Positions 1-50,829 of a stretch of DNA of 50,829 nucleotides are shown here, one piece after another. Under the pieces are notes generated by a model. It saw only the letters and a list, made by a program, of their open reading frames with translations. It did not search any database and was not told where the DNA came from. The first letter of the stretch is position 1; the number at the start of each line of letters is the position of its first letter. The position numbers were made by a program, and so were the translations under genes. This DNA is from Thermoplasmata archaeon (GTDB lineage Archaea > Thermoplasmatota > Thermoplasmata > Lutacidiplasmatales > UBA184): contig JAKIWS010000010.1 in the NCBI GenBank assembly GCA_022749895.1, forward strand, positions 1 to 50,829, written 5' to 3'.

Positions 1-1
1 C

Positions 2-1288
2 CGGGAGTACGCTCCGCTCGACCAGCGGGTCGCGGCGATGGCGCGGACCTTGGAAGCGGTCCCCGCGCTGCTCGAACAGGGGCGCCGTCGGTTGGGCGGC
101 CGGCTTCCGAAGCCGTTCCTGGAGCTCGCCCTTGCCATCGGGGGCGGGCTGACCGCCCACTTCGCCGAGGCCGAGACGTACGCCCAGGGCGGCGGGGGCG
201 AACCGGCGGCGCGCCTCGCGGAGGTGCGACCCCGCGCGGAGGCCGCGGTGAACGACTTCCTCGCGTGGCTCCGCTCCGAGCTGCTGCCGAAGGCGACGGA
301 CGATTTCGCGCTCGGGCCCGAGAAGTATCGGAAGCTGCTCTGGGTCCGCGAAGGGATCCGGACCCCCATCGAGGAGATCCTGCGTGCCGGCCGCGCCGAC
401 CTTCGGCGGAATCAGGTGCGTCTGGACGAACTCGCCCGGAGCCGGAACCCTCCCACGACGCCCCACGCGCTGATCGACGAACTGTACCACCAGCACACGA
501 CGGCCGACCGGTTGCTCGCGACCGCGGCGGAACTCGTTGAAGAGACGCGCAAGTTCGTCGAGGAAAAGCACCTCGCGACCGTCCCCGTCCCCGCCGTCTG
601 TCGGGTGGAGGAGACGCCCGTGTACGGGCGCTCGCTCTCGACCGCCAGCATGAACCCGCCGGGTCCGTTCGACGTGGCGGGCGACGTCGGCGTCTACTAC
701 ATCACGCCGGTCGATCCGACGTGGACGCCCGAACGCCAGGAGGAGTGGCTCCGCGTTTTCAACGACGCGATGCTGCTCAACATCACCGCCCACGAGGTGT
801 TCCCGGGCCACTATCTGCAGTTCCTCCACCACCGGCGGGCGGCGAACAGCCTGGTCCGCAAGGTGTTCCTCTCGGCCGCGTTCACCGAGGGGTGGGCCCA
901 TTACTGCGAGCAGCTGATGATCGAAGCGGGGCTCCGGGAGCGTTCCGCCGCCGCCGAAGCGGCCCAGCTCCACGACGCCCTGCTCCGTAACTGTCGCTTG
1001 ATCGCGTCGATCGGCCTCCACACCGAGGGGATGGACCTCGAGGCGGCGACCCAGCTGTTCATGCGCGAGGGCCATCTGGAGCGGCTCCCGGCCGAGCGCG
1101 AGTCGATCCGGGGGACGTTCAATCCCGAGTACTTCTGCTACACGTTGGGCAAGCTCGCGATCCTCGACGCCCGGACCAAGTACCTCGGCGCCCGGTTCGG
1201 GGGATCGCTTCAGCAGTTTCACGACCGGTTGCTCTCCTTCGGCTCGCCCCCGGTCGGCATGCTCGACGAGCTGCTCGCGGCCGATTGA
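2..1288 (+). CDS. DUF885 family protein, 5'-truncated by the window edge
   Basis: The reading frame is open from base 2, so the true start lies to the left; an internal ATG at 38 is not needed. The segment covers about 428 residues of a DUF885 protein, a family of roughly 550-600 residues usually treated as metallopeptidase-like. The family hallmark HEVFPGH (near residue 263 of the fragment) is a zinc-site-like motif, followed some 30 residues later by EGWAHYCEQ, the second conserved acidic/histidine patch. The C-terminal part is complete and ends in TGA. No membrane segment is seen. The substrate is unknown for most members, so peptidase activity is family-based inference. The next gene starts 43 bases downstream on the same strand. 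Confidence 0.85.
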   Translation, partial: REYAPLDQRVAAMARTLEAVPALLEQGRRRLGGRLPKPFLELALAIGGGLTAHFAEAETYAQGGGGEPAARLAEVRPRAEAAVNDFLAWLRSELLPKATDDFALGPEKYRKLLWVREGIRTPIEEILRAGRADLRRNQVRLDELARSRNPPTTPHALIDELYHQHTTADRLLATAAELVEETRKFVEEKHLATVPVPAVCRVEETPVYGRSLSTASMNPPGPFDVAGDVGVYYITPVDPTWTPERQEEWLRVFNDAMLLNITAHEVFPGHYLQFLHHRRAANSLVRKVFLSAAFTEGWAHYCEQLMIEAGLRERSAAAEAAQLHDALLRNCRLIASIGLHTEGMDLEAATQLFMREGHLERLPAERESIRGTFNPEYFCYTLGKLAILDARTKYLGARFGGSLQQFHDRLLSFGSPPVGMLDELLAAD

Positions 1289-1331
1289 CCCCGCGGGCTC
1301 CGGGATCGGTTACCTCGAGGACCCGGGTCGG

Positions 1332-1799
1332 ATGGACGGATTCCGCCTCTCCCCCGGCATCACGCCCTTCCTCACCGACCTCTTCGTCGTCGAGCTGCCG
1401 ATCGCCGTCGCCCTGGGCTTTCTGCTGGGACGATCGCGCGGCGTGTTCGGAACCTTGGGGGCGAACGCGCTCGCGCTCGGTGCGATCAAGGTGGTCACGG
1501 ACTACCCGGACCTTCCGGACGATGTGGTGGCGTTCGCCGCCCTCGTGGCCGGCGGATTCTTCCTCCTCCTCGGTCTGCGTGCGAGCGCCCGCGTTCACCG
1601 ACCGACCCCCGTCGTGGCGTTCGGGGGGGTGCTCCTGGTCGCGATCGGCGTCCTGAAGATCTATTCCGATTTCTACGACCCGTTCGACGTCCTCCTCGCG
1701 GACCTCACGTTCGTCGCCGGATGCGCGGCGATCCTGCGGCACCGGGGCGCGGAGCCATCGTCCCCCTCGCGTACGCGCGAAGCGACCCAAGCCCCGTAG
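1332..1799 (+). CDS. Small polytopic membrane protein, unknown function
   Basis: A 155-residue protein with about four hydrophobic stretches: LFVVELPIAVALGFLLG near residue 17, then segments around 45-55, 65-80 and 95-130. The hydrophilic C-terminus is Ser/Arg-rich. It follows the DUF885 gene on the same strand, and the ATG at 1332 is the first good start. I do not recognise a family. The GC-rich codon use and regular hydrophobic pattern argue that it is real, but no function can be given. Confidence 0.6.
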   Translation: MDGFRLSPGITPFLTDLFVVELPIAVALGFLLGRSRGVFGTLGANALALGAIKVVTDYPDLPDDVVAFAALVAGGFFLLLGLRASARVHRPTPVVAFGGVLLVAIGVLKIYSDFYDPFDVLLADLTFVAGCAAILRHRGAEPSSPSRTREATQAP

Positions 1800-1842
1800 C
1801 GATCCGGTCCGTCGGACCCCGGAGCCCCCTCGGCGTTGCGAG

Positions 1843-1850
1843 GTTATCAT
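1843..1850 (+). promoter_or_regulatory. TATA box for the acetyl-CoA synthetase gene
   Basis: An AT-rich gttatcat lies in a GC-rich surrounding. Transcription starting about 25 bases downstream (near 1870) would exclude an upstream TTG at 1836 and favours the ATG at 1890. Confidence 0.45.
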
Positions 1851-1889
1851 CGACGACGCGTCGACGTGCCGCGAGGAGCGACCCCGCCC

Positions 1890-3995
1890 ATGAGTTCCCC
1901 GAGGGAAACGCCGAACGATCCCGAGGTCAGCGAGGCCCAGATCGCGGTCCACTGGAAGGAGGAACCCCGGATCGACCCGCCCGCCGAGTTCGTGGCGCAG
2001 GCCAACGTCGCCGACGTCGCCGTCCGCGGGCGGTTCGCGATCGGCCGGTTCCCGGAGTGTTTCCGGGAGTATGCGGAGCTCCTCGACTGGGCGACACCGT
2101 GGCACACCACGCTCGATACGGAACGCGCCCCGTTCTACCGATGGTTCGTCGGGGGCACGCTGAACGCGGCGTACAATTGCGTCGATCGCCACCTCGCCCG
2201 CCACGCTTCGAAGCCCGCGTTCATCTGGGTCCCCGAGCCCGAGGGGGAGCCGTCCCGGGTCCTCACGTACCGGGACCTGTACGAGCACGTGAACGCGTTC
2301 GCCGCGCTCCTCCGCGATCGCGCCGGCGTGAACGCCGGCGACCGGGTCACGATCCATCTCCCGATGGTCCCGGAGCTACCGATCTCCATGCTGGCGTGCG
2401 CCCGGCTGGGGGCGATCCATTCGGTGGTCTTCGGCGGCTTCAGCGGGGACGCCTGCGGGGTCCGGATCGCGGACTCGGGAAGCCGGGTGCTCGTCACGAT
2501 GGACGGCTCCTACCGGAACGGGAAATGGCTCGACCACCGGGGCACCGCGGACGTCGCGGTCGCGGCCGCCCGACGGGAAGGTCAGGAGGTCGACCACCGG
2601 TTGTTCTGGCGGCGTCACCCCGAACGCCCCGGGGCCGTGGCCCCCCCGGCCGCGGGCCGGGACCTCGACGTGAACGCCGAACTTCGACGACGGCGGGGAT
2701 CGTTGGTGCCCCCGGTACCGATGCCCGCCGAGGCGCCGCTGTTCCTGATGTACACGAGCGGGACCACGGGTCGCCCGAAAGGCTGCCAGCACAGCACGGG
2801 CGGTTACCTCGCGTACGCGGTGGGGACCTCGAGGATCTACCAGGATCTTCACCCCGAGGACATCTACTGGTGCCTCGCCGACATCGGCTGGATCACCGGC
2901 CACTCGTACATCGTCTACGGACCCCTGGCCCTGGCGACGACCTCGGTGCTCTACGAAGGCGTCCCGACGTTCCCCGACCCCGCCCGGACCTGGAGGATCG
3001 CGGCGAAGCTCGGCGTCACCACGCTCCACACGTCCCCGACGACGATCCGCCTCCTGCGGAAAGCCGACCCGGACGGACCCCGTCGGTTCGACCTCCGTTT
3101 CAAGCACCTGACCACGGTCGGGGAACCGATCGAACCCGAGGTCTGGCGGTGGTACTACGAGACCGTCGGGCGGAAGCGGGCCGTGATCGTCGACACGTGG
3201 TGGCAGACGGAGACCGGGGGGGTGCTCTGCAGCACGATCCCCGGCCTCGACCCCATGAAACCGGGGAGTACCGGTCCGGCGGCCCTGGGGATATTCCCGT
3301 CGATCGTGGACGACGAGGGGGTCGAGGTGCCCGCCGGATCCGGGCGCGCCGGGAATCTCTGCATCCGCAACCCGTGGCCCGGCATGTTCCAGACGATCTG
3401 GGGCGATCCGGAACGGTTCCTCGCCACGTACTTCCGGAAGTACAACCGCGCGCCGCACAGCCGCGATTGGCGCGACTGGCCGTACTTTGCCGGCGATGGA
3501 GCGACGCAGTCGGCCGACGGGTACTTCCGCGTCCTCGGGCGCGTCGACGACGTGATCAATGTGGCGGGGCACCGGTTGGGGACGAAGGAGATCGAGTCGG
3601 CCTGCCTCTCGGTCCCCGACGTGGCGGAGGCCGCCGTGGTGCCGGTCCACGACGAGCTCAAGGGGCGCCGCCCGGAAGTCTACCTCGCGCTCAAGCCGGG
3701 GTCGGCGGACCCGGGGGCGGTCGTGCTGGCCGTCGCGCGAGCGATCGAGAACCAGATCGGCAAGATCGCCCGTCCGCGCGCGATCCGCGTCGTCCCGGAC
3801 ATGCCCAAGACCCGCTCCGGCAAGATCATGCGGCGCGTCCTGAGCGCGCTATCGAACGCGCAGGACGTGGGGGACATCACGACGCTGGCGAACCCGGAGG
3901 CCGTGGCGGCCATCCAGGCGATGATCGACGTGCGCGGCCGGGCCTCGCCGGCCCGCGTACCCGACCCGGCGGGCCCCTCCGACACGAACCAGTGA
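1890..3995 (+). CDS. acsA: Acetyl-CoA synthetase, AMP-forming
   Basis: A 701-residue adenylate-forming enzyme that activates acetate (or a similar short acid) to acyl-CoA via an acyl-AMP intermediate. The N-terminal ACS extension contains WHTTLDTERAPFYRWFVGG-type sequence. The ATP-binding P-loop YTSGTTGRPKG is near residue 287. DTWWQTETGG is near 434; the Trp in this motif limits the acyl pocket in acetate-specific enzymes. The catalytic lysine is in SGKIMRR near 644. Length fits the family (about 650). The start was chosen at ATG 1890 because a TATA-like box at 1843-1850 lies downstream of the alternative TTG at 1836. It is probably a single gene. Propionyl-CoA synthetase is the main alternative, but the WWQTE motif favours acetate. 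Confidence 0.93.
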   Translation: MSSPRETPNDPEVSEAQIAVHWKEEPRIDPPAEFVAQANVADVAVRGRFAIGRFPECFREYAELLDWATPWHTTLDTERAPFYRWFVGGTLNAAYNCVDRHLARHASKPAFIWVPEPEGEPSRVLTYRDLYEHVNAFAALLRDRAGVNAGDRVTIHLPMVPELPISMLACARLGAIHSVVFGGFSGDACGVRIADSGSRVLVTMDGSYRNGKWLDHRGTADVAVAAARREGQEVDHRLFWRRHPERPGAVAPPAAGRDLDVNAELRRRRGSLVPPVPMPAEAPLFLMYTSGTTGRPKGCQHSTGGYLAYAVGTSRIYQDLHPEDIYWCLADIGWITGHSYIVYGPLALATTSVLYEGVPTFPDPARTWRIAAKLGVTTLHTSPTTIRLLRKADPDGPRRFDLRFKHLTTVGEPIEPEVWRWYYETVGRKRAVIVDTWWQTETGGVLCSTIPGLDPMKPGSTGPAALGIFPSIVDDEGVEVPAGSGRAGNLCIRNPWPGMFQTIWGDPERFLATYFRKYNRAPHSRDWRDWPYFAGDGATQSADGYFRVLGRVDDVINVAGHRLGTKEIESACLSVPDVAEAAVVPVHDELKGRRPEVYLALKPGSADPGAVVLAVARAIENQIGKIARPRAIRVVPDMPKTRSGKIMRRVLSALSNAQDVGDITTLANPEAVAAIQAMIDVRGRASPARVPDPAGPSDTNQ

Positions 3996-4125
3996 CGAGA
4001 GCTGCGCCGAATCAACTTGATTCACGGCGGAATCCGGGGGCGGACGCCGTCGAACACTCGGTTGCGGGGCGGCAACGGTGGAATCGGAGGATCCCGGGCG
4101 GAAAATCGAGTGCGCGCCTGACGAA

Positions 4126-4135
4126 CATTTAATAC
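4126..4135 (+). promoter_or_regulatory. TATA box for the ribbon-helix-helix gene
   Basis: catttaatac stands out in GC-rich DNA. It lies only 7 bases before the ATG at 4142, too close for that start, but about 90 bases before the ATG at 4223. It therefore supports 4223. Confidence 0.5.
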
Positions 4136-4222
4136 ACATGTATGCACGAACCCCCCACCACTCAGCACGACCCCCAAACGCACCGGGTGCGGATGGGGAC
4201 CACCGAGCAGGGGCGGAATTAC

Positions 4223-4435
4223 ATGCCGAGGCCCAAGGGCGGAAGAGCAAAACGGGGAATGGTCGTGGCCGTGTATCTGACCGAAGACCTGCACTCGGAG
4301 CTGCGGTCGACCGCCGAACGGGAGCGTCGTTCGGTCTCGATGCAGGCGTTGCTCTACATCGAGCGCGGACTGCACGGCGAAGCGGGTCCGCTCGGGGGAG
4401 CGGCCCCCTCCCGGTCGGGGCGGTCGTCCCGGTAG
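4223..4435 (+). CDS. Ribbon-helix-helix (CopG-like) DNA-binding protein
   Basis: A 70-residue protein. After a basic N-terminus (PRPKGGRAKRG) comes a beta-strand VVAVYLTEDL, then helix LHSELRSTAERERRSV, then a second helix SMQALLYIERGL. This is the strand-helix-helix order of CopG/Arc-type repressors and antitoxins. The ATG at 4223 is preceded by a purine-rich GGGGCGGAA and fits the TATA box at 4126-4135; an in-frame ATG at 4142 would sit too close to that box. There is no toxin partner next to it, so a stand-alone transcriptional regulator is more likely than an antitoxin. The target is unknown. Confidence 0.7.
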   Translation: MPRPKGGRAKRGMVVAVYLTEDLHSELRSTAERERRSVSMQALLYIERGLHGEAGPLGGAAPSRSGRSSR

Positions 4436-4506
4436 ACCGAGGCGCTCCGCCTTCGGCGCGGAACCCCTCCGGGGGCGGGCCCACGCTGCCGTCCGTGCCC
4501 ACGTCG

Positions 4507-4514
4507 ACCTAAAG
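4507..4514 (+). promoter_or_regulatory. TATA-like box for the luciferase-like oxidoreductase
   Basis: acctaaag lies about 25-32 bases before the GTG start at 4539, giving a near-leaderless transcript. It is a weak match, judged mainly by position. Confidence 0.35.
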
Positions 4515-4538
4515 TCGGGGCCGCGCACGTCGCCCCCC

Positions 4539-5609
4539 GTGCAGTTGGGCGTGGACAGCTTCGCCAGTGCGATCCCCGACCCGGCGACCGGGCGCAACCC
4601 CACGCCCGAGGAGCACCTGCAGGAGCTGCTCGAGGAGATCGAGCTCGCCGACCGGGTGGGGCTCGATGTCTTCGGCATCGGTGAACACCACCGCGCCGAG
4701 TTTCTCGATTCCGCTCAGGCGGTGATTCTCGCGGCCGCCGCCGCGCGGACGAAGCGGATCCGGCTCACGAGCGCGGTCACCGTGCTCAGCGCGGCCGACC
4801 CGGTACGGGTCTTCGAGGAGTTCGCCACCTTGGACCTGATCTCCCACGGACGGGCGGAGATCGTCGCCGGCCGCGGCTCGTTCGTCGAGTCCTACCCCCT
4901 CTTCGGGTACCGCCTGGAGGACTACGACGATCTGTTCGTCGAAAAGCTCGACCTTCTCCTCGCGATTCGCTCCAATCGGGAGGTCCACTGGTCGGGGAAG
5001 CACCGGCCGCCCCTCACCGGACAGGGGGTCTTCCCGCGCCCGGTTCAAGATCCCCTTCCCATCTGGGTCGGCGTCGGGGGGACGCCGACGTCGTTCGCCC
5101 GGGCCGGCACGCTCGGGCTCCCGCTCATGGTCGCGATCATCGGCGGGCCGCCGGCCCGGTTCCGCCCGCTCGTCGACCTCTATCGCGAGGCGGGCCGCCG
5201 GGCGGGTCACGCCCCCGAGGAGCTCGCGGTGGGGCTGCACATGATCGGCTTTCTCGGGGAGACCAACGAGCGCGCCGCGGACGATTTCCTGCCCGGGCTC
5301 GCCTACACCGTGAACGAGATCGGGAAGGAGCGCGGTTGGTCCCCCACGACCCGGGCCCGTCTGGAAGCCGAGCGGGGGCCCGACGGCGCGTACCTCGTGG
5401 GGGACGCCGACACTGTGGCCGCCAAGATCCTGGCCGTGAACGCGGCGCTCGGCGGCGTCACACGGATCACCTTCCAGATGGGGGTTTCCAGTGTGGCGCA
5501 CGCGACGATGATGCGCTCCATCGAGATTCTGGGAACGCAGGTCGCGCCGAAGGTCCGCAAACGGTTGGCCCCCGGCGCCAAGCCCCGGCCGCCCACCCGG
5601 CGGAGCTGA
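4539..5609 (+). CDS. LLM-class flavin-dependent oxidoreductase
   Basis: A 356-residue luciferase-like monooxygenase with a TIM-barrel fold that would use reduced flavin (FMN or F420). The N-terminus MQLGVDSFASAIPDP..., the early GIGEHHRAEF segment (near residue 47) and VTVLSAADPVRVFEEFATLDLIS are typical of the family. GRAEIVAGRGSF follows near residue 107. Further along is IWVGVGGTPTSFARAG, the usual flavin-phosphate region. Length is normal. The start is GTG, about 27 bases after a TATA-like acctaaag. Substrate specificity cannot be read from the sequence. The gene stands alone, convergent with the PKD protein gene that follows. Confidence 0.88.
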   Translation: MQLGVDSFASAIPDPATGRNPTPEEHLQELLEEIELADRVGLDVFGIGEHHRAEFLDSAQAVILAAAAARTKRIRLTSAVTVLSAADPVRVFEEFATLDLISHGRAEIVAGRGSFVESYPLFGYRLEDYDDLFVEKLDLLLAIRSNREVHWSGKHRPPLTGQGVFPRPVQDPLPIWVGVGGTPTSFARAGTLGLPLMVAIIGGPPARFRPLVDLYREAGRRAGHAPEELAVGLHMIGFLGETNERAADDFLPGLAYTVNEIGKERGWSPTTRARLEAERGPDGAYLVGDADTVAAKILAVNAALGGVTRITFQMGVSSVAHATMMRSIEILGTQVAPKVRKRLAPGAKPRPPTRRS

Positions 5610-5649
5610 TCCCGGGGGCGGGGGGGATGCGGCCCGGGTCGCGAACGGG

Positions 5650-6198
5650 TCACGTCCTGCCCCGGAGCCGACCGCGGCGAGCAGGCGCCACGAGGACCGT
5701 GGTGGCCACGACCACCACCAGAATCGACGCGAGCACGAACAGCGAGAATCCCCCGACGAAGGGGCCGGGCATCGACGGGCACGAGGTGACGGCTGGGTAA
5801 CCTTCCACCGCCCCAAGCGCAGACCGATTGGCGGAGTCGGTCACGGTCAGGTCGACCTTCGTGGGCGACCGTGGCCCCTGGTTTCCGGAGAATACGTGGC
5901 TGGGATTCTGCAGCGTGGACGGGCTGCGGCCGTCCGCGAAATCCCAGTCGAAAATGTACGGCGCGACGCCCCCCGAGGCGTTGCCCGTGAAGCGCTCGAC
6001 CAGGACGTAGAGGCCACCCGTGCACGGATGGCCGGGGCCTTCGACCGTCCAACCCACGAACTCACCTCGCGCGGAAGGAGGGAGGTTCGAGGGGATCCCC
6101 CCCGAACTGGGGGCCCGAGGGTGCGGGGAGGATCCCCCGACCCACGATACCGACAGGACGACGACGGTCGAGGCGAGGATTCGGAGGGCGAGGCCCAC
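5650..6198 (-). CDS. Secreted, membrane-anchored PKD-domain protein
   Basis: A 182-residue protein with an N-terminal signal sequence (LRILASTVVVLSVSWVGG), one PKD-like beta-sandwich (about residues 45-125, with APYIFDWDFADG and the NPSHVFSG turn) and a C-terminal membrane helix (GFSLFVLASILVVVVATTVLV) followed by a basic stop-transfer tail. It should sit outside the cell, held by its C-terminus. The start is GTG. It is the last gene of a leftward run: glycosidase-like protein, glycosyltransferase, this protein, with gaps of about 60 bases. A role in cell-surface polysaccharide or adhesion is inferred from that context only. Confidence 0.75.
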   Translation of the reverse strand: MGLALRILASTVVVLSVSWVGGSSPHPRAPSSGGIPSNLPPSARGEFVGWTVEGPGHPCTGGLYVLVERFTGNASGGVAPYIFDWDFADGRSPSTLQNPSHVFSGNQGPRSPTKVDLTVTDSANRSALGAVEGYPAVTSCPSMPGPFVGGFSLFVLASILVVVVATTVLVAPARRGRLRGRT

Positions 6199-6261
6199 GT
6201 CCTCGAGAGACGGTCGGCCGATATGGGGTTGGCTCGGATTCCGACGTGCCGGAGGCCCGGG

Positions 6262-8331
6262 TCAGGCGTACTCGCGTTTCGCCTCGGGGCCCATCAACCC
6301 GAACGCCTCGAACCGGAACGATTGCTTGATCACGCTCGCGATCGGGAAGAACGGGATCCACACCAGCATGTCCCACCGCTCCATCTTCGCGAGGAAGTAC
6401 GCGAGCGGCACCGCGCGGAGCGCGAGCGCAAGGAGGAGGAGGTAGGCGACGTCCACCAGCGCGTGGACCCCGAGGAGCAACAGCAGCAGGACCAGGAACA
6501 CGTAGACCAGACTGCGGACGCCCGACCGCGCGAACGTCAGGAACCAGAGCAGCACGCCGAGTCCGGCGAACTCGGGGGCGGGGCTCACGAGCGACGGGTA
6601 GTGTTGCCCGTTCGCCATCAGCATCCCGCGGGCCCAGCGAACGCGTTGCCGGCGCAGCGCGTTGTAGTCCTCCGGGACATCCTCGTAGGCCCGCGCCCCG
6701 AACTCCATCCGGACGCGGTAGCCGAGCCGCTGGATCCGCATCGAGAGCTCGGTGTCCTCGCCGTTCCACGGTACCCAGCCGCCGAGGCTGACCAGATCCT
6801 TGCGTCGGAACGCCGAGAAGAGGCCGTCGATCACCTCGCCCGAGCGGGCGCCCATGACCGCGGGCCGCTGGAAGTAGTGGCCCCAGGCGATCTCGAGGGC
6901 CCGGAGCTTGCGGGTCCATCCGTCGCGCTGGCGGGGGTGGATCGAGCCCTGCACCCCACCGACCTCCGGGTCCGCGAAGTGGGGGATGATCGCGGCGAAC
7001 CCGAGCTCGTCCGAGACGAACGTGTCCGCGTCCAGGCGGATCACGATCTCCCCGGTGGCGAGGGCGAGCGCTCCGTTCAGGCCGTTCGACTTGCCCGCAT
7101 GCGGAAGATCGACGACCATCCCCCGGGCCTTGGTCAGACCCGCGATCGCCCCGCGCGCGAGCTCCGACGTCCGGTCCGTCGAACCATCGTTCCCGACGAT
7201 GATCTCGACGCGGCCCGGGTAACGGGCCGCGGCCGCGTCGGCGTGGCGGAGGGCCTCCGCGATCCAGCGCTCCTCGTTGTACGCGGGCATCAGGATCGAC
7301 ACCGACGGGTGGTACGCCGACACCGGGGGGAGGGGCCGGCGGCGCAGTTGCCGGAAGTAGAGCGGCCGGTTCAGGGCGATGAACGTCTCGAGGGTCAGGA
7401 GGGGCAGGAGCAGGAGGAGCGTGAACGGCAGGAGGAGCGACCCGCCGCCGAGCGCGAGATCGACACCGCGGAGGGCGGTCGCAGCGAGGGCGATCGCGAC
7501 GACCCCGGTGCCGAAGAACTGCACCAGCGACGCGCTGTCACGCCGGAACCTCGCCCGCACCGTGAGCGGCGTCGGCAGGATCAGGGTCGAGAGCACGAAC
7601 CCGGAGAGGAACACGCCGCCGGTCATCGTGCGGACCACGATGGCGAGGTCGCGGACGCCCTGGCCGGGCACCGTGAAGAAGATGGCGTCGAGGACCACCT
7701 CGACCCCGACGTAGAGCACGATGAGCGCGAGCGCCCACGCGCGACGGGGGGTGGGCAGTGCGGGGCGACGATAGACGATCCCGCCCGCGATCGCGAACGC
7801 CGCCATCGCCGCCAGGTACATGGGGAAGATGTAATCCGGGACGACCTGCGACACCGAGGTGACGGCGTAGACCCCGGGCCACGGGTTCGGCCAGAAGAGC
7901 GCGGCCCCCGCGTAGGCGACGAGATGATCGTACGGAAGGAAGAGCTGGGAAAAGAAGGCGAGCTCAACGGCCGCGAGGAAGCTGAACGTTCCGGCGAGCA
8001 CCGCCACGAACCGCCGCGCCCGGGGGAGCGGCGCGTTCGGTGAGAGCCCGGCCCCGCGCAGGAAGATCGTGCGCGTGCCCTCCGCCGAGGCGACCGTCAC
8101 CGGCCGCACCATCGTCGGGTGGGCGGGCGAGGCCGCCGGTCCGCCGGGCACGGGAGCGGACGGGTCCGGAACCACCTGGATACGGACCGTGCCGACGACC
8201 GGACGGGCGGGGCGGTGCCGGAGCCATTCGAGGGTCGCGAACAGGCCCGCACCGAGCGCGACGCCGACCAGCACCCCGCCCAGGGGGATGCCCCACGCGC
8301 GCAGGAGATCCTCGAGGACGCCCCAGAACAT
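6262..8331 (-). CDS. Membrane-embedded family 2 glycosyltransferase, cellulose/hyaluronan-synthase type
   Basis: A 689-residue processive-type glycosyltransferase. It has an N-terminal membrane helix (about 17-38), a block of five or so helices (about 100-310), a cytosolic GT-A domain and C-terminal helices after residue 580. GT-A motifs seen are PAYNEERWI and NDGSTDRTSE (nucleotide-sugar binding), RLDADTF (the DxD metal site, near 433), NGEDTELSMRI (the catalytic-base ED, near 525) and RQRVRW (QxxRW near 562, which holds the acceptor in synthases that extrude a polymer). All four catalytic motifs are intact. It would make a beta-linked polysaccharide and pass it through the membrane. It sits between a secreted glycosidase-like gene and a PKD surface protein, which fits an exopolysaccharide locus. 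Confidence 0.9.
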   Translation of the reverse strand: MFWGVLEDLLRAWGIPLGGVLVGVALGAGLFATLEWLRHRPARPVVGTVRIQVVPDPSAPVPGGPAASPAHPTMVRPVTVASAEGTRTIFLRGAGLSPNAPLPRARRFVAVLAGTFSFLAAVELAFFSQLFLPYDHLVAYAGAALFWPNPWPGVYAVTSVSQVVPDYIFPMYLAAMAAFAIAGGIVYRRPALPTPRRAWALALIVLYVGVEVVLDAIFFTVPGQGVRDLAIVVRTMTGGVFLSGFVLSTLILPTPLTVRARFRRDSASLVQFFGTGVVAIALAATALRGVDLALGGGSLLLPFTLLLLLPLLTLETFIALNRPLYFRQLRRRPLPPVSAYHPSVSILMPAYNEERWIAEALRHADAAAARYPGRVEIIVGNDGSTDRTSELARGAIAGLTKARGMVVDLPHAGKSNGLNGALALATGEIVIRLDADTFVSDELGFAAIIPHFADPEVGGVQGSIHPRQRDGWTRKLRALEIAWGHYFQRPAVMGARSGEVIDGLFSAFRRKDLVSLGGWVPWNGEDTELSMRIQRLGYRVRMEFGARAYEDVPEDYNALRRQRVRWARGMLMANGQHYPSLVSPAPEFAGLGVLLWFLTFARSGVRSLVYVFLVLLLLLLGVHALVDVAYLLLLALALRAVPLAYFLAKMERWDMLVWIPFFPIASVIKQSFRFEAFGLMGPEAKREYA

Positions 8332-8390
8332 GCGGGAGGCTCACGGCTCCCCGCAGGCGCGGGCGCGGCGGCGCCCCGACGCGCGCGGCG

Positions 8391-11300
8391 TCAACCGTTC
8401 CGCCGTCGCAGCGCGCGGAGCGCCGCGAATCCCACGAAGATCGACGCGCCGATCCAGCACGAGGCCCACAGCGCGCCGGTGCTCAGCGCGGCGACCAGCG
8501 CGGCCGAGGGCTTGTCCGACGTGAGGTCGAACCGGATCACGATGGGTGGGGACAGCCCCGCGATCGTCAGATTCCCGTGCGACGGGGTGGCAAAGAATCC
8601 GGTCGGGGCGTGGACGTCGAACGTGTACGTGCCATTCGGCGCGACGAACGACGATCGGTTCGCGGACGCGTTCTGGGTCGTGCTCCCGAGGCGGACCGAC
8701 CAGGCGCCGAACGGGGCCGGCCCGGTCGCCTCGAACGAGGCCCGGAACTCGAGGAGCTGGAAGACCAGGGGAAACCGCATCGCCGCGCCGCCGACGACGA
8801 AGTCGCCCGTGCGGGGGCTGGCAGAGTAGTTCGCCGGAAGTTCGACCGCATAGTAGTACGAGCCGTTGGGGAGCGCGGCCGAGATCCACGACGCCGTCGC
8901 GACCATCGGCAACCCGTCGAGCTGGACGCTCCAGTTCAACCCCTCGCGGGTGCCGTTCGCCGCCCACGTCACGGGGTACATCGTCCGCACGAACGGAACG
9001 GTGATCGTGAGCGGTCCTCCCGCGACGTGGAAGATCTTCAGCGAGACGTTGGCGTGGTACCCGCCCACGAACCCGACATCATACGAGTAGGTCCCGTTGA
9101 TGAGCGGGAACCGGGGATAGTACGAGCCCCACACCGACTGGGTCGAGCTCCGGACCGTGATCGTCACGGGCGTTCCCGCCGGCAGCCCGGTGGCCCGGAA
9201 CGTCACGGGGAACGTCGGTTGCGGGGGCGTGATCGGGACGTAGCGGACCCGCACCAGAGTCCCCCCGGCGGCGGCCGTGAACGCTCCGTTCTCCGGAATG
9301 TTCCGGTAGCCGGGGAACGAGCTCAGGGTGAACCCGTACCGTCCCGGTGCTTCGTAAAGGGTCAGATTGTTGGTACTCGAGTTGGTCCCGAAGGCGCGGA
9401 CGGTGACCGACCACGGCGTGCCGACCGGCAACCCGGACTCCAGGAAGACCACCTCGTCGCCGACGACGAACCGCGCCTTCTCGACGAGGCGTCCCGTCGG
9501 AACGACGGTGATCGTCCGATTCGGACCGCTCGCGTTCCCCGGGCCCCAGCCGGTCCACCCGACGAACGCCCAGCCCGGCTTGGGGGTGACCGTGACGTTC
9601 AGCGGTTGGCTCGCGTTCCACCAGTCGACCGCTGGGCGGATCGTCCCCCCGTCGCCCGGGGACGCCGTCACGTTCACGCGCCATTGGTCGACGAAGCGGA
9701 TCGTGGTGTTCACGTACGCTCCGCTCACCGGCAGCGGCGTCTCCGCGAACGGTCCGAGGCGCTCGGAGGGGGTCCGCTCCGTGCCGTTGAGGGGGAGCGG
9801 GATTCCGACCGACGCCACGGGGTACGAGTTCGGCGGAAGCAGGATCGAGACGTTGTCCGCCGTGGTCGTGTAGAACCGAGCCCCCACGCTCGCGTACCAC
9901 GCGGTGGGCGACGGCACACCGCTCTCGCGGACCTGGACGTACGTCCCTCCCGAGGGATAGGCCTCGAACAGGACCATGCTCTGGGGCGGGAGGGTAAAGT
10001 TCCCGGGCAATCCTCCGGGGTACTGCAGGGGGACCGGGTTGGGAGTGTACGGCTCGACCCACGTGGTGAAGTTCCCTGCATCGTAGTGGATCGACCCGTT
10101 CCAGCTCCACGCCGCGACGGCCGTGCTGACGGGAACCCCTGCGAATTGCGGCGAGAACGAGATCGCGTGGGTGATGTTGTCGTTGACGACGAGGAGGTCC
10201 CGACGGCCCTGGTCGTTGGGCGCGAGGGTGTCGGTGGCGTAGAGGGTGTGGTCGAGGCCGGGAAGCTTCACTTGGAACGCCTGGGTCCCGAGATGGTCGA
10301 AGATCTGCGTGTAGAGCGCATAGTCCGGTCGGGCGTGCCCCGCCGTGCCGAACCAGGAGTTGCTGGTCGCGAGCTCGGCCGCGAACAGGTCGACGTTCGT
10401 CAAGTTGTCGTCCATCGCCTGGGTGATCTGGGATGCGAGGCTCAAGGGGCCCGAGAAACCGAACGCGTACTGCCCGTACGCGGACCAGGAGAGTGCGGAC
10501 CCGAGCTCGCTGATCCAGACGGAGACGTTGCACTTTGGGCACGACGAGACGACCGCGTGACGCGCGGCGACCATGCGAATCGGGATCCCGGCGTCGCTCT
10601 GGATCGTCCCGTAGAAGTCGTGGAGGCTCCCGTCGCCGGTCCCGAGCCAGCCGGCCGGGTACTCGTGGAACGCGACCGCCTGGATCTTGGGTCCGGTCAC
10701 GTTGAGGACCCCGGAAATCCACTGGGCGAATGTCCAGTACCCGCAGGTGCACCCGGACGCCGGGAGCCCGAGGATCGGGGTGGTGTTGTCGATGGCGCGG
10801 ATCGCCTTCACGTAGGCGACGACCTCGTTCCCGAACTGGGTCGGGTCGGGGCCGTTGGTGTAGGTGGTCGGCCAGTCCTTCCAAGCGACCTGCCAATGGC
10901 CCCAGAGCTCCGGTTCGTTCCCTATCATCCAGTACGCCGGGTGAAAGCTGAGGTTCACCTCCGTGTAGTTCACGACCTTCGCGGCGAACGCCGGATCGTC
11001 GATCTCGGCGGGGACCTGCACGACGGCCGTGCAGTGGGTCGCCCGGCACATCTGGACGAACTGGCTCTCGTTCGTGAGCGCGCGTGTCGGCGTCCCGTTG
11101 TAGGTGTTGTAGTGGATGTTGGTGAGCGGATTGTAATCCTCCCCGGCCATGGCGCCCGGCCAGACGAGGACCCGGGCCGGCGTCGCGTTGACGGCCGGGG
11201 TCTCCCCCCGGAACATGCGGACCTCGTTGTTGACCGTCGTGCCCCAGAACAGGCTCGACAGGTTGACCGACGACGTGCTGACCGTGAGGGGGACGGTGAT

Positions 11301-11486
11301 CGGGGCGGGGCCGGCCAACGCGGTGGGAATCATCCCGACGCCCGAAAGGTGGCCGGAGCCTGGGCCCGCGGCGGGAGCGGGGGGCGTCCCGTACGCGGCG
11401 GCGTTCCCCGACAGGAGGAGGATCAGGACGATCCCGAGCGGAAGCCCCCAGGTCCCCGCCAGGGAGCGATTCGAGCGCGACACCAA
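8391..11486 (-). CDS. Secreted multidomain glycoside hydrolase-like protein with C-terminal membrane anchor
   Basis: A 1031-residue surface protein. A signal peptide (WGLPLGIVLILLLSGNAAA) is followed by a TIM-barrel-like domain (about 60-420) with WMIGNEPELWG (E191, likely acid/base) and VSVWISELGS (E327, likely nucleophile). These are the paired glutamates of clan GH-A enzymes such as GH79 (heparanase), GH39 and GH51. A beta-sandwich domain follows (to about 520), then several repeats of the Thermoplasmata-type FLESGLPVGTPWSVTV module, and a C-terminal helix with RALRRRNG as stop-transfer. N-glycosylation sequons are abundant. It is the upstream gene of the run with the glycosyltransferase (59-base gap), suggesting that it trims or releases the same polymer. 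Family assignment beyond clan GH-A is not certain. Confidence 0.8.
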   Translation of the reverse strand: MVSRSNRSLAGTWGLPLGIVLILLLSGNAAAYGTPPAPAAGPGSGHLSGVGMIPTALAGPAPITVPLTVSTSSVNLSSLFWGTTVNNEVRMFRGETPAVNATPARVLVWPGAMAGEDYNPLTNIHYNTYNGTPTRALTNESQFVQMCRATHCTAVVQVPAEIDDPAFAAKVVNYTEVNLSFHPAYWMIGNEPELWGHWQVAWKDWPTTYTNGPDPTQFGNEVVAYVKAIRAIDNTTPILGLPASGCTCGYWTFAQWISGVLNVTGPKIQAVAFHEYPAGWLGTGDGSLHDFYGTIQSDAGIPIRMVAARHAVVSSCPKCNVSVWISELGSALSWSAYGQYAFGFSGPLSLASQITQAMDDNLTNVDLFAAELATSNSWFGTAGHARPDYALYTQIFDHLGTQAFQVKLPGLDHTLYATDTLAPNDQGRRDLLVVNDNITHAISFSPQFAGVPVSTAVAAWSWNGSIHYDAGNFTTWVEPYTPNPVPLQYPGGLPGNFTLPPQSMVLFEAYPSGGTYVQVRESGVPSPTAWYASVGARFYTTTADNVSILLPPNSYPVASVGIPLPLNGTERTPSERLGPFAETPLPVSGAYVNTTIRFVDQWRVNVTASPGDGGTIRPAVDWWNASQPLNVTVTPKPGWAFVGWTGWGPGNASGPNRTITVVPTGRLVEKARFVVGDEVVFLESGLPVGTPWSVTVRAFGTNSSTNNLTLYEAPGRYGFTLSSFPGYRNIPENGAFTAAAGGTLVRVRYVPITPPQPTFPVTFRATGLPAGTPVTITVRSSTQSVWGSYYPRFPLINGTYSYDVGFVGGYHANVSLKIFHVAGGPLTITVPFVRTMYPVTWAANGTREGLNWSVQLDGLPMVATASWISAALPNGSYYYAVELPANYSASPRTGDFVVGGAAMRFPLVFQLLEFRASFEATGPAPFGAWSVRLGSTTQNASANRSSFVAPNGTYTFDVHAPTGFFATPSHGNLTIAGLSPPIVIRFDLTSDKPSAALVAALSTGALWASCWIGASIFVGFAALRALRRRNG

Positions 11487-11585
11487 CCTAGCCTCTCCGA
11501 GTCAGCGACCCCCCATTCTTCCGGCGTGCGCATCGCGAGAGGGGGACGAACTGCCGTCCGGCCGCACATTGCATCCTCTCTTCAA

Positions 11586-11594
11586 CCTTAGCTA
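11586..11594 (+). promoter_or_regulatory. TATA-like box between the divergent glycosidase and alkyltransferase-like genes
   Basis: ccttagcta at this place could serve the rightward gene (start at 11624 or 11708). Its complement could serve the leftward gene starting at 11486. It is the only AT-rich patch in the spacer. Confidence 0.3.
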
Positions 11595-11623
11595 CAGGGA
11601 CGCACCGTCCGCCGGGCCGTGCG

Positions 11624-12139
11624 ATGACGATCGGAGTCGACGGCGCCGAGTGTCGCGCTAGCCGAAGCCTAGTTCCTTGGGCGGACCGTGGCCGAGCACC
11701 CCACGAGGTGGGACGTCTGTCCGCGCTGGCTCGGTTACGTCGTGTGATCGCGAGCGTCCCGAGGGGGAAGGTGATCACCTACCGCCAGGTAGCGGTCGCG
11801 GGCGGATTTCCGAATGCGCCGCGCCTCACGGTTCGGGCCCTGCAAACCGGGGAGGGGCTACCGTGGCACCGCGTCGTGGCCGCCGGGGGTCGGATCGCGT
11901 TGCCGCGGGAAGCCGGTCGGGAACAACGCCTTCGCCTCGAAATCGAAGGCGTAACATTTCGAGCGGGTCGCGTCCGGATGGATCTTCACAATTGGGTCCC
12001 CCGGAGCCGCCCGCGGCGGCGAACTCGTCGGCCGGATCTCGGCCCTCCACGAACGCGCAACCCACGTCGAGCGGACCCAGCGGATCCCCGTCGAGGAGCA
12101 CGCAAGGTTCGACGGAGGGCCGAAGGTCGCCCGCGATGA
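11624..12139 (+). CDS. Alkyltransferase-like (ATL) DNA-repair protein, catalytic Cys replaced by Trp
   Basis: The core (about residues 30-125) matches the C-terminal DNA-binding domain of O6-alkylguanine-DNA alkyltransferase: VPRGKVITYRQVA with the helix-turn-helix, the recognition stretch NAPRLTVRALQTG, and LPWHRVVAAGGRIALP. The active-site PCHRV of true MGMT is PWHRV here, the signature of ATL proteins. These flip out and bind alkylated guanine without repairing it and recruit nucleotide excision repair. The start is uncertain. ATG 11624 fits the nearby TATA-like box, but its first 28 residues do not look like the family; GTG 11708 would give 143 residues. The Arg/Pro-rich C-terminal 40 residues exceed the usual ATL length of about 110. 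Confidence 0.8.
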   Translation: MTIGVDGAECRASRSLVPWADRGRAPHEVGRLSALARLRRVIASVPRGKVITYRQVAVAGGFPNAPRLTVRALQTGEGLPWHRVVAAGGRIALPREAGREQRLRLEIEGVTFRAGRVRMDLHNWVPRSRPRRRTRRPDLGPPRTRNPRRADPADPRRGARKVRRRAEGRPR

Positions 12140-12171
12140 CCGCACGGTTCCCCCGCCCCCCGGGGGGGAGA

Positions 12172-13677
12172 TCACGCGGTGACCACTTCGAGGATGCCCT
12201 GAGGCTGTAGGGTGAAGCTCGATGGCATCCGCCCGGCGGGATAGGTCGTCACCGTCGGAGCGCTCGTCGAGGCATCCCAGTAGAACACCGTGGCGGCGCG
12301 GGTCGTCGCGAATCCCGAATCCGTGAGACGGAGGGAGTACGCCGTCACGGTGTCAACGTTCGCCGCCATCAGGGTCGCGGTCCGTCCGGTTTGGGAGGCA
12401 TTCTCCTCGACGATCGTATAGAGGGAACCGGCCGCGGGGGCTACGGACGCGCCCAAGGTCCGCCCAAAACTGCTGTTGTTGAACATGTACGAGTAGAGCG
12501 CGAAGACCGGGCGCATCGAGCTCCGGTGACTGTTGTCGGCGAACCAAGCGCCGTGAAACGTGGAGACGTACGCGAAGTAGTCGAGATTCGAGAGATTGAG
12601 GGCGAGCCCCTCGATCGTTTCGGCCATCATATAGGCCGCCTGCGCCTCGCTCGCCATCAGCGCGTCGTACGCGCCGCCGTCGTTCGCCGAGCTGGTTTCC
12701 GTCGAGAAGATCGGCATCGACCCGCACGTGGGACACGCCCGCAGGATCTGGGCGCGGTCGGCCGGGATCTTCTTCGTGAGGCTCCCGGGTCCATCCAGGC
12801 TCGCATAGAAGTCCGCGAGCGTGGAGCCCGACGAACCGGTGCCCGCAGGGTACGTGTGCACCGCGACGGCGTCGATGGTGGCGCCGTTGTAGGCGACGAC
12901 GTTCTGGATCCACGCCGTCTCGCCTGAGGAACCGGTTCCCACCCCCGGAAGGCCGATGATCTTCGCCCGGGCGTCCACGGCGCGGATCGCGGACACATAC
13001 TCCTTGACGACGTACGCGTACTGGAACGGGGTCGCGTTGACGCTGTCGTTGGAGGACCACCCCGTCCACGGGTGGTTGAAGTGACGCCAGGCCGCCGGCT
13101 CGTTGCCAATCTCCCAATAATTCGGATGGAATCCAAGGGAATCCTCCAGGTAACGGACCTCGTACGCGGCGGTCGACGAGTCGTTGATCTCCGCCGGCAG
13201 CTCGACGATCGCGTGACAGTGGATCCAGCTGCACCACGTGACGAACTCGGCGGCCGTCTGGGGTGGTCGGTACGACCCGCCGCTGTCGTTGCGGATCTCG
13301 TTCGCGGTCATGTTGAAGGCGTCGCCCGTGGCGCCTCCCGGCCAGCGTACCCAGGTGTTGACGGTCTGGTTGAATCGGTAGGCGTCGTATGGACCGAGAC
13401 TCGCGTGCACCCGGAGATTCGTTCCCCAGAAGCTCGGCGCGGGAAACCCCAAGGTACTGCCGACCGTCAGCGTTACCGGGACAGGTACCGCATGGACAAG
13501 GCGGGGCTTGAGCGGCGGGGCGCTCAGGAGTCCGACGGTGAAACCGCCGCCGACTAGGAGCAGGGCCACGACCCCTAGCACGGCGGGCAGACGGCCCGGA
13601 GAGCAGGGGTTGGCGCGAACGCGCCGAGCTCGGCGATGGAACGGCGATGTCAGGTCGTGGTCCGAACCGATCTGCAC
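12172..13677 (-). CDS. Secreted clan GH-A glycosidase-like protein, second copy
   Basis: A shorter paralogue of the glycosidase encoded at 8391-11486. Shared landmarks are SFWGTNLR versus LFWGTTVN, WVRWPGGATGDAFN versus LVWPGAMAGEDYN, VELPAEI, HPNYWEIGNEPAAW (acid/base Glu), AVAVHTYPAG and MPIFSTETSS (nucleophile Glu). The catalytic domain and one beta-sandwich are kept, while the long C-terminal repeat region and membrane anchor of the paralogue are missing. GTG at 13677 puts a basic stretch and a membrane helix (LPAVLGVVALLLVGGGFTVGLL) in signal-anchor position. The frame stays open up to 13890, but that part has no protein-like character. Its own leftward transcription unit is separated from the glycosyltransferase run by the ATL gene. 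Confidence 0.75.
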   Translation of the reverse strand: MQIGSDHDLTSPFHRRARRVRANPCSPGRLPAVLGVVALLLVGGGFTVGLLSAPPLKPRLVHAVPVPVTLTVGSTLGFPAPSFWGTNLRVHASLGPYDAYRFNQTVNTWVRWPGGATGDAFNMTANEIRNDSGGSYRPPQTAAEFVTWCSWIHCHAIVELPAEINDSSTAAYEVRYLEDSLGFHPNYWEIGNEPAAWRHFNHPWTGWSSNDSVNATPFQYAYVVKEYVSAIRAVDARAKIIGLPGVGTGSSGETAWIQNVVAYNGATIDAVAVHTYPAGTGSSGSTLADFYASLDGPGSLTKKIPADRAQILRACPTCGSMPIFSTETSSANDGGAYDALMASEAQAAYMMAETIEGLALNLSNLDYFAYVSTFHGAWFADNSHRSSMRPVFALYSYMFNNSSFGRTLGASVAPAAGSLYTIVEENASQTGRTATLMAANVDTVTAYSLRLTDSGFATTRAATVFYWDASTSAPTVTTYPAGRMPSSFTLQPQGILEVVTA

Positions 13678-13974
13678 GTGGATTCCGTCGGGGCCGCCGA
13701 CGACGTCCGAGTGCTGCTCTTCATGATGACTTGTCGGCCGCGCCTCAGCCTGGGTGGGGCTCGCCCACGAAGCCGGGCCCGAGTGGCCCTGGTTCTCGAA
13801 CCCGACCGTCGCGCACCGACGCGGAAAGAAATCTCCGCTGAGAAGCCACCGCGTTGTGGCGGAGGACGGTGAAACGATCGAACAGGACACCCGACGCGTC
13901 TCGAGACCGCGACCCCCGAGTAGCGTGGGGCAGCAACTCGAGCCGGCGCCCTCGAACGTTCCCCGCCAAGCGGG
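13678..13974. other. Spacer between glycosidase and Nudix-like genes
   Basis: About 300 bases with overlapping open frames on both strands but no convincing start, motif or protein-like composition. I see no RNA gene or clear repeat. It presumably holds the promoter of the leftward glycosidase. Confidence 0.3.
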
Positions 13975-14553
13975 CTACGAAGATCGGATCGAACCTTTCT
14001 CAGAGCCCGGGGATGCGTACCGAATGATATCCTTGTGCGCCCGTCCAACCCGCCACGCTCTCATCTTGGCCATCGGGACGAACTGGAGCTCGTCCCACCA
14101 CGGGGCGGGGGTCGGCGGAGCGTCGCTCCGAATCTCAAAGACGAAGCCGATGGCCCAGTGATGCGTCCGGTGGCGGGCGCGACCGGAGCCGACGGGTCCC
14201 GCCGGCCCCATTCGGCTCGAGTCGAGGGCGATCAGCCGAGGTTCTCCGGTGCGTACTCCGGCCCACGTGCGACGAATCCGTTCCGCGGCGTCCCACGGCG
14301 ACTCCTCCATCAGCAGGTGACTGGCCGGCAGGATCCACTCACGCTGTTGGATGATCTCGCGAACCCGGAATCCCGGTAAGCAGCCCTTCTCCGCCCAGGC
14401 TGCGTGGCGTCGTGGACGTCCGAGGAGAATGTCCCCTCGTCGATTACGAACGATCAGAAACGCCGAAAGACAGACCCCGGCCCCGGGAACGTGAACGAAC
14501 CACTTTCGGTTGGTCGGTCCAAAACGTGCCCATCGTTCGGTGACGGGTAGCAT
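13975..14553 (-). CDS. Nudix-fold protein with a degenerate Nudix box
   Basis: A 192-residue protein starting at ATG 14553 (MLPVTERWARFGP), with ggggg a few bases before it. The frame stays open upstream to 14712, but that part is unlike the rest. The strand FLIVRNRRGDILLGRPRRH resembles the first Nudix strands. ILPASHLLMEESPWDAAERIRRTWAGV occupies the place of the Nudix box GX5EX7REUXEEXGU: the ES-x-x-x-AA part is kept, but the catalytic REUXEE glutamates are replaced. Substrate hydrolysis is therefore doubtful, and a binding or regulatory role is possible. It is divergent from the acetyltransferase gene at 14669. Confidence 0.6.
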   Translation of the reverse strand: MLPVTERWARFGPTNRKWFVHVPGAGVCLSAFLIVRNRRGDILLGRPRRHAAWAEKGCLPGFRVREIIQQREWILPASHLLMEESPWDAAERIRRTWAGVRTGEPRLIALDSSRMGPAGPVGSGRARHRTHHWAIGFVFEIRSDAPPTPAPWWDELQFVPMAKMRAWRVGRAHKDIIRYASPGSEKGSIRSS

Positions 14554-14668
14554 GATTGCGCCCCCGAGCAACGTGCGGCGCTTATGCTTGCTCGCGGCCC
14601 GCGCCGACGGCGGCGAGCGAGACCATTCATCTGGTCCGTTCCTTCCTGGTCGGAGGAGCGGACGTGCG

Positions 14669-15244
14669 ATGGGGACTCCCAAGAGGGCCGGTCGAGTGAG
14701 CCACCCCGGCACCCAGCTTCGACGAGTGAGATGGTCGAGGGACCTCGCCGTGGTCCGCCGCCTCTTCCGGGATTACCGTCAGTGGCTCGCCGATCACCGG
14801 GGTGCCGGGGCTGCTGCCGATTCGAAAGCGAAGCGGGGACTCGCGATGATCGATGCGCAGATCGCCGAGCTACCGGCCGCCTATAGTCCGCCCCGCGGAG
14901 AGATCCTGCTCGCGTTCGCCCAGGACGACGTGGTGGCGTGTGGCGCCTTGCGGGAGATCGAACCGAACGTCGGGGAGATCAAGCGCATCTACGTTCGGGC
15001 CGACCATCGGGGGCCGGGGTTTGGACCTCGCCTTACCCGAGCGCTACTCGACCGAGCGCAGCAGCTCGGGTTTGAGAGGGTGCGGGTCGACACCCTTCCG
15101 ACGATGGCCGCCGCAATCGAGTTTTATCAAGAAATGGGATTCGTTCCCATACCGTCCTATTGGCCGCATCCTGTCCCGGGGGCGCTCTACTTCGAGTACA
15201 CCGTCGGGAAACCGAAACCTCGACGTCTCGGCGTGGGGGGATAG
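14669..15244 (+). CDS. GNAT-family N-acetyltransferase
   Basis: A 191-residue protein. ILLAFAQDDVVACGALREI is the central GNAT strand pair, KRIYVRADHRGPGFGPRLTRALLDRA is motif A with the pyrophosphate-binding RxxGxG/A-like loop, and VRVDTLPTMAAAIEFYQEMGFVPI is the motif B region. It would transfer an acetyl group from acetyl-CoA to an unknown amine. ATG 14669 was chosen; the open frame reaches back to 14510, but that part overlaps the divergent Nudix-like gene. The substrate cannot be told from the sequence. Confidence 0.85.
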   Translation: MGTPKRAGRVSHPGTQLRRVRWSRDLAVVRRLFRDYRQWLADHRGAGAAADSKAKRGLAMIDAQIAELPAAYSPPRGEILLAFAQDDVVACGALREIEPNVGEIKRIYVRADHRGPGFGPRLTRALLDRAQQLGFERVRVDTLPTMAAAIEFYQEMGFVPIPSYWPHPVPGALYFEYTVGKPKPRRLGVGG

Positions 15245-15357
15245 TAGAGGCAAGGAAAGCGACCCGTGGTGAGCCGGTGGAAGTCGCGTTCCTCCGATGA
15301 CCGCGACGTCGCGATGCGGACACGGAGACAGGCTAGTATCGGACCAAGGGCGCAGAC

Positions 15358-15390
15358 TCGGGGGGGTCCATGGACGAAAAGTTGGAATCC
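15358..15390 (+). repeat. Direct repeat copy A (diverged)
   Basis: It matches copies B (16246) and C (34204) at 30 of 33 positions compared with B. It begins tcgggggggt and ends gaatcc. Here the central ATT of the other copies is ATG, creating the start of a small open frame. Confidence 0.75.
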
Positions 15391-15564
15391 ACGACCCCGA
15401 CCGGCTCGGGAGACTGGAGCCCCATGGGGGTCGGTGTGACGCCGCGTCCGGTCGGGCCGCTCAACCCCAAAAAGAAGCTGATTAGGTCCAGTCCGATACG
15501 AGAGCGGAGCACCCGGAAGAAGATATACCGTGGCCACCATGATGGCCATTATGCCGTCCGCTGA
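15370..15564 (+). CDS. Possible small protein starting inside repeat copy A
   Basis: A 64-residue frame beginning MDEKLESTTPTG, right after a G-rich stretch that could act as a ribosome-binding site. The sequence is low in hydrophobic residues and has a basic KKKLIRSSPIRERSTRKKIYR segment. Its end overlaps the antitoxin promoter and start. In the other repeat copies the same frame begins with ATT, and in copy C it meets an immediate TAG, so it may be only an accident of the repeat. Confidence 0.25.
   Translation: MDEKLESTTPTGSGDWSPMGVGVTPRPVGPLNPKKKLIRSSPIRERSTRKKIYRGHHDGHYAVR
15521..15528 (+). promoter_or_regulatory. TATA box for the toxin-antitoxin pair
   Basis: agatatac lies about 25-30 bases before the ATG at 15551, which would be translated from a leaderless message. 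The upstream in-frame GTG at 15530 falls next to the box and is unlikely to be used. Confidence 0.5.
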
Positions 15565-15784
15565 CGCCGTGACAAGCATTCCCCTTCATCAATCGACCCT
15601 CCGCGTGCTTCAGCGGGTCAAGAGTGCCGCCGAGACGTGGGACGAGTTCCTGATCAACGTGACCGATGACTACCTCTCTCCTTCCCTTCGCGCGGAGCTC
15701 GACCGGCGCTTGGAGTCGGATCGAATCGTGACCGGCGCGGAAGCGCGTCGAGAGTTCACGGAGCGGCGGAAACGTGCCCGTTAA
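15551..15784 (+). CDS. Putative antitoxin of a RelE-type toxin-antitoxin pair
   Basis: A 77-residue protein (MPSADAVTSIPLHQSTLRVL...). The N-terminal strand-like TSIPLHQSTLRVLQRVKSAAETWDEFLINVTDDYL resembles the archaeal VapB/RelB-like antitoxins in which a short strand is followed by helices. A charged C-terminus (ELDRRLESDRIVTGAEARREFTERRKR) would wrap the toxin. It overlaps the toxin gene by 11 bases, the typical order of antitoxin first. Such antitoxins neutralise the toxin and repress their own promoter; both are inferred from the family. Confidence 0.7.
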   Translation: MPSADAVTSIPLHQSTLRVLQRVKSAAETWDEFLINVTDDYLSPSLRAELDRRLESDRIVTGAEARREFTERRKRAR

Positions 15785-16100
15785 GGGACCCGGACGACGA
15801 GGCTGGCCCGACTTCACCGAGACCGCCTGGCGTGAGTTCCTCTCCCTCCCTCCGGAAGTCCAGGACAGGCTCGTGGCCACCTTCCCCGAGTTTGTCGGAC
15901 ATCCCGCAGGTCCCTCCCCGACGCTCGATGTCGTACCGATTCGGGGTGACCCAATCCGCTGGCGCCTCAAAGTACCCGGCTATCGAGTACTTTTCCAGGT
16001 CCGCCACGGTCGTGCCCTCGTCGAGGAGATCGAGCCGCGCACGGGGTCCACATACGTGCGGTTCGGTCGCTATGCATCGGCCCATCCTCGTAACCGGTAA
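15774..16100 (+). CDS. RelE/ParE-superfamily toxin
   Basis: A 108-residue protein with the RelE fold pattern: FTETAWREFLSLPPEVQDRLVATF (two helices), then WRLKVPGYRVLFQVRHGRALVEEIEPRTGSTY, where the GxYRVLF strand and the R-x-x-x-Y end are conserved in RelE-like ribonucleases. The GTG start lies inside the last codons of the antitoxin, so the two are translationally coupled. RelE members cut mRNA on the ribosome, while ParE members poison gyrase; the sequence alone does not decide between them. The pair sits between repeat copies A and B. Confidence 0.75.
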   Translation: MPVKGPGRRGWPDFTETAWREFLSLPPEVQDRLVATFPEFVGHPAGPSPTLDVVPIRGDPIRWRLKVPGYRVLFQVRHGRALVEEIEPRTGSTYVRFGRYASAHPRNR

Positions 16101-16245
16101 ACGCGCGTCCACCTGACGGCACTTCGGGTTCGATATCGGTTCGGTCATTCGGATGTGGCTTCCCACCGCAATCGCCCGGTCTGCGATGTCAAGGGGATGG
16201 CAAAAGTCCAGGTGTCGGAGCGGGATTCGCAAAGAAAGTTCAGCT
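16101..16245. other. Spacer before the left island repeat
   Basis: Non-coding as far as I can see, with no clear promoter or repeat until copy B begins. Confidence 0.3.
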
Positions 16246-16280
16246 GTCGGGGGGGTGCATTGACGAAAAGTTCGAATCCC
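16246..16280 (+). repeat. Direct repeat copy B, left end of the island
   Basis: A 35-base sequence starting gtcgggggggtgcattgacg and ending agttcgaatccc. It is identical to copy C at 34204-34238 at 34 of 35 positions (the difference is gaaaag versus gaatag). The match extends loosely upstream (agttcagctgtcg versus agttaggtgtcg). The ttcgaatccc end resembles a tRNA T-loop, as often found in integration sites, but no complete tRNA is present here. Confidence 0.85.
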
Positions 16281-16415
16281 TTACCCGGGGTCGAGGGTTC
16301 TTTGGCCGCAAACGTCAATCGAGGCCTCTCTGGGATAATCCTGAGAGAGCCACGAGTGACATGACGTCCGTGCCCCCGAATCTCTCCACCGGGCCTCCCC
16401 TTCGGTCCTCCGACG

Positions 16416-16428
16416 GATAACTTATTCG
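16416..16428 (+). promoter_or_regulatory. TATA-like region before the first island gene
   Basis: gataacttattc is the first AT-rich patch after repeat B. A second possible box, gaagtatagg, lies at 16457-16466. A strong purine stretch, gggggagga, at 16485-16493 directly precedes the ATG at 16494. Confidence 0.4.
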
Positions 16429-16493
16429 ACTCCGCAAGAGATTCAAAAGCCCGCGTGAAGTATAGGAGGCGCAGTCAGTATTAGGGGGAGGAA

Positions 16494-16826
16494 ATGAGAA
16501 ATCTCAGAAGCGTGCGTACCCATACAGTTTTTCTCGCATCGAAAAAGACAGTTTACGCCATTCGAACGAACGGTGATTCATGTAGCATGAATGGGGCGAC
16601 GGTGACGCCGGCTCCCACTCCCCCAACGCCGCCGGCCTCCGTCTTGGGCGCAGCCTCGCGCGCCGAGAGCACCTTTGAGGTGGCGATCAGAGTTCAGCGG
16701 AAGTCGGCAGGACCTGCGGCCACTCGAGCGACAGCCGGATACGTGTGGTCAGCCCGCCAATCGGCTCTTGGAGCCTCCCAACCGAGGGTGGCTCGAAATG
16801 TAGTTGTCCAGATTGGGACTGGGTAA
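16494..16826 (+). CDS. Hypothetical protein, first gene of the island
   Basis: A 110-residue frame (MRNLRSVRTHTVFLASKK...) with a run of Thr/Pro/Ala around residues 35-50. I recognise no family. What supports it is the ribosome-binding-site-like gggggagga immediately before the ATG, and the next gene starting 3 bases after its stop. The composition (many Arg, Ser, Ala) is not strongly protein-like, so it could also be a leader region. Confidence 0.35.
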   Translation: MRNLRSVRTHTVFLASKKTVYAIRTNGDSCSMNGATVTPAPTPPTPPASVLGAASRAESTFEVAIRVQRKSAGPAATRATAGYVWSARQSALGASQPRVARNVVVQIGTG

Positions 16827-16829
16827 GTC

Positions 16830-17636
16830 GTGTCGCTGTCGGTCGATACGTCGGTCACCGTTGCGTCCGCTCTCGCGGGTGCCTTGATTGGATCGGTCGG
16901 TGCGACATTCTTGAGCGATTGGCTGGCCCGACGTAACGAGAAGGAACGCGAGTACGAGCAGGTCGTGCGGTCCTACCTCGCTCAGCTTCAGAACGCCGCC
17001 GATCTGCTCTGGGGAAGACTGAGAAACATGGTCCAACCAAGCCAGGGCACTCAACCCTCGCTGAACCCGGAGGATGAGACCTACTTCGTGCCCACTATGT
17101 TGTACGCCCTGGGCAAGTTGTTGGCCCAGAGATACATCATGAATCTGAAGGGTGCGTACGCGGAAATCGAGAGACTTAAGCCGGGCCTTGGTCTCTATTT
17201 GTTCGATCAGCTCGAGACGATCGACCGGACTTTGGGAGAAGTCAGTGCTACGATCTCGGGTTCCATGACGGGGACTGTTTCGGCGGCGGGGGTTGCCTAC
17301 CTGCCCTTCTACACGTACGACCGTCAGGCTTTGGCCGAAACGGTGATCTTGTTGACGGATGCCCACCCGGAAACGATCACCTATGTGGCGTTCCGAAGCT
17401 CGTATGATTCTCCGACCTCCTCCGTGCGAGTTACCCTCGAGCCCGCGAGGCAGTTTGTCACGAACCTCGGCAACTTTCTCTTGACAAGCGGGCTACCGGT
17501 GCGAGAGCCCACCGACCAGGTGATGAGCCTCTTAGTGGACGTGGCGCAGCGTCTCGAAGCCGAGACAGGGATCAAGACGGGTATCCGACCAACCAATCCG
17601 GCACCCCCTCTCTTCGCTCCCGCGCCCCCCACGTGA
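16830..17636 (+). CDS. Membrane-anchored protein with helical cytosolic part, unknown function
   Basis: A 268-residue protein with a GTG start. One N-terminal membrane helix (VTVASALAGALIGSVGATFLSDWLA, about residues 9-33) is followed by a strongly charged helical stretch (RRNEKEREYEQVVRSYLAQLQNAADLLWGRL) and a mostly alpha-helical body. The topology resembles small membrane sensors that start with a GALIG-type helix, but I do not recognise the family. It lies just inside the left repeat and is convergent with the 644-residue gene of the large cluster. Its base composition is lower in G+C than the left flank. Confidence 0.65.
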   Translation: MSLSVDTSVTVASALAGALIGSVGATFLSDWLARRNEKEREYEQVVRSYLAQLQNAADLLWGRLRNMVQPSQGTQPSLNPEDETYFVPTMLYALGKLLAQRYIMNLKGAYAEIERLKPGLGLYLFDQLETIDRTLGEVSATISGSMTGTVSAAGVAYLPFYTYDRQALAETVILLTDAHPETITYVAFRSSYDSPTSSVRVTLEPARQFVTNLGNFLLTSGLPVREPTDQVMSLLVDVAQRLEAETGIKTGIRPTNPAPPLFAPAPPT

Positions 17637-17793
17637 CGGTTCAGAGGTAGAGACGAACGTTCGCACCGATCGGGCCGGCCGGGATCGAGTTTCCGAGAAG
17701 CGGTTCACGTCACTAGAATCTGGAGGCCCGCCAACCCGGTTCGCCCATTCTAGGGAGGGGACGAGAGATTGCCGGTCCTAGACCCAGCCCGAA

Positions 17794-19728
17794 TCAAGGG
17801 GACGGGCGCGCGGTCGCGTTCCCCTGGCTCGGAAGGACCAGGTCGAAGGCGAGCCCCGAGGAGCCCGGTCCGTGCCCGGGTCGGGCTCGGCGGGCCATCC
17901 ACAGAGATCGGGATCCGTTGAGACCTCGCGCCCATCGGAGATACCGGTCGAGCCGTACGCCGATTTCCGGGAGGGCATGTCCTTCGACGGTGAACGGCCC
18001 AGCGGGGGACTGGACGGGTTGCGGTTGGAGCAAGAGCCCCAGGCGAAGGCTCACTCCGGGAACCGTTCCGCGCCGGTAGTACGGGACGGAGGACCCTGCG
18101 GGGTTCTCGAAGAGGAGGGGCACCCAGAAGTCCGGAACCTGGGTCCCCAGTCGGTAGAGGATCGGTGCGGTGGGGGGGGCTAGCGGGGCGGGGCTGGGTG
18201 TAGCGCCAGAGGGCACCGTAGGTCCCGCCGTCTGCGGCCGAAAGTAGCGCGAATGCGCGTCCACGCCGCGGTCGAGCGCCCCCGGAAGGGTTCGTTCGAT
18301 GCCCCAGCCGATCAAGGCCGCATTGTCCTTGACGATCTCGACCGTCTCCAGGGGGAGACCGTCCAGCACTTCGCTCGACGCCGAAGGGATCACGAGCTCA
18401 TCCGGAGAGTTCAAGGCGTCGCTGAGGGTGTAAGCCGTCCACGGGGGGGACGGAGGCGTGAGCGGAGCTACCGAGTCGGCCGTCGGTTTGACGATCACCC
18501 GTTGGCCGAAGCAGTCGGTCACGACGACCGTGTTGATCCTACCCCTCGTGCCGCAAGTAAGGCGGACCGGCACTGCCAGCCAGTCGTTCCCGTACAGCAG
18601 GGAGCACTCGGCGATCAGCATCTTGGGAACATCGACCGGCTCGGTCGTGAGCGAACCCCAATCGGTCTGACCGTCCTCGAACTCCCAGAATCGGCTGGTC
18701 GGCATTCCGGGGAAGACGATGGGATGAGGAAGGTAGCGGCGCTGCTCGGTCCGAAGACCGGCGGGAGCTGATTGGGGAACCGCACCGGCCGCAGCGCCCA
18801 GGTCGAAGGTGTGCCAGTCCGCGGTCCCCCCAGGGTAATCGGAGGAGTGCATCGCGAGGACATCCGGTCGGCTCGACGAATCCACGGCGTTCGAGATCAC
18901 CGTACATCCGTACCGAAGCCGCGGACCGACCCAGGACGGCGCGCCCTTCGGCTCGGAGTAGACCGACGAGCGGTATCGGACGAACCGCGCGAGCGCCGCG
19001 GTGAGTTCCGTGCGGACCGCTCCCCCGGCCCCGATCGCGGCCGTTGGGAGAGTCGAGGACGGGAGCGAGCCGCCCGGAGTCGCGGTCTGGGTCGCCTGGT
19101 AGACCGCCTCGCCGTCCGTTATCCGACCGGCGACGCCGGCCCGAAATGCGACGGCCGAGGGGTCGCCGAGGTCGTCGGGCGGGACGGTCGCCGTGATCCC
19201 GTAGCTGGCACTGCTGCGGAACCCCGCGAGAACCCCGGAGGGGTCGTGACCCGTCTGCGCGAACTCCTCGCGCAGGAACCGCTCGAACTGAAGTCCCATC
19301 TGGGCGCTCCCTCGGAGGCCGAGCGACACCGGCTCGCGCTCGATGAGGCACTCGAGGGGTTGCGTCGCGTCGAACGGCTCGGCGGATGTGGAGTTCGCGC
19401 CTTGGAAATCGGTCAAGGGGGCCGACGCGACCTCGTAGACGAGATCGATCGGAGTCCCCCCGTCGATCGCCTGCTGCTCGAGCATCTGCCCCTGCCGGCC
19501 GACCAGCCACAGTGGGTCGTAGACGCGGGCCCCCAGCGGGCCCGCGAGGGTCGGGTCACGACTTTGGGGGTCGATGCGCAGCCAAGCGCCCGGCACCGGG
19601 ATAGGTACGGAGGTGGGAAGGAGACTCAGCACTGGGCCCGGGTACCAGGGAAGGCCGAGACTCACCTCGGCCAGCTTCGCGGGGTCGGCGGCGCTGCCTT
19701 GCGTTAGGTGAATCCGACCTCCGCTCAC
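17794..19728 (-). CDS. Last gene of the DUF6603 cluster; large protein of unknown function
   Basis: A 644-residue protein starting at GTG 19728, which overlaps the stop of the preceding gene in the four bases GTGA, so the two are translationally coupled. The frame is open for about 145 further codons upstream, but there it is only the shadow of the neighbour. Recognisable stretches are LIAECSLLYGNDWLAVPVRLTCGTRGRINTVVVTDCFGQRVIV (about residues 370-415) and ALIGWGIERTLPGALDRG. From memory these recur in uncharacterised bacterial proteins found beside DUF6603 genes; this is not verified. There is no signal peptide and no membrane helix. Confidence 0.7.
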   Translation of the reverse strand: MSGGRIHLTQGSAADPAKLAEVSLGLPWYPGPVLSLLPTSVPIPVPGAWLRIDPQSRDPTLAGPLGARVYDPLWLVGRQGQMLEQQAIDGGTPIDLVYEVASAPLTDFQGANSTSAEPFDATQPLECLIEREPVSLGLRGSAQMGLQFERFLREEFAQTGHDPSGVLAGFRSSASYGITATVPPDDLGDPSAVAFRAGVAGRITDGEAVYQATQTATPGGSLPSSTLPTAAIGAGGAVRTELTAALARFVRYRSSVYSEPKGAPSWVGPRLRYGCTVISNAVDSSSRPDVLAMHSSDYPGGTADWHTFDLGAAAGAVPQSAPAGLRTEQRRYLPHPIVFPGMPTSRFWEFEDGQTDWGSLTTEPVDVPKMLIAECSLLYGNDWLAVPVRLTCGTRGRINTVVVTDCFGQRVIVKPTADSVAPLTPPSPPWTAYTLSDALNSPDELVIPSASSEVLDGLPLETVEIVKDNAALIGWGIERTLPGALDRGVDAHSRYFRPQTAGPTVPSGATPSPAPLAPPTAPILYRLGTQVPDFWVPLLFENPAGSSVPYYRRGTVPGVSLRLGLLLQPQPVQSPAGPFTVEGHALPEIGVRLDRYLRWARGLNGSRSLWMARRARPGHGPGSSGLAFDLVLPSQGNATARPSP

Positions 19729-22700
19729 GGTCCCTTCTTCGGATGGATCGAGTGTTGCTTCGCAGGGGGGGGAGCACCCCGGCCTGGACCGACGTGCCCG
19801 ATCGGAGGCGCCTGGCCCGACGCGAGGACGACGGGCAGCGTCGGCGGCAGGAACTGCGGGTACACCAGCGGTCCGACCGCCGAGAGCTCCGTGAGCGGCA
19901 TGTAGAGGGCGGGGAGATACTCGCCGGGGGCCGTCGGACCACCTTTGGATTGGGACAACGCGAGCAGGTCGACCATGCGGAGCTTCGTGAGGTCGATCGT
20001 CTCGAGGATGGTCTGAAGGACTAGGTCGAGGCCGTTCTCCGTCCACGAGAGGACGCCGGGAGGGGCGACCGCCAGGAGCCATGCCTGTGGTGCCTGCGCG
20101 CGCGGGGCGTTGTAGTGCACGGCGAGGCCGGTGGTCACCGTGTCGTCCGGGACCTGCTCGGGCCACTCGTCGACCAGCAGCCCGGCGACACCGGAGTCAG
20201 TGGTCGGAAACGGGTTCTCTCCGGTCTCCGACGTTAGGCAGGCGAGGGCGACCCGGGCAGCGTTGGGTGGGGTCGGTCGTGGAGTCGGGTCCGTTCCCCC
20301 CGGGATCGGGTAGTCGGGCGAGGCGACCCCCGCGGGATCTGCCGAAGAGTATGCGACCAGGCATCCGGTAGTACCTACGCCTCGCGGGTTGGTGACGCCG
20401 CCAACGGTCACATCGAGCCGTTGGCTCGGAGAAATCGTCGCATTCCCCAGGGTCAAGGTGACCTCGTTGGGAAGGGTCGTGGATACGGTGACGTTGGACA
20501 GGGGGATCGGCGTTCCATCCCCGAGCTGAGCCTGGTAGGAGCCCGGGGACGGGAAGACCGTTCCGGCCGGCGCGAGGAACGTCAGCTTCGCCGCGGCCGT
20601 GAGTGCCCCGTTCGACCCCGGCATGATCCGGACGACGTAGGTGGAGGTGTTCGGAACCGGGGGCGTGGAGGTCGATCCGCCGCCGATGGGATCGGCGACC
20701 GATACTTGAACGAACGACAGTCGGCCCGGAGTCGGCAAGGCCAGCCACCGGTCGTTCGGCAGTGCCGGCATCTGCCCGACTGTCCAGTGTGGTACGGCGG
20801 GGTCGGTCGGGTCGGGCATGAACGCGGCGCTTAGGGTCGTCGCGAGTTCGAGGCGTGAGAGGCCCGGGCGTACATGACTGCCTTGCTGGACCCAACGGGT
20901 GAGGGCGAGGTCATCGTTCCCAAAGAAAGACGGATTTGGGCCGAACCCCGCCTGAAGGCTCGCGGCGTCCCAAGGCGTGAACGACGGGACGACCAGGAAC
21001 CCTCGGCCGAGCAACGCTCGGATCGCCATCGTCGGGGAAGTAATCTCGTCCGGGGCGGGCCCGACCGGTGGGGGCGCGAGGGCGGCCTGCGCGGTCGAAA
21101 GACGATCCTGGAGGGTGGCCAGTACCCTTCTCGCCTGGGCGACGAGCGCGTCCAAATCCGGCCGCACAAAGAAGGAGTACGGGACGACCGGAGCTCCGGC
21201 GAGGGAGATCCCCATGGCGTAGAAGCCCGGGCTCGGGAGCCCGAGGTGAAGGATCTCGAGCCGGACCTGGGCGCCGACCGGCAAGGCGATGGGGACGGGG
21301 AAGCTCACGGAGCTCCCCGACGGCGTCGGGGCGACTGTCACGGTACTGGACGTCCCGCCGGCCCTGAAGGTCATCGAGTAGTCGGAGGGGAGCGCGGAGA
21401 ACGACATAGCGGGCGGTCCTAGGACCGTCGCGGTCACCGGACCGCCGGCCGGATCGGTAGCGACCTGCATCTGGAACTTCCAGGTCGCAGTCCCGCTCGG
21501 GCCATCGACGGCAACGCTCGCGCCGGTCAGTACCGCGGTCCCGGTGGGCCGGATTACGTACCAACCCGCGGAGAGCGACGCCTGGGGGTCGGCAGAGGTG
21601 ACGACGGACAGCCCGTAGTCCCCTGCGCCAGGGTTCGTAACGCTGTCCACGGTAATTGTGACGTGGGTGGCCGAGGGGATGTCGGAGGGGACCGTGAGCA
21701 CGGCCTCGTTCGGTTGCGGCCTAAGAACCTTCACTGGCATCGCCGAAGCGCCGCTTACTTTGATCACGTACTGAGCGGCCGCGAGTGGCCAGCGGGTCCC
21801 GGGCGGGGCCAACAACGTCACAGTTCCCTTCCCCAGCCCAAGTTTGCCCGCCGCGCCGGTCTTGAAGGACACCGTGTACGTGGAGGTGCTCCCGGCCACC
21901 GGGTGGGAGGGGGATAGCCCCAGCTTGGTTCCGGAGACGGCCCCAGTCCTCCCGGAGGGCCATGGGGGAACGGAGAGTGGAATCCCGAACCCGCTCGCCG
22001 AAAGCAAGGCCGTACGTATTCCCTGAGCCACGGTCTCTATCGAGCTATCCCGGGGGGGCGCCGTTGGAGCGTCCCAGGGTCCGAGCGAGGCAGTAATCGC
22101 GGCGACCATCGACGTGGCTACGGCGAGGAGGTTCCCGACCCGGGTCGTCGGGGGGTGCGACGCGACGGTCCCGAGCTCGCTCGTCAGATATGCGGGGTCG
22201 TCCGGCCGGGCCTTGAGGGGCCCGGGCACGTTGACGTCGCTCGGCGAGAGAGGCCGGGCATGGGTGAGGACGTCCTTCAACGCTCGTGCGAGTCCCAAAC
22301 ATCCGTGTAAACTAACGCTCCCGGCCGCGGCTCCCGGAGGGTCGTAGAGGATCCTCGGCCCAACGATCCCGTCCGCCGGATAGGGAGGCCCTCCAAACCC
22401 GGCGAAGTAGAACAGCCGCTGCTCGAGCTCTGCGACCATGGTCTCGTCGGACGCTGAGGCCATCTCAAGAAAATCGAGCGCGCCGATTCCGAGGTCTTCG
22501 AGCGTCACGTCGACGGTTTCCGCCGTGGGGGCGGGGCTCCCCGGCGGTGTGAATGTCACCCCCGCTACGATCTGCCCCGGCGAGGGCAGCATCGACGCGA
22601 GCCAAGCCTCGACTCGAGGTTCCGCGACGGCCCGGGGGGTCGAGGCCCAGGGGGCGGCGCCGGGCGCCGGGAGAGCGACCAGGACCCGTTGGGTGAAACC

Positions 22701-25700
22701 GCTCCCTCGTGTCGGGGTGTTCGCGACCATGACTTCGGGGGGTCTTCCCCCCTGTGCCGAGGTCTGGAGGATCGCACCCGCCCGCGCGGGGTTCCCCCGG
22801 ATGAGGTGGTACACGCTCTCCGCGAGCGCGAGGTCGCCGAGCGCTTCAACACAATGGTCGAGGATATCGAGCGCCGCCTGGATCACCGGCGTCGCGGTGC
22901 TCACGGTGATTGAGAGGTTGGGGGGTCCAGCCTGGGCGAGGGGCGTGGCGTAGATTGGCTGGAGCGCCGCGCCCGCACCGGTCGATCCGCCCTGGGCGGC
23001 GGCGTAGGCGCTCTGCAGGGCGAGCCCGTCGGGGACGGAGGAGTCGGACGTCGTCCCGGGGACCGTCGCGGTGAGGGGGTAGGCCTGCCTCAAGAACGGG
23101 ATGAGGAGAACCGCTTCGGGAGCCCCGGGGACGTTCGCGACCGCGGCGTCGGACAGTTCGAGTTCGAACCGAGACCCGAGGAGCGCCCCGAGCGTGTCCC
23201 CCTCGCGCATCCCGTCGAGGATTTCGAGCGCAAGTCGAGTCCACTTCGACGCGAGGTCGACGGCGAAGGTCTGCCCACCCGAGCTCGACCGGTGGGTGAG
23301 GTTCGCCGTGCGGAGGACGGCGAGGGCGGCCGCCTGGTCGAGCGACGGGGCATGGATGAACCCGGCGTTATCCTGCCTCGCCGCGACGGCCGCGGGCATC
23401 GCCGTGGCGACGGCCGCCGCAACGTTCGAGCGAAGTGCCGCAGCACCGGTCGCGGTGCGCGGAACGAGGTTTTGCTTCGAAACCGGGAGATTCGGGGCGG
23501 GCGAAGGGACCAAGGAGCCTGTTGGTGCAGGCGGTACAGGTAGGTTTTCGACCCACGAGTACGCTCCGAGAAAGATTCCGGGGTCCTTGGCGTGAGCCGC
23601 CACGAGCTCGGCGAGACGGCTCGTCGCGATGGAACTGATCCACGCATCGAGACGATGGCTGAAGATATCCAGAGATTGGGCGAACAATCGGTTCAGCTCG
23701 GAGGTCGCCCGACCGGCGATCCGTTGGATGGCGGGCGGTACGGGGGAAGTGAGATTGATCGCGGCCAGGGAGGCCGGACCAGTCGCCGCCCCCCCAGTCC
23801 GCTGAATGTGGGTCCGAGACGGATGTCGCGCAGCGGCCCCGGGTGCGAGTTGGAGCATGGGCGTCACCGGAATACCGGGGTCGAGGAGCCGAGCTTGGCG
23901 GAGCGTGAGGTAGAGAAGGGTGCGGGGGGAAGAGCCCCCCGGGAAGGTGTCCGCATTGATCGTGCCGATGTCGGCGTTCGCGAGCCAGTCGAGGTAAGTA
24001 CCGCTGCCCCCACCAGGGAGCGCGACCGTTCCGGGTAGAGGATCAGTCTCGGAGAGAGGGACGCCATCGTCGCGAATCGATGGAACGAGGGGCAGACTCG
24101 GTTGCGATTCGTAAAACTGGCGCATCGCCGCCCCCCATTCCCCGGGTCCGGACCCGCCGGGGACGGGGCCGGGCGAGGCCGGGAGTCCGAAGGCGGCGAG
24201 GGCCGGGGTGCCGGCCGGACTCGACAACCAGTTGAAGATGGTCGAGTACGGAACCTCCGCGGGGTACCAAACCGGCGGAGGCGGCGTTCCACTCTCGTAC
24301 ACCCATCCGGCCGGCACCCAGAGGTCGGCTCCGAGCATGACGCGTCCGTTGAAGTTGAGCGAAAGCCCATCCATGGCGAGCGACTGAACGAACGAGTCTC
24401 CCCCGGGCGGTGAATCACTACTGGCCCCGGGCGAGATGTGCGGGACCAGGGCGAACGCGGCGGCCCACTCGCCTCGGGCGGCCCGGAGGAATTCGACGAG
24501 TCCCGCTCGCGGAAGGAGAGGGTCGGCCCCCGAGGCGGTCGGCCACCGGTCCAGCGCCGTGACCGGATGGACTCCGTACAGTGTGCTACCGAGGCGGACG
24601 CTCGGCACGCGGCCGCGCCCTGAGACGTACGACGTCGCCCAAACCCGGAGCGCGCTAACCGTGTCGGCCGGAAGTCCAATCAGGTTCGAGAGGTAGAACT
24701 CTCCCGTAGCGGGCCAGAGGGCGGTGAGCATATCGATGCTGTCCTGCACATCGCTCTTCTCCGCCCCGAGCACATGGTCGAACGTGGCCGGGTCAACACG
24801 AAGGGCGGAGCTCAGCGTCAGCCCATCGTCGGCGAAGGCGGAAGCAGACTGGGTTCGAGGGCTACCGAACTCCAGATCCAGCGAAGCCGCGTAATCTGAG
24901 ACGCGCCGGGTCATGGCAGCGGGCTCGCGGAGCGAATTCTTGGTCGGGTCGCCGTACCGTACGAGGGCGAGCCCGTCGGTGCGATGATGGTGGCCAAGCA
25001 TGGTTTCCAGCAGCGCCCGACCTGCGGCGGCATTTTCGTTCCGAAGCCCGAGGACGATGATTCGACTGAAATTCGTCGTCCCCGCCGGGACCTCGATCGT
25101 CACCCCCAGGCCGCACTTTACCGCGGAGGTACTCCCTCCGTCGAAGTCCAACGCCCAGTGCATCGCCGAGTCGACCGGGAGCACGGACGCGTCCCCCCCC
25201 GGCATCCCCGACGGGTCGGGGGCGGCGGCGACGGTCGAACTCAACGGTAGGAACGTCCCGACGAGGGGAGTCGGCGACGCGTCGCTGTAGGCCAGCGCGA
25301 TGAACTGGTCCGGCAAACCGTCGAAGTGGGGGCTGACGCGCCCACTCGGGAGCTTCCCCGCCGGATCGGTGGCGGTTACGATCCAGGACGCGCGGTTCGA
25401 GCCATACCGGCCCGCGAGGCTCGCCCACGCCGCCTCGACCGCCTTTGCCGCGGTCGCGGGTAGCGTGGTGAGGCCGCTCAGGGCCGTTCCGGCGGGTACC
25501 GCTCCCCAGAAACTTCGTCCGTCCCGCACCTCCCCTGGGGTCAGTCCGTCCGAGTGAGTGTCGACGTGGATCCGATCGGGGAAGACCCGAATGCACAACT
25601 GCCACACGAGGGGGGAGGAGGGCGATGGGCGGAGGCGGGTTTCGATCCGGACTGGGAGGAGCAAGAGAGGGAAACTCGCATCGAGAGCGGGAAGGGCAAG

Positions 25701-25850
25701 CTCGACGACCGGGGGCCCCAAGGACGTTCGGAATCCGGTCGACGAGTCCTGGGAGCGAATGTTGGCCCCTTTGACCGAGGTCGCTGACGGTGCTGGCACT
25801 CCCCCAGGGCTAGGTGTGGACCGAGGATGCGCGCGAGTCGGGACGGCCAT
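19725..25850 (-). CDS. Giant (2041 aa) protein of the DUF6603 cluster
   Basis: ATG 25850 lies 2 bases after the stop of the preceding gene. After a low-complexity N-terminus comes PLLLLPVRIETR (about 61-72) and RVFPDRIHVDTH (88-99), a pair of motifs I recall from uncharacterised bacterial proteins of similar size. The middle is a long alpha/beta region. Two related beta-sandwich modules lie near residues 1315-1420 and 1730-1840; each has a TSTY-V strand, a LAPPGT/LAPAGT turn and a VTNPG/VTNPRG loop before an SSADP/TSADP end. A coiled-coil-like ARRVLATLQDRLSTAQAALAPPP lies near 1575. The C-terminus has LLVDEWPEQVPDD and YLPALYMPLTELS. There is no signal peptide and no membrane helix. Function unknown; it is probably a structural scaffold. 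Confidence 0.8.
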   Translation of the reverse strand: MAVPTRAHPRSTPSPGGVPAPSATSVKGANIRSQDSSTGFRTSLGPPVVELALPALDASFPLLLLPVRIETRLRPSPSSPLVWQLCIRVFPDRIHVDTHSDGLTPGEVRDGRSFWGAVPAGTALSGLTTLPATAAKAVEAAWASLAGRYGSNRASWIVTATDPAGKLPSGRVSPHFDGLPDQFIALAYSDASPTPLVGTFLPLSSTVAAAPDPSGMPGGDASVLPVDSAMHWALDFDGGSTSAVKCGLGVTIEVPAGTTNFSRIIVLGLRNENAAAGRALLETMLGHHHRTDGLALVRYGDPTKNSLREPAAMTRRVSDYAASLDLEFGSPRTQSASAFADDGLTLSSALRVDPATFDHVLGAEKSDVQDSIDMLTALWPATGEFYLSNLIGLPADTVSALRVWATSYVSGRGRVPSVRLGSTLYGVHPVTALDRWPTASGADPLLPRAGLVEFLRAARGEWAAAFALVPHISPGASSDSPPGGDSFVQSLAMDGLSLNFNGRVMLGADLWVPAGWVYESGTPPPPVWYPAEVPYSTIFNWLSSPAGTPALAAFGLPASPGPVPGGSGPGEWGAAMRQFYESQPSLPLVPSIRDDGVPLSETDPLPGTVALPGGGSGTYLDWLANADIGTINADTFPGGSSPRTLLYLTLRQARLLDPGIPVTPMLQLAPGAAARHPSRTHIQRTGGAATGPASLAAINLTSPVPPAIQRIAGRATSELNRLFAQSLDIFSHRLDAWISSIATSRLAELVAAHAKDPGIFLGAYSWVENLPVPPAPTGSLVPSPAPNLPVSKQNLVPRTATGAAALRSNVAAAVATAMPAAVAARQDNAGFIHAPSLDQAAALAVLRTANLTHRSSSGGQTFAVDLASKWTRLALEILDGMREGDTLGALLGSRFELELSDAAVANVPGAPEAVLLIPFLRQAYPLTATVPGTTSDSSVPDGLALQSAYAAAQGGSTGAGAALQPIYATPLAQAGPPNLSITVSTATPVIQAALDILDHCVEALGDLALAESVYHLIRGNPARAGAILQTSAQGGRPPEVMVANTPTRGSGFTQRVLVALPAPGAAPWASTPRAVAEPRVEAWLASMLPSPGQIVAGVTFTPPGSPAPTAETVDVTLEDLGIGALDFLEMASASDETMVAELEQRLFYFAGFGGPPYPADGIVGPRILYDPPGAAAGSVSLHGCLGLARALKDVLTHARPLSPSDVNVPGPLKARPDDPAYLTSELGTVASHPPTTRVGNLLAVATSMVAAITASLGPWDAPTAPPRDSSIETVAQGIRTALLSASGFGIPLSVPPWPSGRTGAVSGTKLGLSPSHPVAGSTSTYTVSFKTGAAGKLGLGKGTVTLLAPPGTRWPLAAAQYVIKVSGASAMPVKVLRPQPNEAVLTVPSDIPSATHVTITVDSVTNPGAGDYGLSVVTSADPQASLSAGWYVIRPTGTAVLTGASVAVDGPSGTATWKFQMQVATDPAGGPVTATVLGPPAMSFSALPSDYSMTFRAGGTSSTVTVAPTPSGSSVSFPVPIALPVGAQVRLEILHLGLPSPGFYAMGISLAGAPVVPYSFFVRPDLDALVAQARRVLATLQDRLSTAQAALAPPPVGPAPDEITSPTMAIRALLGRGFLVVPSFTPWDAASLQAGFGPNPSFFGNDDLALTRWVQQGSHVRPGLSRLELATTLSAAFMPDPTDPAVPHWTVGQMPALPNDRWLALPTPGRLSFVQVSVADPIGGGSTSTPPVPNTSTYVVRIMPGSNGALTAAAKLTFLAPAGTVFPSPGSYQAQLGDGTPIPLSNVTVSTTLPNEVTLTLGNATISPSQRLDVTVGGVTNPRGVGTTGCLVAYSSADPAGVASPDYPIPGGTDPTPRPTPPNAARVALACLTSETGENPFPTTDSGVAGLLVDEWPEQVPDDTVTTGLAVHYNAPRAQAPQAWLLAVAPPGVLSWTENGLDLVLQTILETIDLTKLRMVDLLALSQSKGGPTAPGEYLPALYMPLTELSAVGPLVYPQFLPPTLPVVLASGQAPPIGHVGPGRGAPPPAKQHSIHPKKGP

Positions 25851-25852
25851 CC

Positions 25853-27100
25853 CTACGTCCCCGTTGTCGGCCCGGGCGGAGGGGATGCCGGGTTCGACGG
25901 CACCATCGAGCTCGCGTGAAAAGCTACCCAGGCCGGATGCCGCAACAGGATGTAGGCCATCGAGGCGGCGTCAGAGTTCCACAGGATGTCGGTGTCCGGC
26001 GTTAATTGCGGCTTGATAGAGACCGTAGGGGACGCGGTCGGATCGACCGTGGGGATGAGGCTTGGGCTCAGAAATTTTGTTCCCGCGGGCAAGTTGCCCC
26101 AACTAACGACCCCCCACTTGTCGACCTGGACGCCGAGAGCTGCATTCGCAGGCTCGAGGCCGAACCCGAGCTCGCCGGGAACCTCCTGAAAGACGAAAAA
26201 GATCCCGTGGGGGTAGTTCGCCGTGTCCCCCGTTCCCACCGCATCTGCGCCTTTAAAGGGCCACGCGTAGAACGTTAGGTCGGGCGGGAGCTGATTCCGG
26301 AACAACGGTTGGATAACGGCCTTTGACGGATCGACGACGAGCTCCGGCAGTCCGGGCGCGGGCGTGGGATTCGGCATCGCAGGGAGCGCGTAAACATGAA
26401 CGTTCGGGTACTGATGGAGAAGATCCCCTCGGAGCAGGAGGAAGAGGTGGGGAGGATTCGAGCCGGTGGGATTCTGGTTCGCACCCAGCGCGCTGCCGAG
26501 GTCCCAGTTCTCGATGCCATCGATATCAAAGAAGGAACTGTAGATCGCGGCCAGGTCCGGGGTGGTTCCGGTGGGTATCGAGGCGAGTTCGGCGGCGATC
26601 GCAGCGGTGGCGTCCCAGAATTGCTGGAAGAACGTCACGCTCTCCTTGATGGGCAGATTGTACCAACGAAGGAGCCGCAGCGCCTCCTGGTTGACTCCCA
26701 CCAGGAACGATTCGATGGCGCGCTGATCGGGCTCCAGCAGCGAGATCGAATTGACCGGGATGTTCCCGACGCCCGGGAGAAGGAAGTCTTGCGAGACCTC
26801 GGCCAAGTACCGACCCATAGGGATGGGGAAGCTTGGGGCGACCGTCAGTGGGTTCAACTGGGCCGCTCCGGTGTTCGCCGGCGGCCAGTTCATTCCACCA
26901 GGAAGGGGAACCAGGGCCTGGGTCCGAGGGACGATCGTATTCTGAGGGAGGAGCCCCTTCATCACGTCCACGGCGAGACTGTCGAGAGTGACGTTGGAGG
27001 CGGGAGGGCCAGCGACCTGGCTCGCCTCGACCTGGGTCCACAACTGTGTAATTCCTTGAAGGGCCTGCAGCTGGGCCACTCCGTTCCCACCCCCCGCCAT
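25853..27100 (-). CDS. 415-aa protein of the DUF6603 cluster
   Basis: The start ATG overlaps the stop of the upstream gene by one base (TGATG), with a good ribosome-binding site gggaggagg before it. Landmarks are FLVGVNQEALRLLRWYNLP...FFQQFWD (about 130-160), HLFLLLRGDLLHQYPNVHVYAL (about 215-236), PLFRNQLPPDLTFYAWPF, HGIFFVFQEVPGELGFGLEP and a C-terminal SMAYILLRHPAWVAFHAS. From memory, the same order of motifs occurs in uncharacterised bacterial proteins; no function is known to me. No signal peptide. Its place between the 558- and 2041-residue proteins, with overlapping stops and starts, suggests a stoichiometric partner of them. Confidence 0.75.
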   Translation of the reverse strand: MAGGGNGVAQLQALQGITQLWTQVEASQVAGPPASNVTLDSLAVDVMKGLLPQNTIVPRTQALVPLPGGMNWPPANTGAAQLNPLTVAPSFPIPMGRYLAEVSQDFLLPGVGNIPVNSISLLEPDQRAIESFLVGVNQEALRLLRWYNLPIKESVTFFQQFWDATAAIAAELASIPTGTTPDLAAIYSSFFDIDGIENWDLGSALGANQNPTGSNPPHLFLLLRGDLLHQYPNVHVYALPAMPNPTPAPGLPELVVDPSKAVIQPLFRNQLPPDLTFYAWPFKGADAVGTGDTANYPHGIFFVFQEVPGELGFGLEPANAALGVQVDKWGVVSWGNLPAGTKFLSPSLIPTVDPTASPTVSIKPQLTPDTDILWNSDAASMAYILLRHPAWVAFHASSMVPSNPASPPPGPTTGT

Positions 27101-28776
27101 CAGCCTCCTCCCAGATTGGAGGCGCCGGTCGCCAGGGCTCCGAGAACACGGGCAGGGGGCACGAGCGTAATCCGGCCGTAGCTCAAGCGTGCGATCACGA
27201 CCTGCGGGCTCGTGCCGAACGTCACGCCCTGTCGCGCCCAGAGCGATCCCGAAGGTCGCATGACTCGACGCGTGGCGGGAGAGACGAACGGAGCGTTGAT
27301 TCCGGCCAGCGGGAGGGCGGCATGGACGGTGATGGTGGTCGGCACGCCCGCGATGGTTGCTCTGAGTCGAAGCTGGCCGTGCACCCCCGCGGTCAGCGCG
27401 ATCTGGGAGGCGGAGGGCAGCCGACCTAGGTGTTTTGAGAGCATGCGCCCCACCACTGCAAACGAGAACTGACTATGGCGAAGCACGTGGTTGGCTTCGC
27501 GAAGTCCCGGATACTGCTGCCAGGCGGCGGCGAGGAGCATGGTGGCATGGCTCTGAACCACTTTGCTCCCGATTCCCGCGAGGCCCCGCCATCGCGGGTC
27601 CAGGTTCAGTTGCGGAAACCAGACGGCCTCGTTCGTGAGGTGCGTTGTCGGCTCGTAGACGAAATCACCCCCGTAGATCGGCGGCGCCACCGCGGGGTCG
27701 GGTCCGGGCCCTCCGGACGTGGCCGGGGTCGCTCCGGATTCTTGGAGCAACGTCTGAACGTTCGTCTGAAAGGTGGCGGCGTGGACGTCGCCGGTGGACG
27801 GCCATTCGGGCGGAGCCCCGCCCAACGGCCGAAGGGCCCCGCCGAGCTGAACGGTCCCGGCGTCGGCCGCGGAGCTCACTCCCCAGGCCGTTCCGGGGTT
27901 CGACACGTCCATGGGCCGCGCGCCGACGGTAACGCCGTGGAGGCCAGTGAGCGGTGTGGGCCGAAGGCGCCGGACCAGGCTCTCAAAGTCGCCGGACGCC
28001 GTCGCCTGAAAGGCGAACGAATAGTAGAACGGGAGTCTCAAGCCCGGTTTCGTGTTCGCGTTCCACGCTGGTCCGGTGGTCGTTGTGCCGGTGGGAAGCG
28101 GGTTTCCGAGACCGACCTGCGCGGTAGCGTCGAAGGCGGGTACGAGGAACGCCGAGTAGGAGGTCCCCTCGCTCAACGCCCGCGGGGAGATTACGCGACT
28201 GAACACCTGACTCGGCGTCTGGTTGAGCAGCGAGCTCAACGGCGAACCCCCTGTGCCTCCCGTAACTTGGACGTGCGCCCATGCCCACGATTCTGATAGG
28301 GGTGGCAAAGCGGTAGGGTCAGTGATCGTGATGGACGGAAGCGGCTGGCTCCCGCTCGCGAGTTGGAACTCGCTGCTCTCCAGGACTAGCAAGGCAACCC
28401 AGGGGAGCAGGCGACCCGCGCTGTCCGGCCCGGCGGGCGTGAATATCCAGGGGAACGACGCATCGCTCAGCTCGACGGCCGCAAGGCGGTTCGACTCGAA
28501 GGACGGCGTTCCGTCCTTCGGCTCTGAACGGATGAACTGGTTGGGATGAACTCCCACCACGTCGCCCGGTCCCACGAGGCTGACCGTTGTGACTGGAGCC
28601 CGCGTCGGGTTGGACGCGCCCGGGAGAGGCTGTCCGGAAAGGTCGATCTCGACCTGGAGCTGGTACCGGAGGGGAACGGCCCCGCCAACCGGAGGGGTGG
28701 TAATGGTCGCCGCAAGCCCTTGGCGGACGAAGCTGTAGAACCCGTAGTTCTCCGACGTAGGGGGTGTCCCGCTCAT
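27100..28776 (-). CDS. 558-aa protein of the DUF6603 cluster
   Basis: The ATG overlaps the TGA of the DUF6603 gene in the four bases ATGA. Recognisable parts are LPWVALLVLE (about 125-135), the stretch PPIYGGDFVYEP and AVWFPQLNLDPRWRGLAGIGSKVVQSHATMLLAAAWQQ (about 385-425). The last resembles a conserved 'LNLDPR...AAGLGTRVVQ' segment that I recall from uncharacterised bacterial proteins in similar clusters (not verified). It is otherwise rich in beta-strand and Pro/Gly. There is no signal peptide or membrane helix. Function unknown. Confidence 0.75.
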   Translation of the reverse strand: MSGTPPTSENYGFYSFVRQGLAATITTPPVGGAVPLRYQLQVEIDLSGQPLPGASNPTRAPVTTVSLVGPGDVVGVHPNQFIRSEPKDGTPSFESNRLAAVELSDASFPWIFTPAGPDSAGRLLPWVALLVLESSEFQLASGSQPLPSITITDPTALPPLSESWAWAHVQVTGGTGGSPLSSLLNQTPSQVFSRVISPRALSEGTSYSAFLVPAFDATAQVGLGNPLPTGTTTTGPAWNANTKPGLRLPFYYSFAFQATASGDFESLVRRLRPTPLTGLHGVTVGARPMDVSNPGTAWGVSSAADAGTVQLGGALRPLGGAPPEWPSTGDVHAATFQTNVQTLLQESGATPATSGGPGPDPAVAPPIYGGDFVYEPTTHLTNEAVWFPQLNLDPRWRGLAGIGSKVVQSHATMLLAAAWQQYPGLREANHVLRHSQFSFAVVGRMLSKHLGRLPSASQIALTAGVHGQLRLRATIAGVPTTITVHAALPLAGINAPFVSPATRRVMRPSGSLWARQGVTFGTSPQVVIARLSYGRITLVPPARVLGALATGASNLGGG

Positions 28777-31700
28777 GTGCGACCCGCGGCGTAACTGGCG
28801 CTCACTTGGAGCGTCCCACTCTCCTGAGGGTGGACGGCGAGGTAGGCCCCCAGCTGAGCCTCGGCGCCCACTCGGGTCGTGGCGACCCTCGTGATGTCCG
28901 AACGGCGAGTCGCGGTCGCGGTGTCGGTGACCAAAAACCCCGGCGGAGTTGGAAGGAAGCTCGCTCCGCTCGTGGACTGACCGAACTGCAACGTACCGGA
29001 TCGTTGGCCGGGGGCGGTTGCGGCTCCGCCGAGCCGTGCAAATTGCACGACCTGCTGGGCGCTGAGGGCCATCAGAGGCATCATCGCAGGCTCGATCGCG
29101 ACGAGGACGCTAGGGAACAGGGGGTCCCCGACGTAGTAGGGGTCGTAGGTGAGGGTGGCAGGTTGGTATGAGCCGACGGAAAAGCCGTCCGAGCCGAACG
29201 CGATCCCGCTGTTCATCGGTTCAAAGGGGGGCTTCGACACCTTGTCCGCGTCGCTAAGGTTTTGGAACTGCCCTCGGGCGAACGAATCCTGTTGGACGAC
29301 AGTGTTCGGGACCGTGGACGTCCCGACCTTCACCGCGGTGATCGTGGCCTGGGAGACGTCGCCGAGGGGAGCTCCTTCGACGGTGTCCAGAAGCGTGTCC
29401 AGGGGAGCGTGCTTCTGCCGAAAGACGAGGCTTCCGGTGGGATGGACGAGGAGCGGGGTCGACCCCGAGGTCGGCTGCCCTAGCGCAGGAGCTGCGGAGT
29501 TCGCGAAGGTGAATCCCGTCTCGACTCCCGTAGGTAGTACGGCAGCCCAGTTGCGCGAGTCCTGTACGGCACCGTTCAGGATGTCGAGGAGTATGACCGC
29601 CGGTATAGTGACGACCGACGCGGGGTCACCGAACGTAGCGTCCTTCTGGAAGTGGACGGGGACGCCAAGGATGTCGAATGTAGCGTCGGCATGGGCATGG
29701 AAAGGCCCTGGGCCCTCGAGGGATACGTGTACGGAGACGGAGAAGAGGGTCGTGTTTCCTTGGAGTACCTCGAGCGAGCCGTAAATCTCCACGATAAAGT
29801 GAATGGAAGGTTTGGTCGTGACAAGCGCGTCAAACCCGAGATTTCCCTTGATGGTGAAACCGTCGGCGCTTACGTCGAGGAGGAATTCGGCCCCCGCTTG
29901 AACCGAGTTGGAGGCCGAGGCGATGTACGACTGGAGCGAGAGCGAACAACTGCTCTGTGCAAGTCCGATCGATACGCGCTGAAGGGCGGGAAAGTTTGGC
30001 GGTGCCTGGAAGCCCGGATAGAAGCCGCCCGCCGACGCAGCGAAGCTGGAATCGGTTCCCCACGTGAGGACGAGCGCAAACTGGCCAGCGAGCGCGAATC
30101 CTGCGATCTGGGAGTCGTAGATTTCAGCGTAGATGGAGAGAATCTTCTTGCCGAAGTCGACGGTGCCGACGATCTCGAGCTGGATCAGCACGATGTCGGG
30201 TTTCGAGCCGTCTAGCGTTGGGAAGCCGACCCGAAGTTGGCCGATGAGGGCTAGGCGGATCGGTTCCGGTACCTCGAGGATAAGGCCTATCTCGGCTTGG
30301 ACGATCTGCGGGGTCCCCCACCCGATCTCGACGATCGGGCCGAAGACGAAGCGCCCCAAGGCCACCGGAAAGATCGTGCCGACCTCGCTAACGATCTGGG
30401 GGGCGTGCGCGATCGGGTCCTCCGGGAACAGGATATCGTCGAGGCTGTGGCTCTTGACGGCGGCTTGGAGAGCGTCCAGCGCCATCGTCCTGTTGATGCC
30501 CATGAGGCCCCCGAGGCCGGTTAGTGTGAACCCGAAGCCCAGCTGGATAGGAGGAAACTGGGCCGTGACGATCAGGAGAAGTGAGTATCCCTGCTGACCG
30601 TTCGGAAGACGGGTATCTAGTATGCCGATGACAGTGACCTGAACAGTTAGGACCGGGACATCGATTCCTAGCTCCAGGATGCCGCTGTACTCGCCTGACG
30701 TGGCGTCGTACCCGACATACCCGCCACCCGAAACGGCGACGGCGTCGACCGCGAACCCAAGCCCGTCGGGCGGCCTGAAGGCCAAGCCTATCGGCAGGGC
30801 GTTCGCCGGTTTCGAACTTCCGCCGCTGGCGAGCTGGGATCGAAGCACAACGCTCAGGCCGACCTTATCGATGGTCGCGGAGATAGGTCCCAAGACGAAG
30901 CCGCCGCTCACGGCTAGCGATAGGGTGAGGCCCGTCCCGTCGGCACCCAGGCCGATAGTAATTGAGTCGAGAGAGACCGGACCGAGAGTTTGGTGGATTG
31001 CTATGTTTATCTCGATCGATCCACTTCCGCTAAAATGGAGCCCTGATTTTGACGACCATATTACGCCAAGATTCGCGAACTTGACGGTCTGATTCAATGT
31101 ACCCAATACGCTTGAGATGAAGGAATCGGAGTCCGGATCACCAAAATTGATGTTAATCTGGGCATTCTTGGTTCCTAGGCTCAGCACCACCTCAGGATTT
31201 CCGCCAGGATCAACTACTTGGATGGAGCAAGTCAGGTCCGAGATTCGGAGTGCATTGGATTGGTCGCCACCGAACAAGTAGATCGATCGTGAAACGTCCG
31301 ACGGGGTGTAGGCTGCTACAAGGCCCAGTGGCTTCGATCCGTCCAGCACGAAATCTGTCGCTACCTTGATTGCTCCTCCGGGGCGAAATTCCAACCCTCC
31401 GAACCACGCTGCAGTGGGAAGCCCGATCAGAGTAACTGACCACTCGCCAAATGTCGCCCCTGTTGGGACCCCGTTCGCGATAGCGAGCAAGGCCACTCCT
31501 ACCGGCGCTCCCGTGCCGTCGCCGACGGGAATCGGAAGGGCAGATAGCGAAAGAACGTCTGTTGTGGCGCTAATCGTGTCCGAGACAAGGACTGGCAAGC
31601 TGAGCTGCTTAACCAAGGAGGTGTTTGCGTTTGCCGGGGCGTAGTACTTTTGGAGCAGCGTCGGGTCGGGTGTGCCAATGGTTGAGGCTACCCCGAAGAC

Positions 31701-32342
31701 GGCCAGGAGATCGGAAAGAATCTGGAGGAAGGCTCCAGGATCAAAGGACGATCCGCCCCACGCATAGACGTCGCTTAGAAGCTTCCGAGGGTTTACGACC
31801 AGAGCCACACGTTCAAGGTGGATCTTTGTCTCGACGTAGTTCACTCGACCTGCAGCCCCAGCGACGTCTACGGACCGGCTCTGAATGATCCCGACCGCAT
31901 GCAACACGGCATGCAGCCAGGGCAGGTCCGACCTGAGGCGGTCATCGACCAGGTTCCCGAGGAGATTCTCAGCGAACTTTCCCCAGTCGAAATTGGGGTC
32001 ATTGAAGGGTGGAACAGTGGAAAGGGAAGGGTCACCGCTCAGGGTGGAAATGCTGGAGACAATCTGTACGATCTCCTGAAGGAGGCTGCGGACATCGTCA
32101 GGAGTCAGGTCCGAGCCCGAAGAGATGCTCGAGGAAACGGTGGCAATTATCGCGGAAATGTCCTTTACATCGACGAGGGTTTGAAGGGCCGTTAGATCGG
32201 TAGAAGTAAGATCAGGCACAGCCCATCCTTGTCGCCGCAGATTGGACGTGAATATTCCGGGAGTCGCGAGTGAGTCCGCGAGACCAGCGAGACAATCAAC
32301 GAGATGGGTCGCGAGCGCTGAGAAGAACTCTCGACCGGGCAA
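28773..32342 (-). CDS. DUF6603-type protein, first gene of the cluster
   Basis: A 1189-residue protein. The N-terminal third is helical (FFSALATHLVDCLAGLADSL; repeated Ser/Thr-rich helices to about 130). The core (about 430-900) is a long series of amphipathic beta-strands such as SGSIEINIAIHQTLGPVSLDSITIGLG, IQLGFGFTLTGLGGLMGINR and FAGFALAGQFALVLTWG-like stretches, which I recognise as DUF6603. The alternating strands would suit an extended beta-structure with a hydrophobic groove. That is only an inference, but it would fit a lipid role given the acyltransferase gene next door. The start TTG 32342 follows a TATA box by a short leader. The 5' half is AT-richer than the 3' half. Confidence 0.75.
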   Translation of the reverse strand: MPGREFFSALATHLVDCLAGLADSLATPGIFTSNLRRQGWAVPDLTSTDLTALQTLVDVKDISAIIATVSSSISSGSDLTPDDVRSLLQEIVQIVSSISTLSGDPSLSTVPPFNDPNFDWGKFAENLLGNLVDDRLRSDLPWLHAVLHAVGIIQSRSVDVAGAAGRVNYVETKIHLERVALVVNPRKLLSDVYAWGGSSFDPGAFLQILSDLLAVFGVASTIGTPDPTLLQKYYAPANANTSLVKQLSLPVLVSDTISATTDVLSLSALPIPVGDGTGAPVGVALLAIANGVPTGATFGEWSVTLIGLPTAAWFGGLEFRPGGAIKVATDFVLDGSKPLGLVAAYTPSDVSRSIYLFGGDQSNALRISDLTCSIQVVDPGGNPEVVLSLGTKNAQININFGDPDSDSFISSVLGTLNQTVKFANLGVIWSSKSGLHFSGSGSIEINIAIHQTLGPVSLDSITIGLGADGTGLTLSLAVSGGFVLGPISATIDKVGLSVVLRSQLASGGSSKPANALPIGLAFRPPDGLGFAVDAVAVSGGGYVGYDATSGEYSGILELGIDVPVLTVQVTVIGILDTRLPNGQQGYSLLLIVTAQFPPIQLGFGFTLTGLGGLMGINRTMALDALQAAVKSHSLDDILFPEDPIAHAPQIVSEVGTIFPVALGRFVFGPIVEIGWGTPQIVQAEIGLILEVPEPIRLALIGQLRVGFPTLDGSKPDIVLIQLEIVGTVDFGKKILSIYAEIYDSQIAGFALAGQFALVLTWGTDSSFAASAGGFYPGFQAPPNFPALQRVSIGLAQSSCSLSLQSYIASASNSVQAGAEFLLDVSADGFTIKGNLGFDALVTTKPSIHFIVEIYGSLEVLQGNTTLFSVSVHVSLEGPGPFHAHADATFDILGVPVHFQKDATFGDPASVVTIPAVILLDILNGAVQDSRNWAAVLPTGVETGFTFANSAAPALGQPTSGSTPLLVHPTGSLVFRQKHAPLDTLLDTVEGAPLGDVSQATITAVKVGTSTVPNTVVQQDSFARGQFQNLSDADKVSKPPFEPMNSGIAFGSDGFSVGSYQPATLTYDPYYVGDPLFPSVLVAIEPAMMPLMALSAQQVVQFARLGGAATAPGQRSGTLQFGQSTSGASFLPTPPGFLVTDTATATRRSDITRVATTRVGAEAQLGAYLAVHPQESGTLQVSASYAAGRT

Positions 32343-32373
32343 TCCCAGCGCTTCCTGGGGAGGGACCGTGTGG

Positions 32374-32392
32374 TAGTATATAGATACCTTTT
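32374..32392 (-). promoter_or_regulatory. TATA box and upstream element of the DUF6603 cluster
   Basis: Read leftward this is aaaaggtatctatatacta, the clearest archaeal promoter in the window. Transcription would begin near 32350, just before the TTG at 32342, and probably covers all five genes down to 17794, since no gap in the cluster exceeds 2 bases. Confidence 0.6.
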
Positions 32393-32638
32393 CTGATTCA
32401 GGACCATGTCCCCGCGGGTGGGCGTTGAGCAGCGTAACTCTTCCGTCTTGGGATGCTCGGGCTGGTGCACTGGTTTGCCTGGCGGGTGGTAGGGCGGGCG
32501 GTGCGCGAAAACGGCGTCCTGGTGGCTGAAGGCTTTCGCATGCCGTTATCGTTAGGATGTGCAGTTTGAAATCTACAAACTACCACCCTCCGATCTGTGG
32601 TGGGGGGTAGCGCACAGTACCGGGAGGTTCGAGGTCCC

Positions 32639-33820
32639 ATGGCGGTTGCAGCATCGAACGTAGTTGTACTCGTACCCGGACTCGGAGGGGCGAACCTAAC
32701 TCAGGGAACTAGGAAACTCTGGTTTAGCTTTTCAGTCAATAACGACGCTATTGGCGGGTTCAACCCAGACCCCACGTATGGCGCAGTTCCCAAACAAGTG
32801 CTCACTTCGGGCAGTCTCTCCTTGACGATTCCTACCGTTGATGGGCTCGGTGTGGATATCGCGATAGTTTACCCGGAAATCAAGCGGTATCTGAAGCAAA
32901 AGGGATTCACGATAGTGGAGGGGCGAGATTGGGATAACGCGAGTTGGACCCCACCGTCAGCAAGTTCCATCTATTTCGAATTCCTCTACGATTGGCGCTA
33001 TGATTCTCGGCAGACCGCGTTAGAACTTCAGCGATTCCTTGCGAACGTCGTTGCTCAAAATTATCCAAGCGCCAACATTCATTTGATTTCGTACAGCACG
33101 GGCGGATTGGTCAGCCGATACTATCTGTCACAAGCTGGGGCGGGAAGTTCGAACATTAAGACGCATTTCTTGCTAGGCGTACCTAACCATGGGGCACCCA
33201 AAGCCTACCGCATCCTGAGGACAGGCGTAGGGTTCATGGGCCCACATTTCCCGCTAAACCGATTTCCGATTGGGCAGGGTGCTTTAGCCCACCACCTACC
33301 CTCGGTGTACCAATTGTTGCCAAGTGACCAGTATGACAACTATGGGTATCCCTCACTGGTTCATTTCATGGGCAAGACTGAGCCGAAAGTCCAGAATTGC
33401 TATCTGTCCGAGAAATCGAGTATCTTCGCGAGTGGAATCGCGCTCGCGTACTACGCTCTGGACTATGTGCCGGGGGCAACTCCCGCTGCTCAAGATCCCC
33501 TGGCGAAGACTTTGATTGAGAACGCACTAGCGTTTCACGCTGCACTTGGCAAGTCCACATTCCTTCCCAACGGGAAGAGCTATGCCGTCTACTCGGACAA
33601 TCAGCCCACTCTAGCTTACGTAGACTTCTCAGCTTCCAAACCCGGTTCGGGTTCTCCTCAATTGCTTCCGATTGGAGACGGTACGGTGCCGGCCCAGAGC
33701 GTGATCGACCTCGACGGGCTGGAGGAGGTTAAGAAAGTTGACAATGTCGGTCACGTCAAGCTGCCCGGCAACGCAGCAGTCCTCGACTACATCTACAATA
33801 CAATCAAGCCATTCCTGTGA
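32639..33820 (+). CDS. LCAT/PDAT-like alpha/beta-hydrolase (acyltransferase or phospholipase)
   Basis: A 393-residue protein of the lecithin:cholesterol acyltransferase family. VVVLVPGLGGANL forms the oxyanion-hole loop, FEFLYDWRYDSRQ is the family's YDWR motif, ISYSTGGLVSRYYL carries the nucleophile serine, GVPNHGAPKAYRIL is the conserved block after it, IGDGTVPAQSV supplies the catalytic Asp and VGHVKLPGN the His. The catalytic triad is complete. It has no signal peptide and begins almost directly with the first strand, so it may be cytosolic. ATG 32639 was preferred over GTG 32597 because it has gggaggttcg before it. It is divergent from the DUF6603 gene and clearly lower in G+C than the flanks. 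Its substrate is probably a membrane or storage lipid. Confidence 0.82.
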   Translation: MAVAASNVVVLVPGLGGANLTQGTRKLWFSFSVNNDAIGGFNPDPTYGAVPKQVLTSGSLSLTIPTVDGLGVDIAIVYPEIKRYLKQKGFTIVEGRDWDNASWTPPSASSIYFEFLYDWRYDSRQTALELQRFLANVVAQNYPSANIHLISYSTGGLVSRYYLSQAGAGSSNIKTHFLLGVPNHGAPKAYRILRTGVGFMGPHFPLNRFPIGQGALAHHLPSVYQLLPSDQYDNYGYPSLVHFMGKTEPKVQNCYLSEKSSIFASGIALAYYALDYVPGATPAAQDPLAKTLIENALAFHAALGKSTFLPNGKSYAVYSDNQPTLAYVDFSASKPGSGSPQLLPIGDGTVPAQSVIDLDGLEEVKKVDNVGHVKLPGNAAVLDYIYNTIKPFL

Positions 33821-33885
33821 TGAGCGCGGTGTCGTTTCTCCGAATACAGAGAACTTCACGTCAGTAACCCATCGCGCGGCAACCC

Positions 33886-34161
33886 TCACTGGGCTCCAAC
33901 CGGAGAATTTTGGGTCGTTTCGAGCAGTTGCTGTCTCGCCGGATCCGAGGGAGGGCATGGCAAGGAAGTTCGAATTCGCAACTCGCCGACCTCGCCCCGA
34001 CGAGCCTTCACGAATCCGAGGATGGCAGCCCTTTCCGCTTTTCCAATCGGAAGACCTTCCTTCCCGATGGGCTGGCCCGACGCGAGCGCGCTCAGGCGGT
34101 TCTCGACGTATCCCTCGACCCCGTGGACGTCGGCAAACTCGTCGTTGTGCTTGCGTAGCAC
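33886..34161 (-). pseudogene. Fragment resembling the N-terminal domain of an archaeal tyrosine recombinase
   Basis: The leftward frame, open back to a stop at 34198-34200, encodes a protein-like stretch: VLRKHNDEFADVHGVEGYVENRLSAL...LPIGKAERAAILGFVKARRGEVGEL. The pattern 'pIgkaeRaaIlgFv' resembles the helical core-binding domain of archaeal XerA-like integrases. After about 60 residues the sequence loses this character, and no catalytic domain with R...HxxR...Y is found. It sits 40 bases inside repeat copy C, where an integrase gene would be expected at the end of an element. The family call is from memory of the pattern and is tentative. Confidence 0.35.
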
Positions 34162-34203
34162 GCTCGAGAGAAGCCTCGTGTAGGATCTGAACCTTAGTTA
34201 GGT

Positions 34204-34238
34204 GTCGGGGGGGTGCATTGACGAATAGTTCGAATCCC
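34204..34238 (+). repeat. Direct repeat copy C, right end of the island
   Basis: It is identical to copy B (16246-16280) except for one base (gaatag for gaaaag). It lies in the same orientation and marks the right border of the 18-kb segment. Confidence 0.85.
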
Positions 34239-34380
34239 TGTTGCAGGAGAATTCGGGCCCCCCGCATCGACGTTTGGATTGTGCCCTCTCCTACTCGCGG
34301 ACGATGGGAGCCAGGCGGGGTATGTGCCACGCAAGTTCTTCCGCTCGAGGGGGCCTCGGCCCCCTCGAGAGAGCCGCACC

Positions 34381-36651
34381 GTGACCGGACGTTCATCGCG
34401 AGCCATCCACATTTTCCTCTGCCTGGCGATTCTCGGCTCTTCGATCTCTTTGCACGGCCTCTCCGCCCAGCCCGCACCGGGACAATCGGCCCCTCGACTA
34501 ATGGGAACCACAACCCCAGCTAGGGGGGCGACGGAACTCGCTGCGTCGCATGCATCACCTGCCGGCTCCGTCGGGACGATTCCCGGACAGGCATCGGCCT
34601 GGTTCAACCGAACGACCGGTGCACAGCCGCCTGGTCGCGACGATGCCGCCATGGCCTTCGATTCGAGTGACGGGTATCTCGTCCTGTTTGGCGGGGGTAG
34701 CCCGTATGGGTCGCCAGGTGTGTTCGGCGATACTTGGGTGTTTCAGAACGGAGCGTGGAGGGAATTGTGCTCCGGAACGAGCGCTCCCCCCACGTGCGCG
34801 TCCGAACCCTCTCCGCGTCATGGGGCATCGATGGCGTATGATGTCCGCGACGGATACCTGGTCCTGTTCGGGGGCGTTTACTCGCACCTTCTGAACGATA
34901 CTTGGAAATTCGAAGGCGGGGCGTGGACGAACATTACCAATCGGTTGGCGCCGACCGGCGAAACCCTTGGGGCTATGACCTACGATGCACGTGACGGCTA
35001 CCTGCTCCTCTACAACACCCAGGCCGAGACGTGGGTGTTTTCCAATGGCTCGTGGGCGACGTTGGCTACGATCGGCTCCCCCGGTCTTGTGACCTCTGCA
35101 GCGATATTCTACGATGTCGCGGATCGCTACGTCGTGATGTTCGGTGGTTACGACTCCTCGTACACGGCTTTGGCCTCAACCTGGACCTATGCCACCGGAG
35201 TCTGGACCTTCCGCTCCCTTGCCACCCATCCCTCCGCTCGTTCCGCCGCATTCGCGGCGTACGATGTCGTCCAGGGTTATGGCATTCTGTTCAGCGGAGT
35301 GAAGGGCGCGGGACCGGGCCCACCTGTGTCCAATGACACTTGGACGTATCAGAACGGAATGTGGTTCAATGTTACTCATTACCAGGTGAACGCGCCCCGA
35401 GCTGAGTCCCACGGTCTGCTTGCCTACGATCCGTCTTTGGGCTACTCCCTCCTTTTCAGTGGGGATTACTTCTACAACGATACCTGGTGGTTCGTCGACC
35501 CGCTCACGGTGACACTTAACGCATCTCGGACGGCGCTTGATGTGGGGCACTCGCTCACACTTTCGACGAACACATCGGGAGGAGCGGGGCCCTTCGCGTA
35601 CACGTATGTCGGATTGCCCACCGGCTGCGTCGCCCCAAACGCCTCCCTACTTGCTTGCCTCCCCTCCGCGCCTGGGGTGTACCACGTTGGGGTGACCGTC
35701 AGCGGACGGGTACTGCTTCCCCAGTCCAATTCGATTTCGTTGAACGTAAATCCTTCGCCGAAGATCGTAGCTGCCGCCTCCCGCAATGCGACCACCGTCG
35801 GGTTTCCGGTCAGCTTCACATCGGAAGTCTCGGGGGGCACGCCGCCGTTCACGCTCGCGTGGACCTTTGGTGATAGCACCGCTGCCAGTGGTTCGCCGAT
35901 TTCCCACGTCTTCAACGCGGCCGGGACGTTTCTCGTTCAGCTCGTCGGCACAGATTCGGACCGGGGGTCGTCGACCGCGAATCTCTCTGTGCTGGTCCAC
36001 CCGGGAATAACGCCCACAATCGTCGTTGCGGCGAACGAGACCGACACCAGCTTACCCCTGAAGTTCGACGTCACCGTTTCGGGAGGCACTTCCCCATTCC
36101 TGTTCGCCTGGCTCTTCGGGGATGGCCAGGGCGCCTCGGTAGCGCAGACGAACCACGCGTTCCAGATCCCGGGAATCTTTCGCTCTTCAGTAATCGTCTC
36201 TGATGCAGTCGGAGGACTGGGAACGGCAGGGGTCGAGATCACGATCCATCCCGGACTCGTGATTAACGCCACAGCGGACGCCTCTCGAGTCGTCCAAGCT
36301 TCCCCGGTCGGGTTCCACTCCGTGGCCGTGGGGGGGACAGGGGCGCATCGCTTCCTCTGGAACTTTGCCGATGGCGCAACCTCAAGCGCTTCGAATCCGA
36401 CGCACTCATTCGGTGCGACCGGCGCCTACTCTGTGGTCCTCAACGTCAGCGATGCTGTCGGTGGCCATGCCACGACTGGTGTCAGCGTATTGGTGGTCGC
36501 CGCTCCTCCTACCGCTGTTAGCCCCGGCAGTTCTCCGGCACCTCCAACATTACTCTGGATCTTGATTGGAGTTGTTGGACTGGTCGAAGCCTTCGTGGCG
36601 GCACGATTGATGACACGTAAACGAAGGCCACAGGGAGCTGCGGCTCCGTAG
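34381..36651 (+). CDS. Surface protein with kelch-like propeller and PKD domains
   Basis: A 756-residue protein from GTG 34381, which gives a good signal peptide (SSRAIHIFLCLAILGSSISL). The frame is open back to 34279. About residues 100-380 hold six kelch-like blades marked by D/ETWVFQNGAW, DTWKFEGGAW, ETWVFSNGSW, STWTYATGVW and DTWTYQNGMW alternating with AYDxxxGYxVLFGG. Then comes one Ig-like module (VGLPTGC...LLACLPSAPG) and three PKD domains (AWTFGDS, AWLFGDGQG and WNFADGAT cores). A C-terminal membrane helix (LLWILIGVVGLVEAFVAA) is followed by RKRRPQ. It is anchored outside the cell and likely binds glycans or neighbouring proteins. It is a paralogue of the larger protein at 45439-48876 and starts just outside repeat C. 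Confidence 0.82.
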   Translation: MTGRSSRAIHIFLCLAILGSSISLHGLSAQPAPGQSAPRLMGTTTPARGATELAASHASPAGSVGTIPGQASAWFNRTTGAQPPGRDDAAMAFDSSDGYLVLFGGGSPYGSPGVFGDTWVFQNGAWRELCSGTSAPPTCASEPSPRHGASMAYDVRDGYLVLFGGVYSHLLNDTWKFEGGAWTNITNRLAPTGETLGAMTYDARDGYLLLYNTQAETWVFSNGSWATLATIGSPGLVTSAAIFYDVADRYVVMFGGYDSSYTALASTWTYATGVWTFRSLATHPSARSAAFAAYDVVQGYGILFSGVKGAGPGPPVSNDTWTYQNGMWFNVTHYQVNAPRAESHGLLAYDPSLGYSLLFSGDYFYNDTWWFVDPLTVTLNASRTALDVGHSLTLSTNTSGGAGPFAYTYVGLPTGCVAPNASLLACLPSAPGVYHVGVTVSGRVLLPQSNSISLNVNPSPKIVAAASRNATTVGFPVSFTSEVSGGTPPFTLAWTFGDSTAASGSPISHVFNAAGTFLVQLVGTDSDRGSSTANLSVLVHPGITPTIVVAANETDTSLPLKFDVTVSGGTSPFLFAWLFGDGQGASVAQTNHAFQIPGIFRSSVIVSDAVGGLGTAGVEITIHPGLVINATADASRVVQASPVGFHSVAVGGTGAHRFLWNFADGATSSASNPTHSFGATGAYSVVLNVSDAVGGHATTGVSVLVVAAPPTAVSPGSSPAPPTLLWILIGVVGLVEAFVAARLMTRKRRPQGAAAP

Positions 36652-36811
36652 CCGGCACCGGAAGAGGGGGACGCGGAGCCGTTGCAGGGCGCCGTCCCCG
36701 CCTTCCTCGAACGGTATCACTTCTCGAACGGGCCCGGGTGAGAATCTGCCGCGGGCTCCCAGGCGAAAGGCTATGTCGAGCCAGGGGACGGCAGACGGAT
36801 TCGATTCTTTG

Positions 36812-36916
36812 TGTCGGGGGGGGGATTTGAACCCCCGACCCCAGGATCTCTCCAGCGGGTGCGTGGTCGCGCCCGCTCTATGAGTCCCGTACTCTACCAG
36901 GCTGAGCCACCCCGAC
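36812..36916 (-). tRNA. tRNA with CAU anticodon (Met, or Ile2) with a 31-base intron
   Basis: Read leftward from 36916: acceptor GTCGGGG pairs with CCCCGAC, the discriminator is A at 36812, and CCA is not encoded. The D-arm is GCTC/GAGT, the anticodon stem CGGGA/TCCTG, the anticodon CAT at 36882-36880, the variable loop 5 bases and the T-arm GGGGG-TTCAAAT-CCCCC. A 31-base intron (36878-36848) sits one base after the anticodon, the canonical archaeal position. It folds as AGCGGG/CCCGCT, as needed for a bulge-helix-bulge splicing site. Elongator Met is most likely; an Ile2 tRNA (CAU read as AUA after agmatidine modification) cannot be excluded. It lies between the kelch/PKD gene and eS1. Confidence 0.92.
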
Positions 36917-36947
36917 ACGGGTGGTCGGCCGGACGGGTTCGACCTCT

Positions 36948-37673
36948 TTAGGACTGTGCGCCCGAGGCCTCCCCGGAGTCGGCCGGGGGGATTGTGGTCT
37001 CCGCATCGACGGACGGCGTCGGAGCCATCTCGGGCTCGACGGGGGCGACCTCGTCGAGGATCGGACCACCAACGATGGAGCTGCGTATCTCGATTTTCTT
37101 CAGGGGGTACAGGGTCTTGAGACCGTGAGCGAGGAGCTTCCCGAGGTCCCCTTGGAGCATCTCGCGGACGAATTCCGGGGCGGTCCGAAGCTGCGCCTCC
37201 TCGATCAGGAGCGAGCGAAGCTTGTGCCGCACGACGGTGCGAAGATGCGTCTGGAGACGCTGCTCGCCCACGGCGACCGGCTTGAGGATGATGGGAACCC
37301 CGTCCTTGGTCATGACCGAGAGCGAGGTATCGATCTTGGAGCGCTTCCGCCGGGCGAGCCGACGGACGTAGTCGCTCGTGAGCTCGTGGCCGATGAACCG
37401 GGTCTCCGCGATGTTCTCCGCGTTCACCCGTTCGATCTGGAATCGGAGCTTGATGTGGGCTTTCCCGATATCGGCGCCCCCGCTGAGCTCCTGCAGCGTC
37501 GTCTCGAGCGTACGCCCGACGACCTGCTCCGGCTCCGACGCCATCGTTTCCCCGAGCTCGACGTGCTGGAAGAGGCCCGGCGCCCGCACCTTGAACCAGT
37601 GCTTGGACCGCCACTTGTCCTTCACGGTCCGGGCGATGGTCGTCTTCTTCGCCGTCGACTCCTTCTCGGCCAT
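36948..37673 (-). CDS. rps3ae: Small ribosomal subunit protein eS1 (S3Ae)
   Basis: A 241-residue protein of the archaeal/eukaryotic small subunit. KDKWRSKHWFKVRAPGLF at the N-terminus, LGETMASEPEQVVGRTLETTLQEL, the GHELTSDYVRRLARRKRSKIDTSLSV block and LYPLKKIEIRSSIV are the family's conserved regions. The last 40 residues are an acidic, Pro/Ala-rich tail. Length is normal or slightly long. ATG 37673 follows a TATA box (37701-37709) with a short leader. Its presence marks the window as archaeal. The intron-containing tRNA follows on the same strand 31 bases downstream and may share the transcript. Confidence 0.95.
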   Translation of the reverse strand: MAEKESTAKKTTIARTVKDKWRSKHWFKVRAPGLFQHVELGETMASEPEQVVGRTLETTLQELSGGADIGKAHIKLRFQIERVNAENIAETRFIGHELTSDYVRRLARRKRSKIDTSLSVMTKDGVPIILKPVAVGEQRLQTHLRTVVRHKLRSLLIEEAQLRTAPEFVREMLQGDLGKLLAHGLKTLYPLKKIEIRSSIVGGPILDEVAPVEPEMAPTPSVDAETTIPPADSGEASGAQS

Positions 37674-37700
37674 AGGGTGGGGGCGCCGACCGGCGTCGCC

Positions 37701-37709
37701 TACATAAAA
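37701..37709 (-). promoter_or_regulatory. TATA box of the eS1 gene
   Basis: Read leftward, ttttatgta in a GC-rich spacer. The expected transcription start near 37680 leaves a leader of a few bases before the ATG at 37673. Confidence 0.6.
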
Positions 37710-37854
37710 CCGCTCTCGACGCGTCCCGCGCCCCGCGCGGAACGAGCCCCACCGCGGCCCCGAACCGCCTCCCGTCCGCGCGGCGGAGCGCGGGCCGTCG
37801 CCTTCCCGCCCGCGCCTCGAGGAGGAATCGGGCGTTCATGCCCGGGTCGTTCAA

Positions 37855-39450
37855 ATGGGCAAGCTACATATGACGAGCCGAAGTCGGCGCGCCGTGGCCG
37901 ATGCGGCGGTGAGCGTCCCCCCGGTGGCAGCCCCGTCGATCGGTTCCCGAGCGACCGCCGCGGACCTGAAGGCCAGCGGCGCGCGGATCGAGAGCCCGAG
38001 CGACCGATTCCGTGCCGAGATCCTGCGCCTCCTCGACGGGTTGCGGGCGAAGGGGTTGACCCGCCCGGGCGCGGTCGCCGCGTTGTTCCCGCGCACCGTC
38101 CTGCCCCAGACGACGTACGAGGACGTCGTCGCCGCGCTCGTCTCCGGGGCCCACGTTCTCTTCTTCGGGCCTTCCGGCGCCGGAAAGACCAACCTCGCGA
38201 AGGACCTTTGGGATCTCTTCCCGAAGGGCGCCTGGGTGATCTCGGGCTGCCCCGTCCTGGACCATCCTCTCTCGGTCTGCGACCCGGTTGCGGCGCGGGC
38301 CGCGCCGCCCTGCCCGATCTGTCAGCGCCGGTTCGCCCCCGACGGCGAAGTGGCGCGGTTCGACCCGGCCCGCGTCAACCCCCGAGATGTTCCGGCGGAG
38401 TTCGTGCGTCTGCGAGAGGGGTTCGGCTTTGCCCGACTGCAGGGTAGCTCGGAGGTGTTCCCGGACCATCTCACGGGCAACATCAACCTCCGCAAGCTCG
38501 AGGAGATCGGCGACCCGATGAGCCCGCTCGTGCTCGAACCGGGGAAGCTCCTCCAGGCGAACCGCGGCGTCCTCCTCGTGGACGAGATCGGGAAGCTCCC
38601 GCTCGGGACGCAGAACGTGCTCTTGCAAGCACTTCAGGAGGGGACGGTCACCCCCGCCAAGTCCCGCGAGAGCTTTCCGGGTAACTTCGTCGCGCTCTGC
38701 ACGTCGAACCTGTCCGACCTCGACAACATCAACGACCCGCTCTCCGACCGGCTCACGAGCATCCACATCACCTACAACGCCCTCCACGCGGCGAACCGGC
38801 GCATCGCCGAGATCGCGCGCGCCGACGACGAGTTCGCGTTCTTGCCGGAGGTCCTCCTCGACGCCGGCGTGCGGCTGATCGAGGCCTGGCGGCTGCGCAA
38901 TTCCGGCGACAATCCGGACGTCGGCGAGGTCGGGTCGAACCGGACGCTCATCGACGTCGGCCAACGGACCGAAGCGATCGCGGTGCTCGCCGGGCACGAG
39001 CTCCCGACGCCGGACGACCTCAAGGCCGGGCTGCTCCACGCGATGCGCGGCCGCATCCGGGCCCGCAGCGGCGACTCGTTCGACCAGAACGAGGCCCGCG
39101 TGCGGGAGTTCATCGACCGGAACCTGGACCCGGCGCTCAAGCGGAGCGCCGGCGTCTACTGGTGCCGGTTCTTCCACGACATCGTCAAGGAGAACAAGAG
39201 CGAGGGGGAAGCGCTCGTCGCGGAGGGCCGTCGGCTCTCCGCCGACGCCGCGCTCAAGGACCAGGTCGCTCAGGGCGCGACCGTGTTCCCGAAGTTCCGC
39301 ACGTTCGTGAATTACGTCGGCGAGCGCGAACACCCGCGCGGCCCCGTTCGCCCCGTCGACGCCGGCGCGGCGGTGTTCCAGCTCCTCGAGAAGTACTCGC
39401 TCTTCACCTGCGCCGGGGCGGAGGCCGACGACGACGCCCCCCTCGTCTGA
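37855..39450 (+). CDS. AAA+ ATPase of the Mg-chelatase ChlI/MoxR group
   Basis: A 531-residue ATPase. Walker A GPSGAGKT is at 105-112, a CxxC pair (PPCPICQRRF) near 153-156 may bind zinc, and GNINLRKLEEIGDP follows. Walker B GVLLVDEIGKLPLGTQNVLLQALQEG is near 239 and the sensor-1 TSNLSDLDN near 283. It remodels a partner using ATP. In this group the partner is usually a von Willebrand A protein, and exactly such a gene follows, as in BchI/BchD or MoxR/VWA pairs. No cobalamin or chlorophyll genes are nearby, so a metal-chelatase role is not implied. The start could also be ATG 37870 or GTG 37894. Its stop lies beside a C6 run that matters for the next gene. Confidence 0.88.
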   Translation: MGKLHMTSRSRRAVADAAVSVPPVAAPSIGSRATAADLKASGARIESPSDRFRAEILRLLDGLRAKGLTRPGAVAALFPRTVLPQTTYEDVVAALVSGAHVLFFGPSGAGKTNLAKDLWDLFPKGAWVISGCPVLDHPLSVCDPVAARAAPPCPICQRRFAPDGEVARFDPARVNPRDVPAEFVRLREGFGFARLQGSSEVFPDHLTGNINLRKLEEIGDPMSPLVLEPGKLLQANRGVLLVDEIGKLPLGTQNVLLQALQEGTVTPAKSRESFPGNFVALCTSNLSDLDNINDPLSDRLTSIHITYNALHAANRRIAEIARADDEFAFLPEVLLDAGVRLIEAWRLRNSGDNPDVGEVGSNRTLIDVGQRTEAIAVLAGHELPTPDDLKAGLLHAMRGRIRARSGDSFDQNEARVREFIDRNLDPALKRSAGVYWCRFFHDIVKENKSEGEALVAEGRRLSADAALKDQVAQGATVFPKFRTFVNYVGEREHPRGPVRPVDAGAAVFQLLEKYSLFTCAGAEADDDAPLV

Positions 39451-41248
39451 CGCGACGGTCGAGCTTCCGGACTGCGCGCAGTTCACCGACGACGTCACCA
39501 GCGACGACCTCCTCGACCGGCTCGATCGCGAGCAGCTGGTTCGCGCCCTCGCGGAGGAGGGGATCGACGGGGCCCGACGCCTGCTCGCCGAGACGGCGAG
39601 CCACGACCAGGAGCTCAAGGACCGGCTGGCCGCCCTTCGGGAGCGGCTTCGCCGTCAGATCGCCCGGGATGTCGGGCGTGTCCAGGGCGAGTTCGACCGC
39701 CGCTTCGACGAACTGGCCACCGTAGGCCGCCAGGAGCAGGCCACGATCGCGGCCGAGGTCGCCGCGCTGGAGGCTCGGCTGCGGGCGGCCCGCGAGCTTC
39801 GGACCAACCGTTTCGCCGACGCGGGCCTCCTCGCGGAGGTCCAGGCGGCGCTCGGCGCGTCGGACGCGTCGTGGAACCGTCCCCCCCCGAAGCCCGGGTT
39901 CTTCGCGCGGCTGAGGGCCGCGTTCGCGCGGTTGGCCGCGTGGTTCGCCCGGCTTTTCGGGCGGCGACGGGCGCCGGCGCCCCGCCCGGAGGGTCGAACG
40001 GTCACGTTTGCCGCCGTAGGCGTCGGGAGCCGCTCGTTGGGGGCCTCCGAGATCGGGGACGCGCTCGCGCGCCTATCGTCGGGACAGATCGACGAGCTCG
40101 AGACGAACGTTCGTCGATCCCTCCAAGCCAAGGAGCGCGACCTCCGCCGGGAGGCGGAGGCGAAGAGGCGCGGAGCGGAATCCCAGCAGCGGGCCCTCGA
40201 GGCCGAGCGGCAGGCGGCCCGGGAGCGCGCGAACCGGGAGATGGAGCAACGGCTGAAAGCCGCCGAGGAGCAGCGGCTGAAACGCGAGCTGACCGAACGC
40301 GGGCTCGTCGCGGAGCGCGAAGGCCGGCTCCAGGTCACCTACGGCCTCGTCGAGCGGTTCGCGCGGCTCGTGCTCGAGGAGGAGAGCCGGACCCTGCCCG
40401 GGGATGTGCGCCTTTCCTATCGCGGCCCCGCGTCCACGGGAGTGTACGAGAAGGCGCGCATCCGGCAGCCCGAGGAGGTGGCCCATCTCGACCTTCCCTC
40501 GTCGCTCCTCGCCGCCCGGATGGAGGGCTCGCGCCACCTCGATGAGCGGACGAGCTACATCTACCGGGAGGTGACGAGCGAGCGGGTCCACGTTGTGCTC
40601 GCTTTCGATAAATCCGGCAGCATGGCGGAGGGCGAGAAGCTCCCCGCGGCGAAGAAGGCGCTTCTCGCCCTCTACATCGCGGTGCGGCGGCGCCATCCCG
40701 ACGCGCTGATCGACGTCGTCGCCTTCGACAACGAGGTCCGGGTCCTCGACCTGCTCGAGCTGTGGGAATGTTCGCCGGGGGCGTTCACGAACACCGCGGA
40801 AGCGCTCCACACCGCGCACCTCCTCCTTCGCTCGTCGCGGGCGACTCGGAAGGAGGTGTACGTGGTGACGGACGGCCTCCCGGAGGCGTACACCGCCGCC
40901 GACGGTCGGGTCCGAAGCGGGAACCTCGAGGCCGCGATGGAGCAGGCCGTCCAGCGGGCCCGCGAGCTCGCGACGATTCCCACTCTCAAGTTCTCGATGA
41001 TCCTCCTGAAATCCGAGCACCCCGAGTACGAGCTCGCGGCCCGTCAGATCACTCGGACCCTGGGCGGCGACCTGATCGTGACCGAGCCGGAGCGGCTCGG
41101 GGTCGAACTTTTGGTTCGATGGGCCCGGGGCTCGGAGACCACGCGCAAGCCTGTCGTGGCCCCGATCGCGACGCCCCCCGGCGCCGCCGGGACCGCGCGG
41201 GGCCCCCGCGGCAAGCGACGCCGGGTCGACCGCCGGATGGGCGGCTAG
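39449..41248 (+). CDS. Coiled-coil protein with von Willebrand factor A domain, N-terminal start not resolved
   Basis: The C-terminal VWA domain (VHVVLAFDKSGSMAEG with the DxSxS metal site; VVAFDNEVRVLDLLELWECSPG; KEVYVVTDGLPEAY) follows a long charged coiled coil. The first usable start by the standard rules is TTG 39932. The same frame is plainly coding for at least 160 codons before it (VELPDCAQFTDDVTSDDLLD..., RALAEEGIDGARRLLAETASH..., GEFDRRFDELATVGRQEQ), back to the ATPase stop at 39448-39450. No ATG, GTG or TTG occurs there up to an in-frame stop at 39308. So translation starts at an unusual codon, or ribosomes shift from the ATPase frame, or a base is wrong. The start given is only a boundary. 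The protein is the likely partner of the ATPase. Confidence 0.82.
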   Translation, partial: DATVELPDCAQFTDDVTSDDLLDRLDREQLVRALAEEGIDGARRLLAETASHDQELKDRLAALRERLRRQIARDVGRVQGEFDRRFDELATVGRQEQATIAAEVAALEARLRAARELRTNRFADAGLLAEVQAALGASDASWNRPPPKPGFFARLRAAFARLAAWFARLFGRRRAPAPRPEGRTVTFAAVGVGSRSLGASEIGDALARLSSGQIDELETNVRRSLQAKERDLRREAEAKRRGAESQQRALEAERQAARERANREMEQRLKAAEEQRLKRELTERGLVAEREGRLQVTYGLVERFARLVLEEESRTLPGDVRLSYRGPASTGVYEKARIRQPEEVAHLDLPSSLLAARMEGSRHLDERTSYIYREVTSERVHVVLAFDKSGSMAEGEKLPAAKKALLALYIAVRRRHPDALIDVVAFDNEVRVLDLLELWECSPGAFTNTAEALHTAHLLLRSSRATRKEVYVVTDGLPEAYTAADGRVRSGNLEAAMEQAVQRARELATIPTLKFSMILLKSEHPEYELAARQITRTLGGDLIVTEPERLGVELLVRWARGSETTRKPVVAPIATPPGAAGTARGPRGKRRRVDRRMGG

Positions 41249-41273
41249 GACCTTCCCGGCCTGTCGGGCCATA

Positions 41274-41283
41274 CCTTAATCTA
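41274..41283 (+). promoter_or_regulatory. TATA box of the small helical protein gene
   Basis: ccttaatcta lies about 30-39 bases before the ATG at 41313, giving a short leader. Confidence 0.55.
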
Positions 41284-41312
41284 CGGCGGACGGACGAATC
41301 ATCCGTCGGGCC

Positions 41313-41762
41313 ATGACGGCGAAATACGAGGAGACTCGGATGCGCGAGCATCTGGCCGAGCTCCGCCGGGGCGCGCGCGGACTGGGGCGGGACATGGAGG
41401 TCGGGGTGGAGAAGGAGCTCCGGAACGTGGAGACGAAGATCTCCCGTTTCAGCGCGGCGACCGGCAAAGGGGCGAAGTACCTCGCCATGGACATCGAGGA
41501 CGACCTCTCCCGCCTGGGCAAGGCGCTCGACACCGGCATGGTCGAGCTGCCCGGACGCGTCGCCGGCGGGATCAAAACCGCGGGCGTCGCGATCGGGAGC
41601 GGCACCGCGCGTCTCGCGGGGGCCACGGCCGATGCCCTCTCCAGCGCGGGCCACAAGGCGAAGGAAGGGACGAGGAATGCCCTCGCCAGTGCCGCCGGCG
41701 TGAAGCGAACGCCGATGCGCGAGTGGCGCCACCCCTCCGACGCGGACGAGAGCGAGCGCTAG
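41313..41762 (+). CDS. Small helical protein, unknown function
   Basis: A 149-residue protein with a charged N-terminal helix (YEETRMREHLAELRRGARGLGRDMEVGVEKELRNVETKI) followed by Gly/Ala-rich amphipathic repeats (AGGIKTAGVAIGSGTARLAGATADALSSAGHKAKEGTRNALASAAG). These recall LEA-like or membrane-surface helices. It has its own TATA box. The stop overlaps the convergent methyltransferase stop by 4 bases. No family is recognised. It follows the ATPase/VWA pair but has a separate promoter. Confidence 0.6.
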   Translation: MTAKYEETRMREHLAELRRGARGLGRDMEVGVEKELRNVETKISRFSAATGKGAKYLAMDIEDDLSRLGKALDTGMVELPGRVAGGIKTAGVAIGSGTARLAGATADALSSAGHKAKEGTRNALASAAGVKRTPMREWRHPSDADESER

Positions 41763-42607
41763 CCCGAGTTCGCCCCGGGCCGTCGCGTCCGGGACCGCGG
41801 CGACCGCGTGCGGGATCGTCGGGACGCACGACGGGGCTCCTTGCGGAGTTGCCAGATGTTCTCGAGCGGCCAACGACGGCCCCAGGGGCGCTCGGATTTC
41901 GTGAGGTAGGGGGTCGCACGGCCGACGGGGGCTTGAATCTCCACGAGGTCCTCGATCGTGAATCCGGCCACCCGGAAGCGCCGGATCCACTCGCCATACG
42001 GCAGGACGAAATTCACCTCACCCGGGTAGTCGATCCGGTGCAGGTCGAAGTAGCTACGCTGAAGCTGTCGGGTCATCCGCTCGGGCTTGAAGGTCTGGCA
42101 AACGACGCGCCACGGGCTCGAGGTCGCGAAAACGAACCGCCCGGAATCCCGGAGGACCCGGGAGGCCTCGGGGATCGTCCGAAGCGGGTCGCAGAAGGTC
42201 ATCGCACCCCAGTCGCAGAAGACGACGTCGAACGTTGCGTCCGCGAACGGTAACCGTTCGGCATCGCCCTCGACGAGGGGGACGCGCCGACGGGCGCGCC
42301 GCATTTCGCCGCGGGCTTGGTCCAGCCGCCGCCGGGAGAGGTCGAGGCCAACCGGCCGCGCGGCGCGTCCGGCGAGCGCGACGAGCCACCGGCCCGCCCC
42401 GCACCCGATCTCCAGGACGTCGCGCCCGCGAACCGGGCCGAGCAGGCGGAGTTCGGACTCGGGGATCCGCCAGAAGCCCCACGCCATCGCCCGGCGTCCA
42501 CTGAGAAACCGACCGGCGTGGCGCTCGTAGCCGACCGCCTGGCGCTCCCACAGCCGGCGGTTGGTGGCAACGTGCGTCCGGGCCGCGGCGGTCCCCCGTG
42601 TCGTCAT
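41759..42607 (-). CDS. SAM-dependent methyltransferase (class I, type 11)
   Basis: A 282-residue enzyme. Motif I DVLEIGCGAGRWLVAL is the SAM loop, motif II VGLDLSRRRL ends in the ribose-binding acid, GDAERLPFADATFDVVFCDWGAM gives motifs III and IV, and SRVLRDSGRFVFAT is motif post-I. ATG 42607 was chosen; the frame is open to 42718, but that part overlaps the divergent promoter. The C-terminus is Arg-rich. The acceptor is unknown; it could be a small molecule, lipid or quinone. It is divergent from the arginine deiminase gene and they share a promoter region. Confidence 0.82.
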   Translation of the reverse strand: MTTRGTAAARTHVATNRRLWERQAVGYERHAGRFLSGRRAMAWGFWRIPESELRLLGPVRGRDVLEIGCGAGRWLVALAGRAARPVGLDLSRRRLDQARGEMRRARRRVPLVEGDAERLPFADATFDVVFCDWGAMTFCDPLRTIPEASRVLRDSGRFVFATSSPWRVVCQTFKPERMTRQLQRSYFDLHRIDYPGEVNFVLPYGEWIRRFRVAGFTIEDLVEIQAPVGRATPYLTKSERPWGRRWPLENIWQLRKEPRRASRRSRTRSPRSRTRRPGANSG

Positions 42608-42655
42608 GTTCGTCGTACGGGGAGAGTGCCCGGTCGAGCGGGGTCCGCCGGTCAG

Positions 42656-42664
42656 CCTTATGCC
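42656..42664. promoter_or_regulatory. Shared TATA-like box between methyltransferase and arginine deiminase genes
   Basis: ccttatgcc reads as a TATA-like box in both directions (ggcataagg leftward). Expected starts near 42683 rightward and 42635 leftward fit TTG 42709 and ATG 42607. Confidence 0.4.
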
Positions 42665-42708
42665 TTCCGAGGTCCGCCATCCCCGACCGTTCCGGTTCGG
42701 TCGCCCGT

Positions 42709-43992
42709 TTGACCGCACGCGCGCTCGCCGAGTGGCATCCGCTGCGCCGGGTGGTGGTGCGGCCTCCGGGGTTGGAGGCGTTCTTCGGCCTCCTCGAGCC
42801 GTACACGAGCCTCTACGAGCGGGTCTTCTCGCTGAGCAAGGCTCGGCGGGAGCACGACGAGCTCGTCGAGACCCTCCGCTCGGGATTTGGCGTCCACGTC
42901 CAGAACTTGGACCAGATGGTGCTCCAGGCGGCGGGCCGTCACCCGGAGGTCGCCCGGGAGCTCGTCGACCGGGTCGTCCGGACGGTGACCTTCACCGGAC
43001 CCGGGGCCGGGCGGGCCCGTCGGGAGTTCCGCGGGACCGTCCAGCTGCTCGACGGGGAGCAGCTGATCCAGACGCTGATTCTGGCGCCATCGCTGAGGTT
43101 CGAGCGGGGTCGGGGCGCCCGCTCCGTCTCCTCCTTCACGACTCTGCGCGTCCCGTTGACCAACCTGTTCTTCCTCCGCGACCAACAGGCGGTTACCGAC
43201 CGGGGGATCGTCATGGGACGGTTGGCGAAGCCGCAGCGTCGTCGGGAGACCGAGATCACGAGCTTCGCCTGGCGGTCGACCGGCGACCCCCCGGTCGCCG
43301 AGATCCGCACGGGGACCTTCGAGGGCGGGGACTACCTTCCCGCCGGCGAGTTCGCGCTCGTCGGGACCGGGGACCGGACGAGCCCGACCGGTGTGAAAGA
43401 ACTGCTGGAGAGCGGGGTGGGGGTCCCGGAGATAGGGGTCGTCCACCAGCCCCGGCACCCGCTAGTGCCCACGCCGGACCCGATGGTCAACATGCACCTC
43501 GACACCTACCTCAATTTTCCGGGGGACGGGATCGCGGTCGGGTACCGGGAGATGCTCGAGAGCGCTCGGGTCGAGGTCTACCTCCGGGACTCCGGCGCCT
43601 ACCACCGGTCCCACGAGACGCGGCTGCTGCCATACCTCGAGAAGGCCCACGGTTTCCGCGTGATCGGGATATCGACGCTGGAGCAGCTCTGCTACGCGAC
43701 CAATTTCCTCACGATCCGCGACCGCACGATTGTCGTCCCAGATGTAGCCCGCAATGCGGAGCGCGTGCTCACCCACCTCCGCTCGGTCGCCGAGCGTCAG
43801 CCGGCTCGGTACCACCGCCTCTACCTGCGCGCGGTCCAGGACCTGGGGCGCCTACGGGCCGAGGGGGCGTTCTTCCCCCACAGCCCGGAAGCGAAGGCGA
43901 CCGGCCTCACGTCGGTCGAGGTCCCGCTCGAGAACTTGACCGGTGCCTTCGGAGGGGCGCACTGCCTCACGGCCTCGCTGGAGCGGGCCTAG
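42709..43992 (+). CDS. arcA: Arginine deiminase
   Basis: A 427-residue enzyme of the guanidino-group-modifying superfamily, which hydrolyses arginine to citrulline and ammonia. Conserved blocks are NLFFLRDQQAV (near 150), GTFEGGDYLP (EGGD near 204, substrate guanidine), MVNMHLDTYLNF (HLD near 263, catalytic His) and FGGAHCLTASL at the C-terminus with the nucleophile Cys. All are intact, and the length fits ADI (about 410). The start was taken at TTG 42709, because upstream in-frame codons overlap the divergent methyltransferase start and precede the TATA-like box. No ornithine transcarbamylase or carbamate kinase gene is next to it, so energy production by the full ADI pathway cannot be claimed. 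Confidence 0.88.
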   Translation: MTARALAEWHPLRRVVVRPPGLEAFFGLLEPYTSLYERVFSLSKARREHDELVETLRSGFGVHVQNLDQMVLQAAGRHPEVARELVDRVVRTVTFTGPGAGRARREFRGTVQLLDGEQLIQTLILAPSLRFERGRGARSVSSFTTLRVPLTNLFFLRDQQAVTDRGIVMGRLAKPQRRRETEITSFAWRSTGDPPVAEIRTGTFEGGDYLPAGEFALVGTGDRTSPTGVKELLESGVGVPEIGVVHQPRHPLVPTPDPMVNMHLDTYLNFPGDGIAVGYREMLESARVEVYLRDSGAYHRSHETRLLPYLEKAHGFRVIGISTLEQLCYATNFLTIRDRTIVVPDVARNAERVLTHLRSVAERQPARYHRLYLRAVQDLGRLRAEGAFFPHSPEAKATGLTSVEVPLENLTGAFGGAHCLTASLERA

Positions 43993-43996
43993 CGGG

Positions 43997-44326
43997 TCAG
44001 CGGGCGGGGGTCGCGAGAAGACGGCCCAGTCCGGCTTCGCTCGGGGAAATCGGCGAGACCGACGTCACGAGCCGCACGACGACCCCGGGCGAAGGGGCGT
44101 TGCGTCCGTGGCCGAGTCGATGCTCAACGACCGACAGGAGCTCCCGGCGCGAGCGCTCCGGAAGCGACGCCAGTCGACGCGGGTCGCGCGCGCGGATGGC
44201 GCGGTCGACCGCGCGGAGCAGACCCGTGCGGCGATCGTGCGTCAGCGCCGGGACGAGCTGCTGCTCGAGGAACCGAAGCAGCTCGTTGTCGGTCGCGTCC
44301 GGTTGAACGGGGGAGTAGGAGGGCAT
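43997..44326 (-). CDS. Small protein of unknown function
   Basis: A 109-residue protein (ATG 44326) with a helical N-terminal half (NELLRFLEQQLVPALTHDRRTGLLRAVDRAIRARDPRRLASLPERSRRELLSVVEHRLG) and a less ordered end. A TATA-like aggattaagt (leftward, 44391-44400) lies about 65 bases upstream. It is convergent with the arginine deiminase gene, 4 bases away. I do not recognise it. Confidence 0.5.
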   Translation of the reverse strand: MPSYSPVQPDATDNELLRFLEQQLVPALTHDRRTGLLRAVDRAIRARDPRRLASLPERSRRELLSVVEHRLGHGRNAPSPGVVVRLVTSVSPISPSEAGLGRLLATPAR

Positions 44327-44392
44327 GCTCGTCGGGGGATTCCGCGGCCACGCAGGTCGCGTCGCTCTCCGAGGGATGTCGGCTGCCGGGAC

Positions 44393-45331
44393 TTAATCCT
44401 CTCCCCGTGAACGCACCCGGGAGGGGCCCTTGCCTCGCCTCGTCTCGGTCGCCCCGAGCGCGCGCAGACGGTTCGCGGCCTCGGTCAGGTACCCTGCTTC
44501 GAGATCGAAGCCAACGAACGGAACATCGAGGTGGAATGCGGCCTCGGCGGACGGACCGATCCCCACAAACGGGTCGGCGACCAGGTGGAGGCGACGGACC
44601 CCGTGCAGGCGGAGGCACCGTTCGGGCAGCTCGGGCGGGAAGCTCGCCGGATGCGGTCGGTCGGTGCGCCGTCGACGGATCGTGGGATACGGGAGGAACC
44701 ACGTGTTCCCCCGGCAGCGCACGCCGCGGGCGGCGCCACGCCACCGCCCGACGTTCGACGTGTCCTGATACGCGACGCCGACCGCGAGGCGGTCCAACGG
44801 GACGTCGCCCCGGCGAGAGAAATGGAATATGTACTCGTGCGCGCCGTGGAGGTACCGCTCCGAGTTGACCGGCTTGTAGTGGCCGACCGCGAGGTCCCGG
44901 GTGACGCCTGCCTCGCGCCCGATCGCGGAGCGTGGGATCGCGATCGACTTGACCCAGTGAATGACGTTCTGGAGGACGAACGTTTCCCCGACCACCTGCG
45001 CGACCTTCCACGGTCGGGCCGGGTCGCGCGGTGGCCCCCCGACGTTCAGGAAGAACGAGCCCGCCGGTGCGAGCGCCCAGTCGACCGCATCGCGGAGCCG
45101 CCCAATCCAGCGGAGGTACTCCGCGATCGGGCGGTCGTCCCGGTAAGCACCGTACTTCACTCCGACGTTGTAGGGTGGTGAGGTGACGATGGCATCGACC
45201 GTCCGCCGACGGAGGCGAGTGCGGAACCCCTTGAGCGAGTCCTCGTTCCAGAGGACGATTGGCACGCCGGACGCCGAGGTGAAGTTCGAAAAGGGGGCGC
45301 CCCGCGGGGCACGAACTCCCCGGCCGGGCAC
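44393..45331 (-). CDS. TSPPY-type DNA methyltransferase (N4-cytosine or N6-adenine), orphan
   Basis: A 312-residue enzyme of the beta group. The catalytic motif IV TSPPYNVGVKYG is at about residue 50 and the SAM-binding motif I DPFVGIGPSAEAAFHLDVPFVGFDLE is near the C-terminus; this circularly permuted order defines the group. The TSPPY form is more usual in N4-cytosine enzymes than DPPY. No restriction endonuclease gene is adjacent, so it may be a stand-alone methylase. The start is uncertain: GTG 45331, or GTG 45265 just before PIVLWNEDSL, which a TATA-like gttaactgac at 45351-45360 would favour. Confidence 0.87.
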   Translation of the reverse strand: MPGRGVRAPRGAPFSNFTSASGVPIVLWNEDSLKGFRTRLRRRTVDAIVTSPPYNVGVKYGAYRDDRPIAEYLRWIGRLRDAVDWALAPAGSFFLNVGGPPRDPARPWKVAQVVGETFVLQNVIHWVKSIAIPRSAIGREAGVTRDLAVGHYKPVNSERYLHGAHEYIFHFSRRGDVPLDRLAVGVAYQDTSNVGRWRGAARGVRCRGNTWFLPYPTIRRRRTDRPHPASFPPELPERCLRLHGVRRLHLVADPFVGIGPSAEAAFHLDVPFVGFDLEAGYLTEAANRLRALGATETRRGKGPSRVRSRGED

Positions 45332-45438
45332 CCCGGGCCGACGGACGACCGTCAGTTAACGGGTCCTAGTCGCCTTGCGAAATCAGCGATTGGCCCGAAG
45401 AGGGATCTTCCCGTTCGGTCGCAACGAGATTCCGGAAG

Positions 45439-48400
45439 TCAACACCTCGACAATTCTTCGTCTGCCCCAGGGCCCTCCCCGAGTGTCTCGCCCCGCGGCT
45501 CCTCGCCGGCTCGAGGACCCGGGGCACCGCCTCGCCGGCGTCGGAGAATCGCGATCGCGACAATTCCGCCAGCGCCCGCGATAGCCGCCGTCACCGCCAA
45601 GAGTTCCGCCAGGGAGGCACTCGGGGCGGAGCCCACCGGCGCCGGACCGCCCGACGGCGCGAGGGCTACGGATAGGTTGAGAGGGGCACTGGTCGCCACG
45701 AATCCGTTCGAGTCGGTCACGTTCGCCCATATCGAGTAGGTCCCGGGTCTGACCGTACAGGTGAAGGAAGGTTGATTGATCGTGAAACGGGAGACACAGA
45801 GAGAGGAGATTCCACCCCAGACGATGAACGGCTGGCCAGAACCTGAAGTGGTCAGAACGGACAGAGTAAGATTCTGCCCCGCCACCGGCGAAGCGGGGGA
45901 GGCGTGAGGCGCGCTGATCGTGGGGTCACGGAACGCTACAAAGGGCAGCGAAGCCGAGGTTACGTTGAGCCGAGCCGCATAGTCGAGCTGGACGTGCACG
46001 GATCCGTCCCCTGGGTTCGACGGGCGGCAGGTTATGATTGTAACGTTCGCGGAAGAGCAGCCCGCGGGAAGGCCGATCCAACTTAAACGACCGAATCCCG
46101 GCACCCCCGTGACCGCGCTGGAGAAGGTCACGGACTGCCCGACATCGGCGGACGCGCGTGTCGGCGTGGGAGTGGCGAGAAGCGGAGGCGCCCAGACCTC
46201 GACCGTGGTGGGCGCGCTCGCCGCTTCGTATCCGGCTTCGTCTACGACGACTATTGAGACTCCGCCATCCGAAGCCGCCGAAGGGGTGCAGAGAATCGAG
46301 CTCGCATCGGCGGAGCTGCAACCGGGTGGCAACCCGAACCACGTGTAGCCGAACGTGCCGGTGCCGCCTCGTACGCTCACGTTCAGGGCGAGAGACTGGC
46401 CGATGAACAGGTGATTCGGAGTCGCCGAAATCGCCGAGACGGTCGGGTCTGGATTGACGGAGATCTGCAATCCGGGGCTGGTAGCGCTTTGGCCGGTCGT
46501 CGTAACGATGTGCACCGAAACGACGAAGGTTCCCGACGAGCTGACAGTGCACACGAGATGCGAGCTATTTTGGCCAGGGCACCCGGGGAGCCCCGACCAG
46601 GTGATGGTCGGAGACCCCGTCTCCCCGGTCGCCGAGACGTCCAGCGACACAGACTCCCCAAGGTCGACGGCCGATCGGTTGGCCACAAGCGGCAACACAA
46701 TGAGGAGATCGGGGACGACAAGTCCCCAGAGATCGGACTCCCCGCCTCCGGTGCCGCCCGTGAGCCAGAATGTCTGCGCGGAAGGATCGTAGGCCATCGA
46801 CGTGAGGGCGCGGACCCCTGGGTTCGGGGTTAGGTTGAGCACGGACCAGCTCCCATTCGAGAACAGCCAGGTTTCGACGTCCCGGCCGATCGACGGTTCC
46901 CCGCCGTAGAGGGGGAGGAATGGAACGATTGCGGCGCCCGCCGTAGCAGCACCGAAGCGGCCCGTCGGAGCATTCGCCGATCGGACCGTTTTCCACGTGC
47001 GATTCTCGAACTCCCAGGTGTCATTGAGCGTGGACGTCCCGGAGCAACCATACGACTCCGCCCCGGCGGTCCCGCATCCGCCGAACATCACGACGCGTCC
47101 GCCCAACCAGTCGGTGGCGGCGGCGGCCCACGCTCGAGCCGAAGGACCGGAGCTCGGAGTGACCATGATCCAACTACCGTTCCGGAACAACCAGGTGTCT
47201 TGGAACGTTCCAGAGTTGTCCGAGCCTCCGAAAAGTACGAGGTCGGCGCCGCTTGGATCGTAAACAAGGGTCGCGCCGTAGCGGGAGGAAGGGGCGACCG
47301 ACGTCGCGAGCTGGGTCCAGTTGCCGGAACGGTACACCCACGTGTCGTTTAGCAAACCGCTCACGGACAGCGTCGCACCGCCGAAGAGGACCGTCTCGCC
47401 GAGCGACGGATCGTACGCGAGCGACGCTCCGGCTCGAGCGGTCGGATCGCCGACCGGCCGCTGGTGGGTCCAGGCCCCGGCAGAGAGCGTCCACGTGTCG
47501 CCAACGTAGTCTCCCACAGTCGCGCAGAACTGGCAATGGAGGAACCCCCCGAAGAGTAGGTCAGCCCCGTCTGCGGCGTCGTACGTCATCGCGGAGCCAT
47601 CCAGAACCTTCGGCGCGGGAGGCCCGACAAGGAGAATCCACGTTGTCCCGTTGACTAGCCACGTATCGTTCAATAGGACGAACGACGAGTAGCCGTATCC
47701 ACCGGCGCCTCCAGTCACGACCACCCCGCCCAGGGCCGGATCGTAGGCCATCGTCGCCAATTGGGCGGCCGCCGGGGCGGGAATCGGGAAGTACTGTCGC
47801 CAGACCCCGGCGGCGAACGTCCATGTCCCTGCGCCACCGAACTGATCCAGACCCCCGTACAACTCGACGACGCTTGCGTTAACGTCGTAGGCCATGGCAT
47901 CCCACTCCCCGGGTGGGGGCGACGAGGTGACCGTGAGCTGAGACCATGTTCCTCCGGAAAAGCTCCATGTGTCGTTTGCATAGATGAGTCCCGACTCGTA
48001 CCCACCGAAGAGAATCGCGTAACCGTCGAGCCCGTCGTACGTCATCGCCGCGCCGGAGCGCGGAGATGGAGCGTGCGCGGGCGTTACGTTGGTCCACGAA
48101 CCCGCCGCGAACGCCCAGGTGTCGTTCCGCGTGGCCTGGGCAGACCCGAAACCGCCGAACAGAATGACCTCCCTGGCCACCGGGTCGTACGTCACTGAGG
48201 CATCGCTCCGCGGTGCGGGCGACGAGGTTGGGGTGAGCTTGGACCAAGTACCCCCGGAAAATTTCCAAGTGTCCCCCAACACACTCCCGTTGTACCCCCC
48301 AAAAAGAAGGGTATAATTGTCGCGGACATCAAAGATCATCGCGCCGAATCCGCGCGCCGCCGGCGAGGTGACCGGATTCAGCTGCGTCCAACCCGAGGCC

Positions 48401-48876
48401 GTGTACTTCCAGGTCTCCGACGAGAAGAGGCCAAAATCGTACCCGCCGAAGACGAGCGCGGCGCCTTGGTTAGGGTCGTAGACCATCATCTCCCCGTCGA
48501 CCTTCGAGGGACCGAGCGGAGTCGCCGGGGCGGCCGGGTGAATCCATGTCCAGCTTGTCCCTAACGATGGGCCCTTGCAAGTCGCAATCGACTGAACCGA
48601 GCCTGATGTCCGCTCGCACTTTGGTACGGCGCCGTTTGCTCTGTTCAACTCGTGCCGGGACGGGAGGACCGTGTTCGAGCATTGGTGGCCGGTGAGAGAA
48701 ACCGAGCAACTAGAGGGCCGAGCAACGAGCGAGCTCGCGCTCTGCGCTGCCGATTGGAGTGAGATCGCTCGTGCATGACCCGTGGGGGAACTCCCTGCCG
48801 GACTGTTCCGAGTCTCTCCAAGCTCTTCCGTAGCCGCGAGCAGAAGGGCGATCAAGATCGTCAAGGAGATTCTCAC
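45439..48876 (-). CDS. Large surface protein with kelch-like propeller and Ig-like domains
   Basis: A 1145-residue protein from GTG 48876, which has a run of G before it and starts a signal peptide (RISLTILIALLLAATEE). The frame is open to 49308, but only through transposase remains. About a dozen kelch-like units follow, each with MxYDxxxGxxxLFGG and NDTW-F-GxW; these are enough for two propellers. Next come four or so modules with the core W-GLPxGCxxxxxxxLxCxPSxxG, similar to the one in the protein at 34381, then a C-terminal membrane helix (LAELLAVTAAIAGAGGIVAIAIL) and RRRRGG. N-glycosylation sequons are frequent. It is anchored at the cell surface, probably for adhesion or glycan binding. 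Confidence 0.82.
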   Translation of the reverse strand: MRISLTILIALLLAATEELGETRNSPAGSSPTGHARAISLQSAAQSASSLVARPSSCSVSLTGHQCSNTVLPSRHELNRANGAVPKCERTSGSVQSIATCKGPSLGTSWTWIHPAAPATPLGPSKVDGEMMVYDPNQGAALVFGGYDFGLFSSETWKYTASGWTQLNPVTSPAARGFGAMIFDVRDNYTLLFGGYNGSVLGDTWKFSGGTWSKLTPTSSPAPRSDASVTYDPVAREVILFGGFGSAQATRNDTWAFAAGSWTNVTPAHAPSPRSGAAMTYDGLDGYAILFGGYESGLIYANDTWSFSGGTWSQLTVTSSPPPGEWDAMAYDVNASVVELYGGLDQFGGAGTWTFAAGVWRQYFPIPAPAAAQLATMAYDPALGGVVVTGGAGGYGYSSFVLLNDTWLVNGTTWILLVGPPAPKVLDGSAMTYDAADGADLLFGGFLHCQFCATVGDYVGDTWTLSAGAWTHQRPVGDPTARAGASLAYDPSLGETVLFGGATLSVSGLLNDTWVYRSGNWTQLATSVAPSSRYGATLVYDPSGADLVLFGGSDNSGTFQDTWLFRNGSWIMVTPSSGPSARAWAAAATDWLGGRVVMFGGCGTAGAESYGCSGTSTLNDTWEFENRTWKTVRSANAPTGRFGAATAGAAIVPFLPLYGGEPSIGRDVETWLFSNGSWSVLNLTPNPGVRALTSMAYDPSAQTFWLTGGTGGGESDLWGLVVPDLLIVLPLVANRSAVDLGESVSLDVSATGETGSPTITWSGLPGCPGQNSSHLVCTVSSSGTFVVSVHIVTTTGQSATSPGLQISVNPDPTVSAISATPNHLFIGQSLALNVSVRGGTGTFGYTWFGLPPGCSSADASSILCTPSAASDGGVSIVVVDEAGYEAASAPTTVEVWAPPLLATPTPTRASADVGQSVTFSSAVTGVPGFGRLSWIGLPAGCSSANVTIITCRPSNPGDGSVHVQLDYAARLNVTSASLPFVAFRDPTISAPHASPASPVAGQNLTLSVLTTSGSGQPFIVWGGISSLCVSRFTINQPSFTCTVRPGTYSIWANVTDSNGFVATSAPLNLSVALAPSGGPAPVGSAPSASLAELLAVTAAIAGAGGIVAIAILRRRRGGAPGPRAGEEPRGETLGEGPGADEELSRC

Positions 48877-49184
48877 CCCCCCATGCCCTCCCGTCCGGGA
48901 CGAGGCGAACACGCGACTCTTCCAGCCCCTCACACCAATCCTAGCGACTACATGCTGGTCGGATTTGAGCCTCCGCCCGGGTCGTTGGGGCCGACGGTCC
49001 TCAGCGGGGCTCGCGGGGCGGCCAGGAAGGATGTCGGAGTCTAGGACGGCCGCCTCCACCCCGGTACTTTCGGTTTTGTACGACCGTCCCTCCGGACCGT
49101 GTCTTGGAATCCTTTCTCCCGCGCCTTCCGCTCCGTGTTGCGATAGTTCACGCATGCGTACAGCGCGGCGCCAACTTGCTCCAC
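48877..49184. other. Spacer between surface-protein gene and transposase remnant
   Basis: About 300 bases with no convincing gene. It should hold the promoter of the leftward surface-protein gene, but I see only weak AT-rich patches (for example near 48950). Confidence 0.3.
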
Positions 49185-50137
49185 CTAGGTAACCGTCTCG
49201 CCGGGTGGCGCCAGCCGCTGCAGCTCTCCTGCGAGACACTCCATCGGATTCAGCCAGCTCGCCTTCGTCGGACTCGGGATGAACATCATTCAGTTCGACG
49301 ACGCACACTCCCGCACCACGGGCGTCCAGTGCGTGCTCGCGTTATCTTGGATCAACCAGACCAACTCGTTCGGGGGATACTCCGACCGGAGCTGTTGGAG
49401 GAACTCCAGTCAGTTTACCGAGTTCTTGGTCTGGTAGACCCGTCCTCGCAATCGCTGATGGAAGACGTTGAGCCCGAGGAAGTATTACGTTGTCAGACAC
49501 TTCCTCGAATACTCGGCGGGGATCTGCCCCGGCCGTGTCTTGGGGAACCACCCTCGCCTCCGCGAGGGATAAGTAGAATGGGTCCGATCTCGTCGGCGCT
49601 GAGGACGATCGGGGGGTGGTAGGACTGGTCGGTGAGCCGCTCGATCCGTTGCTTCTTCTTCTCGAACTCCGGGTTGGTGCTCTGCTTCCAGGTTCGGATC
49701 GATTGCTGCGAGACATCCGCTTCGTGGAGGACTACCCGGAGCCACTCTTCGCCGATCGTCTCCACGATCCCCCGCTTGATCGCTTTCGCTCGAAGTCGCC
49801 CGAGGGTCCACTCGGCGTAGGGAGGCCGAGGTCCTTCGGTCGGCTCGTCGCGAGCTCCACGAGCCCCTTGCGGTGCCCTTCGGTGAATCGGGACAGACGC
49901 CCTGGCCCACCTTCGGCTTGAGCACCGCGAGGCCATTCTAGTTGAACGCCCGGATCAGCTCCCGAATGTAATCTTCGCTCATCAGAGCCACGAGCGCGAT
50001 CTTCGGAGGAGAGAATCCCTGGGCGCTGGCCAGGATCACCTTGGCGCGTTTGAACTCGACGCGTCCTGACCGTGCCGAACGATGCGACGAATCTTCTCAC
50101 CTTCCTCGGGGCTCAACCCCCGAACCCGGATGACCAT
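49185..50137 (-). pseudogene. Decayed IS630-type transposase gene
   Basis: Reading leftward from ATG 50137, pieces of an IS630/Tc1-like transposase lie in changing frames. MVIRVRGLSPEEGEKIRRIVRHG comes first; then, after a shift, VEFKRAKVILASAQGFSPPKIALVALM...ELIRAFN and a stop. After another shift come AEWTLGRLRAKAIKRGIVETIGEEWLRVVL, SIRTWKQSTNPEFEKKKQRI and VLSADEIGPI (the first catalytic Asp region). Last come LVWLIQDNASTHWTP (the second Asp of DDE), a stop, and TKASWLNPMECLAGELQRL. At least three internal stops and two frameshifts make it inactive. Its size (about 950 bases) fits one complete copy. I could not define terminal inverted repeats. Confidence 0.85.
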
Positions 50138-50207
50138 GCCTCGAGTGAGGCATAGGCCGGCTTAGTACTTCGGGTGAGAAGATCAGACAACTTTCCCGGT
50201 CGCCACA

Positions 50208-50829
50208 CTAACTCGCCGCGCGCGGGAGCTTCATCCGTTCCATCTCGGCGCGGGCTTCGGCGAGCGCCTTGTCGGGCTCCTTGTAGTAGAACGCGACCAA
50301 CTGGCCCACGTCCCGGTGGGTGAACGGGTGCTGCCGGGTCGCCTGGGCCTCCTTCATCCGGAGGTACTCGAGGACCTCGACGCGGTTGCGGACCTCCCGC
50401 TCCATCTCCTTCATCGTCCAGTTCTTCATGATCGCGACGCGTTCGTAGACGTAGGAGTGTCCGCTGAACAGGAACGTGTCGTCGGCGGGGTTCCACGAGT
50501 AGACGGAGTTCGTGATGAGCTCGTTCGTCTCGGGGTCGAGCCCGACGATCTCGGTCAACGACTGCACGCGCCGGGTCATCTTCGTCCCGACCTTGACCTG
50601 CCGCTGCAGGAGCACCAGGTTGAGCGCGCTCACCAGCGAGCGCGGCAGCGTGATCGGGGGGTTCTCCATCCGGTGGACCATCGCGCTCACGGATTCCGCG
50701 TGGAACGTCGTGTAGCAGGTCTTCCCGGTCGCCATCGCCTGGAAGACGATGAACGCCTCGGCGCCCCGCACCTCCCCGACCATCAGGTACTGCGGCCGCT
50801 GGCGCAACGCGGTCGCGAGGAGGTCGAAC
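50208..50829 (-). CDS. Type II/IV secretion system ATPase (archaellum/pilus type), truncated by the window edge
   Basis: The C-terminal 206 residues or so of a hexameric secretion ATPase of the TadA/FlaI/PilB class. The frame runs off the right edge (FDLLATALRQRPQYLMVGEVRGAEA...). Visible parts are the end of the Walker B region (YLMVGEVRG with the catalytic Glu), the His-box TTFHAESV, and the C-terminal helices. Such ATPases power assembly of archaella or type IV pili on the cytosolic face of the membrane. The Walker A motif lies outside the window. Whether it is ArlI-type or a general adhesion-pilus ATPase cannot be decided from this part. Confidence 0.88.
   Translation of the reverse strand, partial: FDLLATALRQRPQYLMVGEVRGAEAFIVFQAMATGKTCYTTFHAESVSAMVHRMENPPITLPRSLVSALNLVLLQRQVKVGTKMTRRVQSLTEIVGLDPETNELITNSVYSWNPADDTFLFSGHSYVYERVAIMKNWTMKEMEREVRNRVEVLEYLRMKEAQATRQHPFTHRDVGQLVAFYYKEPDKALAEARAEMERMKLPRAAS

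Follow-up and report, generated by a model that had tools for sequence, protein, structure and literature searches.

The five genes that we designate A to E form a real cassette, which recurs in fixed order across bacterial and archaeal groups and which we rate as new as a system, DUF6603 being the only name found for any of its members. The copy analysed here lies in a window (the whole stretch of DNA under study) of 50,829 bases and 66.6% GC, part of contig 2 of a 2.02 Mb genome that is 83% complete and held in 106 contigs. All five genes are on the minus strand: A (32342-28773; 1189 residues, TTG start), B (28776-27100; 558 residues), C (27100-25853; 415 residues), D (25850-19725; 2041 residues) and E (19728-17794; 644 residues, GTG start). 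A and B overlap by four bases and B and C by one, two bases separate C from D, and D and E overlap by four, coordinates that bear out the gene arrangement read from the sequence in a first-pass annotation. The same annotation had called the 1189-residue protein DUF6603-type, and A indeed matches PF20248 (DUF6603) with an E-value of 2.3e-109 and 366.7 bits, against a curated cut-off of 27, over model positions 1-501 of 502. A is the sole Pfam-assigned member, as B, C, D and E gave no Pfam match up to E = 1; all six window proteins considered, that is A to E and the LCAT-like protein described below, gave no match in NCBIfam (E up to 1) or in PHROGs and PADLOC-DB (E up to 0.1). Each of the five has profile relatives in dozens of other loci, which shows the reading frames to be real. 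Expression of A to E from one promoter is plausible, based on a putative TATA-like element read by eye upstream of A on the minus strand (32377-32386).

Conservation of the cassette was assessed in the window and 92 related loci, with profiles iterated over their open reading frames (ORFs). Relatives of A came from a scan of one genome per species, covering 84,980 species, with the best 80 of 193 relatives kept. The loci were picked via A, except for one (L010) picked via E, and are hence uninformative on how often A stands alone; one of them (L034) is the same record as another (L011), and is counted in the locus totals and omitted from the trees. Among the 93 loci, A was present in 92, B in 88 including the window, C in 82, D in 81 and E in 63, the last count being low partly because many loci end before E, at the 10-kb flank or the end of the contig. 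At least three components were present in 84 loci, and 82 of these kept the order A-B-C-D-E, the exceptions (L043 and L087) having D-E upstream of A; all five were present in 60 loci. Adjacent components were always on the same strand (A/B 86, B/D 73, D/E 58; none on opposite strands). The proposal that these genes are partners in a candidate undescribed system is upheld by these searches, in which the set co-occurs in a kept order and is not scattered. The linkage stands but the number of partners does not: B and C are one ORF in 80 of the 82 loci that have both, and are separate only in the window and in L055, so the partners are better counted as four than as five.

Relatives of A occur in Bacillota, Actinomycetota and archaea, among the best 80 of 193. 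Searches of plasmids by tblastn found A in 13 records, D in 11 and E in 13, mostly identical ones, from Streptomyces, haloarchaea, Gemmatirosa, Rhizobium and Paraburkholderia. Viral contigs gave 42 pattern matches with no relative among them, and a phage origin is unsupported by that collection. Phyla are mixed on the tree of A, with 27 changes for 13 groups where the minimum is 12, a pattern compatible with horizontal transfer, though no proof of it. This tree and the slot-label tree described below were both built without six A rows shorter than 800 residues.

Upstream of A lies a variable slot. When the longest ORF was taken in a range of -600 to +350 bases from the start of A, a same-strand ORF of at least 200 residues was found in 80 of the 91 A loci other than the window, 47 of the 80 lying within -10 to +30 bases of A; a locus usually has one slot gene or two. 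The window itself has no slot ORF on the strand of A. We scanned 71 of 82 listed slot ORFs against Pfam, the list itself being without nine loci and without ORFs over 1450 residues. Among the matches listed (25 of 42 families) were S8 peptidases (10), PhoD (8), M64 (7), Nal1_C (4), DUF7800 (3), tyrosinase, M14 and Reprolysin_4 (2 each), PLD (1) and other single families, while about half of the 71 fell into no named enzyme family and some are wrong ORFs. No family occurred more than twice in a control of 71 other flanking ORFs, although this control was drawn after removing slot-like ORFs, so that the absence of S8, PhoD and M64 from it is in part a product of the design. When 29 upstream proteins (one encoded on the opposite strand) were scanned singly, the families named were S8, Nal1/trypsin-like, M64, M14, PhoD, tyrosinase, PLD, Beta-lactamase2, DUF4056 and DUF2515, and 13 of the proteins received no family. 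The enzyme gene can also sit elsewhere than upstream of A: in Nocardia the gene that overlaps the end of E encodes an S8 peptidase, and in Streptomyces anthocyanicus a lone E gene stands beside a convergent alpha/beta hydrolase.

The content of the slot appears to be kept for a while and then exchanged. Seven slot labels, assigned by hand with 33 rows left unlabelled, required 14 changes on the tree of A (here also without L013 and L054), compared with a minimum of 6 and a shuffled mean of 29.8. On the tree of A used for the phyla, the closest group of the window (support 95) consists of Nitrosotalea and a Chloroflexi bin, and next out are two Neobacillus and an Acidobacteria bin (support 96), making six rows in all. 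Within this group the slots hold the divergent LCAT-like gene in the window, an ORF with no Pfam match in L037, DUF4056 in L015, PLD in L023, and DUF2515 in L022 (by scan) and L024 (by similarity).

One large group of slot proteins shares a further feature. The S8-type and Nal1/trypsin-type slot proteins (30 ORFs) have in common about 100 C-terminal residues, in which a W, a G, a P and an L are invariant across 22 aligned copies. These 22 copies gave nothing below E 0.05 in Pfam, in which published effector-associated domains need not all be present, and no credible match among solved structures. The domain was sought in 24 whole cassette genomes, 14 selected with a slot gene of this kind and 10 without: at least 16 matches were found in the 14, all 16 being slot genes by their coordinates, and none was found in the 10. 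Among 690 genomes (296 and 394) for which kinship was the sole criterion of choice, there were at least four strong matches, three beside cassettes (G117, G295 and G1027) and one not (G113), as well as two weak matches at E 4e-4. All these counts are lower bounds, as up to 150 first-look candidates per genome in the 24 genomes, and up to 16 and 12 in the 296 and 394, went unscored. The match in G113 is a 482-residue relative, over nearly the full length, of the Nal1/trypsin-type slot proteins; that genome has no DUF6603 match, and the 20 kb around the match has none of A to E. With three of the four strong matches in the kinship sample beside cassettes, and G113 as the exception, the domain is tied to the cassette strongly, though not strictly.

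To gauge DUF6603 independently of the cassette, A genes were sampled by Pfam family alone, with the centre genomes included in the counts. Matches were found in 13 of 296 genomes in the phylum of a Phaeodactylibacter centre, in 5 of 294 in the phylum of a Natrarchaeobius centre and in 37 of 394 in the class of a Streptomyces centre. Of 61 rows drawn in this way 50 were kept, those dropped being the three centre genomes, one further piece of a gene already included, and seven weak matches, of which four exceeded the cut-off. In surroundings of up to 20 kb, 19 of the 50 genes stood in the cassette or in a cut part of it that reached at least C, 8 were accompanied by B alone, and 23 by none of B to E as judged by these profiles. 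Among the 31 loci without the cassette, a divergent B-C is present in 17 (profile comparison probability 98, E 1.3e-12) and a different giant protein, matching neither D nor E, in 19. DUF6603 thus occurs in more than one kind of gene cluster.

In the window, the cassette and an LCAT-like lipase lie on an island of about 20 kb that is associated with a tRNA gene and that the nearest relative lacks. None of the 60 related genomes searched, 36 of them of the same genus and many incomplete, contains DUF6603 or the LCAT-like gene, while the gene just outside the island (37855-39450) is strongly matched (E 1e-150 or better) in 30 of 37 genus genomes, its own included. The genome of the window encodes an archaeal-type ribosomal protein S27e, for which a control search gave matches in four archaea and one bacterium, four of them above the cut-off. 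On the strength of S27e and of the insert in the tRNA gene described below we regard the host as an archaeon; a search of this incomplete genome for archaeal rRNA found none. In the closest relative by the gene at 37855-39450 (G025), collinearity with the window extends to 15231, interrupted near 4-6 and 11-15 kb, and resumes at 36811; between the equivalents of 15231 and 36811 G025 has 1.47 kb of other DNA, and its site is not a clean empty site. A second relative (G010) has about 4 kb where the window has 25 kb. The right edge of the island is the 3' end of a tRNA gene on the minus strand (36812-36916), which matches Rfam RF00005 with 54 bits and has an intron-sized insert and, by eye, the anticodon CAT; ARAGORN detected no tRNA gene. 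The left junction (16232-16255, plus strand) carries a copy of the tRNA-flanking sequence of G025, identical by eye at 23 of 24 bases. From this copy and the tRNA 3' end we take the island to span about 16.25-36.81 kb and to have entered at the tRNA gene. No integrase was recognised. The island also contains, on the plus strand, a gene for a 790-residue Kelch/PKD protein (34279-36651) and an ORF of 268 residues (16830-17636), with nothing to tie either to the cassette.

The LCAT-like lipase/acyltransferase gene (32597-33820, plus strand; 407 residues, GTG start) is divergent from A. Its product matches PF02450 with E 1e-6 and 28.7 bits, above the cut-off of 21, the best stretch covering 112 of 392 model positions. 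By eye it has a SYSTGG nucleophile motif and no signal peptide; it is without the shared C-terminal domain, and a single-sequence search up to E 0.01 found no solved relative. The first-pass annotation had named uniqueness of this gene to the locus as counting against its proposal, and for that part uniqueness is what we found: among the 93 loci the gene occurs in one, the window itself, and is not a recurrent neighbour of the cassette. This lipase is nevertheless the natural candidate for the occupant of the slot here, sharing both the island and the phyletic pattern of A, but its strand is opposite to that of A, unlike slot genes elsewhere, and we put the chance that it is the enzyme of the window's cassette at about even.

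The conserved linkage, the B-C fusion and a slot with a near-private domain lead us to suggest that A, B-C, D and E may form one large assembly carrying an interchangeable enzyme encoded beside the cassette, a reading drawn from sequence comparison to which we give a little less than an even chance. The four proteins would join into one multi-protein assembly, to which the enzyme of one large slot group would dock via its shared C-terminal domain. The loaded assembly would form in the cytoplasm and might act outside the cell or at its surface, after non-classical export or lysis, and in the window the enzyme carried would be the LCAT-like lipase. What suggests deployment beyond the cell, by a route other than classical secretion, is the scarcity of signal peptides, together with the type of enzyme and the names given to relatives. 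By a crude rule, signal-peptide-like N-termini were found in 0 of 92 A, 0 of 90 B, 1 of 88 D and 0 of 63 E proteins and in 4 of 80 slot ORFs, compared with 79 of 687 other flanking ORFs; hydrophobic, transmembrane-like stretches were present in 16 of 92 A ORFs and 29 of 90 B ORFs. The slot enzymes are of kinds that are usually exported, and annotations on relatives include the surface-type terms VCBS, lamin tail, BGTF surface and peptidoglycan-binding. More tentatively, we propose that the cassette could represent a new kind of enzyme-carrying assembly, transferred among bacteria and archaea, in which a four-protein chassis with a refillable slot (for peptidases, PhoD-like enzymes, tyrosinase, phospholipase or lipase) and C-terminal docking in one large group would come into use outside the cell with no signal peptide involved.

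Predicted structures bear on a different reading, that of a lipid-binding or lipid-modifying assembly in which A would bind lipid as an amphipathic beta belt and the LCAT-like enzyme would act on that lipid. The model of A (pLDDT 77, pTM 0.47) has a helical start followed by about 27 long antiparallel strands between residues 384 and 904. The mean odd-even hydrophobicity difference of these strands is 2.83, compared with 1.23 for shuffled strands and with none of 500 shuffles as high, so that the long amphipathic beta structure described in the first-pass annotation holds on average; just 14 of the 27 strands are singly below 0.05. Foldseek gave six matches for A at E 0.001 or better, all to large beta barrels or belts and all with low TM-scores, and among the matches listed the ApoB-100 beta belt appears and query-normalised TM does not exceed 0.15. 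The best ApoB row reached 0.12, and the same fold over a large part of A was not found; at such values among the matches listed, the likeness of A to ApoB and to barrels is generic. The model of E (pLDDT 69, pTM 0.68) had no PDB match at E 0.001 or better. Nothing useful came from the Foldseek viral library, and when profiles of A, B-C, D and E were searched against PDB sequences, coiled-coil designs matched the helical start of A and the other rows were chance. The island does join a lipase to the cassette, but that lipase is present in one locus of 93, and the named enzymes upstream of A are mostly peptidases and PhoD-type, not lipid enzymes. The lipid-handling role first suggested for the cassette is therefore not supported as a general function, and we consider this reading improbable.

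The main rival to an enzyme carrier is a cytoplasmic conflict or defence system, in which the giant proteins would detect an invader and set free or switch on the neighbouring effector inside the cell. The sporadic distribution, the plasmid copies and the island would suit such a system, as would the lack of signal peptides by the crude rule, and the diverse effectors and the small domain shared by trypsin-type and S8 enzymes recall the effector-associated domains that PMC7159879 describes for NTP-dependent conflict systems. Set against this, the six window proteins have no PADLOC-DB match, Pfam finds no NTPase domain in the five and no family for the shared domain, and in our judgement tyrosinase, M14, PhoD and surface-type domains would be unusual in defence effectors. 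We regard a conflict system as rather unlikely, though the most serious of the alternatives. Few or no signal peptides, a fixed gene set and a slot that usually has one gene or two would agree with a purely intracellular scaffold or compartment, with a hydrolase or oxidase enclosed in it to serve metabolism. Such a scaffold fits poorly with the surface-type domains on relatives and with the slot enzyme kinds, for which we know of no common pathway, and it seems to us very unlikely.

An assembly that carried swappable enzymes would give microbes a new means of enzyme deployment, and if the docking role is true the shared C-terminal domain would serve directly as a docking tag. Apart from function, a gene set of more than 4000 residues in kept order from Actinomycetota to haloarchaea, for which no function was found, is rare, and the cassette gives DUF6603 a genomic context. 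A is a member of the DUF6603 family (PF20248), whose Pfam entry gives no function; among the open-access papers searched we found none with the term DUF6603 and nothing on the A-E gene set, which may be in print elsewhere.

Several known systems invite comparison. Extracellular contractile injection systems and toxin complexes are large multi-gene sets with changeable cargo. The five proteins differ from the former in the absence of tail sheath, tube and baseplate homologues (Pfam, PHROGs), and from the latter in having no toxin-complex domain in Pfam up to E 1. Known anti-phage defence systems, as represented in PADLOC-DB, account, at E up to 0.1, for none of the six window proteins. The window lipase scores above the cut-off for the LCAT family, yet its match is partial (112 of 392 positions). 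A resembles ApoB-100 and large outer-membrane beta barrels in its long up-and-down amphipathic strands, and differs from them in its low TM-scores, its lack of a signal peptide by the crude rule and its relatives in Bacillota, Actinomycetota and archaea. Effector-diverse NTP-dependent conflict systems, as set out in PMC7159879, combine one core with alternative effectors, including trypsin-like and S8 peptidases, and with small shared domains. Although the five window proteins have no Pfam NTPase and the domain shared by slot enzymes has no Pfam match, the cassette resembles these systems in having one core, alternative enzymes and a small shared domain.

In two of the compared loci (L043 and L087), the genes for giant proteins D and E lie upstream of gene A, which encodes the DUF6603 protein, rather than downstream of it, and the cassette of giant-protein genes at these loci is possibly rearranged or doubled. 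Among loci L165-L214 there is a second type of DUF6603 cluster, which combines A with divergent B-C and a different giant protein, and which often includes an additional gene whose product had a lectin-like match in one case and, in another, a match to Ntox6 scoring below the family cut-off. A stand-alone relative of the Nal1/trypsin-type proteins encoded just upstream of A (L222 in genome G113, which lacks DUF6603; 9379-10827, minus strand) carries the C-terminal domain that these proteins share with the S8-type ones, and no cassette genes were found in its surroundings.

Within the window, the large Kelch/PKD protein encoded on the island (34279-36651) and a large Kelch-repeat protein (45439-49308) are probably surface proteins. 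Left of the island, inspection by eye points to a degenerate second copy, at 15360-15400, of what looks like the 3' end of the tRNA gene at the island's right edge; such a copy would hint at repeated insertion at this gene. Also on this flank, two small overlapping plus-strand ORFs of 84 and 108 aa (15530-16100) look by eye like a toxin-antitoxin pair of the RelB/RelE type.
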